DNA of 39,816 bases from Alistipes sp. (lineage in GTDB: Bacteria > Bacteroidota > Bacteroidia > Bacteroidales > Rikenellaceae): contig JAGBCY010000017.1 of the NCBI GenBank assembly GCA_017937765.1, forward strand, positions 1-39,816, read 5' to 3'. A model generated the notes under the pieces. That model ran no database searches, was not told where the DNA came from, and saw only the letters and a list, made by a program, of their open reading frames with translations. Position 1 is the stretch's first letter; each line of letters starts with the position of its first letter. The position numbers and the translations under genes are program-made. Below are positions 1 to 39,816 of the stretch, one piece after another.

Positions 1-654
<654 letters not shown>

Positions 655-733
655 TTAAGTTAAAAGGTTATTATAAAATGATTTACACTATTATTTCACT
701 GTTTACGGCAGACACCTGCCCGAAATATTTACA

Positions 734-741
734 CAAAGATA
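734..741 (-). promoter_or_regulatory. Candidate -7 element of gdhA
   Basis: The minus strand reads TATCTTTG, matching the Bacteroidota TAnnTTTG -7 consensus, about 90 nt before the gdhA start. I see no TTTG at the expected -33 spacing, so support is partial. Confidence 0.45.
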
Positions 742-801
742 GACAAATTATCCTAATTATGCCCACCTTTCCGTATTTTTTTCAGCAAAAACATCAAACA
801 A

Positions 802-838
802 CGAGCATTCGGCACCCCCAAAAAGCACCGAACACTCG
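802..838 (-). terminator. Terminator downstream of gcvT
   Basis: Bases 802-815 and 825-838 pair as a 14-bp stem. On the minus strand several pairs are G-U wobbles. The loop is T/G-rich, and a T-rich run follows on the minus strand. It lies just after the gcvT stop and before the gdhA promoter. Confidence 0.7.
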
Positions 839-851
839 TCCTATGTGTTAA

Positions 852-1946
852 TTATACGAAGGGCAAACGTACCACCTCAGCCTTCAAGAGACGGCCGCGA
901 ACAACAACGGCGATCTGTGTGCCAGCCTTTGCGAACTCGGGCTTAACGTAACCCATACCCACGCCGATCTTCAAGCAGGGCGACATCGTACCCGATGTCA
1001 CGTGGCCGATGACGTTACCCTCGAGGTCAGCCAACTCATACTCGTGACGTGGCACACCGCGGTCGATGAGCTTGAAGCCTACGAGCTTGCGGGTAACACC
1101 CTCCTTCTTCTGACGCTCCATAAGCTCGCGGTCGATGAAAGGCTTATTGTCGACGAACTTAGTGAGCCAGTTAAGGCCAGCCTCGATAGGCGACGTGGTA
1201 TCGTCGATATCGTTACCATAGAGGCAGAAGCCCTTCTCCAAACGCAACGTGTCGCGTGCGCCGAGGCCGATGTTCTTAAGGCCGAACTCCTCGCCTACCT
1301 TCCACATTGCCTCCCAGATAGTGTCGGCATCCTCGTTATACATATAGATCTCGCAACCGCCCGAGCCGGTGTAGCCCGTAGTCGAGAGGATCACCTCGCA
1401 ACCTGCCACCTTGCAGATCTTGAAGGTGTAGTACTCCATATCCTCAACCTGCTCCTCGGTCATCTTCTGCACGAGCTTCATAGCCAAAGGACCCTGGATA
1501 GCGAGCTGAGCGGTCTTATCCGAGCTATTCTCGAGCTCCTCGCCAGCCTTCATACCATACTCCTCACCCTGCTTGCAGATGTGAGCCCAGTCCTTCTCGA
1601 TGTTAGCAGCGTTCACGCAGAGCATATACTTCTCCTCGTTTATGCGATATACCAACACGTCGTCAACGATACCACCCTTACCGTTAGGCATTGTGGTGTA
1701 CTGAACCTTACCGTCGAACAAGTCGCACACGTTGTTTGTGGTGATGCGCTGCAAGAACTCCGTAGCACTGGGGCCCTTAACCCAGATCTCACCCATATGG
1801 CTCACGTCGAATACGCCACACTTCTCGCGTACGTTGATATGCTCGACGTTGATACCCGAGAACTCGATAGGCATATTGTAGCCTGCGAACTCTGCCATCT
1901 TTGCACCATTAGCGATATGGTACTTGGTAAATGCTGTAGTTTTCAT
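852..1946 (-). CDS. gcvT: Glycine cleavage system T protein (aminomethyltransferase)
   Basis: This 364-aa protein is full length for GcvT. It transfers the methylene group from the aminomethyl-lipoyl H protein to tetrahydrofolate and releases ammonia. Visible family features are the N-terminal [23 protein letters not shown] start, FDVSHMGEI, the Q-Y-T-x-M-x-N-x-G-G-I-V-D-D segment with the folate-site Asp, LxIQGP, the [14 protein letters not shown] block, and [18 protein letters not shown]. No other gcv gene lies in the window, so glycine cleavage is encoded in pieces. Only 45 nt separate it from the upstream GNAT gene on the same strand, so the two may be co-transcribed. A hairpin terminator follows at 838-802. 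Confidence 0.96.
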
Positions 1947-1991
1947 TTAGTTTTTCGTTTTAAGTTGTTATGTCAATTTAGTCTCGTTAGT

Positions 1992-3257
1992 CTATTCTGT
2001 CTTAGTCTTAGTCTTAGTCTCAGTGGCTGCCGCCTCCTCGGTCTTAGGACGTGGCTTAAAGCCTACTCGTGGACAGCGCGTAAACTCCTTCGTGCGGTCG
2101 AAGAGGTAACGATAAGTTGTGTGAACCTTATGCTTACGAGCGCAGATGTAACGCTCGACCATACGGTTCATCACGGGGTTGAAGTCGCCAATCCACGCGA
2201 ACTCTATGGTGCGATACTCGTTACGCGGCGTGCGCACATAGCCATCAAGCATAGCCTTCATAAAGCCCGACTCTACGCCCTTACCCTGGAACTCGGGCGT
2301 GATGCCGAAGATGATGGCGAACACACGGTCGCACTTCTTTCTCACCTTCAAGTCCCACATCATACGCAACTTATTGATGATACCGAACTTACCGTTATAC
2401 TTACCGATAAGGCGGTTAAGGTCGGGAACCATAATGAAGAAGCCGATAGGCTCGTCGTTGAAGTACGAGAACCAGATGAGGTTACGGTCGACGATGGGAC
2501 GCATCGTATCGGCCATCTTGCGCGCCTCCTCCACGGTCATTGGCTGCACGCCCGTGAAGAGCGACCACGCCTTGTTGTATATCACGCGGAACTTCTCAAC
2601 GGCCGAGTAGAGGTCCTCGTCGCCGATAGGAGCGAAACGGTAGCCCAGTGTCGCCATAAGACGCTTAACACGCTCGTAGACAACCTCGTTAACATCATCG
2701 TCGTAGACCTTCCACACGTAGGTGTTCTGGTTAAAGTAGTTCTGGAAGCCGTAGTTCTCAAACAACTCCTTGTAGTATGGCGGGTTATAGGGATTCTCGA
2801 AGAGGGGCTGATACTCATAACCCTCAACCAGCAGACCCCACCACGCATCGCGCGAACCGAAGTTCACGGGGCCATCCATCGCCTCCATACCGCGCTTTAC
2901 GAGCCACTCGCGCGAGGCGTCGAACAGCACGTTAGCAAGCTCCTGATCGTCGATAGCCTCGAAGAAGCCACAACCACCCGTAGGCTGTTCGTAGCCATAG
3001 GCGTGGGTCTTGTCGTAGAACGCTGCGATACGACCTACGCACTCACCCTCAGAGTTATGCGCCACCCAGCGGATAGCCTCGCCATCCTGAAACAGCTTAT
3101 TCTTCGCGGGGTCGAACACCGCCTGTATCGAGCTATCGAACGGGCACACCCAATTAGGGTTACCCTTGTATATCTTCTTGGGCAAATCAAGGAACTCTCT
3201 CTCCAATCTCTTATCACCCAATCTCACTTCGTGAAGTGTGTACTTTGCCTTTGCCAT
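1992..3257 (-). CDS. Large GNAT-like N-acetyltransferase family protein (Bacteroidota type)
   Basis: The predicted protein is 421 aa from the ATG at 3257. The frame extends upstream to an ATG at 3305, but a TACCTTTG promoter element at 3301-3294 lies between the two, so the upstream codon cannot be on that transcript. The N-terminal part holds PVNFGSRDAWWGLLVEGY and NPPYYKELFENYGFQ, recognised from uncharacterised Bacteroidota proteins. The C-terminal half carries acetyltransferase-like features (PIGFFIMVPDL, then IIFGITPEFQGKGVESG, which resembles the acetyl-CoA pyrophosphate loop). The substrate is unknown. It ends in a (KT)n tail encoded by a hexanucleotide repeat. It sits upstream of gcvT on the same strand with no obvious functional link. 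Confidence 0.75.
   Translation of the reverse strand: MAKAKYTLHEVRLGDKRLEREFLDLPKKIYKGNPNWVCPFDSSIQAVFDPAKNKLFQDGEAIRWVAHNSEGECVGRIAAFYDKTHAYGYEQPTGGCGFFEAIDDQELANVLFDASREWLVKRGMEAMDGPVNFGSRDAWWGLLVEGYEYQPLFENPYNPPYYKELFENYGFQNYFNQNTYVWKVYDDDVNEVVYERVKRLMATLGYRFAPIGDEDLYSAVEKFRVIYNKAWSLFTGVQPMTVEEARKMADTMRPIVDRNLIWFSYFNDEPIGFFIMVPDLNRLIGKYNGKFGIINKLRMMWDLKVRKKCDRVFAIIFGITPEFQGKGVESGFMKAMLDGYVRTPRNEYRTIEFAWIGDFNPVMNRMVERYICARKHKVHTTYRYLFDRTKEFTRCPRVGFKPRPKTEEAAATETKTKTKTE
1999..2020 (-). repeat. CTTAGT hexanucleotide microsatellite inside the C-terminal codons
   Basis: Near-perfect CTTAGT repeats (three copies plus degenerate neighbours) encode the Lys-Thr alternation at the end of the GNAT-like protein. 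A gain or loss of one unit adds or removes two residues without shifting the frame. Confidence 0.7.
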
Positions 3258-3293
3258 AATTAGATCTCTTTTTAAGTCGTAGGTATAGACATA

Positions 3294-3301
3294 CAAAGGT
3301 A
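3294..3301 (-). promoter_or_regulatory. -7 promoter element for the GNAT-like gene
   Basis: The minus strand reads TACCTTTG, a perfect TAnnTTTG element, 36 nt before the ATG at 3257. It also rules out the upstream start codon at 3305. Confidence 0.7.
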
Positions 3302-3313
3302 ACACTTTTTTTC

Positions 3314-3360
3314 TAATTAGTAATTAGTAATTAGCAATTTTTTAATTAGTAATAGTAATA
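3314..3360. repeat. AATTAGT heptad repeats in a divergent intergenic region
   Basis: Several AATTAGT heptads and variants lie end to end between the GNAT-like gene and the response regulator. Related tracts occur at 6744-6774 and, degenerate, at 11786-11830. Confidence 0.7.
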
Positions 3361-3442
3361 CGGTGTGTGATTCTGCTGGTGACTGCGCCCCTGCTTTCCT
3401 ATTTATTTTCATTCATTTTAACTTCTTTTCAGAATTTTTACG

Positions 3443-3450
3443 TACCTTTG
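3443..3450 (+). promoter_or_regulatory. -7 promoter element immediately before the response regulator
   Basis: TACCTTTG matches the Bacteroidota -7 consensus. Only four nucleotides separate its last G from the ATG at 3455, so transcription should begin at or next to the start codon and give a leaderless or nearly leaderless mRNA. Confidence 0.65.
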
Positions 3451-3454
3451 GAGT

Positions 3455-4144
3455 ATGAAAATCTTGATTATAGAGGACGAACCATCCCTCAGAGAGCTTA
3501 TCGAGCGAGCGATGCGAAGCGAGGGCTATCGCACGGAGACCGCCGAGGACTTCATCTCAGCCGAGACGAAGCTCGCGGGCTATAACTACGACTGCATACT
3601 CCTCGACATTATGCTCCCCGGAGGCTCGGGACTCGACTTGTTGAAGAGGCTACGCACGGAGGGTCGCCGCGAGAATGTCATCATCATCTCGGCACGCGAC
3701 TCGGTTGACGACCGCGTGGATGGCCTCGAGTTAGGTGCCGACGACTACCTACCCAAGCCCTTCCATACCTCGGAGCTTGTGGCTCGTGTGCGCAGCGTAC
3801 TACGCCGCGGACGCACCGGAGGCAGCCTCACCATCGACATCGGCAACATATCGCTCGACCCCGCATCGCGCCGCGTGACCATCGACGGCCGAGTGGTTGA
3901 GCTGCTGAAAAAGGAGTTCGACATCCTGCTCTACTTTATGCAACGCCCCGAGCACCTCGTGGATAAGGCCGTGCTGGCCGAGGCCGTCTGGGGCGATTAC
4001 GCCGATGAGTCGGATAACTTCCACTTCGTATATGCTCAGATTAAGAACCTTAGGCGTAAGCTCGAGGATGCCGCTGCCGATATGTGCATCCGCTCGGTAT
4101 ACGGCTTTGGATATAAGTTTTCACCCGTCGACGCCGAAAAATAG
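3455..4144 (+). CDS. OmpR/PhoB-family response regulator
   Basis: This 229-aa protein has a receiver domain at about 1-115 and a winged-helix DNA-binding domain at about 128-225, the normal OmpR-family size. Receiver landmarks are the acidic pair in IIEDEP (residues 7-8), phospho-acceptor Asp51 in LLDIMLP, Ser79 in IIISA, and Lys101 in GADDYLPKPF. The C-terminal helix region shows LLKKEFDILLYFMQRPEHLVDKAVLAEAVWG, and the end is VYGFGYKF, typical of the winged-helix hairpin. The sensor kinase gene begins 8 nt after its stop, so the pair forms one operon. The promoter element ends 4 nt before the ATG. The regulated genes are not known; the two PepSY-like genes downstream are plausible. Confidence 0.95.
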   Translation: MKILIIEDEPSLRELIERAMRSEGYRTETAEDFISAETKLAGYNYDCILLDIMLPGGSGLDLLKRLRTEGRRENVIIISARDSVDDRVDGLELGADDYLPKPFHTSELVARVRSVLRRGRTGGSLTIDIGNISLDPASRRVTIDGRVVELLKKEFDILLYFMQRPEHLVDKAVLAEAVWGDYADESDNFHFVYAQIKNLRRKLEDAAADMCIRSVYGFGYKFSPVDAEK

Positions 4145-4152
4145 ATCTTACG

Positions 4153-5424
4153 ATGAGGCTCTCGTTACGCATACTCTCGACCTTGGCAATGACGCTGCTC
4201 CCGATAATGGCACTCTGGGGCACGCTCTTCTACTTCACTATGGTCCGCGAGATCAACGACGAGGCCGATGACTCGCTCGAGCAGTACGCCTCACTCATCA
4301 TCACACGTTGCCGCGAGGGCCGCGCGTTGCCGTCGCTCAACAGCGGTTCGAACAACAGCTACACGCTGCAGCCCGTCACCACAGCCGAGGCCGAGGCACA
4401 CCTAAGCCCCACGTTCCACGACGAGGAGATGTTCATCCCCGAGAAGAACGAGCGGGAGCCTGCGCGCGTGATGACCATCGCGTTCCGAGACAACGACGAC
4501 CGCTATCTGCTGCTCACCGTCGCCACGCCCACGTTCGAGAAGGACGACCTCGTGGAGACGATCCTCTGGTGGACCGTGTCGCTCTTCGCGCTGCTTATGA
4601 TCGTCGTTATCATCGTCTCTACCTTAAGCGTACGTCGCACACTGCGCCCCCTGTATGCCCTTCTCAGCTGGCTCGATGGCTATACCCCCGGTCAGGGGCA
4701 CCATACCATCCCCAACGACACCGACATCAAGGAGTTAAGCCGCCTGAACGAAGCTGCCGAGAGTGCCGTGAATCGCTCCGAGGATATGCTCGACAGGCAG
4801 AAGCAGTTTATCGGCAACGCCTCGCACGAGCTACAAACCCCGCTGGCCGTCGTTAGCAACCGCGTGGAGTACCTCATAAACCAGACCGCACCCACCGAGG
4901 AGCAGCTCACCGAGCTTGTCAAGATCGACCGATCGCTACGCCACAGCATACGCCTAAACCGCACCCTCCTGCAACTCGTCCGCATCGAGAGCGGCGAGGT
5001 TGCCGAGAGCGACGATGTTGACATCGCAGAGTTGGTGCGCGAGAGTGCGGACCGCTGCACGGAGATTTACGAGGATAGGGCTATGGAGTGTCAGGTCACC
5101 ACACCCGAACACCTATATATATACATCAACGAGACGCTCGCGCGCACGCTCATCAGCAACCTCATAAAGAATGCCTTTGTACACAGCGCGCCCCAGAGCC
5201 ACATCGAGGTCACGCTCCACGACGCCACGCTCCGCATATCGAACGACGGCACCGAGGCCTTGGACCACAGCCTCGTCTTCGACCGCTTCTATACCCAGAC
5301 CTCGCGCGAAGGCTCTACGGGTCTCGGTCTGGCCATCGTGAAGTCTATCTGCGACCACTACCGATATGGTCTTACCTACGACTACAAGAATGGTCGTCAT
5401 CACTTTACCGTGACCCTCAAGTAG
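4153..5424 (+). CDS. Membrane sensor histidine kinase
   Basis: This 423-aa HisKA-type kinase has a transmembrane helix at about 10-30, a periplasmic sensor region at about 31-135, and a second helix at about 138-160. The phospho-acceptor His is near residue 225 in NASHELQTPLA, the N box near 335 (NLIKNAFVHS), and the glycine-rich G2 box near 390 (STGLGLAIVKSICDHY). The canonical F box appears as VFDRFY. It should phosphorylate the response regulator encoded just upstream. The short periplasmic domain shows no named sensor fold that I recognise. It is followed by 241 bp without a gene and then by secreted PepSY-like proteins, an arrangement often seen with envelope-sensing systems. Confidence 0.94.
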   Translation: MRLSLRILSTLAMTLLPIMALWGTLFYFTMVREINDEADDSLEQYASLIITRCREGRALPSLNSGSNNSYTLQPVTTAEAEAHLSPTFHDEEMFIPEKNEREPARVMTIAFRDNDDRYLLLTVATPTFEKDDLVETILWWTVSLFALLMIVVIIVSTLSVRRTLRPLYALLSWLDGYTPGQGHHTIPNDTDIKELSRLNEAAESAVNRSEDMLDRQKQFIGNASHELQTPLAVVSNRVEYLINQTAPTEEQLTELVKIDRSLRHSIRLNRTLLQLVRIESGEVAESDDVDIAELVRESADRCTEIYEDRAMECQVTTPEHLYIYINETLARTLISNLIKNAFVHSAPQSHIEVTLHDATLRISNDGTEALDHSLVFDRFYTQTSREGSTGLGLAIVKSICDHYRYGLTYDYKNGRHHFTVTLK

Positions 5425-5482
5425 TCTCGGAGCACATACTACCTCAACGTACTCCCTCCTCGTTGCACCCATCACTTCCCCA

Positions 5483-5508
5483 ATGTGCGCACACCACCAC
5501 ACGCACAT
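5483..5508 (+). terminator. Weak hairpin after the histidine kinase
   Basis: ATGTGCG (5483-5489) pairs with CGCACAT (5502-5508). No T tract follows directly, so it is only a candidate for ending the regulator-kinase operon. The rest of 5425-5665 holds T-rich sequence and a possible promoter. Confidence 0.3.
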
Positions 5509-5611
5509 ATCCTCCTCGACGCACGCCCCTCCCACGATATAAAATTCTCTATTTTTATTATTTTTTTATCGTTGCGGGTGAAAATTTCAAATTCATTTCA
5601 AATTTGTGTAC

Positions 5612-5619
5612 GACCTTTG
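5612..5619 (+). promoter_or_regulatory. Candidate -7 element for the PepSY-like genes
   Basis: GACCTTTG differs from TAnnTTTG in the first two bases and lies about 46 nt before the ATG at 5666. No clear -33 TTTG is at the proper distance. Confidence 0.35.
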
Positions 5620-5665
5620 CAGTACGAAACAGATACAAAGTGTAATTAAAAGTTAATAAAAGATT

Positions 5666-6121
5666 ATGAAAAAGTTTTTTATTTTTACCGCAGCAGTGAT
5701 TCTCGCAACGACAGGTGCTTTGGCCGCTACAACAGGATGCAGCGACGACGATAAGCCCATCACCTTCAACGAACTTCCCGCCGAGGCAAAGAGCTTCGTA
5801 GAGCAGCATTTCGCCAAGGAGCAGGTGTCGCACGTGACACTCGACAACGATGTTATGGATAAGGATTACACCGTGGTGTTCCTCTCAGGCACGAAACTTG
5901 AGTTCAACGGCAATGGCGAGTGGAAGGAGGTAGACTGCCGTTACAGCGATGTCCCCGCAGCCATCGTCCCTGCAGCCATCAAGGAGTATGTCAAGGCCAA
6001 CTACCCCAACAGCAAGATCACGGAGCTGAAGCGCAAGCACGGCAACTGGGAGGCAAAAATCACGGGCGGCTTGGAGCTCACGTTCAATAAGGACTTCAAC
6101 CTTATCGACATCGACGACTAA
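5666..6121 (+). CDS. Secreted PepSY-like domain protein
   Basis: This 151-aa protein starts with MKKFFIFTAAVILATTGALA and continues ATTGCSDDDKP. Either signal peptidase cleavage after ALA or a lipobox ending at the Cys is possible. The mature part resembles the PepSY-like (DUF2874) fold of small Bacteroidota periplasmic proteins: a FNELPAEAKSFVEQHF helix, then beta-strands with DYTVVFLSGTKLEFNGNGEW, repeated as VPAAIKEYVKANYPNSKI and WEAKITGGLELTFNKDF, i.e. two tandem repeats of about 65 residues. Such proteins are often next to two-component systems, as here. The biochemical role is unknown; an inhibitor or envelope stress function is only speculation. Confidence 0.8.
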   Translation: MKKFFIFTAAVILATTGALAATTGCSDDDKPITFNELPAEAKSFVEQHFAKEQVSHVTLDNDVMDKDYTVVFLSGTKLEFNGNGEWKEVDCRYSDVPAAIVPAAIKEYVKANYPNSKITELKRKHGNWEAKITGGLELTFNKDFNLIDIDD

Positions 6122-6163
6122 TGGTAAAAAGAGATACGGTTACAATTAAAAGAATATAGGATT

Positions 6164-6658
6164 ATGAGAAAGTTAATGTTTGCAATTATCGCCCTCTGCG
6201 CAGCATCGGTAATGGTTGGCTGCGACGACGACAGGGCACCAAAGTCTACGCGCAACGCCTTCGAGGCACGCTATCCCAATGCCATAGATGTTGACTGGGA
6301 TAAGAAGCACGGCTACTCGGTTGCCGAGTTCCACATCAAGGGCCAGTGGGGCGAGTGCGAGGCGTGGTACACAAAGGATGGCGACTGGGTGATGACCTCG
6401 TTCGATATCCATTATAGCGACCTTCCCACCGCCGTACAGAGCTCGTTTGAGACGGAGTATGGCAAGGAGACCCCCGTCAGCGACGTCGAGCGTCTGGAGC
6501 GTAACAACGCCGACACCATCTACTTCATCGAGGCACAGATGGTCTACAACGGCTACCTTACAAGCCTTAATCTCGACTACGCTGAGGATGGCACGCTGCT
6601 ACGCACAAGCGTAGATGTCGAGGACTACGACAACGTATACTACTACTTGCCGTGGTAA
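6164..6658 (+). CDS. PepSY-like domain lipoprotein
   Basis: This 164-aa protein has a clear lipoprotein signal, MRKLMFAIIALCAASVMVGC, with lipobox Cys20 followed by three Asp, which fits a surface or outer-membrane lipoprotein. The mature part carries two PepSY-like repeats: STRNAFEARYPNAIDVDWDKKHGYSVAEF with WYTKDGDWVMTSFDI, then LPTAVQSSFETEYG with YFIEAQMVYNGY and LDYAEDGTLL. It lies 42 nt after the first PepSY-like gene and is probably co-transcribed with it, and the strong hairpin at 6677-6716 ends the unit. The two proteins look like paralogues. No function can be named. Confidence 0.8.
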   Translation: MRKLMFAIIALCAASVMVGCDDDRAPKSTRNAFEARYPNAIDVDWDKKHGYSVAEFHIKGQWGECEAWYTKDGDWVMTSFDIHYSDLPTAVQSSFETEYGKETPVSDVERLERNNADTIYFIEAQMVYNGYLTSLNLDYAEDGTLLRTSVDVEDYDNVYYYLPW

Positions 6659-6676
6659 TCGCGCCCGAAGGGCAAC

Positions 6677-6716
6677 AAAAAGGAAGAGCGACAGGTGTGT
6701 GTCGCTCTTCCTTTTT
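6677..6716 (+). terminator. Strong intrinsic terminator
   Basis: Bases 6677-6693 and 6700-6716 form a perfect 17-bp stem with a 6-nt loop (GGTGTG) and a terminal T run. The A run at its 5' side makes it usable in both directions. Confidence 0.92.
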
Positions 6717-6743
6717 TGTATGGCCACCGCTTTGGTTAACACC

Positions 6744-6774
6744 AATTAGTAATGAGTAATTAGTAATTAGTAAT
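6744..6774. repeat. AATTAGT heptad repeats
   Basis: AATTAGTAATGAGTAATTAG-type repeats continue to 6774. They are the same family as at 3314-3360 and, degenerate, at 11786-11830. Confidence 0.65.
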
Positions 6775-6807
6775 GGATTATTTGCGACAAAATATCCAGA
6801 CCTGTAC

Positions 6808-6937
6808 CTTCAATTTCTTGCGAGAAGAGTCGTATTTAGTGTCAACACGAGAAATGGCGAATGGGATATACTTGAATCCTATTCGCCATTCTGACCGAGG
6901 TACCGAGGTAGGTCCCTTACGCAAGAAATTTACAAGG
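6808..6937. repeat. About 130-bp element bounded by inverted repeats
   Basis: AATTTCTTGCG at 6812-6822 recurs inverted at 6920-6930. With a short gap the match extends outward to CCTT/AAGG. Inside lie a near-perfect hairpin (6853-6867 with 6876-6890) and a short direct repeat, ACCGAGGTACCGAGGTA, at 6894-6910. There is no ORF. It could be a small non-autonomous mobile element, a structured 3' region of hom, or a chance arrangement. Confidence 0.5.
6853..6890 (-). terminator. Hairpin downstream of the met operon
   Basis: A 15-bp stem with one mismatch and an 8-nt loop lies about 50 nt beyond the hom stop on the minus strand. No T tract follows, so termination is only a possibility. Confidence 0.35.
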
Positions 6938-6939
6938 AA

Positions 6940-8121
6940 TTAGTCAAACGGATAGGCCGCCACGAAACAATCCTTAACGCGCAACTCCTCCTGATGCGCC
7001 TTGAGGTTTGTGAGGGTGACATCGCCGATGATGTAGTTATACTCCTCGGATGAGTACTGCTCGCGTACCTTAAGGAAATTCAAGAGGTTACGCTCCTCAG
7101 CGGTCTTATAACGGAAGTAGACACGGAAGGTGTGGTCGGTGGTGTAGCGCGGGAGCACCGAGTCGTTACGCTTCTTATACTCGTAGCGATAGTTATAGGC
7201 ACAGGCCGTAATGTCGCTAAGCACGGCCGAGCCCGTAGGATGGCCACCGGCACCGCGGCCGAACATAAACTGCTTGTCGTAGAACAGACCCTTGATAACC
7301 ACACCGTTGAACTCGTCCTCAACGCTGTAAATATACTTATTGCGCGAGATAAGCTGCGGAAGGACACACATAATCAGTCGGTCGTCGATCTTCTCGACGT
7401 GGGCAACGAGCTTTATGCGGCGATCCTTCTCCAGCGCGAAGCGTATGTCCGAGTCGTTCATCGTCGAGATGCCGTAGGTGAGGATCTGCTCGGGGGCGAC
7501 GTAGACACCGAAGGCGTGGACAGTGATGATGATGAGCTTGAAGAGCGAGTCCCAGCCGTCGATATCGAGCGTAGGATTACTCTCGGCAAAGCCCAGATCC
7601 TGAGCCAACTTCAGGGCATCGCCATAGGACATATGCTCGTTAAATATCTTCGAGAGGATGAAGTTCGACGAGCCGTTAAGGATACCCTTCACCGAGCAGA
7701 GGAGGTCGTTGTCGTAGTACTCCTCGAGGTTACGAATCACGGGGATTGAGCCACACGCCGAGGCATCGTAGAGCAACGCTGTGTTGTACTGCTCCTGCAT
7801 ATCAATGAGTTCGGGCAGGTGGTGACCCAGCATCTTCTTGTTTCCCGACACCACAGGGGTGCGGTTCTTCAGCGCGCGCTTGACGATATCGTACGCAGCC
7901 TCGGCATCGTCGATAACCTCGACAACGAGGTTAATATCCTTGTCGTTGAAGATGTCGTCGGGATTGTCAGTGAACTCCGCTTTCACGCCACGGTTCTTGT
8001 TGATATCGCGCACACAGATGCGCTTGATATGCACCGTGTCGGAGTTGATGCGTCCCACAACGTCGTAGAGGCCACGGCCCACGTTACCAAAGCCAAAGAG
8101 GCCTATATTTAAGTTCTTCAT
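6940..8121 (-). CDS. hom: Homoserine dehydrogenase
   Basis: This 393-aa protein reduces aspartate semialdehyde to homoserine, the branch-point for methionine and threonine. The Rossmann motif GLFGFGNVGRGLYDVV is at the N terminus. The catalytic region includes SGNKKMLGHHLPEL, YDASACGSIPVI, KGILNGSSNFILSKI and LGFAESNPTLDIDGWDSLFKL, the usual substrate-site block with the Asp and Lys residues. A distinctive C-terminal extension of about 70 residues follows PTGSAVLSDI; I see no clear ACT domain. Its start overlaps the metX stop by 4 bp, showing translational coupling. It is the last gene of the metY-metX-hom operon and provides the substrate for MetX. Confidence 0.95.
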   Translation of the reverse strand: MKNLNIGLFGFGNVGRGLYDVVGRINSDTVHIKRICVRDINKNRGVKAEFTDNPDDIFNDKDINLVVEVIDDAEAAYDIVKRALKNRTPVVSGNKKMLGHHLPELIDMQEQYNTALLYDASACGSIPVIRNLEEYYDNDLLCSVKGILNGSSNFILSKIFNEHMSYGDALKLAQDLGFAESNPTLDIDGWDSLFKLIIITVHAFGVYVAPEQILTYGISTMNDSDIRFALEKDRRIKLVAHVEKIDDRLIMCVLPQLISRNKYIYSVEDEFNGVVIKGLFYDKQFMFGRGAGGHPTGSAVLSDITACAYNYRYEYKKRNDSVLPRYTTDHTFRVYFRYKTAEERNLLNFLKVREQYSSEEYNYIIGDVTLTNLKAHQEELRVKDCFVAAYPFD

Positions 8122-9158
8122 ACACTTGATCGGTTTTCGTAATATTCTAAGAATGTTGTAATTATCGTGTTCAATTTTTCGTGTTCTACGAGGAAGCCAT
8201 CGTGGCCAAACTCCGACTCGATGAGGTGATACTCCGCACGGGCGATATGCTCCCTGAGCGGTGTGTGTGCCTCGGGCGGAAAGAGTATGTCGGAGGAGAT
8301 AGCGACGATAAGCGTACGTGCCTCGATCCTCGCAAGAGCCTGAGCGATAGAGCCGCGGCCTCGCGCGATGTTGTGCGAGTCGACAGCCTCCGAGAGGCGG
8401 TAGTACGACAGGGCGTTAAACCTACGACGCAGCTTCTCGCCCTGATACTGTTGGTAGCTATGCGCGCGACGGTCGAACGATGCCTCCGCCCAACACTCCG
8501 TCTCCTGCTGCGTGGCGTTATAGGCCGCACCTCCACGGTAGCTGATAAGGGCAATGCTTCGCGCCACGGCCATACCATCGAGGCCGGCATCATCCCTACG
8601 CTCGCCCCACGTGGGGTCGAGACGTATAGCCATACGCTGCGACTCGTTGAAGGCCGCAGCCCACGGCTCGGAGTAGGTCGTCGTGGCTATGAGTGCGAGG
8701 TTCTCGGCAAACGCCGGCTCCATAATCGCCCACTCCATACACTGAAAGCCACCAATAGAGCTACCGATGAGCAACTTCACACGCTCTATACCGAGGTGCG
8801 AGGCCAAGAGTTGATGACAATGAACCATATCGCGCACCGTGATACGCGGGAAGTCGTAGTAGTATTTTTGGCCCGTCACGGGGTTCACCGCGAGGGGCGA
8901 TGTTGTGCCGTAGTGTGAGCCAAGAAAGTTGGCGCAGACGATGAAGTAGCGCGTGGGGTCGAGGAACTTTCCCTCCTCGACGGTATGCGGCCACCAGTCC
9001 GCCACGTCGGAGTTAGCCGTGAGGGCATGGCATACCCAGATGACGTTATCCTTCGCCTCGTTTAACTCACCAAAGGTATCATAGGCGATCTCCACCTCCG
9101 CAAGCACAGCTCCCGACTCGAGCTCCACGGGGCCACTATGTCGATACAGCTGGCTCAT
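8118..9158 (-). CDS. metX: Homoserine O-acetyltransferase (MetX family)
   Basis: This 346-aa alpha/beta-hydrolase-fold acyltransferase activates homoserine for sulfur incorporation. Visible features are WVCHALTANSDVADWW, FIVCANFLGSHYGTTSP, the nucleophile elbow GSSIGGFQCMEW with Ser134, and the catalytic His in SEFGHDGFLVEHE near the C terminus. The catalytic Asp should be in ISSDILFPP. It overlaps hom by 4 bp and starts 2 nt after the metY stop. Acetyl rather than succinyl donor is inferred from the neighbouring MetY-type enzyme, because sequence alone does not always separate the two. Confidence 0.94.
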   Translation of the reverse strand: MSQLYRHSGPVELESGAVLAEVEIAYDTFGELNEAKDNVIWVCHALTANSDVADWWPHTVEEGKFLDPTRYFIVCANFLGSHYGTTSPLAVNPVTGQKYYYDFPRITVRDMVHCHQLLASHLGIERVKLLIGSSIGGFQCMEWAIMEPAFAENLALIATTTYSEPWAAAFNESQRMAIRLDPTWGERRDDAGLDGMAVARSIALISYRGGAAYNATQQETECWAEASFDRRAHSYQQYQGEKLRRRFNALSYYRLSEAVDSHNIARGRGSIAQALARIEARTLIVAISSDILFPPEAHTPLREHIARAEYHLIESEFGHDGFLVEHEKLNTIITTFLEYYENRSSV

Positions 9159-9160
9159 CG

Positions 9161-10444
9161 TTAGATATTATTGAGTGCCTGCTCGTAGTCGGCGATGATA
9201 TCCTCGACATTCTCCAGACCGAGCGAGATGCGCAGGAGCGTGGGTGTGATGCCAGCAGCACGCTTAGCATCGTCCGAGAGCTGCTTGTGTGTCGTCGAGG
9301 CGGGGTGTGTAACCACCGATATCGAGTCGCCAATCATCGTCATATTTGCCGATAGTTTGAGGCTCTCGACAAACTTCACCGTGCTCTCCAAGTCGCCCTC
9401 GAGCTCGATGGTCATCACGGCCGAGGCACCGAAGCGGTAATACTTCTTGGCAAGCTCGTGGCTCGGGTGATCCTCGAAGCCCACGAAGCTAACACGCTTA
9501 ACCTTAGGATGCTGGCGACAATACTCCGCGAGCTTATAGGTAGACTCCACCTCGTGCTTCACGCGCAACGACAAGGTCTCCAAGCCGAGCATCATAAGAT
9601 AGGCATCGAAGGCCGAGGGACAGCAACCAAAATCACGCATACCGTCGACCCTGCACTTCACGATAAAGGCCTGAGCACCAAACGCCTCGTAGAGATTTAG
9701 ACCGTGGTAGCCCTCCGAGGGACCATCCACCTGCGGGAACTTACCCGAAGCCCTCCAGTCGAACTTACCACCATCGACAATGATGCCGCCCATAGCCGTG
9801 CCGTGGCCATTTATCCACTTCGTGGCCGAGTCGGTGATGATATCGGCACCCCAATCAAAGGGGTTACACAGATAGCCTCCCGCACCAAACGTATTGTCGA
9901 CGATAAATGGGATGGCGTTATCGTGAGCCACGCGAGCGATAGCCTCGAGGTCGGCAACGCGACAGGTCGGATTACCCATCGACTCGACGAATACGGCACG
10001 TGTCTTTGCGTCGATAAGCTCGGCGATATCCTCGGCCGCATCGCTCTTAGCCAGTCGGCACTCGATGCCCACGTTGCGTAGCGAGATTACGAACTGGTTG
10101 TGCGTGCCGCCGTAGAGGTAGGGCGATGCAACGATGTTATCACCAGCATTAGCCAAAGCGGTGACCGTAAGCAATATGGCCGACATTCCCGATGCCGTTG
10201 CCAAAGCACCCACGCCGCCATAGAGCGCAGCGACGCGCTCCTCGTAGGCCGCCGTCGTGGGGTTATGCAGACGAGTGTATATGTAGCCTGCCTCGCTCAG
10301 CGTGAAGAGGTTAGCGGCATAGTCGCACGTAGGAAAGTGGTAGGCAGCCGTCGGATGTATCGCCACGCCGCGTGCCTGCGACGCATCGACGTGGTAGCCG
10401 CCGTGTATCTGGAGTGTCTCGAAGTGTAATTTTCTATCGCTCAT
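9161..10444 (-). CDS. metY: O-acetylhomoserine sulfhydrylase (MetY family)
   Basis: This 427-aa PLP enzyme of the Cys/Met metabolism family probably makes homocysteine from O-acetylhomoserine and sulfide. Landmarks are the N-terminal LHFETLQIHGGY, YTRLHNPTTAAYEERVAALYGG, the cofactor-stacking and phosphate region LATASGMSAI, the PLP-ring Asp in FIVDNTFGAGGY, and Lys209 in DSATKWINGHGTAMGG. It is the first gene of the operon, driven by a well-formed promoter at 10516-10485 with a leader of about 40 nt. That leader is too short for a SAM riboswitch. The size fits MetY (about 420-430) better than MetB/MetC (about 380-400). Confidence 0.94.
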   Translation of the reverse strand: MSDRKLHFETLQIHGGYHVDASQARGVAIHPTAAYHFPTCDYAANLFTLSEAGYIYTRLHNPTTAAYEERVAALYGGVGALATASGMSAILLTVTALANAGDNIVASPYLYGGTHNQFVISLRNVGIECRLAKSDAAEDIAELIDAKTRAVFVESMGNPTCRVADLEAIARVAHDNAIPFIVDNTFGAGGYLCNPFDWGADIITDSATKWINGHGTAMGGIIVDGGKFDWRASGKFPQVDGPSEGYHGLNLYEAFGAQAFIVKCRVDGMRDFGCCPSAFDAYLMMLGLETLSLRVKHEVESTYKLAEYCRQHPKVKRVSFVGFEDHPSHELAKKYYRFGASAVMTIELEGDLESTVKFVESLKLSANMTMIGDSISVVTHPASTTHKQLSDDAKRAAGITPTLLRISLGLENVEDIIADYEQALNNI

Positions 10445-10484
10445 AATCGTAATAACGTTCGATTTGCAATTATCAATATTTTTG

Positions 10485-10516
10485 CAAAGTTAATAAAATT
10501 TTTTCAAAACTACAAA
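10485..10516 (-). promoter_or_regulatory. Promoter of the metY-metX-hom operon
   Basis: On the minus strand TTTG at 10516-10513 is followed after 20 nt by TAACTTTG at 10492-10485, matching the Bacteroidota -33/-7 pair. Transcription would begin about 40 nt before the metY ATG. Confidence 0.8.
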
Positions 10517-10581
10517 GAATAAGAAAATGTTTCATTATTTGCCTAAAAAATATTTGATTTCATTTTTCGGTTTTTATTTTG

Positions 10582-10589
10582 TACCTTTG
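10582..10589 (+). promoter_or_regulatory. -7 promoter element of the cytidine deaminase operon
   Basis: TACCTTTG is a perfect -7 match 26 nt before the ATG. The nearest upstream TTTG, at 10553-10556, is 25 nt away, longer than usual. The element is divergent from the met promoter. Confidence 0.65.
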
Positions 10590-10615
10590 TAGACTCAACC
10601 AAATCGCTCATAGCT

Positions 10616-11071
10616 ATGAAACGAACATTGGACATATCGTACGAGCACTACGCAACAATCGCCGACCTCGACGAGGCCGACCGCCAACTTGTAAAGGAGG
10701 CCGAGGAGGCTACCGCCACGGCAAATGCGCCCTACTCTCACTTCCACGTAGGTGCTGCCGTGAGACTCCGTAGCGGCCGCACACTCCACGCCTCGAACTT
10801 CGAGAGCGAGGTATACCCCGCTGGTCTCTGCGCCGAGCGTTCGCTGCTCTTCTACGTCGAGGCCAACTACGCCAACGACCCCGTCGAGGCTCTGGCCATA
10901 GCATCAAATCCCTCGGAAAGAGAGTGTTATCCCTGCGGTCAGTGCCGTCAGGTCATTGTCGATGTCGAGCGCAGGCAGCAGTCACCCATACGCGTGATTA
11001 TGACGGGTGCCGACACGGCCACGGTCGTGGACTCGGCAGAGAAGTTATTACCCTTTACCTTTAAGCTATAA
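10616..11071 (+). CDS. cdd: Cytidine deaminase
   Basis: This 151-aa protein is of the homotetrameric cytidine deaminase type, converting cytidine or deoxycytidine to the uridine form in pyrimidine salvage. The substrate motif APYSHFHVGAAV is at 38-49. The zinc site is Cys72-Ala-Glu74 (CAERSLLF, Glu as proton shuttle) with Cys107 and Cys110 in YPCGQCRQVI. It is slightly longer than the compact bacterial enzymes because of an N-terminal helix. The next gene starts 16 nt downstream, so a short operon is likely. Confidence 0.94.
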   Translation: MKRTLDISYEHYATIADLDEADRQLVKEAEEATATANAPYSHFHVGAAVRLRSGRTLHASNFESEVYPAGLCAERSLLFYVEANYANDPVEALAIASNPSERECYPCGQCRQVIVDVERRQQSPIRVIMTGADTATVVDSAEKLLPFTFKL

Positions 11072-11087
11072 ACAACTAACAATCAGT

Positions 11088-11780
11088 ATGTTTACAATAA
11101 ACGACATACTCTACGAGGACAACCACCTCTTGGTTGTCAACAAACACGTGGGCGACCTCGTGCAGAGTGACCCCGATGGCACCGAGGCCTTGGAGGACGA
11201 GATCAAGGCGATGATCAAGGTGCGCGACCACAAGCCCGGAGCCGTATACCTCGGCGTGGTGCACCGCATCGACCGCCCCGTGAGTGGCGCGGTGGTCTTT
11301 GCCAAGACATCGAAGGCCCTCACGCGTCTAAACGAGATGATACGCACCGGGCAGATTAAGAAGAGCTACTGGGCAATAACCGAGAATCGACCCACGGAGG
11401 AGGAGGGCACGCTCCGCCACTGGATCGTGCGCAACGCCAAGACTAACCGCTCGCACGCCCACCAGCGACCTAAGGGCGACGGTAAGGAGGCCATCCTCGA
11501 CTACCGCGTGCTCGGAGCCTCGACGAACTACACCCTCGTGGAGGTGGACCTCAAGACAGGTCGCCACCACCAGATACGTGCGCAACTCTCGGCCATAGGC
11601 TGCTCGATCAAGGGCGACCTTAAGTATGGAGCGAAACGCTCGAATCCCGATGGCGGCATCTCGCTGCACTCACGCCGCGTGGAGTTTCTGCACCCCGTGG
11701 GCGGCAAGCCAATATCGGTTACGGCACCCGTGCCCAAGAACGACAACCTGTGGCGATTCTTCGAGGAGGCTCAGCAGTAA
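11088..11780 (+). CDS. RluA-family pseudouridine synthase
   Basis: From the ATG at 11088 the protein is 230 aa. The frame is open further back, but that extension overlaps cytidine deaminase and has no family match. It carries YEDNHLLVVNKHVGDLVQSD, the catalytic motif GVVHRIDRPVSGAVVFAKTS with the nucleophilic Asp, and LKTGRHHQIRAQLSAIG near the C terminus. There is no N-terminal S4 domain, as in the short RluA/TruC-like branch that modifies rRNA or tRNA. The exact uridine target cannot be read from sequence. A separate S4-containing RluD-type enzyme is at 38461-39561. Confidence 0.92.
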   Translation: MFTINDILYEDNHLLVVNKHVGDLVQSDPDGTEALEDEIKAMIKVRDHKPGAVYLGVVHRIDRPVSGAVVFAKTSKALTRLNEMIRTGQIKKSYWAITENRPTEEEGTLRHWIVRNAKTNRSHAHQRPKGDGKEAILDYRVLGASTNYTLVEVDLKTGRHHQIRAQLSAIGCSIKGDLKYGAKRSNPDGGISLHSRRVEFLHPVGGKPISVTAPVPKNDNLWRFFEEAQQ

Positions 11781-11785
11781 ACAAG

Positions 11786-11830
11786 GAGTAATGAGCAGTG
11801 AGTAGTGAGTAATTAATGAGTAATCAATAA
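11786..11830. repeat. Degenerate AATTAGT/GAGTAAT repeat tract
   Basis: GAGTAATGAGCAGTGAGTAG and variants fill the gap between the pseudouridine synthase and dtd. It resembles the tracts at 3314-3360 and 6744-6774. Confidence 0.5.
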
Positions 11831-11835
11831 TATAA

Positions 11836-12288
11836 ATGAGACTACTAATTCAGCGTGTGACGGGGGCAAAGTGTCATATCGGCGGCGAGGTCTTTAGCCA
11901 GATAGGCAAGGGTCTTGTTGTGCTGGTAGGCATCGGTAACGACGAGACCGTGGAGGACCTCGAGTGGCTCACCAAGAAGCTCGTCCAGCTGCGTATCTTC
12001 GATGACGAGGCGGGCGTTATGAACCTCTCGGTGGAGGATGTCGCGGGCGAGGTGATGATCGTCAGCCAGTTTACGCTCCACGCCCTCACGAAGAAGGGCA
12101 ACCGTCCCTCGTGGATAAAGGCGGCCCCCGAGGCGGTGTCGCGCCCACTTTATAACGACTTTGTCGAGTGCGTTGAGCACGCCCTCGGACGCCGTGTGGC
12201 AACGGGAGAGTTCGGTGCAGATATGCAGATCGAGCTCACCAACGACGGTCCCGTGACAATATGGATAGATTCAAAAAACAGAGAATAG
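11836..12288 (+). CDS. dtd: D-aminoacyl-tRNA deacylase
   Basis: This 150-aa protein matches Dtd in length. Dtd hydrolyses D-amino acids mischarged onto tRNA and so protects translation. Family motifs are MRLLIQRVTGA at the start, GKGLVVLVGIGNDE, the SQFTL motif (here IVSQFTLHA) and the Gly-cisPro signature in NDGPVTIWID near the C terminus. KKGNRPSWIKAAP also fits. The next gene, a nuclease lipoprotein, starts on the base after the TAG stop, so the two are very likely co-transcribed and translationally linked. Confidence 0.95.
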   Translation: MRLLIQRVTGAKCHIGGEVFSQIGKGLVVLVGIGNDETVEDLEWLTKKLVQLRIFDDEAGVMNLSVEDVAGEVMIVSQFTLHALTKKGNRPSWIKAAPEAVSRPLYNDFVECVEHALGRRVATGEFGADMQIELTNDGPVTIWIDSKNRE

Positions 12289-13623
12289 ATGCGTAATATC
12301 TTTTTGATTGTGCTGGCAGCACTCCTCTTTGCGGGCTGCGAGAAGGAGGTCGATTTTAGCTGCAAGGTTGTGGAGAGTGAGGTCGAGGCCATAACCGAGA
12401 CGAGCGTGACGTTGACCGCCATTGTCGACGCGACGAATTACAACGAGATCACGCGTATGGGCTTTGCCGTACGTCGCTCAGGTAGCGAGAGTTACACCTA
12501 CTACGACACCAACATCACCCGCTCGATAGCCCTCACCATCGAGGAGCTACGACCCAACACCACCTACAACTGCCTGCTCTTCGTCCACGCGGCGGGCGAC
12601 ATTTGGCAGCTACCCCTCGATAACTTCAAAACGCTGAAGCAGGAGGAGGAGCCTGATCCTGATCCTGAACCAGACCCTGAACCAGATCCGGAGCCAGACC
12701 CCGAGCCAGAGCCAGAGCCGGAGCCCGACCCCGACCCCGACCCAGAGCCCGACCCCGATAATCCCGATGAAAAGCCTGCCGAGGGTAGGACCTATCGTGT
12801 GGGTTGGTACGAGCTCCCTATTGAGGTAGACAACAACGCCGATGGTTGCGACGACAATATCGACAGCTACTACTACGCCCACCACATCTGCACGGGTGGC
12901 GAGCAGAATGCTCAGCGCACGGCCTCGGCACGCAACTACTCGGTATGTTTCTCGGCCGAGCACCACTGCCCCGTATGGGTAGCCGCTCCGCGCCACGCTA
13001 TGTACGAGGGCTCGGCAAAGCGCACCAACGCCTACACGCAGGATCCGCAGATTCCGGCCAACATACAGTACGTGCGCAAGGATGCCGACAGCGGCTGCAA
13101 CAACGGCCATATGCTCGGCTCGGCAGAGCGCACCTCATCGACCGAGACCAACCGCCAGGTATTCTACTTCTCGAACATAGCACCGCAGTATCAGGATACC
13201 TTCAATACGGGAGGTGGCGCGTGGAATAGGCTCGAGGACCATATCGACGGCCTCGTATGCGCCGACACGCTCTACACCGTCATCGGCTGCTACTTCGACA
13301 AGTTTACAGATGCCTATGGCACCGTGGCATCGCCCGCGAAGATATCGTTTGGTGGTCGCTCCGACGTTTCGCGCCCCACGATGTTCTACTACGCCCTGCT
13401 CCGCACAAAGAGCGGCATCACGGGCAAGAGCGTTGCGGAATGCTCGGCCGACGAGCTGCAGTGTGCCGCCTTTGTCCTCTCGCACGAGCAGTCGAAGGGT
13501 CACACGCCCGAGGCTCGCGACCTCATCACCATCGAGGAGCTCGAGCGCATCACGGGCTTCACATATTTCGACAACGTACCCAACGCCCCGAAGGGCACGC
13601 TTAATGCTAACGACTGGCTATAA
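12289..13623 (+). CDS. Secreted DNA/RNA non-specific endonuclease-like lipoprotein
   Basis: This 444-aa protein has a lipoprotein signal, MRNIFLIVLAALLFAGC, followed by CEKEVDF. Residues 20-115 look like a fibronectin-III-type beta-sandwich (TSVTLTAIVD, ELRPNTTYNCLLFV). A Pro-Glu/Asp tract at about 120-160 then leads to a nuclease domain at about 165-440. Its core resembles the NUC family: NYSVCFSAEHHCPVWVAAPRH, DSGCNNGHMLGSAERTSS, QVFYFSNIAPQ and a final DELQCAAFVLS region. The catalytic His and the metal-binding Asn (in FSNIAPQ) are present, but the usual Asp-Arg of DRGH is Asn-Asn here, so activity is not assured. It probably acts at the cell surface on extracellular nucleic acid. Confidence 0.85.
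   Translation: MRNIFLIVLAALLFAGCEKEVDFSCKVVESEVEAITETSVTLTAIVDATNYNEITRMGFAVRRSGSESYTYYDTNITRSIALTIEELRPNTTYNCLLFVHAAGDIWQLPLDNFKTLKQEEEPDPDPEPDPEPDPEPDPEPEPEPEPDPDPDPEPDPDNPDEKPAEGRTYRVGWYELPIEVDNNADGCDDNIDSYYYAHHICTGGEQNAQRTASARNYSVCFSAEHHCPVWVAAPRHAMYEGSAKRTNAYTQDPQIPANIQYVRKDADSGCNNGHMLGSAERTSSTETNRQVFYFSNIAPQYQDTFNTGGGAWNRLEDHIDGLVCADTLYTVIGCYFDKFTDAYGTVASPAKISFGGRSDVSRPTMFYYALLRTKSGITGKSVAECSADELQCAAFVLSHEQSKGHTPEARDLITIEELERITGFTYFDNVPNAPKGTLNANDWL
12646..12775 (+). repeat. Minisatellite encoding a Pro-Glu/Asp linker
   Basis: Short in-frame repeats of GACCCC/GAGCCA/GATCCT type encode alternating Pro and acidic residues joining the beta-sandwich to the nuclease domain. Such tracts vary in copy number easily without shifting the frame. 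Confidence 0.8.
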
Positions 13624-13647
13624 ACGAGCCGTAAAACGATAGATCAT

Positions 13648-14202
13648 ATGCTCATCGCACTTCAAAAACGTCGCGAGAATATCGCCGAGTATATCCTCTA
13701 CCTATGGCAGGTAGAGGACCTGTTGCGCGCACTGCAGTTTAGCCCCGAGGCTATCTACGCCACGCTTGTGGCCAAGACCGAGGGCACGGACGAGCAGCAG
13801 AAGGAGAACATCTTTAATTGGTATATGCAGATTGTGGAGCTCCTGCGCAAGGAGGGCAAGGCCGAGAAGGGCCACATCGACCACACGCTCCACCTCATCG
13901 GCGACCTGCACAACCTCCATCTGCAGCTTATGAAGCTCCCCATAGGCGAGCACTACCGCCAGACATACGCGGCACTTGCACCCGAACTTCCGCGCCTACG
14001 CACGCTCATCGACAACGACGACATCAGCGACACGGAGCTATGCTTCCGCTCGCTCTATGCCGCGTTACTCTACCGCATAAAGGGTGGTGGAGAGAGGGCC
14101 ATAGCCGACACCATCGCCGTAGTTTCGCCCGCCATTGGCGAGCTTGCAGCACTCTATGGCAAGGTCGAGCGCGGCGAGTTAGACCTCTTCGAGGAGCAGT
14201 AG
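13648..14202 (+). CDS. DUF4924-type helical protein
   Basis: This 184-aa soluble, mostly helical protein has no signal peptide. The start, MLIALQKRRENIAEYILYLWQVEDLLRAL, and the central HTLHLIGDLHNLHLQLM segment resemble a Bacteroidota-only family (DUF4924) of unknown function. It starts 24 nt after the nuclease gene and may be the last member of that transcription unit. No catalytic motif is visible. Assignment to the DUF is from memory of the family pattern. Confidence 0.75.
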   Translation: MLIALQKRRENIAEYILYLWQVEDLLRALQFSPEAIYATLVAKTEGTDEQQKENIFNWYMQIVELLRKEGKAEKGHIDHTLHLIGDLHNLHLQLMKLPIGEHYRQTYAALAPELPRLRTLIDNDDISDTELCFRSLYAALLYRIKGGGERAIADTIAVVSPAIGELAALYGKVERGELDLFEEQ

Positions 14203-14268
14203 AAGAGCTATAACAATGGAAATTATAGGTGTTAGAGGTAATAAAATTGAAATATTTTTGCGATTTCG

Positions 14269-14299
14269 TTTGCATTTCCGAAAAATCGTTGTACCTTTG
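14269..14299 (+). promoter_or_regulatory. Promoter of rpmH
   Basis: TTTG at 14269-14272, a 19-nt spacer and TACCTTTG at 14292-14299 make a textbook Bacteroidota promoter about 55 nt before the rpmH ATG. Confidence 0.88.
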
Positions 14300-14354
14300 C
14301 ACCTCGCATAGAAAGCGTTAATTGGAACAAAAACAATAAAAACAGGATACAACT

Positions 14355-14522
14355 ATGGCAATGAAAAGAACTTACCAGCCTTCTCGTCGTAAGAGAATCA
14401 ACAAGCACGGTTTCCGTCAGAGAATGGCTACTGCTAATGGCCGCAAGGTATTGGCTGCACGTCGCGCAAAGGGTCGCAAGAAGTTGACCGTATCAGACGA
14501 GGCTACATTCAAGTACAACTAG
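14355..14522 (+). CDS. rpmH: 50S ribosomal protein L34
   Basis: This small gene encodes 55 residues starting [20 protein letters not shown] and continuing [20 protein letters not shown], the L34 signature. The C terminus ([15 protein letters not shown]) is extended by a few residues past the usual end, as seen in Bacteroidales. L34 is a basic protein of the large ribosomal subunit. Codon use is more restricted than in the neighbours, as expected for a highly expressed gene. It has its own promoter and a terminator hairpin at 14548-14580. dnaA and rnpA, frequent neighbours elsewhere, are not adjacent. Confidence 0.97.
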
Positions 14523-14547
14523 TCTGCTGCCGACAGAGCGAAAATTA

Positions 14548-14580
14548 GAGGGTGCTAACAAGATGTTGGTACCCTCGTTT
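14548..14580 (+). terminator. Terminator downstream of rpmH
   Basis: Bases 14548-14560 and 14564-14576 pair as a 13-bp stem, two of the pairs being G-U, with a 3-nt loop (AGA) and GTTTATT after it. Confidence 0.75.
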
Positions 14581-14688
14581 ATTGAGAAGATGTTGGTATC
14601 ATCGCCCCTTTATAGGGGGGGGTCGGCACCATCGTTATAGGTGGGGCATCCGCGCGGACGACCACCGTTAATTTAAGCGGACGACCAC
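14560..14688. repeat. Paired short direct repeats between rpmH and obgE
   Basis: AAGATGTTGGTA occurs at 14560-14571 and 14587-14598. GCGGACGACCAC occurs at 14654-14665 and 14677-14688. Between them is a CCCC-TTTATA-GGGG hairpin (14605-14618) with a longer G run. No ORF or promoter consensus is obvious, so the leader of obgE may be structured. Confidence 0.5.
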
Positions 14689-14728
14689 AGCGAACTAAAT
14701 AGATACCATAGTTAAACAGAGCACGATT

Positions 14729-15745
14729 ATGGCAGGAAGCAACTTTGTAGATTACGTAAAGATATTTGCCCGCTCGGGTCACGGCGGCGCAGGCTCGTCA
14801 CACTTCCGCAGAGAGAAGTTCGTGGCCTTCGGAGGCCCCGATGGTGGCGATGGAGGTAAGGGTGGCAGCATCATCCTCCAGGGCGACCAGCAGTACTGGA
14901 CGCTCATTCACCTGAAGTACAAGCGTCACCAGTTTGCCGAGGATGGCGAGAATGGCCACGGCGCACGCTCGACGGGTGCCGATGCTAAGGATATCATCAT
15001 CCCCGTACCTCTGGGTACCGTTGCCAAGCAGGTGTTCACCGACGAGGAGACGGGCGAGACATATACCGAGGTTGTGGGCGAGGTTACGGAGCACGGCGAG
15101 CAGCTGGTGTTGCTCAAGGGTGGCCGCGGAGGTCTGGGTAACTGGCACTTCAAGACCCCGACGAATCAGGCTCCGCGCTATGCTCAGCCCGGCGAGGAGG
15201 GTCAGGAGGGTGCCTTCATCCTCGAGCTTAAGGTCTTGGCCGACGTAGGTCTTGTAGGCTTCCCCAATGCTGGTAAGTCGACGTTGCTGTCGGTAGTGTC
15301 GGCGGCAAAGCCCAAGATCGCGAACTATGCCTTCACCACGCTCGAGCCTAACTTAGGCATCGTCTCGGTGCGCGACGACCACTCGTTCGTGATGGCCGAC
15401 ATTCCGGGCATCATCGAGGGTGCACACGAGGGTCGCGGTCTCGGCACGCGCTTCCTGCGCCACATCGAGCGTAACTCGGTGTTGCTCTTTATGGTGCCTG
15501 CCGATAGCGACAACATCGCTGCCGACTACGAGGTGTTGCTCGGCGAGCTCACCCAGTACAACCCCGAGCTCTTGGATAAGCAGCGACTGCTGGCCGTGAC
15601 GAAGTGCGATATGCTCGACGACGAGCTTATCGAAGAGATGCGCGCTCATCTGCCCGAGGGTGTCAAGTCGATATTTATTTCGTCGGTTGCCAATATGAAT
15701 ATCACGAAGCTCAAGGATATGCTCTGGGAGGCACTGCACGAGTAG
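14729..15745 (+). CDS. obgE: Obg-family GTPase
   Basis: This 338-aa protein is an essential ribosome-associated GTPase acting in 50S assembly. The glycine-rich Obg fold covers about 1-160 ([27 protein letters not shown] split across its loops). The G domain follows with G1 [10 protein letters not shown]2 near [12 protein letters not shown]3 [16 protein letters not shown], and a G4 site reading TKCD instead of NKxD, a known variation. The C-terminal OCT domain of some Obg proteins is absent, giving the short Bacteroidota form. It is followed by a hairpin shared with the convergent lipoprotein gene. Confidence 0.96.
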
Positions 15746-15766
15746 TTTCACCATAGACCTAAAATA

Positions 15767-15801
15767 GAGATAGCCCACCGAGTCTTTCGGCGGGCTATCT
15801 C
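15767..15801. terminator. Bidirectional terminator between obgE and the lipoprotein island
   Basis: GAGATAGCCC (15767-15776) pairs with GGGCTATCTC (15792-15801), and an inner CCGA/TCGG adds to the stem. It sits between convergent genes and has A- and T-rich flanks. Confidence 0.75.
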
Positions 15802-15838
15802 ATTTGCACGGGATTCGCACCCCGAGGCTACCACATCG

Positions 15839-17116
15839 CTACATATTCGTGCGGTCGTAGGCCTCGACGATCGAGCAGTGGCAACGGCCCTTGACCTTAT
15901 GGCCGAGGTCGTCAACCGTGTCGACCGTAACCGTCACCTCATCCTCGCCCGACAGCTCAAGCGTGATAGAACCTCCGACGATAGGTGCGGCGGTATAGGT
16001 GAAGTAGCCCTCGTTCAGAAGGATATACCACGCACCGAAGTTATCGCCATTATCCTTATAGCCAGGGATAAACGTAGAGGCGGCATAGGTCGAAGACTCA
16101 TCAGCCGTGAAGGTGCGATAGAGCAACGTCTCGTCGTACTCCACACTCTCGACAAGGACGGGGAAGCGGAAGAAGTCGCCGGTCATCGCAGAACTCTCCA
16201 TAAAGCGTACCTCCCAGCTACCACGGCCAACGCCATAGTCATCGCCATCGTAGAGGAGCATCATATAGCCGTTGGTAATATCGAAGTCGTAGTCGCCCTC
16301 GAGCGTGCTATACGGCCCGCGCGAGATATCCGACAGATATCCGAGGTGGAGGCTACCGATATAAATCACGTGGTGCACCGAACCATCCTCGAGTGTGAGC
16401 AGCGCGTCGATGCCACCCTCGACAACAACGATCTTACCCGCCGTAATCTTGAGGTAGGTAGCATTACCATCCGCATCTACCGATACATACTCGCTACGAT
16501 CATCCGAGAACGTGCCGGGCTGGCAGCTGTTCGTCGCATCGTAGATGTACTCGCCCCACGCGAGGAAGGGATCTGCGGCCGAAGGCACCGACGAGTAGAT
16601 GTTAAGGTGGTAGTAGGTGTCATCGGCATAGTGGTCGATAGAGCCAGTCGTTCCGTACTTAGAGAGCACGATGCCATACTGATACGCCACATTGTTATTC
16701 TCCTTGCCGTAGAACTTACCATTGAGTTTGCCTGCCACGAACTCCACATCGGGCTGGCCCTGCTGCTCGACGATAACCTGCACCGAGGCACTCTTGTAGC
16801 TAAGGATAATGATGGCACTGCGGTCATCATCCGTCTCGTTTGCCAAGACATCGAACGTCACGACATTGCCCGAGCTAATGTTCGTAATCCACTCGGCACC
16901 AGATGCCACGCTAAGCTCGACGTTCGTGCCCACGTTCTCGAGCGTATAGTTAATCTCACCCGAGCCACCCTCGGCGGGGAATCGCATAACGCCCTCGGAT
17001 GTGAGCGTGAGGCGCGGAGCCTCGCCATTACCACTGTCGTCATTACCATCGTCCGTCGAGCACGACACTGCGAGCATCACGAACGGCACCATTAGAAATG
17101 CAAAAAACTTCTTCAT
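15839..17116 (-). CDS. BACON-domain lipoprotein A
   Basis: This 425-aa protein runs from the ATG at 17116; an ATG 30 nt upstream would place residues before the signal peptide. The signal MKKFFAFLMVPFVMLAVSC has its lipobox Cys at 19, followed by an acidic stretch (STDDGNDD) typical of surface-exported lipoproteins. A BACON domain covers about 35-119 (LTLTSEGVMRFPAEGGSGEI, GAEWITNI, VEQQG). Module X follows at about 124-245 (GKFYGKENNN, TYYHLNIYSS, GSVHHVIYIGS), then module Y at about 250-420 (YMMLLYDGDDYG, ASTFIPGYKDNGDNFGAWY, VDDLGHKVKG). It is the last gene of the island. Function is unknown; BACON proteins are usually linked to mucin or glycan binding. Confidence 0.85.
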   Translation of the reverse strand: MKKFFAFLMVPFVMLAVSCSTDDGNDDSGNGEAPRLTLTSEGVMRFPAEGGSGEINYTLENVGTNVELSVASGAEWITNISSGNVVTFDVLANETDDDRSAIIILSYKSASVQVIVEQQGQPDVEFVAGKLNGKFYGKENNNVAYQYGIVLSKYGTTGSIDHYADDTYYHLNIYSSVPSAADPFLAWGEYIYDATNSCQPGTFSDDRSEYVSVDADGNATYLKITAGKIVVVEGGIDALLTLEDGSVHHVIYIGSLHLGYLSDISRGPYSTLEGDYDFDITNGYMMLLYDGDDYGVGRGSWEVRFMESSAMTGDFFRFPVLVESVEYDETLLYRTFTADESSTYAASTFIPGYKDNGDNFGAWYILLNEGYFTYTAAPIVGGSITLELSGEDEVTVTVDTVDDLGHKVKGRCHCSIVEAYDRTNM

Positions 17117-17143
17117 ATCGTTAAATTGTTTGTTTCCCGGCGA

Positions 17144-17151
17144 CAAAGTTA
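17144..17151 (-). promoter_or_regulatory. Candidate -7 element for lipoprotein A
   Basis: The minus strand reads TAACTTTG, matching the consensus, about 28 nt before the ATG at 17116. A clear -33 TTTG is not seen. Confidence 0.5.
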
Positions 17152-17199
17152 CGTAAAAAGTTACAATAATTTTTCTTTTGCCGCGCAGAGATACGAGGA

Positions 17200-17234
17200 T
17201 AGTGGGCTGCCAATATTCCGAAGCACACCCACTA
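17200..17234 (-). terminator. Weak hairpin after lipoprotein B
   Basis: TAGTGGG (17200-17206) pairs with CCCACTA (17228-17234), with a 21-nt loop. It lies between genes B and A, in the position where other island members have terminators. Confidence 0.35.
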
Positions 17235-17256
17235 CCTCACTCTATTCTCACCTTAA

Positions 17257-18570
17257 TTAAAGGTCGTAAGCCTGATTCTGGTAGTCGACAACAGCACCAC
17301 GGAACGTGCCCTGAATCTTGTTACCAATGTCGTCCTTGCCATCCATCGTGAGCACATAGTCGTCACCCTCCTTCGCAATGGTAATCTTGCCATCTACGAA
17401 CGGAGCCCAGTTCGAAGGATCAATCTGGCTATTGATGCAATTCATATACCACGTATGGAGCTGGTTCCAGTCGTCGCGCATACATCCCGGAGCAAACGTT
17501 CCGGCGAGGTTATCCATCGTGTGGTTAAGCACCGTGTACTCACCAACGAAGGCCTCCTTATTATCGTAACCACCCTTTGCAGGATCGACCATAAGGTCCA
17601 TCATAAGGTAGACACCCGAGAAGTTTGCCTTGCTCTGAATCATATGTAAGAACCACACATCTGTGCCCTTACCGTAGTAGTCGCCACGGTAGTAGGCCAT
17701 AATTGCACCACCCGTGACGTCGAACTTGACATCGGCAGTCTGGGTACTATGCGTAACGTCAGCAGGTGTAAGCTCGGGGTAGTCCAGCGCGAGGCTACCC
17801 TCGTACGTAACGCGGTGAACCTTACCATTCATCATACGCACCTCGGCAACGATCTTATCCTTCGTAACCGTCACCTTTGCCGAAGCGAAGTCCATTGTCA
17901 CGTTACCAGCGTCGCCATAGTTGAGATAGTAGCTCTGCGTGGGGTCGATTGTGCCGGGATTACCGAAGCCCGAGCCATCAAACTCGTAGACACCCTCAGG
18001 GACATAGTCCACGGGCTCGAAAGCCGACGTCTGGCCGGCATAGAGGTCGAAGCGATACTGCGTGCCACCGTGAACATAGTCGTTCATCGAGGGAATACCC
18101 GTATCCGAGAGCACAATGAAGTAATTGTAGCCATAGGTCTGGAGCTTGCCGAAGTAGGTCCCATTGAGGTTCGTGGCCTTGAACTCAACGTCGGCAACCT
18201 GACCGCTACCCTGCTGGCGCACCATAACCGAGAGCGACTGCATCTTGTAGGTAATCTTGAGGATGGTCTCGCGCTCACTGCCATCGTTAGGCAACACGTC
18301 GAACGAGATAGAGTCCTCGACCTTGACATTCTCGATCCACTCTGCATCGCACTTAACCTCGATATTCATATACTCCGGCTTTGCCTTGCGCGTTGTTTCG
18401 GTAAGGTTATAGCCAATCTCTCCCTTACCACCCTCGGGTGCGAAGTTCATCACCGATGGCGATGCAAGCGTCAAGACATAATCCTTCGCCGCATCACCAG
18501 GCTCGTCTGCGGGCTCACACGCCGCAAACGACAGGCCCAAGAGTGCAAATAAAATAAAAATTCTTTTCAT
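17257..18570 (-). CDS. BACON-domain lipoprotein B
   Basis: This 437-aa lipoprotein has the signal MKRIFILFALLGLSFAAC with Cys18, followed by EPADEPGD. The BACON domain is at about 30-122 (LTLASPSVMNFAPEGGKGEI, CDAEWIEN, VRQQGSG). It is followed by X (TYFGKLQTYGYNYFIVLSDTG, YRFDLYAG, VHRVTYEGSL) and Y (AYYRGDYYGKGTDVW, GTFAPGCMRDDWNQLHTWY, DDIGNKIQGTFRG). The domain order is the same as in lipoprotein A, so the two are likely duplicates. Only 35 nt separate it from the upstream gene C, so B and C probably share a transcript. The presumed role is cell-surface ligand binding; no enzyme motif is visible. Confidence 0.85.
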   Translation of the reverse strand: MKRIFILFALLGLSFAACEPADEPGDAAKDYVLTLASPSVMNFAPEGGKGEIGYNLTETTRKAKPEYMNIEVKCDAEWIENVKVEDSISFDVLPNDGSERETILKITYKMQSLSVMVRQQGSGQVADVEFKATNLNGTYFGKLQTYGYNYFIVLSDTGIPSMNDYVHGGTQYRFDLYAGQTSAFEPVDYVPEGVYEFDGSGFGNPGTIDPTQSYYLNYGDAGNVTMDFASAKVTVTKDKIVAEVRMMNGKVHRVTYEGSLALDYPELTPADVTHSTQTADVKFDVTGGAIMAYYRGDYYGKGTDVWFLHMIQSKANFSGVYLMMDLMVDPAKGGYDNKEAFVGEYTVLNHTMDNLAGTFAPGCMRDDWNQLHTWYMNCINSQIDPSNWAPFVDGKITIAKEGDDYVLTMDGKDDIGNKIQGTFRGAVVDYQNQAYDL

Positions 18571-18605
18571 CTCTGCTATAAGTAGTTTTAGGTTTATCTA
18601 ACGTA

Positions 18606-20045
18606 TTACATAGGGTTAGTGATGGGACGACCCATATACTGATTACCCTCGATGGGACCTTCGTAACGAGTCTCAAGCACATCCTGATGTGCCGTGACCA
18701 TATTCACGATGATCTCGTAGCCGCCCGATATATGGCGAATCTCCAGAGTGCCATCCACGGGGAAGGTGTCAACGCCGTAGATCGTGAGCACGGTAAAGTC
18801 GCCCAACTCGTTGAAGTTGTTGCCCGTGTTATTCACGTCGTTAACGTAATAGGTACCCTCAGGGATAGTGCCATCCTCAGACACAACGCCCGAGTTGAAG
18901 TCGAAGCAGAGGGTATGCGTATCAGAGTACATAAAGACGCCGAAGTTGTTGGCCGCGAACATCACGCCCTCGACCCTGTGCCACTTGATCTCCACCTCGG
19001 GCTTCGTGCCATCGGCCATAACCCACGCCTGACCGCTCGATGGCATAAAGTAGATGTCGTACTTCACGCCACGCTCGACGTTCACAAGGACATCGTTCGT
19101 GCCCTTATCCGTTGCGGCATAGAGCTGAATCGCCTCGCCCACCTCGCGCACCTTCTTCGTGCGTGCGCCGTAGTTATGCTCGTCGCGGTTGCTGTGGCCC
19201 TTACGAACCTTAAATCCGAGGTCACCATCGGCAGCAAACACCACATCCCGAGCAACATAGAAGTTATGATCCTTAACCATATCAACATCCGTCTCGAAGC
19301 TGTTACCCTCGAAGTTACCGATCACGCCCCACGTATTTTCTACGGGACCCTCAGGAGCCACTGCCGTTGCGGGGTCCGCGCCCTCGCTCATAATGTAGTA
19401 GGCATCGAGCGCATCGGTCAGATAGATATCATAACGACCCGACTCCTTGACACGTATATCGCTACCACCAGCGTATGCCTGATAGCCGTGATCTCGCTCC
19501 GCAGGCTGGCCATTACCCGAGCGCACATTCGTCGTGTCGCCATTGCATACGAAGATAAACGTATCCGACGCCTGAAGCTCGAAGCCGCGAGCCACGTAGT
19601 AGCCCTCTATCTGCTCCATAGCCACGGCCGCAGCCATATCCCAGTTGTTTGTCATCGAGCCAAGAATAGCCCAGCCCTCAACCACGGGCTCGACTGCGGC
19701 AGCTGCCTGCTTTACAACCACGTCGAACGACTGCTCGCCATAGGTCACAACGATCTCAGCCTCGCGCGCATCGCCCTCGTTTGCCACAACCGTGAAGGTC
19801 ACACTCTCGGCAACCGCAACGTCCGTGATCCACTCCGCAGCGGTTGTTGCCGTAAGTTCCACGCCCTCCTCGGCATTCTGAAGGGTGTAGGTAATCTCAC
19901 CCTCGCCACCCTCGGGGGCAAACTCCATCGTAGCCTCCGACGTAAGCGCGAGCACGGGAGTCTCCACCTTCGGCTCTTCCTCATTCGGCTCGCAAGCCAC
20001 AACGAGGAGCGGTAAGGCACAGAACAAATAGAATAGTCTTTTCAT
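18606..20045 (-). CDS. BACON-domain lipoprotein C with duplicated SusE/SusF-like modules
   Basis: From the ATG at 20045 the protein is 479 aa (an ATG two codons upstream is equally possible). The signal MKRLFYLFCALPLLVVAC has Cys18, followed by EPNEEEP. The BACON domain is at about 27-112. Two related beta-sandwich modules follow: GWAILGSMTNNWD...GYYVARGFELQ and TWGVIGNFEGNSF...NFYVARDVVFA, each with a later DIYLTDALDAYYI / DIYFMPSSGQAWV element. These resemble the starch-binding modules of SusE/SusF-type outer-membrane lipoproteins. The C-terminal 130 residues belong to module Z (NNFGVFMYSDTHTLCFDF, IPEGTYYVNDVN, LETRYEGPIEG). This is the clearest hint of carbohydrate binding in the island. 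Confidence 0.8.
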   Translation of the reverse strand: MKRLFYLFCALPLLVVACEPNEEEPKVETPVLALTSEATMEFAPEGGEGEITYTLQNAEEGVELTATTAAEWITDVAVAESVTFTVVANEGDAREAEIVVTYGEQSFDVVVKQAAAAVEPVVEGWAILGSMTNNWDMAAAVAMEQIEGYYVARGFELQASDTFIFVCNGDTTNVRSGNGQPAERDHGYQAYAGGSDIRVKESGRYDIYLTDALDAYYIMSEGADPATAVAPEGPVENTWGVIGNFEGNSFETDVDMVKDHNFYVARDVVFAADGDLGFKVRKGHSNRDEHNYGARTKKVREVGEAIQLYAATDKGTNDVLVNVERGVKYDIYFMPSSGQAWVMADGTKPEVEIKWHRVEGVMFAANNFGVFMYSDTHTLCFDFNSGVVSEDGTIPEGTYYVNDVNNTGNNFNELGDFTVLTIYGVDTFPVDGTLEIRHISGGYEIIVNMVTAHQDVLETRYEGPIEGNQYMGRPITNPM

Positions 20046-20152
20046 TGTCATAGTTTTTTTAACTATTTGTGTATTAATATCTTTTGCAAATATCGAATGA
20101 ACTATCACCCAATAGCTAAAATCTCTTCGGCGGCAAAAACACTCCGACGATA

Positions 20153-20160
20153 CAAATATA
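20153..20160 (-). promoter_or_regulatory. Possible -7 element for lipoprotein C
   Basis: The minus strand reads TATATTTG about 108 nt before the start. The nearest TTTG on that strand, at 20176-20173, is only 12 nt away, so support is weak. Confidence 0.3.
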
Positions 20161-20251
20161 TACATTTTTTTGCAAATCGTAGCATACCGATCGAGTTTTT
20201 TCCGACACCACCCACGCGCCCACCTACCCTCGAAAACACAAAGGTAGACAC

Positions 20252-20279
20252 AAAAAAAACGGCCCCCGAAGGAGCCGTT
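20252..20279 (-). terminator. Intrinsic terminator of lipoprotein D
   Basis: On the minus strand AACGGCTCC-TTC-GGGGGCCGTT forms a stem followed by a run of T, 21 nt after the D stop codon. Confidence 0.88.
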
Positions 20280-20299
20280 AGTTTACACGCTAAAGAGTA

Positions 20300-22147
20300 T
20301 TAGTCAATATGAGTGTAGTTGGTGTAGAGAACGTCGCCCTCGTAGACACCCTTATAAGTAGTACCACTCTCGTCAACGAAATTGAAGGTAATCTTATAAT
20401 CCTCACCTACCATCTCGATGACCATATTACCACTCTTAAGATAAGCACCATTAGCCTTTGAATCCTGAGATATAAAGAGGTCCTTAGTCGAGTTCCAAAC
20501 ATCTACCTCATAGGTACCAGTACCAAGACCCTTATTTACGGGATTTACGAAGTTCTTAACATAGAGCTCGAACTTATCACCAGCATTAGACTTCAACCAA
20601 AGAGTTGAGCACTCGCCTGCCTGTGACTTCTCCTTCCACTGGCTGTAAATATAGGCACACTTCCAATCTACGATACCCTCTTCGCCAGCCTCAACATAAC
20701 GGAAGCCATCAACAGCACCATTATACTCGAAGTTCAATCTATTGCCAGCAGCCACGAAGTAACCCGAAAGCTTAGCCGTAGCAGCATCCTTATCAATAGC
20801 TACCGTCAACTCGCACTCTGTCATAACACCGCCATCACCCTCACGTGTATAACGATAGAAGCTACCATTAGAGGCGTTACCGCCGGCTACGATACCGCCA
20901 TTAGCCAACGTGTACGTACCGTCGGTAATGTGCAACTTATTAGCCTCAGCAAGCTGAACTGTGATACGTGTCATAGGATTACCCATAACAGCATTGTTCT
21001 CGAAGAAGATAAGGTTCCATGTTAGGCCATCCTCTGTCGAAGCACGCACAATCTCCTCTGTTGAGAAGGGGAAATCTGCAGGCTGGCCAGGGTATGAGAA
21101 GCCCTCAACAACACCTGTCCAGTTGATAGTGTGTGCCTGACCCTCTGTTGACACGAACTCACCCTCGATGGTCATAGTCCAATCAGCCTCGTTGAGCGTG
21201 AGCGTGAGCTCGGCAGACTCCATACCTACCGACTTCGAGCCGTTGTAGAACTCCGAATCAGCAAGACCGATAGTGCCATCCTCCGAAGTGTAGGTGCCAT
21301 CGCTGAGGTAGAGATCGTTAGGATTAACCTCGTCGTAGATATCGAATACGTGCGACTTAGAGTCGTTAACAAAGAGGTTGAGGAGGAAGTTACCGGTAGA
21401 ATAGCGCATAGCCTTAACCTTCACGGGAACGAACTCCGTAGGCTGCTGAGGAACAACGGCCTTAGCCTCCTGCTTAACAACAACCTCGAACTTCTGAGCA
21501 CCATAAGCAACAACGATCTTTGCATCGCGAGCATCACCCTCGTTAGCAGCAACAGCGAATGTCACCTTCTCTCCAGCAACGAGATCCGTAACCCACCCTG
21601 CTACGCACTCAGCCGTAAGCTCAACACCCTCCTGGGCATTCTCCAAGGTGTAGGTAATCTCACCAGCACCACCCTCGGCAGCAAACTCCATCGTTGCATC
21701 CGATGTAAGGGTCAAGACAGGCTCCTCAACAACGGGATCGTCACCCTGCTTTGCAGCCTGCTTAACAGCAACCTCGAAGCTCTTGTCCGAATAAGTCACA
21801 ACGATCTTAGTCTCGCGAGCCTCACCCTCGTTGACAGCAACCGTGAAGGTAATATTCTCCGAAACAGTGAGGTTCTCAACCCACGCTGCCTCGCAAGTAG
21901 CCTCTACCTCGGGCTGGGGAACAACATCGCCCTCGCGCGTAACCTCAACCATCTTAGCGGTATAGGTAATGACACCCTCGCCACCCTCGGCTGCGAACTC
22001 CATAGTAGCCTCCGATGTGAGTGTCAGCTCTGCTGCATACTCCTTATCAGGCTGTGGCTGAGGTGTAGGATCTGTCGTGTCCTCAGAACAAGCTGCAAAT
22101 ACCAAAGGTAATGCGAGCAATAAATAGAATAAGTTTCTAAGTTTCAT
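20300..22147 (-). CDS. Lipoprotein D with two BACON domains and three Z modules
   Basis: This 615-aa protein has the island's characteristic signal MKLRNLFYLLLALPLVFAAC (Cys20), followed by SEDTTDPTPQPQPD. Two BACON domains lie at about 38-135 and 143-230. Both contain EFAAEGG and end in VKQ(A/E)AK. Three Z modules then run to the C terminus: STGNFLLNLFVNDSKSHVFD with LSDGTYTSEDGTIG and INWTGVVEGF; IVRASTEDGLTWNLIFFENN with ITDGTYTLANGGI and YNGAVDGF; and KCAYIYSQWKEKSQAGECST with GTGTYEVDVW and YKGVYEGDVLY. No X or Y module is present. Codon use is less GC-rich than the flanking housekeeping genes. It is presumably a rod-like surface adhesin or binding protein. Confidence 0.83.
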   Translation of the reverse strand: MKLRNLFYLLLALPLVFAACSEDTTDPTPQPQPDKEYAAELTLTSEATMEFAAEGGEGVITYTAKMVEVTREGDVVPQPEVEATCEAAWVENLTVSENITFTVAVNEGEARETKIVVTYSDKSFEVAVKQAAKQGDDPVVEEPVLTLTSDATMEFAAEGGAGEITYTLENAQEGVELTAECVAGWVTDLVAGEKVTFAVAANEGDARDAKIVVAYGAQKFEVVVKQEAKAVVPQQPTEFVPVKVKAMRYSTGNFLLNLFVNDSKSHVFDIYDEVNPNDLYLSDGTYTSEDGTIGLADSEFYNGSKSVGMESAELTLTLNEADWTMTIEGEFVSTEGQAHTINWTGVVEGFSYPGQPADFPFSTEEIVRASTEDGLTWNLIFFENNAVMGNPMTRITVQLAEANKLHITDGTYTLANGGIVAGGNASNGSFYRYTREGDGGVMTECELTVAIDKDAATAKLSGYFVAAGNRLNFEYNGAVDGFRYVEAGEEGIVDWKCAYIYSQWKEKSQAGECSTLWLKSNAGDKFELYVKNFVNPVNKGLGTGTYEVDVWNSTKDLFISQDSKANGAYLKSGNMVIEMVGEDYKITFNFVDESGTTYKGVYEGDVLYTNYTHID

Positions 22148-22319
22148 AGAATTAGATATTAAGGTTTTAAATATTTTGGTAATTAATTATCTCTCTTATC
22201 GTCTCTCGCAAGTCGTACAACACCACTCCGCGCAGCTACAAAACGCTCTACACGACACTCTGCTCTGGGGTAATAAAACAGAATGTCAACCACAAAAATA
22301 TATATTTTTTCTTAAAGTA

Positions 22320-22327
22320 CAAAGATA
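22320..22327 (-). promoter_or_regulatory. -7 element for lipoprotein D
   Basis: The minus strand reads TATCTTTG about 170 nt before the start codon. The -33 position does not read TTTG. Confidence 0.45.
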
Positions 22328-22377
22328 TAAAAGATTTTTTTACCTCACACGCAGGCTTCACTCCAACGGCACATAAA

Positions 22378-22409
22378 CTTCAGCCCGACGCTTATGCATC
22401 GGGCTGAAG
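22378..22409 (-). terminator. Terminator of lipoprotein E
   Basis: CTTCAGCCCGA (22378-22388) pairs perfectly with TCGGGCTGAAG (22399-22409) with a 10-nt loop. On the minus strand TTTATG follows. Confidence 0.8.
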
Positions 22410-22491
22410 GGAGGTTATACACGGGCTGCTTGGCAGCCGCCGTACTTAGATGTAGACCTCGGGGATGACCCTCGGCCTTGTGCAGGTCGTC

Positions 22492-23733
22492 TTAGAAATT
22501 GATGACCATCTTCTCGGGAGTGTTGACAACCAAGCTACGCTTGCCACCAATCTCTGCAGCATAACCACTCGAGCCGGGGTTACCAGTTACCGTACCAGTG
22601 ATCTTATAACCCTGATCGTCGCGGCAATCAAACTCGAAGGTCTGCGTGCCGTCGCCGTTGAAGGTAACGGTGATAGTACCCTCAACCAACGGAACCATCG
22701 TACCTGAGATCACGCCATCCTTAATCTCTGCATACCAAGTACCTGCCAAGTAGCCTTCCTCGATGTAACCCGGCATAAAGGTATTGATACCGAAGCTATC
22801 CGAGGCGGTGAACGTACCGCGGTAGTCGATAGATGTTGCGTAGTCAGCCAAGAAGTCAAGGATGAAGTATCCACCATTGGCATTCTCGTAATCCTCGAAG
22901 AGCTGAACATACCAGTTGTCAGTGGCAGTTGAGTAGAAGTCGCCATAGTACTCAGCCAAAATAGTCCAATCCGTAGAGTTGATCTCCATATCCTCGGTAA
23001 GGCCCTCGCCACCAGCCTCCGAGAGCGATGTGTCACCCTCGTAGGTTACAACGTGCTTAGTGCCATCAGTCAAGATGAGCTCAGCAACGATCTTGTTATC
23101 CGATACCGTCACTTTGCTACCCTCGGCATACATATACCATACCGGGGTACTTCCCTCAATCATAAAGCCGTAGCCATACTCCTCAGAGAATGTGCCCGAA
23201 GCGAACGTGTTATTAGGATCGAACGTGTAGACACCATTAGGCACCGTAAGCTCACTATTAGCCTCATTCGAGTAGATATCGAAATAGTAGTAGATACCGC
23301 CATCAATAACCGTACCAGCCACTACCTCAACGTTAGAGAGACAGATGTAGTAGTTGTGGTTACCTACGTTGTAGTGAGTACCGCTGAAGTATGTGGCAGT
23401 AAACTCAACAGCGTCACCGGGCGTAGGATCTGGATCGGGATCGGGCTCGTCGCCGCCGAACTTGAAGCCATCAACAACGCCAGTCCAGTCGATGAGGATG
23501 TGGTGACCCTCGCTCGAGATGATATAACCTGCGATGTTCACGCTATTATCGTCGTTGTGAGCGATAGTAACCTCAGCATCGGCAAGCGGGCAAGAGGTGT
23601 CGTTGCCCAAGCTGAATATCGACCAAGTGCCGATAGAGCCGTCGGCATAGCTATATACGCCCTCCGAGAGGTAGTTATTGTTGGGGTTGATATTGTCGTA
23701 CATATCGAGCTCGTGGTAGTACATATCGTCCAT
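22492..23733 (-). CDS. Lipoprotein E, C-terminal part (separated by an in-frame amber stop)
   Basis: This open frame of 413 aa begins with an ATG directly after the TAG that ends the N-terminal part, in the same frame. It has no signal peptide of its own. The first residues (MDDMYYHELDMYDNINPN, then NYLSEGVYSYADGSIG) continue the Z module begun upstream of the stop, as shown by alignment with STGNFLLNLFVNDSKSHVFD and DIYDEVNPNDLYLSDGTY in lipoprotein D. After a PDPDPDPTP linker come an X module (THYNVGNHNYYICLSN, YYFDIYSNEANSE, HVVTYEGDTS) and a Y module (AEYYGDFYSTATDNWYVQLF, FMPGYIEEGYLAGTWY, DDQGYKITGT). If translated alone it would stay in the cytoplasm, so it is most likely the severed remainder of a 701-residue protein. 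Confidence 0.75.
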   Translation of the reverse strand: MDDMYYHELDMYDNINPNNNYLSEGVYSYADGSIGTWSIFSLGNDTSCPLADAEVTIAHNDDNSVNIAGYIISSEGHHILIDWTGVVDGFKFGGDEPDPDPDPTPGDAVEFTATYFSGTHYNVGNHNYYICLSNVEVVAGTVIDGGIYYYFDIYSNEANSELTVPNGVYTFDPNNTFASGTFSEEYGYGFMIEGSTPVWYMYAEGSKVTVSDNKIVAELILTDGTKHVVTYEGDTSLSEAGGEGLTEDMEINSTDWTILAEYYGDFYSTATDNWYVQLFEDYENANGGYFILDFLADYATSIDYRGTFTASDSFGINTFMPGYIEEGYLAGTWYAEIKDGVISGTMVPLVEGTITVTFNGDGTQTFEFDCRDDQGYKITGTVTGNPGSSGYAAEIGGKRSLVVNTPEKMVINF

Positions 23734-23736
23734 CTA
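23734..23736 (-). other. In-frame amber codon splitting lipoprotein E
   Basis: On the minus strand the context is CAG CTC TAG ATG GAC. The frame is open on both sides, and the paralogue D has an aromatic residue near this position, so a single base change from a sense codon explains it. TAG is used as a normal stop elsewhere in the window (for example rpmH and dtd), so general amber reassignment is not indicated. Confidence 0.85.
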
Positions 23737-24597
23737 GAGCTGGAGCATAAAGTTACCAGTAGAGAAGAGCTCGGCAGTAACCTTCACGGGCTCGAACGCT
23801 ACGGGCTCGTCACCACCAACGGTCATATTCTCAACCTCGCCGCTATATGTTGCGTGGTGGATGTTACCCTCAGCATCGTAGAGCGTGATATCGAAATCGT
23901 AGACATCGCCCTCGACTGCCACCTTAACAACAATATCCTCAGCCATAATCTCATCGGCCGTAAATACTGCGCAGAAGTCGATGATTACGTTCTCGGCCTC
24001 AAGGCTATACTCGCCAGCCTGAAGAGTCATATCGCCCTCCTGGCCAACAAGCCAAACCACGAAGTCGGCACCATTCTCACCCTCAACACCCGAGAATGCG
24101 ATGGGGAAGTCGTAGGGATAGAGCGTGAAGCCAACATCCTCGGCACTCATACGCTCGGCCGACACCAACTCATACTCGAAGGTTGTGGGCTGGGGCTCGG
24201 GCTTCTCCTCCTTAGCTGCCTGCTTAACAGCAACCTCGGCAACCTCGGTAGCGTACTTAACAACGATCTTCGTATTGCGAGCCTCGCCCTCGTTTGCAGC
24301 AACCGTGAAGTTGCACTTCTCGAGGTCGGTAGCCGTAATCGTTACCCAATCAGCCTCGCACGTAACCTCAACCTCGGGCTCAGGCACGGGCGATGTACGC
24401 GACACCTCGACCCACTCGACGGTGTAGGTAATCTCACCCTGACCGCCCTCAGCCTCGAACTCCATAATGATGTCCGACGTGAGCGACAGCACAGCAACCT
24501 TCTCAACAGGCTTATCCGTCTCCGATTCGTTAGTTTCACAAGCTGCAAATACCAGTGGCAATGCAAGCAATAGATAGAATAAATTTCTCAGTCTCAT
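23734..24597 (-). CDS. Lipoprotein E, N-terminal part with BACON domain
   Basis: This 287-aa frame has the shared signal MRLRNLFYLLLALPLVFAAC (Cys20), followed by ETNESETD. The BACON domain is at about 35-135 (LSLTSDIIMEFEAEGGQGEI, EADWVTI, VKQAAKEEKP). A module at about 145-265 with YHA-like strands follows (NIHHATYSGEVENMTVGGDEP), and then the first residues of a Z module (AELFSTGNFMLQL) before a TAG. The truncated product could still be exported and anchored. A well-formed promoter lies at 24696-24666. Whether the stop is a real mutation, an assembly error, or suppressed in the cell cannot be told here. Confidence 0.8.
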   Translation of the reverse strand: MRLRNLFYLLLALPLVFAACETNESETDKPVEKVAVLSLTSDIIMEFEAEGGQGEITYTVEWVEVSRTSPVPEPEVEVTCEADWVTITATDLEKCNFTVAANEGEARNTKIVVKYATEVAEVAVKQAAKEEKPEPQPTTFEYELVSAERMSAEDVGFTLYPYDFPIAFSGVEGENGADFVVWLVGQEGDMTLQAGEYSLEAENVIIDFCAVFTADEIMAEDIVVKVAVEGDVYDFDITLYDAEGNIHHATYSGEVENMTVGGDEPVAFEPVKVTAELFSTGNFMLQL

Positions 24598-24665
24598 AGC
24601 TTTAGTGATTTAAATTAGTATATTAGTTGATAAATTTCGACAGCACCACAAAACATTTCCTATCA

Positions 24666-24696
24666 CAAAGCTAAGAAATATATTCCTATTATCAAA
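24666..24696 (-). promoter_or_regulatory. Promoter of lipoprotein E
   Basis: Minus-strand TTTG at 24696-24693, a 19-nt spacer, then TAGCTTTG at 24673-24666. The leader is about 65 nt. The -7 sequence is identical to that of lipoprotein I. Confidence 0.82.
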
Positions 24697-24783
24697 ATAT
24701 TTTAGACTATTTTTTGACAAAAAAATCAGCAACACACCTTATCACTGAGGTCATATATTCATCTTAGCCACAGCTACGAACAC

Positions 24784-24815
24784 AAAAAAAGGAGCCACCC
24801 GCGCGGGGCAGCTCC
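24784..24815 (-). terminator. Intrinsic terminator of lipoprotein F
   Basis: On the minus strand a GGAGCTGCCC / GGGTGGCTCC stem is followed by seven T, 31 nt beyond the F stop. Confidence 0.85.
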
Positions 24816-24845
24816 CAGTCTCGTTACCTCGAAAGAGGCTATCTG

Positions 24846-26975
24846 CTACCAGTCAGCACCGTAGATAGGCATCTCGCCTACCCAAGTGAGCGAGTGTGTC
24901 TCGTTCGAGCCGTTGTTGGGAATCCAAGAGGCATTGATGGTAGTCACGCCCGAGGCATCGGTTGCAACGGTAGCCGACACGCTTGCCATTGCACAACCAT
25001 TGGCGTTGTCCCACAAGAGGTGGTAGCACCAGCTGGCATTCATCGAGCCATCTTCGCTGCTATACTCGCCATCGGGGAGAACGTTGCTTGAAGGGATGCC
25101 GTTGAAGCTGAGCTTGAATGCTTTGTAGTCATCATTCTCGTCGAGTGCTGTCTTGAAGATGATATCGCCACAGCCCGAATCGCTGTCGATCCACGACCAT
25201 ACGAACTCGGCAATCTCATAGTGGTTAGCGTTGGTCTCGCCACCGTCGCCACCTTCGTTACCACCCTCGTTGCCAGCCTCGCGGATAGTACCCGTGATTG
25301 CGTTACCGGCATCGTCTACACAGTTGAGAGTAAGCGTGTGCTTGCCATTAGCATCAACATCAATCGTGATTGTACCATCAACAAATGGTGCGCAATTGCC
25401 CGTATTGAAGTCCCAATACCACGAGCCGTAGTACTCCTCCCAATATGAGTCGAAGTAGCCCTTGAAGAATGTGTAAGCCGACTCGTCGTTCGAGCAAGCA
25501 TACTCGCCAGCGATGTTAGTACCTGCTGCCAAGAGGTCGAACATCAAATATGCACCGGTGTAGTTCTCAGCATCCTCGTAAACGTAAACCACATAGTTAT
25601 TTGTGCCGTTATAGTAGTAGTCGCCATAATCCTCCACGACGAATGTTGCACCCTCGATATTGAGGCTTAAGTCGCCGTCAATCGTAGAGTAGATCTCATC
25701 CTCGTCATCGCCACCGTCGTCACCCGAGCTTGCGTCGGTAACGGCAACAACGCCCTCAAACACAACCTTCGTGAGCTCCTCGCCAAACCATACCTCGGCA
25801 ACAACGCCGTTGGCGTCAACCGTGATCGTAGCGTTCGTAGGCTTGCGAACCTCGACAAAGTCCCAGCCATACTCATCCAAGACGTAGTACTCCGAGTAGT
25901 ATGCGCTGATTGTACCGGGAGCATAGCTATCGGTAGCATCCCAAGTGTAGGTGCCATAAGGAATTGCCACGCCATTTGCCTTATCTACGAGCTCGGTATA
26001 GAGGTCGAAACGATAGTACTTACCATTGGCTACCTCCCAACCATCAGCATCGAGACCATCGTCCGAGAGGAAGAAGTAGAAATTATCGGCCGTGCCGGGT
26101 GTGTACTGATCGCCGTAGTATGTTGCATAGGCATACTGAACCTTGATCTCGTTACCAACGACGGGGGCCTCGGTAGCGTTATCAACAACGCACTCACCAG
26201 CGTAAGTCACCGTGTGCTCAACACCCTGAATGGTAACCGTGAGGGTCATACCAGTCTCGGTAACCGTGAGCTTACCAGCCTCATACGCAGCAGCTGCGGG
26301 CTCGACATCCTCGTTTGTTACCAAGTAGTACGACAAGCTCTTCGAGAATGCACCAGCCTCGGTATTCTCGCTGAGCTCGTACTCACCAACGGGGATTGCC
26401 ATAGTCTCGCTATACTCGCCCGTGTAGCCCGCAACGTAGAGATCCACGGTGTAGTAGGTGGCGTTAGGCAGGAAGATGTTCTCCGGATCGAAGCCCGTAT
26501 CGGTGAGGGCAAAGAAGTAGTTATCAACGCCATCGCCATCCTCGTCGCCATAATACTCGCCATAGAGCTCCTTAGCCTCGAAAGCTACGGGCTCGGGCTC
26601 AGGCTCAGCCTGCTTAGCAGCCTGCATAACGGCAACCTCGAACGACTCGGTGTCGTACTTAACCGTAATCTTCGCATCGCGAGCCTCCTCAGCGTCGTTA
26701 GCCGCAACCGTGAAGGTCACCTTATCGCCAGCCGTGAGATCCATAACCCACTCAGCTGCACACTCTGCCGTGAGCGTCACACCCTCCTTGGCGTTCTCAA
26801 GGGTATAGCTGATCTCACCTGCGCCACCCTCGGCCGAGAAGTCAAGGATAGCATCCGACGTAAGCGTCAAGACTGGATCCTTCACAACAGGCGTAGGATC
26901 GGTCTCATCCTCGGTACAAGCTGCAAATGCCAACGGCAATGCGAGCAACAGATAGAATAAGTTTCTAAGTTTCAT
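24846..26975 (-). CDS. BACON-domain lipoprotein F (X-X-Y-Z modules)
   Basis: This 709-aa protein has the shared signal MKLRNLFYLLLALPLAFAAC (Cys20), followed by TEDETD. The BACON domain is at about 33-120 (LTLTSDAILDFSAEGGAGEI, CAAEWVMD, VMQAAKQAEP). Two X modules follow at about 133-270 and 273-415; both have a YYGD element, NYFF or NFYFFLSD, a YYxxDLY strand, an IPxGxY strand and V-F/Y-G closure. Then comes Y at about 435-575 (DYGDYYYNGTNNYVVYVY, FFKGYFDSYWEEYYGSWYWD, DDAGNAITGTI), a Gly-rich linker, and Z at about 590-709. It is the only member with all module types and the X module doubled. The promoter at 27073-27043 is well formed. Confidence 0.83.
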   Translation of the reverse strand: MKLRNLFYLLLALPLAFAACTEDETDPTPVVKDPVLTLTSDAILDFSAEGGAGEISYTLENAKEGVTLTAECAAEWVMDLTAGDKVTFTVAANDAEEARDAKITVKYDTESFEVAVMQAAKQAEPEPEPVAFEAKELYGEYYGDEDGDGVDNYFFALTDTGFDPENIFLPNATYYTVDLYVAGYTGEYSETMAIPVGEYELSENTEAGAFSKSLSYYLVTNEDVEPAAAAYEAGKLTVTETGMTLTVTIQGVEHTVTYAGECVVDNATEAPVVGNEIKVQYAYATYYGDQYTPGTADNFYFFLSDDGLDADGWEVANGKYYRFDLYTELVDKANGVAIPYGTYTWDATDSYAPGTISAYYSEYYVLDEYGWDFVEVRKPTNATITVDANGVVAEVWFGEELTKVVFEGVVAVTDASSGDDGGDDEDEIYSTIDGDLSLNIEGATFVVEDYGDYYYNGTNNYVVYVYEDAENYTGAYLMFDLLAAGTNIAGEYACSNDESAYTFFKGYFDSYWEEYYGSWYWDFNTGNCAPFVDGTITIDVDANGKHTLTLNCVDDAGNAITGTIREAGNEGGNEGGDGGETNANHYEIAEFVWSWIDSDSGCGDIIFKTALDENDDYKAFKLSFNGIPSSNVLPDGEYSSEDGSMNASWCYHLLWDNANGCAMASVSATVATDASGVTTINASWIPNNGSNETHSLTWVGEMPIYGADW

Positions 26976-27042
26976 AATGTTAACAATTATTTGTGAATAT
27001 ATTAAATGAATTGCGTAGTTGCATAATCATTCCATTAATATA

Positions 27043-27073
27043 CAAAATTAGATATTTTTTTCTGAAATACAAA
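27043..27073 (-). promoter_or_regulatory. Promoter of lipoprotein F
   Basis: Minus-strand TTTG at 27073-27070, a 19-nt spacer, then TAATTTTG at 27050-27043. The leader is about 65 nt. Confidence 0.78.
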
Positions 27074-27122
27074 ATATATCACCCCCTTTTAAATCAAAAA
27101 AATTAGGTAGCCTAAAATAAAT

Positions 27123-27150
27123 ATTCGGGACCACAACCGCAGTCCCGAAT
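27123..27150 (-). terminator. Terminator of lipoprotein G
   Basis: ATTCGGGAC (27123-27131) pairs perfectly with GTCCCGAAT (27142-27150). ATATTTATTTTA follows on the minus strand, 21 nt after the G stop. Confidence 0.8.
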
Positions 27151-27171
27151 ACCGAATCGCGCCGTCCGCTG

Positions 27172-28257
27172 CTAAATCTCTGTCATCGGACCGCTCCAGC
27201 TGCCCGAGATAGTATTACCCTTATCGTCGAGCACCGCAAACTCCACGCTTGCCGTGCCATCGGCTCGACACTCAACCTCGAGCTCGCCGCCTACGAAGGG
27301 TGCCATCGTCACGCCGTCATCCTTATAATACCACGAGCCATTCATATAGCCCGAGTCGCCCTCCACGGCGATATATCCGCGAAGGAAACTATACTCCGAC
27401 ATCTCATCGCCACATTCAAAGACCCCGCTAAAGAGCGCGTCGTCCGTGGCCGAGGTCATAACGTCGAACTGAATGAAGTCGCCGACATACTCGTTAGGCC
27501 AGATGGCAAAGGTATAGTTATTGATGCCCGTAGCGTAGTAATCACCATAGGCACAATAGATTAGCATATGGTCGCTGAGGTCCACTTCGTAGTCCTCCGT
27601 AAGTGTCGAGAGCTCGCCCTCCGGAATCTCGACATCGCCACCGTCATCATCTCCGCCACCGACATCCTCGCCCGTAGCCGATCGCTTATCCGCAACATCG
27701 GCCTTGCCGTCGAACGTCACCGTATGCTCAACGCCTGCGATGGTCACCTTGAGCACCGCCTGCGTTGCTGTAACCACAAGCTCACCAGCCTCAAACTGAT
27801 GCTCCTCAACAAACTGGCCGTCAGCATCCGAGCGCGTAAACTTCGAGTAGGCCACCGAGAAGGTTCCATTCGTAAAGCTATTCTCCATATCGAGGCGATA
27901 GGTGCCCTCGGGCAGCGGCAACCTGTCGACCTCCTCGCCACCATAGTAGTCGCCATACAGGTCGAGCGTATAGTAGACAGCCTCTGGCAGTGCGTAGCCC
28001 GCATCACTGAAGCCCTTATCCGAGAAGTGGATGAAGTAGTTACCTACGCCCGGACTATAATAGTCGCCATAATACTCTCCGCCGAAATAGGCCGCCTCGA
28101 GCACAACACCATCCGTAGGCTCATCAGGAGTGTCGGGCTCTTCGGGTTGCTCGGGGGTATCGGGCTTATTATTTGGCACAACATCCTTATCCCCTCTCTC
28201 ACACGCGACAGCCACGAAAGCCGCCGCCATCATCACAAATAAACTATTAATCTTCAT
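27172..28257 (-). CDS. X-Y module lipoprotein G (no BACON domain)
   Basis: From the ATG at 28257 this is a 361-aa lipoprotein with signal MKINSLFVMMAAAFVAVAC (Cys19), followed by ERGDKD. The frame opens 27 nt earlier, but that start would precede the signal. A Pro/Glu/Asp-rich spacer (about 28-55) leads straight into module X (YFGGEYYGDYYSPGVGNYFI, YYTLDLYGDYYGGEE, VEHTVTFDGKAD), then a Gly/Asp linker and module Y (CAYGDYYATGINNYTFAIW, FLRGYIAVEGDSGYMNGSWY, LDDKGNTISGSW). It is the minimal X-Y form and shows these modules stand alone without BACON. It starts 45 nt after the glycosyltransferase and lacks an obvious promoter, so the two are probably co-transcribed. Confidence 0.83.
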   Translation of the reverse strand: MKINSLFVMMAAAFVAVACERGDKDVVPNNKPDTPEQPEEPDTPDEPTDGVVLEAAYFGGEYYGDYYSPGVGNYFIHFSDKGFSDAGYALPEAVYYTLDLYGDYYGGEEVDRLPLPEGTYRLDMENSFTNGTFSVAYSKFTRSDADGQFVEEHQFEAGELVVTATQAVLKVTIAGVEHTVTFDGKADVADKRSATGEDVGGGDDDGGDVEIPEGELSTLTEDYEVDLSDHMLIYCAYGDYYATGINNYTFAIWPNEYVGDFIQFDVMTSATDDALFSGVFECGDEMSEYSFLRGYIAVEGDSGYMNGSWYYKDDGVTMAPFVGGELEVECRADGTASVEFAVLDDKGNTISGSWSGPMTEI

Positions 28258-28302
28258 ATGCTTACACCATTTTATTAGCTCCATATTTTCATCCTACGCT
28301 CG

Positions 28303-29205
28303 TTAGCTACCGCTCTCCGCGGCATATATTCCGCGCGATATCTCACGGCGCATCAACAACAGATAGCGCGACTGCTCGGGACGGTGCACAAGGCATAGTA
28401 CAAGCGTGGCACACCACTTAACAACCTCGCCCACGTACAGCCCCACAAGCCTACCGCGCAGCTCGGCACGACGTCGCTGGCTCACGCCCGTATTGAAACT
28501 CAGGCGCGTGAAGTACTCCTTAGTAAGTTTAGCCTCAGGGATTATGTGATACATCACGGCACGCGGCACGTAATAGAGGACAATACCCACGCTGGCCATA
28601 CGCTCGAACAGATCGCTCTCCTCGCCACCGATAAGCCTCCTCCCCGTGCGGCCGAGCGACGTATCGAACAGGCCCACACGGTCGAGGACCTCGCGACGAA
28701 TGGCCATATTTCCACCCCCGGGGATTCTACCCTTCGGAAAGAGTCTCACCCTCGGGCCGAAGTCCATAGGATTGGCGATGGGCTGCTCCGCGTAGCGCGA
28801 CATCCAGCGCGGTCGCCCCGCGGGGTACTCGGCGATGATGCGGCCACCTGCCGCCATAGCCTCCTTGCGACTCTCGAAGAGCTCGACGTATGCTGCCAAG
28901 AAATCCTCCACGATACGTTCGTCGTCGTCGATAAAGGCGACAATCGCGCCACACGATGCTCGGATACCGGCATTACGCGCAGCCGACAACCCCTGCTCAG
29001 GCTCGAACACATAGCGGAAGTTCTGCTCCGCGTGATCGCGCACGAAAGCCTCGACACGCTCACGCGTAGCATCCTTCGAGTTGTTATCCACCACGACACA
29101 CTCCCACCTCCGCGCCTCGAGGCTCTGCGCCGCCACCGACTCCAAGGCAAGCATCAGCTCCGCGGCACGGTTATAGGTAGCTATGACCAACGAAATTTCA
29201 ATCAT
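28303..29205 (-). CDS. Family 2 glycosyltransferase
   Basis: This 300-aa GT-A enzyme runs from the ATG at 29205. A further ATG at 29220 lies upstream of a TACCTTTG element that itself sits between the two, so it is not used. The N terminus is MIEISLVIATYNRAAELMLA. The nucleotide-binding DNNSKDATRE motif follows, then SAARNAGI and the metal-binding IDDDERI at about residue 99. An acceptor-side GGEESDLFERM comes later, and a hydrophobic stretch (VVKWCATLVLCLVH) near the C terminus may associate with the membrane. It transfers a sugar from a nucleotide donor to an unknown acceptor. Its position inside a lipoprotein island, upstream of and close to lipoprotein G, suggests but does not prove a link to modifying those proteins or surface glycans. 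Confidence 0.9.
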   Translation of the reverse strand: MIEISLVIATYNRAAELMLALESVAAQSLEARRWECVVVDNNSKDATRERVEAFVRDHAEQNFRYVFEPEQGLSAARNAGIRASCGAIVAFIDDDERIVEDFLAAYVELFESRKEAMAAGGRIIAEYPAGRPRWMSRYAEQPIANPMDFGPRVRLFPKGRIPGGGNMAIRREVLDRVGLFDTSLGRTGRRLIGGEESDLFERMASVGIVLYYVPRAVMYHIIPEAKLTKEYFTRLSFNTGVSQRRRAELRGRLVGLYVGEVVKWCATLVLCLVHRPEQSRYLLLMRREISRGIYAAESGS

Positions 29206-29209
29206 AGAG

Positions 29210-29217
29210 CAAAGGTA
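29210..29217 (-). promoter_or_regulatory. -7 element directly before the glycosyltransferase start
   Basis: The minus strand reads TACCTTTG and ends 4 nt before the ATG at 29205, the same geometry as the response regulator at 3443-3455. A leaderless transcript is expected. Confidence 0.6.
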
Positions 29218-29290
29218 CATATTTTTTCAGATATTTACTCTCTTTTGCGAAATTTTACGAGCGACAAGGAGGTGCCATATCAAACAGCGC

Positions 29291-29318
29291 GGGCCACCCG
29301 ACAAATACCGGGAGGCCC
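29291..29318 (-). terminator. Terminator of lipoprotein H
   Basis: GGGCCACCCG (29291-29300) pairs with CGGGAGGCCC (29309-29318) with one mismatch and an 8-nt loop, just after the H stop on the minus strand. Confidence 0.72.
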
Positions 29319-29348
29319 ACTGCAATATTATTACGTAAGGTCTGCGGC

Positions 29349-30752
29349 TTACTCCATCGCAACACCGTCGAGTGCGATAGCGAAGCTGAGGTAGCCGCTC
29401 ATAGTGCTGGTCATACCCACCAACGTGCGACCATCCGCCGATACGCCTACCATAATGATACCCTCCTGGATATAGTTGGTGAGGTCCATACCGTGCTTCT
29501 CCTTGAGCCACTCAACGAGGGTGTACGATGTCTCGCGGTCAACAGCCGTCTCGATGACGAATGCCGTAGTACCGTAACCGTAGGGAACGTCGTTAAGGAA
29601 GGCGATGCCGTCGTCGGTCATAGCAGTAACCGAGCCCACGCTGAACGAGGGGAACCACATCATCTCCTGGGTCTGGAGGTCGAAGGCAGCAGCAGGCTCG
29701 AGACCATCAGCGAAGTTTGTACCCTTGCCGAATACGTAGCGACCCGAGGGTGAGAGAAGCGTAGTACCCACGCCACCGAATGCCTCGGTAGGAGCGCGAT
29801 TCTCGTCAACCTCCAAGTGGATATACTCCCACTCGGCATACTCGTCAGCCCACATAATACCGAACATACCGAGGCCCGACTGCTCGAGGCCGATGATACG
29901 GTGGTCGGGAGCTACGGCAGTAGTCTGTGTAGCAGCACGATACTGCTGGTAGAGGTCATCCGACTGGAGGACTGTCACGCGATCGTTAACGATATCGTAA
30001 GCGAAGGGCACAACTATACCGAAACGCTCGGTGTAGTAGGTGTTATCCACGAAGTCGTAGTACCAACCCACTGCAAACTCGCCATCGGGCGTTACGCCTG
30101 TAAGTGCGCTACAATAGAGGTTACCGGGCAGGTCGCCGAGCTCCACGTCGAAGTACTCGCCATCCTTATAATAGATAGCCGTACCGCCATCATCAGCACC
30201 ACGGAAGCGCGAACCTACGGCAAGACCGTTATCCGCTACGTCGTAGAACTCCATATTCTGAATCTCGGTGAGACGGTCGTTCTGAAGGTCGATGATGATT
30301 GTGTTCTTGTCGAAGCCACCGACAGCCCAACGGCCATTGTTCGACAGCGCGCTCACGGGAGCAACCGAGTACCACTCACGATACTGGGGAGCCTCGAGTG
30401 CAGGAGTTGTAACGGTCTGAACTGCAGCCTCAGAGCTAAGATACTGAGTCTCGTCGGCCGAGATAGCCTTAACCGACACGATGTAATCGGTAGAGTAGTC
30501 GAGCTCGGCAAAGCGATATACCGTATCCTCGGTACGCTCGGCCTCGCCACCGTTGAGCGACACTTCGTAGCAGATAGCGAAATCGACGCTCTCCCACGTT
30601 ACAATGATTGTGTTCTGCTGCACATTGCAGTTTACAACGGGCGTAGCAAGGCGGTTCTCCTTATTCTCACCGCCCTCCTCTGTGCCATTCTCGCAGCCCA
30701 CGAATGCCACGAGGGCAACAGCTGCAACAAGTAGTCTAAAAATGTTTTTCAT
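29349..30752 (-). CDS. Lipoprotein H: fibronectin-III-like domain plus predicted beta-propeller
   Basis: This 467-aa lipoprotein has the signal MKNIFRLLVAAVALVAFVGC (Cys20), followed by ENGTEEGGE. A fibronectin-III-like domain covers about 33-115 (TPVVNCNVQQNTIIVTWESV, VSLNGGEAER, YIVSVKAIS). The rest is a series of strands of the type NGRWAVGGF, DNGLAVGSRF, DGEFAVGWYYD, SGRYVFGKG, DDGIAFL and DGRTLVGMT, spaced by about 40-60 residues, which suggests a repeated-blade propeller. It has neither BACON nor X/Y/Z modules and so is foreign to the family around it. Promoter and terminator are its own. Function is unknown. Confidence 0.8.
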   Translation of the reverse strand: MKNIFRLLVAAVALVAFVGCENGTEEGGENKENRLATPVVNCNVQQNTIIVTWESVDFAICYEVSLNGGEAERTEDTVYRFAELDYSTDYIVSVKAISADETQYLSSEAAVQTVTTPALEAPQYREWYSVAPVSALSNNGRWAVGGFDKNTIIIDLQNDRLTEIQNMEFYDVADNGLAVGSRFRGADDGGTAIYYKDGEYFDVELGDLPGNLYCSALTGVTPDGEFAVGWYYDFVDNTYYTERFGIVVPFAYDIVNDRVTVLQSDDLYQQYRAATQTTAVAPDHRIIGLEQSGLGMFGIMWADEYAEWEYIHLEVDENRAPTEAFGGVGTTLLSPSGRYVFGKGTNFADGLEPAAAFDLQTQEMMWFPSFSVGSVTAMTDDGIAFLNDVPYGYGTTAFVIETAVDRETSYTLVEWLKEKHGMDLTNYIQEGIIMVGVSADGRTLVGMTSTMSGYLSFAIALDGVAME

Positions 30753-30849
30753 AATATTTGAATGTTTTGTCCTTAATTCCTCGCTATCGAGTTACCCCCA
30801 TCAAGTTTATAGCCTATAACGGAGAAACACCCTAATAATTAGAGTGGTG

Positions 30850-30880
30850 CAAAGGTAGTAAAAAAAATATATCTTGCAAA
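30850..30880 (-). promoter_or_regulatory. Promoter of lipoprotein H
   Basis: Minus-strand TTTG at 30880-30877, a 19-nt spacer, then TACCTTTG at 30857-30850, with a leader of about 95 nt. Confidence 0.85.
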
Positions 30881-30958
30881 TCGCCGCTCGCCATTCTCAA
30901 AATTATCACTATTTTTCTGCATATATATTCATTAATTCCGCTCACTATGCAAAGATGA

Positions 30959-30984
30959 GGGCCACCTCCGAATAGAGGCGGCCC
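30959..30984 (-). terminator. Terminator of lipoprotein I
   Basis: GGGCCACCTC (30959-30968) pairs with GAGGCGGCCC (30975-30984), one mismatch, 6-nt loop, 37 nt beyond the I stop on the minus strand. Confidence 0.72.
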
Positions 30985-31020
30985 AAACTATTTAGCACTT
31001 TCAGACACTAATCGTAATTC

Positions 31021-33273
31021 CTAAGCAACTACGTTTGACGAAGTACCCGAATACTTAACGCCGTCGATTGTCATCGAGACGGTAACGTAATACGAGTAAT
31101 CAATCGTTATGGTGCCCTCTGCCATTGTTGCAGCCTCACCATTCACCGTGATATCCGTAGCATAGAACACGCCATCGGTGTCGTTAATATAGTAAGTACC
31201 AGCCGACAAGCCATACTTACCACCGAGCTGCGCCGTAACCGTGTTACCTGCCGCGTCGGTCATAGTCAAGGTCTCAGTGCCTGTGTTAAGCGATGCGGTG
31301 AATGTCCAGGGATCGAACTTCGAGGGCTGCTCGGGATCGGGATCAGGCGTAGGATCGGGATCGGGTGTTGGGTCGGGATCTGGAGTTGGATCTGGATCGG
31401 GCGTAGGCTCTGTGCCCTGCTCGCCGATAGTACCAACATACTTGAACGTCATCTCAGCGTCGTTAACCATAGCCTTGATATTGATAGTGTAGGTGTTACC
31501 CTCAACCGCAACCTCGCAAGTACCGGTCATCACTTGATTGTTCGCATACTGGATGCCATCAACGCGGAGCGACTTATTCACAAATGAGAAGTTACCGCTG
31601 TTGATATACGATGGAGAGCTTACCCAGCTATAAGTGCGAGCATTGATCGCCGTGGCGTTAGAGTCCGAGCTATCCAATACGAGCTTGAGATAGTTGTCAC
31701 CGCTCTCGTCCGTGAGGATAAACTGATAGTAGTATGAGAGAGCCGTACCCTCCGACATTGAGGTAAATGTAATAACATTAGGGGTAGCAGCACCACCGTT
31801 GTCGTTGAGCTTACCCTTATACTCGATCATATAGACAACACCATCGCGACCATTGAGCGTGAGCTGGATATCATACTCCTCGCCCTCGGCCGAGACAACA
31901 GCCTTACCCGCGTCAACAGGTGTAAGCACGCCATCGAGGCTGAACGAGCGGGTTGTGAAGTACTTAGTGTCGTCGGTATAGCCGAACATCGTTGTCGACA
32001 CCCAGTTATACTCACCCTCCTCGAGCGACTCCTTTGCAGCGAACTCTGCGGGGAAGTGTACGTCGATAGAGAAGCCCTCGCCAACAACCATATACTTATT
32101 ACCGTAGTTTGACGCATTACCCCAGAGCCACTTGTCGGCCGTGTGCGTTGCCTCGAACGCGCCTGGAGTCTGGCTGCCACCATCATCTACCGAGAGGTCA
32201 CCTTCAAATAATACACGGTGCTTTGAACCATCCTCAAACTCGATGGTGGCTTCAACCATACCATCACTGATGATGAGGTTAGCATCCTTGTACATCTTAA
32301 AACCTCCCTCAGGAACTCCGTTAACCATCTTATAGAGGAACGAGAGCTCATCTAAGATGGTATTGGGAGTAGCATTTGATCCGAGGCTATAAATGCCATT
32401 GGGAAGCACTCCATTACCCTTAGACGAGGGTATGATTGCGAAAGCGTAATATGTACCGCCGTCAACACCCCAGCCGCTATCGCCCCAGCCTTTGTCACCG
32501 AGTTCAACAACATAGAAGTCAACACCCTCCTCATTCATATAGTCCGTCATAATCTGTGTTGCGACAAACTCCACATCGTACTCCTTACCAACAGGCTCAC
32601 CACCCTTGGCAACCTGCTTAACTGTAACCTCCAACGACTCAGACAGATGTGTTACCGTGATGGTTGCCTCGCGAGCCTCCTCTGTCTCGTTGGCCAACAC
32701 TCTAAACGAGGTTTTTGTCTCGGTGCAGCCATCAATCTTCACCCAGTCAGCCGAGCACTTTGCCTCGGTCTCTACGGGCGACGTGCGCGAGGGCTCGATC
32801 CACTCGATGGTGTAGGTAATCTCGCCATTACCACCCTCAGCCGCAAACTCCATCACCTCGTCCGAAGTGAGCGTAAACACGAGCTCCTTATCCTCAGCCG
32901 TTCCCGCCATCGTAAACATCTTGACCTCAGCCTTAACGACCGTCTTAGAGTTCATCGCAGCAGCAACAACCATATAGTCGGTATCGGCCTCAAGATCCGT
33001 AGCTGTAACCTCCACCGTGGTGTTAGCAGCGATCTCGGTACCCACCGAGAATACCTCGGTTGCGGTGGGCGTTGTTGTCGACGCCTCAACCACGAGCCAA
33101 GCGACCTTTTCGGCATCGGTGGTAGTCACCGTGAACGAGAGAGAGTCTTCGGTCGTTGTGCCCGCCACAAGATTAATAGTGGGGTTCTTCACCTCGTCTA
33201 CCTTCGTATCCTCGCACGCAGCAAAGAACAAAGGAAGAGTCAAAAGTGCATAGAATAGAGTTTTGATTCTCAT
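31021..33273 (-). CDS. BACON-domain lipoprotein I (largest member)
   Basis: This 750-aa protein has the signal MRIKTLFYALLTLPLFFAAC (Cys20), followed by EDTKVDE. Domain order is: a fibronectin-III-like domain at about 30-125 (TTEDSLSFTVTTTDAEKVAW, DTDYMVVAAAMNSKTV); BACON at about 130-228 (FTLTSDEVMEFAAEGGNGEI, CSADWVKI, VKQVAKGG); a divergent X module (VVELGDKGWGDSGWG, YYAFAIIPSS, LPNGIYSLG, KHRVLFEGDLSV); two Z-like modules at about 375-505 and 508-640; a TPDPDP linker of four repeats; and a last beta-rich domain of about 100 residues. The leader sequence differs from the D/E/F group but keeps the L-F-Y-x-L-L-x-L-P core. It has its own promoter and terminator. Confidence 0.82.
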   Translation of the reverse strand: MRIKTLFYALLTLPLFFAACEDTKVDEVKNPTINLVAGTTTEDSLSFTVTTTDAEKVAWLVVEASTTTPTATEVFSVGTEIAANTTVEVTATDLEADTDYMVVAAAMNSKTVVKAEVKMFTMAGTAEDKELVFTLTSDEVMEFAAEGGNGEITYTIEWIEPSRTSPVETEAKCSADWVKIDGCTETKTSFRVLANETEEAREATITVTHLSESLEVTVKQVAKGGEPVGKEYDVEFVATQIMTDYMNEEGVDFYVVELGDKGWGDSGWGVDGGTYYAFAIIPSSKGNGVLPNGIYSLGSNATPNTILDELSFLYKMVNGVPEGGFKMYKDANLIISDGMVEATIEFEDGSKHRVLFEGDLSVDDGGSQTPGAFEATHTADKWLWGNASNYGNKYMVVGEGFSIDVHFPAEFAAKESLEEGEYNWVSTTMFGYTDDTKYFTTRSFSLDGVLTPVDAGKAVVSAEGEEYDIQLTLNGRDGVVYMIEYKGKLNDNGGAATPNVITFTSMSEGTALSYYYQFILTDESGDNYLKLVLDSSDSNATAINARTYSWVSSPSYINSGNFSFVNKSLRVDGIQYANNQVMTGTCEVAVEGNTYTINIKAMVNDAEMTFKYVGTIGEQGTEPTPDPDPTPDPDPTPDPDPTPDPDPEQPSKFDPWTFTASLNTGTETLTMTDAAGNTVTAQLGGKYGLSAGTYYINDTDGVFYATDITVNGEAATMAEGTITIDYSYYVTVSMTIDGVKYSGTSSNVVA
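31334..31405 (-). repeat. Four 18-bp in-frame repeats encoding a TPDPDP linker
   Basis: Units at 31334-31351, 31352-31369, 31370-31387 and 31388-31405 differ mostly at synonymous positions. Copy number could change without shifting the frame and would lengthen or shorten the linker. Confidence 0.85.
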
Positions 33274-33337
33274 AGACTTAAAGTTATTAATAGTTTAAAA
33301 TATTGTTCCAATTTTGACCTTTACTCGAAGTCAACTG

Positions 33338-33368
33338 CAAAGCTACTGAGTTTTTTTCAAACTGCAAA
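33338..33368 (-). promoter_or_regulatory. Promoter of lipoprotein I
   Basis: Minus-strand TTTG at 33368-33365, a 19-nt spacer, then TAGCTTTG at 33345-33338, the same -7 octamer as lipoprotein E. Confidence 0.82.
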
Positions 33369-33574
33369 ATTTTTATTCTTTTTATTTATAAAACTTCTTC
33401 CGCAACAACGCCTTACCACCACCAAATCGAGACACCGCACCACCCTATTTTCACACTTATTATTCCCCTTTTTCGCACCCATTCCGCCATAGCTCGTCAC
33501 CATTCTCGCCCCCGCGGCCACGAGCTTTGATGCCGCACACAAGGTGTACTATGGCAATTAATAGCACGGAGGCT

Positions 33575-33604
33575 TTTGCTTTTCGTAATTTTTACCTATC
33601 TTTG
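33575..33604 (+). promoter_or_regulatory. Promoter of the tgt operon
   Basis: TTTG at 33575-33578, an 18-nt spacer, then TATCTTTG at 33597-33604, 18 nt before the tgt ATG. Confidence 0.75.
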
Positions 33605-33622
33605 CACGTTATATATACATAA

Positions 33623-34753
33623 ATGGAGTTCAAATTACAACATACAGCGTCCGACAGCAAGGCGCGCGCGGGACTTATCACCACCGACCACGGCGTGATC
33701 GAGACCCCGATATTTATGCCCGTAGGCACTGCCGCGGCAATGAAGGGAATATTCCACCGCGACGTGGAGCAGGAGGCTAAGGCCCAGATTATCTTAGCCA
33801 ACACCTACCATCTGTACCTCCGTCCCGGTATGGAGATATTGGAGCAGGCGGGAGGCGTACACCGCTTCTCATCGTGGACCAAGCCTATGCTCACCGACAG
33901 CGGTGGCTTCCAGGTATTTTCGCTGGCCGCCTGCCGTAAGCTCAAGGAGGAGGGTTGCCACTTCCAGTCGCACATCGACGGCTCACGCCACCTCTTCACC
34001 CCCGAGAGCGTCATCGACACGGAGCGCACCATCGGTGCCGACATTATGATGGCCTTCGATGAGTGTCCCCCGGGCGATGCCCCCTACGACTATGCCAAGA
34101 AGTCGCTTGCCCTCACCGAACGCTGGCTCGACCGCTGCTTCAACCGCTACCATCAGACTGCGCCAAAGTGGGGCCACTACCAGTCGTTGTTTCCCATCGT
34201 GCAGGGCGCAGGCTATGCCGACCTGCGCGAGCGTGCTGCGCGCAACGTGCTGCAATACAACGCCGATGGCTATGCTATCGGAGGACTTGCCGTGGGCGAA
34301 CCTACCGACGTGATGTACTCTATGATTGAGGTGTGCAACGCGGTGCTGCCAACCGATAGGCCGCGCTACCTTATGGGCGTCGGCACACCTATCAACATCC
34401 TCGAGGCCATCGACCGCGGTGTCGATATGTTCGATTGTGTGATGCCCACGCGTAACGGCCGTAACGGTCAGCTCTTCACCTCGGAGGGTGTCATCAACAT
34501 CCGTAACAAGAAGTGGGAGACCGACTTCTCACCAATCGACCCCAATGGCGTCACCTTCGTCGACCACCAGTACACGCGTGCCTACCTGCACCACCTCGTC
34601 GTATGCAAGGAGATGCTCGCGGCACAGATCGCCTCGTTGCACAACACGGCCTTCTACCTATGGCTTGTGGGCGAGGCACGCCGACATATCATCGCAGGCG
34701 ACTTCAAGCCGTGGAAGGAGGAGATGGTCGTAAAGCTCGCGCGAAGGTTATAG
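33623..34753 (+). CDS. tgt: tRNA-guanine transglycosylase
   Basis: This 376-aa enzyme exchanges guanine-34 of certain tRNAs for the queuosine precursor. It has the TIM-barrel motifs of Tgt: TPIFMPVGTAAAMKG, ILANTYHLYLRPG, the Asp-Ser-Gly-Gly-Phe-Gln motif (TDSGGFQVFSL), AYGIGGLAVGE-like DGYAIGGLAVGEP, and DCVMPTRNGRNGQLFT with the nucleophile Asp and the tRNA-recognition Arg. The C-terminal zinc site of E. coli-type Tgt (CxCxxC then His) is not there: the segment reads DFSPIDPNGVTFVDHQYTRAYLHHL. From memory, other Bacteroidota Tgt proteins also lack these Cys. The permease gene follows 45 nt later. Confidence 0.95.
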   Translation: MEFKLQHTASDSKARAGLITTDHGVIETPIFMPVGTAAAMKGIFHRDVEQEAKAQIILANTYHLYLRPGMEILEQAGGVHRFSSWTKPMLTDSGGFQVFSLAACRKLKEEGCHFQSHIDGSRHLFTPESVIDTERTIGADIMMAFDECPPGDAPYDYAKKSLALTERWLDRCFNRYHQTAPKWGHYQSLFPIVQGAGYADLRERAARNVLQYNADGYAIGGLAVGEPTDVMYSMIEVCNAVLPTDRPRYLMGVGTPINILEAIDRGVDMFDCVMPTRNGRNGQLFTSEGVINIRNKKWETDFSPIDPNGVTFVDHQYTRAYLHHLVVCKEMLAAQIASLHNTAFYLWLVGEARRHIIAGDFKPWKEEMVVKLARRL

Positions 34754-34798
34754 ACCGCGTGAGGCTAACCCGATAAAGCATAATGAGATAGATAAACG

Positions 34799-35914
34799 AT
34801 GAAATTCAGAATAATACCCTCGATACCCGGCTACCGAACCTTAGATAGATACATCTTGGGGAAGTTCCTGCGTACCTACATCTTCGGCCTCGTGATGATG
34901 GTCATCATCCTTGTGGTGTTCGACTATGTGGAGAAGGTCGACGACTTCACGGAGCTCAAGGCCCCGTGGAAGGAGATTATCTTCGACTACTACCTAAACT
35001 TCATCCCCCACTTCATCAACCAGTTTAGTGCGCTGTTCACCTTCATCTCGGTAATCTTCTTCACCTCGAAGATGGCTATGCAGACCGAGATTGTGGCGAT
35101 ACTCTCGGGAGGCGTTAGCTTCCGCCGTCTGATGTGGCCCTATACCATCGGTGCCACGATCATCGCCACGCTGAGCCTCGCGCTGAGCCTCTGGGTGATA
35201 CCCGAGGGACAGAAGGATAGCGTTGCGTTCCAGAGCAAGTATCTCAAAAAGAATCAGCTCATCGTCTACGACCAACACGTCTACCGCCAGATCGAGCCCG
35301 GCACGTTTGCCTACATCCGCGGCTACTCGCCGAGTGCCGAGCGCGTGCCCTTCTTCGCCCTTGAGCGTTACGAGGGCTCGGAGATGGTCGAGACGCTGAA
35401 CGCCGCAAGTGCCTCGTTCGACGAGGAGTCGGGCCGCTGGACAGCACCGCGCTACGTGATCTACTCGCGCACCGAGGATGGCTCGCTTGGCTATAAGCAG
35501 TACCGCAACCTCGACACGCTTATCAACCTCGATGCTCGCGAGCTTGTCGATGCTAAGGGTTTGGTTAAGACACAGAACATCGAGGAGCTCAACGACTTCC
35601 TCACGCAGCAGCGCAGGAAGGGTTCGGACAACGTCTTTATCGTCGAGGTAGAGCGTCACACGCGCTTCTCATACCCCTTCTCGACCTTCATCCTTACGAT
35701 CATCGGCGTATCGCTCGCCTCGCGTAAGGTACGTGGAGGTATGGGTATGCACATCGGTCTCGGCATAGCCCTCTGCTTCGGATATATTATGCTCGGCCGC
35801 GTCTTCGAGCAGATTGCCATCGGAGGCTCGTTAGCCCCGTGGCTCGGCGTATGGCTGCCGAACATAATCTTTGCCGTGATAGCAATCTTTGTTTACCGTA
35901 AAGCACCAAAATAG
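34799..35914 (+). CDS. LptF/LptG-family inner-membrane permease
   Basis: This 371-aa protein belongs to the YjgP/YjgQ permease family that, with LptB2 and LptC, extracts lipopolysaccharide from the inner membrane. It begins IPGYRTLDRYILGKFLRTY, followed by a transmembrane helix (IFGLVMMVIILVVFDYVEKV). Two further helices come before residue 135, then a beta-rich periplasmic domain at about 140-285, and three C-terminal helices (FSTFILTIIGVSLASRKVRGG, IGLGIALCFGYIMLGRVF, and LGVWLPNIIFAVIAIFVYR). It is a little longer than typical single members. Whether it is LptF or LptG cannot be decided here. The mqnE-PASTA gene starts 2 nt after its stop, indicating a shared transcript. Confidence 0.9.
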   Translation: MKFRIIPSIPGYRTLDRYILGKFLRTYIFGLVMMVIILVVFDYVEKVDDFTELKAPWKEIIFDYYLNFIPHFINQFSALFTFISVIFFTSKMAMQTEIVAILSGGVSFRRLMWPYTIGATIIATLSLALSLWVIPEGQKDSVAFQSKYLKKNQLIVYDQHVYRQIEPGTFAYIRGYSPSAERVPFFALERYEGSEMVETLNAASASFDEESGRWTAPRYVIYSRTEDGSLGYKQYRNLDTLINLDARELVDAKGLVKTQNIEELNDFLTQQRRKGSDNVFIVEVERHTRFSYPFSTFILTIIGVSLASRKVRGGMGMHIGLGIALCFGYIMLGRVFEQIAIGGSLAPWLGVWLPNIIFAVIAIFVYRKAPK

Positions 35915-35916
35915 CG

Positions 35917-38361
35917 ATGCGTAAGATTAATGATATTGCCGATGCCGTTCGTCGCAACGAGCGCATCTCCACGACCGACGCCATAACCCTATGGCGCGAG
36001 GCTCCGCTATGGCTCCTCGGCGAGCTTGCCACAACACGCAAGCGCAGGGCCAGTGGCGAGAATGTCTACTACAACCACAACGTACACCTCGAGCCTACGA
36101 ACATCTGTCTGTTCAACTGCGAGTTCTGTTCGTTCCGTCGCCGTGAGGGCGACCCCGATGCGTGGTATATGACGCTCGACCAGATCGAGGCACGCGCCGC
36201 CGAGCTCAAGGGCTCGGGCATCACCGAGGTACACATCGTTGGAGGCGTACACCCAAACCACGACTTGGACACCTACTGCGCGATGATTCGCCGCGTGAAG
36301 GCACAGCTGCCCACCGTCACGGTCAAGGCCTATACGGCAGTCGAGATATTCTATATGATTCGCCGCGAGGGCATCTCCGTAGTCGAGGGACTACGCCGCC
36401 TAAAGGAGGCGGGTATGGAGTGTATCCCGGGTGGTGGTGCCGAGATCTTCGACGCCAAGCTACGCGCTAAGATATGCCCCGAGAAGTGTAGCTCGGAGGA
36501 GTGGCTCGCCGTGCACCGTGCGGCCCACAATATGGGCATCGCCACGAACTGCACGATGCTCTACGGCCACATCGAGACCATCGAGCAGCGCGTCGACCAC
36601 CTCGACCGTCTGCGTAGCCTTCAGGACGAGGCCCCGGGTTTCGACGCCTTCATTCCGCTCAAGTATCACAGTCACGGTAATAGGCTCGGCAAGGCGGGTG
36701 AGTGCAGCACCGAGGAGGATCTGCGCACCATAGCCATCAGCCGCATCTTCCTCGACAACATACCCCACATTAAGGCCTACTGGGTATCCTACGGCAAGGC
36801 GACGACCGAGATGGCTCTATCGTTTGGTGCCGACGATATCGACGGCACGATTGGCAACACCACGAAGATCTACTCGATGGCCGGCGGCGTGGAGCGTCCG
36901 TCGATGAGTGTCGAGGAGCTCGAGGCTATGGTTACGGCGGCGGGATTCCGTCCCGTCGAGCGCGACTCGCACTACAACGCCGTGGCACGCCACGACTATA
37001 TCGCCGAGCCCACGCCAGAGCCCGATGTTTTAGTGGAGGTAGAGAAGATGGATGAGGTTATCGAGGCCGAGCCCGCAGGCGACGAGCACGTCGAGCCTCT
37101 CGCCGAGCCCGTGATGATTGAAGAGCCCGTGGAGGAGAGACAAGAAGAGAAGAAGCCCGAAAGATCAGAAGAGGAGGGAGGCGTTACGAGACCTAAGATA
37201 GACCTCGGCGGCGAAACTCATAAGAGACACGAAGATATGAATAACAAACAGATAGACGAGACTACAAAACGACACGGTGCAAAGGCAGAGCCTAAGCCCG
37301 AGCCCAAGCCCGCGAAAAAGGGTGACGCAAAGGGTGCGGCAAGCGTAAAGAGCGCAGCAAAGTCAAAGAGCGCGACAAAGGGTGGCGACGGCAAGCCTCA
37401 GGGATTCTTCCGCAGGGTCTATCGCCGTATGCCCATTCTGTCGAATATGGTGCTTATCGGCCTCTTCGGCATCGTGCTCCTCGCTGGCCTCTACTTCGGC
37501 CTTAACTGGGGCACGCGCCACGGCAATGTTATCGAGGTGCCTAACCTCTTGGGTATGACCATCGAGGAGGCACGCCACGAGGCTCGCAACAAGGATCTAA
37601 ACATCATCGTGCGCGACTCGATATTCGATGTCAACCTCCCCGGCGGTATGGTCGTCGACCAGCTGCCACGCACCTCGTCGGTGAGGGATGTTACCGTGAA
37701 GCCGGGACGTAAGATCTACGTCACGATCAACGCCTTCAACCGCCGTATGGTGGATGTTCCCTACGTCGCCAAGCAGACGCTGCGTCAGGCTCTCAACCAG
37801 TTGGAGCGCGCAGGTCTCACCGTCGAGGAGATCATCTACGAGGCCGACCTCACCTCGACCGACTATGTCCTTGCGCAGACCATCGAGGGCCACGACGTGC
37901 GCCCCACGTCGAGCATTAAGGCGGCTGTGGGTACGGGTGTGACGCTGAGGGTGAGCTACCGCCGCGAGGAGCAGTACACCGTAGCTCCGCGCCTTGTGGG
38001 CCTCACGCTTCAGCAGGCCAAGAGCAGCCTCTGGGATAGCGGTCTGAATATCGGCAACATAGTATACGACGAGAGTGTCGAGGATATCATCGCACGCCGC
38101 ACGGCGAGGGTATATATGCAGTCGAAGCCCTTAGGCTCGGGTGTACGCCGCGGTAGCGAGGTGACGCTACACCTCACCTGCAACCAGCACCTCGTCGACT
38201 CGTTGGCCGTGATTGCCGATAGGGATGCTAAGGTCTACGAGGCACAACGACGCAAGGAGCAGGAGGCACGCCGCAAGGCCTTAGAGGATGGTGAGGAGTC
38301 GATCGAGGGTAGCGAGGATGGCGAGTACGAGGAGCTCGAGCTCGATGTCATCGGCGAATAG
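35917..38361 (+). CDS. mqnE: Aminofutalosine synthase fused in frame to a membrane PASTA-domain protein
   Basis: This continuous 814-aa frame has no internal stop. Residues 1-372 are a complete radical-SAM aminofutalosine synthase of the futalosine menaquinone pathway: Cys64, Cys68 and Cys71 (TNICLFNCEFCSF) bind the 4Fe-4S cluster, with EVHIVGGVHP, KAYTAVEI, IPGGGAEIFDAKLRAKICPEK, TMLYGHIET, and HSHGNRLGKAG after it. Residues 373-500 are a Glu/Pro- then Lys-rich linker. A transmembrane helix is at about 507-527. Three PASTA repeats follow at about 537-605 (VIEVPNLLGMTIEEA), 608-680 and 686-755, then a charged tail. PASTA repeats bind muropeptides or beta-lactams in other bacteria; no kinase domain is present. 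The linker at 37140-37260 is A-rich with AGA codons, unlike both flanks. An internal ATG at 37237 with an A-rich start could be a second initiation site giving a free PASTA protein. rluD follows, the normal neighbour of the PASTA gene. Confidence 0.9.
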   Translation: MRKINDIADAVRRNERISTTDAITLWREAPLWLLGELATTRKRRASGENVYYNHNVHLEPTNICLFNCEFCSFRRREGDPDAWYMTLDQIEARAAELKGSGITEVHIVGGVHPNHDLDTYCAMIRRVKAQLPTVTVKAYTAVEIFYMIRREGISVVEGLRRLKEAGMECIPGGGAEIFDAKLRAKICPEKCSSEEWLAVHRAAHNMGIATNCTMLYGHIETIEQRVDHLDRLRSLQDEAPGFDAFIPLKYHSHGNRLGKAGECSTEEDLRTIAISRIFLDNIPHIKAYWVSYGKATTEMALSFGADDIDGTIGNTTKIYSMAGGVERPSMSVEELEAMVTAAGFRPVERDSHYNAVARHDYIAEPTPEPDVLVEVEKMDEVIEAEPAGDEHVEPLAEPVMIEEPVEERQEEKKPERSEEEGGVTRPKIDLGGETHKRHEDMNNKQIDETTKRHGAKAEPKPEPKPAKKGDAKGAASVKSAAKSKSATKGGDGKPQGFFRRVYRRMPILSNMVLIGLFGIVLLAGLYFGLNWGTRHGNVIEVPNLLGMTIEEARHEARNKDLNIIVRDSIFDVNLPGGMVVDQLPRTSSVRDVTVKPGRKIYVTINAFNRRMVDVPYVAKQTLRQALNQLERAGLTVEEIIYEADLTSTDYVLAQTIEGHDVRPTSSIKAAVGTGVTLRVSYRREEQYTVAPRLVGLTLQQAKSSLWDSGLNIGNIVYDESVEDIIARRTARVYMQSKPLGSGVRRGSEVTLHLTCNQHLVDSLAVIADRDAKVYEAQRRKEQEARRKALEDGEESIEGSEDGEYEELELDVIGE
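37237..38361 (+). other. Possible internal initiation of the PASTA protein
   Basis: The ATG at 37237 (residue 441 of the fused frame) begins MNNKQIDETTKRHGAKAEPK with A-rich codons typical of a true start region. The DNA before it (37140-37236) has the composition of an old intergenic or leader region. A 374-aa membrane PASTA protein would result. Confidence 0.4.
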
Positions 38362-38365
38362 ACAG

Positions 38366-38399
38366 CCACGAAAAGTAATGGCGGAGGAGGCACAGCAGC
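38366..38399 (+). other. Small hairpin between the PASTA gene and rluD
   Basis: GGAGGC (38384-38389) pairs with GCCTCC (38396-38401) around ACAGCA. There is no T tract. It may be a weak attenuator or may have no role. Confidence 0.3.
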
Positions 38400-38460
38400 C
38401 TCCACATAGGCCAAAATCCCAGACAGAGAGATATAAACGAAGATAGGCAACAGAACGGAA

Positions 38461-39561
38461 GTGATTGATAAAGAGAAATATATAGACGATGAGCTTCTCG
38501 AGCTCGAGCCCGAAGGCGTTGACTGCGAGGGTGATGGCGAGGGTGACGAGATGTTCGAGCACTTTGCGGTGACGGTGGATAAGGGGCAGTCGATGATGCG
38601 CCTCGATAAGTTCCTCACCATACGCCTCGAGCACACATCGCGTAACCGCATACAGGCCGCCGCCGATGGACATAATATCCTTGTCAACGGCAAGCCCCAG
38701 AAGTCGAGCTATAAGGTGAAGCCGCTGGACCAGATATCCATCGTGCTGCCCTATCCGCGACGTAAGGAGGAGATCGTGCCCGAGAATATTCCGCTGAACA
38801 TCCTATACGAGGATGACGACATCATCGTCATCAACAAGGAGGCAGGTATGGTCGTTCATCCCGGTGTCGGCAACCATAGCGGCACGTTGGTGCACGCCCT
38901 GTCGTACCACCTGCAAAACCTGCCTATGTTCTCGGAGGGTAACGCGCGCGCGGGCCTCGTGCACCGCATCGACAAGGATACCTCGGGAATATTGGTCGTG
39001 GCGAAGAACGAGCGCGCCCACGCCTCGCTTGCCAAGCAGTTCTTCGACCACACGATCTACCGCCGCTATGTAGCACTCGTGTGGGGTAATATCGCCGAGG
39101 ATGAGGGTACGATCACGGGAAACATTGGCCGCAGCCCGAAGGATCGCTTGCAGATGTATGTCTTTGCCGATGGCTCGGATGGTAAGCACGCCGTGACACA
39201 CTTCAAGGTACTGCGCCGCTATGGCTACGTCACGCTCGTGGAGTGCCGTTTGGAGACGGGCCGCACCCACCAGATACGTGTACATATGTCGTGGCAGGGT
39301 CACCCGCTCTTCAATGACGAGCGTTACGGCGGCAACCGCATACTCAAGGGCACGACGTTTATGAAGTATAAGCAGTTTGTCGAGAACTGCTTTAAGCTCA
39401 TCCCGCGCCAGTCGCTCCACGCCCGCGCCTTAGGCTTCGACCACCCCACAACGGGAAAGTATGTGCAGTTCGAGTCGGATCTCCCCGAGGATTTCAAGGC
39501 CGTGCTCCAGAAATGGGACACCTATACCGAAGCCGTGGGTCTTGATATGGACGCGATCTAA
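38461..39561 (+). CDS. rluD: RluD-type 23S rRNA pseudouridine synthase
   Basis: This 366-aa protein runs from a GTG at 38461. The alternative ATG at 38551 would remove an acidic N-terminal segment of about 30 residues that I recall from other Bacteroidota members, so the GTG start is preferred but not certain. An S4 RNA-binding domain covers about 42-95 (MRLDKFLTIRLEHTSRNRIQ, VNGKPQKSSYKVKPLD). The catalytic domain follows with YEDDDIIVINKEAGMVVHPG, the motif GLVHRIDKDTSGILVVAKNE carrying the catalytic Asp, and RLETGRTHQIRVHMSWQGHP. It modifies uridines in helix 69 of 23S rRNA if it is a true RluD. It lies about 100 nt downstream of the PASTA frame. Confidence 0.93.
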   Translation: MIDKEKYIDDELLELEPEGVDCEGDGEGDEMFEHFAVTVDKGQSMMRLDKFLTIRLEHTSRNRIQAAADGHNILVNGKPQKSSYKVKPLDQISIVLPYPRRKEEIVPENIPLNILYEDDDIIVINKEAGMVVHPGVGNHSGTLVHALSYHLQNLPMFSEGNARAGLVHRIDKDTSGILVVAKNERAHASLAKQFFDHTIYRRYVALVWGNIAEDEGTITGNIGRSPKDRLQMYVFADGSDGKHAVTHFKVLRRYGYVTLVECRLETGRTHQIRVHMSWQGHPLFNDERYGGNRILKGTTFMKYKQFVENCFKLIPRQSLHARALGFDHPTTGKYVQFESDLPEDFKAVLQKWDTYTEAVGLDMDAI

Positions 39562-39606
39562 AGAGGAGGAGTGGGGGCTGCATATCCCGTAGGATAGGTG
39601 GAATGC

Positions 39607-39637
39607 GACCAAGACGAGGCGACGGAGAGACACCGTG
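39607..39637. repeat. Degenerate leading unit of the 60-bp repeat
   Basis: CAAGACGAGG at 39610-39619 recurs in each full unit at almost the same distance (27-28 nt) from the next CACTTGATAAGG start, so this looks like a decayed first copy. Confidence 0.5.
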
Positions 39638-39816
39638 CACTTGATAAGGATAATGGTTTTACAACCCTAACAAGACGAGGGCACACACCTACCCCCTCAC
39701 TTGATAAGGATAATGGTTTTACAACCCTAACAAGACGAGGGCATACACCCACCCCCTCACTTGATAAGGATAATGGTTTTACAACCCTAACAAGACGAGG
39801 GCACACACCTACCCCC
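39638..39816. repeat. Exact 60-bp tandem repeat running off the window end
   Basis: Units start at 39638, 39698 and 39758 (the last one is cut by the window edge after 59 bases). The first about 43 bases, from CACTTGATAAGG to AAGACGAGG, are identical in all three; the last about 17 differ at two positions (39684/39744 C to T and 39690/39750 T to C). Each unit can form an imperfect CTTGATAAGG / CCCTAACAAG hairpin. The period is 20 codons, which keeps several frames open, but I see no sign of a gene. Confidence 0.9.

What the first reader, a model, noticed from the sequence alone, without database searches (positions are those of the whole stretch)
35917..38361. Menaquinone enzyme MqnE fused to a membrane PASTA protein
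A full radical-SAM aminofutalosine synthase (Cys64, Cys68, Cys71 and all downstream family blocks) continues without a stop through a Glu/Pro-rich linker into a transmembrane helix and three PASTA repeats. The topology is coherent: enzyme and linker in the cytoplasm, PASTA in the periplasm. The PASTA part keeps its usual downstream neighbour, rluD, so the fusion seems to have arisen by loss of the mqnE stop. I know of no described MqnE-PASTA protein. It would tether quinone precursor synthesis to the membrane and to a cell-wall-sensing domain, or it may simply be an accidental read-through fusion with internal initiation.
Basis: partly seen in the sequence, partly recalled or inferred. Interest (0 to 1): 0.78.

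Follow-up and report, generated by a model that had tools for sequence, protein, structure and literature searches.

The report
Quinone enzyme fused to wall protein
In a group of gut Alistipes bacteria an enzyme of vitamin K2 synthesis is encoded in one piece with a membrane protein that carries cell-wall-binding domains, while the old start signal of the wall protein appears to be kept inside the fused gene, so the gene probably makes both a long and a short protein.

Summary
Window 35917-38361 (+) is one 814-aa frame: a complete MqnE, a charged linker, one transmembrane helix and three PASTA repeats. It is not peculiar to this contig. Of 146 distinct mqnE loci read, 37 are fused. 36 of these lie in one 39-genome clade of the window's genus (Alistipes by named kin); the other 3 genomes there are split and nest inside it. 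The 37th is a distant, separate fusion. Upstream of the internal ATG the linkers hold 0 stops in 2073 codons, against about 89 in shuffles.

Every fused linker keeps an in-frame ATG (codon 441 here), in most species with an A/T-rich, weakly folded, synonymously GC3-poor context like a true start. I infer two products: an obligate MqnE-PASTA long form and a free 374-aa PASTA protein. mqnE beside PASTA is an older arrangement (19 of 29 other-family loci read, none fused), so the fusion probably arose by loss of a stop between operon neighbours.

The parts
35917..38361 (+). mqnE-PASTA fused gene, 814 aa (long form)
35917..36990 (+). MqnE (aminofutalosine synthase) domain, residues 1-358, Cys64/68/71
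   Evidence: TIGR03700 442.4 bits over cut-off; Pfam Radical_SAM and CofH_C; three Cys in 146 of 146 rows; solved relative 6xi9/6xig E 2.7e-103
36991..37236 (+). upstream half of linker, Glu/Pro/Val-rich, residues 359-440, present only in the long form
   Evidence: 0 stops in frame over 2073 codons in 37 species; net charge -7.5 per 100 aa over the 36 clade members
37207..37266 (+). probable internal translation initiation region (-30 to +30 around the internal ATG)
   Evidence: weak fold, A/T-rich, AT-ending codons; synonymous-shuffle control
37237..37239 (+). internal ATG, codon 441: inferred start of the free 374-aa PASTA protein (37237-38361)
   Evidence: only invariant column of residues 359-503 in 12 aligned fusions; an in-frame ATG 19-79 codons before the TM reference in 37 of 37
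37240..37446 (+). Lys/Arg-rich cytoplasmic tail, residues 442-510, shared by both forms
   Evidence: net charge +20.2 per 100 aa over the 36 clade members
37447..37503 (+). transmembrane helix, about residues 511-529
   Evidence: hydropathy maximum 2.45 at 511
37531..38181 (+). three PASTA repeats, about residues 539-755 (outer edge of the last repeat estimated by eye)
   Evidence: PF03793, 80.5 bits, three stretches, best 539-605
34799..35914 (+). LptF/LptG-family permease gene directly upstream (neighbour)
   Evidence: PF03739 224.6 bits; found upstream in 37 of 37 fused loci
38461..39561 (+). RluA-family (RluD-like) pseudouridine synthase gene downstream (neighbour)
   Evidence: TIGR00005 over cut-off; found downstream on the same strand in 37 of 37 fused loci

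Best explanation
A conserved two-product gene fusion. In an ancestor of a 39-genome Alistipes clade the stop codon of mqnE was lost, and the frame ran on into the next gene of the operon, a single-pass PASTA protein. Since then every MqnE made from this gene is expected to be a membrane-anchored MqnE-linker-TM-PASTA long form with the enzyme in the cytoplasm, because the only MqnE frame found has no stop before the PASTA end. At the same time the old PASTA start codon inside the frame is kept, so that ribosomes also start there and make a free PASTA protein without the enzyme. Shown from sequence: the open frame, its presence in 36 of 39 genomes of the clade, the absence of stops in a fast-changing linker, the kept ATG and its start-like context. 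Inferred: that both proteins exist, that the anchoring has a use (holding the enzyme near the membrane steps of menaquinone synthesis, or fixing its amount to the PASTA protein), and that this use is why stops are rejected.
For: Fusion conserved: 37 of 146 distinct loci; 36 in one clade with support 100/99, including the earliest branch L008/L009/L052. Linker translated: upstream half 0/82/189 stops by frame, shuffle mean 89 and minimum 59; 14 pairs, summed fourfold divergence 12.8, about 84 neutral stop gains expected, 0 seen; dN/dS of the upstream half 0.27, 0.17, 0.08 and 0.37 in four close pairs, three of which share three species. Internal start: an ATG in 37 of 37 where about 21 would be expected at the background Met rate; synonymous GC3 deviation -0.35 and -0.29 in the ten codons before it, against -0.23 at the true mqnE start; window score -0.301 against 0.008 (451 MqnE-domain ATGs), -0.001 (235 PASTA-domain ATGs) and -0.115 (33 other linker ATGs); fold -4.3 kcal/mol against -4.7 at the mqnE start and -15.2 at 711 other in-frame ATGs; weaker than synonymous shuffles at p<0.05 in 23 of 37, against 2 of 111 domain ATGs and 1 of 28 other linker ATGs, and positive in 14 of 14 lineages. 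Bacteroidetes starts depend on A-rich upstream sequence and low structure (PMC6847099, passages seen). Re-splitting: three genomes gained stops in the linker and still have a PASTA frame with its own ATG and a fused-type tail.
Against: No protein or ribosome data. L044 shows no start-like context (+0.04; fold -15.1, p 0.52); L010, L028 and L029 also give p of about 0.4-0.6, perhaps because my fixed rule picked one of several Mets; 14 of 37 species do not reach p<0.05, and in 8 of 37 another ATG scores as low on GC3. Linkers as a whole are GC3-poor (-0.139), so part of the dip is background. Species are related, so counts are not independent. One pair (L016/L019, 28 codons) has upstream-linker dN/dS 1.4, and three pairs could not be computed. 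The three split genomes show that the long form can be lost. No reason for the anchoring is known: MqnE substrates are soluble (recalled).
Confidence: 0.77

Rival explanations
1. Only the long fused protein is made; the internal ATG and its soft context are a relic of the former gene start.
For: A fused frame alone needs no internal start; a relic would sit in just this place. L044, L010, L028 and L029 lack the signal at the ATG chosen.
Against: Fourfold sites between deep branches are near saturation (identity 0.42-0.48 against 0.31-0.37 expected at saturation for L001 with L007, L008 and L052), so a synonymous relic should have faded; yet the dip is centred on the ATG in most lineages. The three split genomes still use a start of this kind.
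Confidence: 0.12
2. The long protein is a transient: it is cut in the linker, giving free MqnE and the PASTA protein, so that the fusion is neutral at the protein level.
For: The linker is long, low in hydrophobic residues (17.6 percent in its upstream half) and variable in length, as a protease-sensitive spacer would be.
Against: It does not explain why stops are kept out of the linker, nor why a start-like context is kept at the ATG. No cleavage motif was looked for.
Confidence: 0.08
3. Assembly or sequencing error, or accidental read-through in single isolates.
For: The window genome is a draft (33 contigs, 85.69 percent complete) and the named kin are MAGs of one sample series (RGIG).
Against: The same open frame is in 37 genomes of 180 in the genus, some over 95 percent complete in few contigs (G018: 8 contigs, 99 percent), found by two searches.
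Confidence: 0.02

Closest known systems
MqnE, aminodeoxyfutalosine synthase (TIGR03700; solved chain 6xi9/6xig)
   Same: Full-length radical-SAM and CofH_C domains, CxxxCxxC, over the curated cut-off
   Different: No stop after the enzyme; C-terminal linker, TM helix and PASTA repeats are added
Single-pass PASTA protein encoded after mqnE in the window's order
   Same: Same strand and order, TM helix, PASTA repeats, RluA-family gene after it in the window's genus
   Different: In the other loci read it is a gene of its own; here its frame is part of mqnE
PASTA Ser/Thr kinases of the PknB/Stk1 type (NF033483)
   Same: Cytoplasmic enzyme, one TM helix, outer PASTA repeats: the same overall layout
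   Different: The enzyme is MqnE, with no kinase domain; 78 bits against a cut-off of 450
Bacterial genes with an internal in-frame start giving long and short isoforms, e.g. AerR (PMC6199135, abstract and passages seen)
   Same: Two proteins from one frame through an internal start
   Different: AerR isoforms differ by 41 residues; here a whole enzyme is present in one form and absent from the other, and the internal start looks like the start of a formerly separate gene

Membership tests
MqnE (TIGR03700 equivalog) | Full-length match over the curated cut-off | tested here: met
   442.4 bits against 434.55, model 1-351 of 351
MqnE (TIGR03700 equivalog) | Radical-SAM cysteines | tested here: met
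   Cys64, 68, 71 in 146 of 146 rows
MqnE (TIGR03700 equivalog) | Other pathway genes present and no second MqnE | tested here: met
   Two PF02621 (MqnA/MqnD type) matches; the other strong CofH-family hit scores best as MqnC, 425.0 bits for the matched part, just under the 428.1 cut-off. MqnB was not looked for.
MqnE (TIGR03700 equivalog) | Enzyme activity | not testable with these tools
   sequence only
PASTA protein (PF03793) | PASTA repeats over the gathering score | tested here: met
   80.5 bits against 23.2, three stretches
PASTA protein (PF03793) | Binding of peptidoglycan or beta-lactam | not testable with these tools
   sequence only
PASTA Ser/Thr kinase (PknB/Stk1) | Protein kinase domain and family cut-off | tested here: not met
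   No kinase domain in Pfam; NF033483 78 bits against 450
Gene with internal in-frame start | Conserved internal start codon with initiation-like context | tested here: met
   weak or absent in L044, L010, L028, L029
Gene with internal in-frame start | Two protein products seen | not testable with these tools
   needs proteomics, ribosome profiling or immunoblot

The most novel reading that the evidence does not exclude
The long form is a receptor-enzyme: PASTA repeats sense peptidoglycan state outside the membrane and, through the linker, set the activity or place of the MqnE step, so that menaquinone supply follows wall synthesis. The internal start would set the ratio of enzyme-bearing to enzyme-free receptors, laid out like a PASTA kinase with the kinase replaced by a metabolic enzyme.
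Probability: 0.12. Interest if true: 0.8.

Novelty: new variant of a known kind. Interest (0 to 1): 0.5.

Why it matters
It ties a step of an essential respiratory cofactor pathway to a wall-binding membrane protein. It also gives a dated series (separate, recent fusion, long-standing fusion, re-split) in which one can watch two operon genes become one frame while the second start is apparently kept. It makes testable whether gene fusion in Bacteroidota can go through a two-product stage, and it warns that annotation as one 814-aa protein would miss a probable 374-aa product.

Tried and rejected
Assembly artefact: rejected, as the same frame is in 37 genomes. Recoded stop: not needed, the frame is open under table 11. 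The open_frame column of the protein search was not used, because it read through stops (for example G132 listed 713, but one search gives separate frames of 371 and 341); I read frames from DNA instead. An RNA element at the junction: no Rfam family reached threshold in 35500-38700. MqnE residues specific to the fusion: only four columns differ between fused and separate consensus at 85 percent, and 118 of 125 conserved columns are kept, so no active-site change was seen. Fusions in other families: 0 of 29 other-family loci read, two of which (L191, L192) were chosen for long listed frames. Presence of an internal Met alone is weak evidence, since about 21 of 37 linkers would have one by chance; the context carries the argument. 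Literature: 0 papers with MqnE and PASTA; two listed for aminofutalosine synthase plus fusion, listing only; one on gut quinone genes, passages seen, names fusions only for MenI; eight listed for MqnE, membrane, Bacteroid; 0 for PASTA domain-containing protein with Bacteroid.

Full report
What is there. The window frame 35917-38361 is one 814-codon gene on the + strand. It reads MqnE (residues 1-358), linker (359-510), one TM helix (about 511-529) and three PASTA repeats. MqnE meets the curated equivalog cut-off and resembles the solved aminodeoxyfutalosine synthase 6xi9/6xig over its length, E 2.7e-103. The draft genome (85.69 percent complete) has one MqnE; the other strong hit of that family scores best as MqnC, and two PF02621 proteins (MqnA/MqnD type) are present. 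The same pair of PF02621 proteins is found in 12 of 12 genomes tested, fused and split alike. The other pathway enzymes seen are not in long fused frames in the window genome: 367, 268 and 264 aa open frames.

Who has it. The family of the window genome was searched (268 genomes, 265 with a match). The match list was cut, and I read the DNA of 146 distinct mqnE loci from it, not of all 265 genomes. Of the 146, 37 have MqnE and PASTA in one frame, 104 in separate frames (103 of these on the same strand), and 5 have no PASTA hit, some of them at contig ends. In 37 of 37 fused loci an LptF/LptG-family gene lies upstream and an RluA-family gene downstream. A profile search of 180 genomes of the genus gives the same 37. 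Eleven of the fused genomes are named: Alistipes sp. MAGs from ruminant gut. The window's own genus is inferred from them.

How it evolved. On a tree of the MqnE domain (52 rows) 36 fused genomes and 3 separate ones form one clade (support 100/99). The three separate genomes (L049-L051) sit within it, beside fused L007, L047 and L048 (87/91), while the earliest branch (L008, L009, L052) is fused. Fewest changes: one fusion and one later split. A tree that keeps the 36 fused rows together without the three is rejected at p 0.014, though I named the group after seeing the tree. The split trio also look like former fusions: their PASTA frame is in frame with mqnE and its tail before the TM reference is 41-45 codons, like the fused median of 40 and unlike the median of 17 in the 103 separate loci. 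One more fusion, L145 (G133), lies far away with separate relatives next to it and a linker of only 5 codons before its ATG. The three changes on the 146-row tree fit this. Adjacency is older than fusion: in 29 loci from other families of the order, PASTA follows mqnE on the same strand in 19, and none is fused; two of the 29 were picked for long listed frames, and three of the ten without PASTA are short contig ends.

Is the linker translated? Its upstream half has 0 stops in frame over 2073 codons, but 82 and 189 in the other two frames and 89 on average in shuffles. It is acidic (-7.5 charges per 100 aa) and the half after the ATG is basic (+20.2); this order holds in 36 of 36 clade members. 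For 14 pairs of fused species, using fourfold sites of the MqnE domain as a clock, about 84 new stops would be expected in a neutral linker and none is seen. This figure is rough: it assumes equal rates, two of the pairs may share branches, and fused species were chosen beforehand; the one split event in the clade is the only loss I found. Upstream-half dN/dS is 0.08-0.37 in four close pairs (three of them within one trio), 1.4 in one short pair, and not computable in three.

Is the internal ATG a start? I picked, by position alone, the last Met at least 19 codons before the TM reference. All 37 have one; about 21 would by chance. In the alignment of the window with 11 named fusions, Met441 is the only invariant column between residues 359 and 503, though an aligner may pull Mets together. 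Around this ATG third positions shift to A/T beyond what the amino acids need: -0.35 and -0.29 in the ten codons before, about -0.26 in the nine after, near 0 to -0.1 farther out; the true mqnE start gives -0.23. The -30..+30 fold is -4.3 kcal/mol, as at mqnE starts (-4.7), and far from other in-frame ATGs (-15.2, n 711) or linker codons (-13.8). Against synonymous shuffles it is weaker at p<0.05 in 23 of 37, with 2 of 111 and 1 of 28 in the two controls. L044 fails clearly; L010, L028 and L029 also fail at the Met chosen. Such context is what Bacteroidetes ribosomes, which do not rely on Shine-Dalgarno pairing, respond to (PMC6847099, passages).

What it most likely does. A fused frame with no stop leaves no free MqnE unless it is cut; the start-like ATG gives a free PASTA protein as well. 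The most likely working picture is a membrane-anchored enzyme plus an enzyme-free copy of the anchor. Use of the anchor is inference: nearness to the membrane-bound late steps, fixed stoichiometry, or sensing. The last is the boldest reading and is kept as the novel case.

What it is called. MqnE: yes. PASTA protein: yes. PASTA kinase: no, only the same layout. Dual-product gene: by sequence yes, by protein untested. I found no paper on an MqnE-PASTA protein in the held library, which lacks most subscription journals.

Noticed in passing
39638-39816: The contig ends in a 60-bp tandem repeat, 3.0 copies, 96 percent matches. Contig C19 of the same genome begins with four copies of the same unit on the same strand, so C19 probably follows the window.
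   Followed up: partly
18606-33273, - strand: A run of ORFs with a BACON domain: 18606-20165, 20300-22147, 23734-24597, 24846-26975 and 31021-33273, with ORFs without a Pfam match and a glycosyltransferase among them.
   Followed up: no
12652-12758: Short-period tandem repeat (units of 6-30 bases, rich in CCAGAC/CCGAG) within the ORF 12289-13623.
   Followed up: no
genus-wide: Only 112 of 180 genomes of the genus have a full-length MqnE match; 21 of the 70 most complete ones have no MqnE-profile match at all. The futalosine pathway seems patchy in the genus.
   Followed up: no
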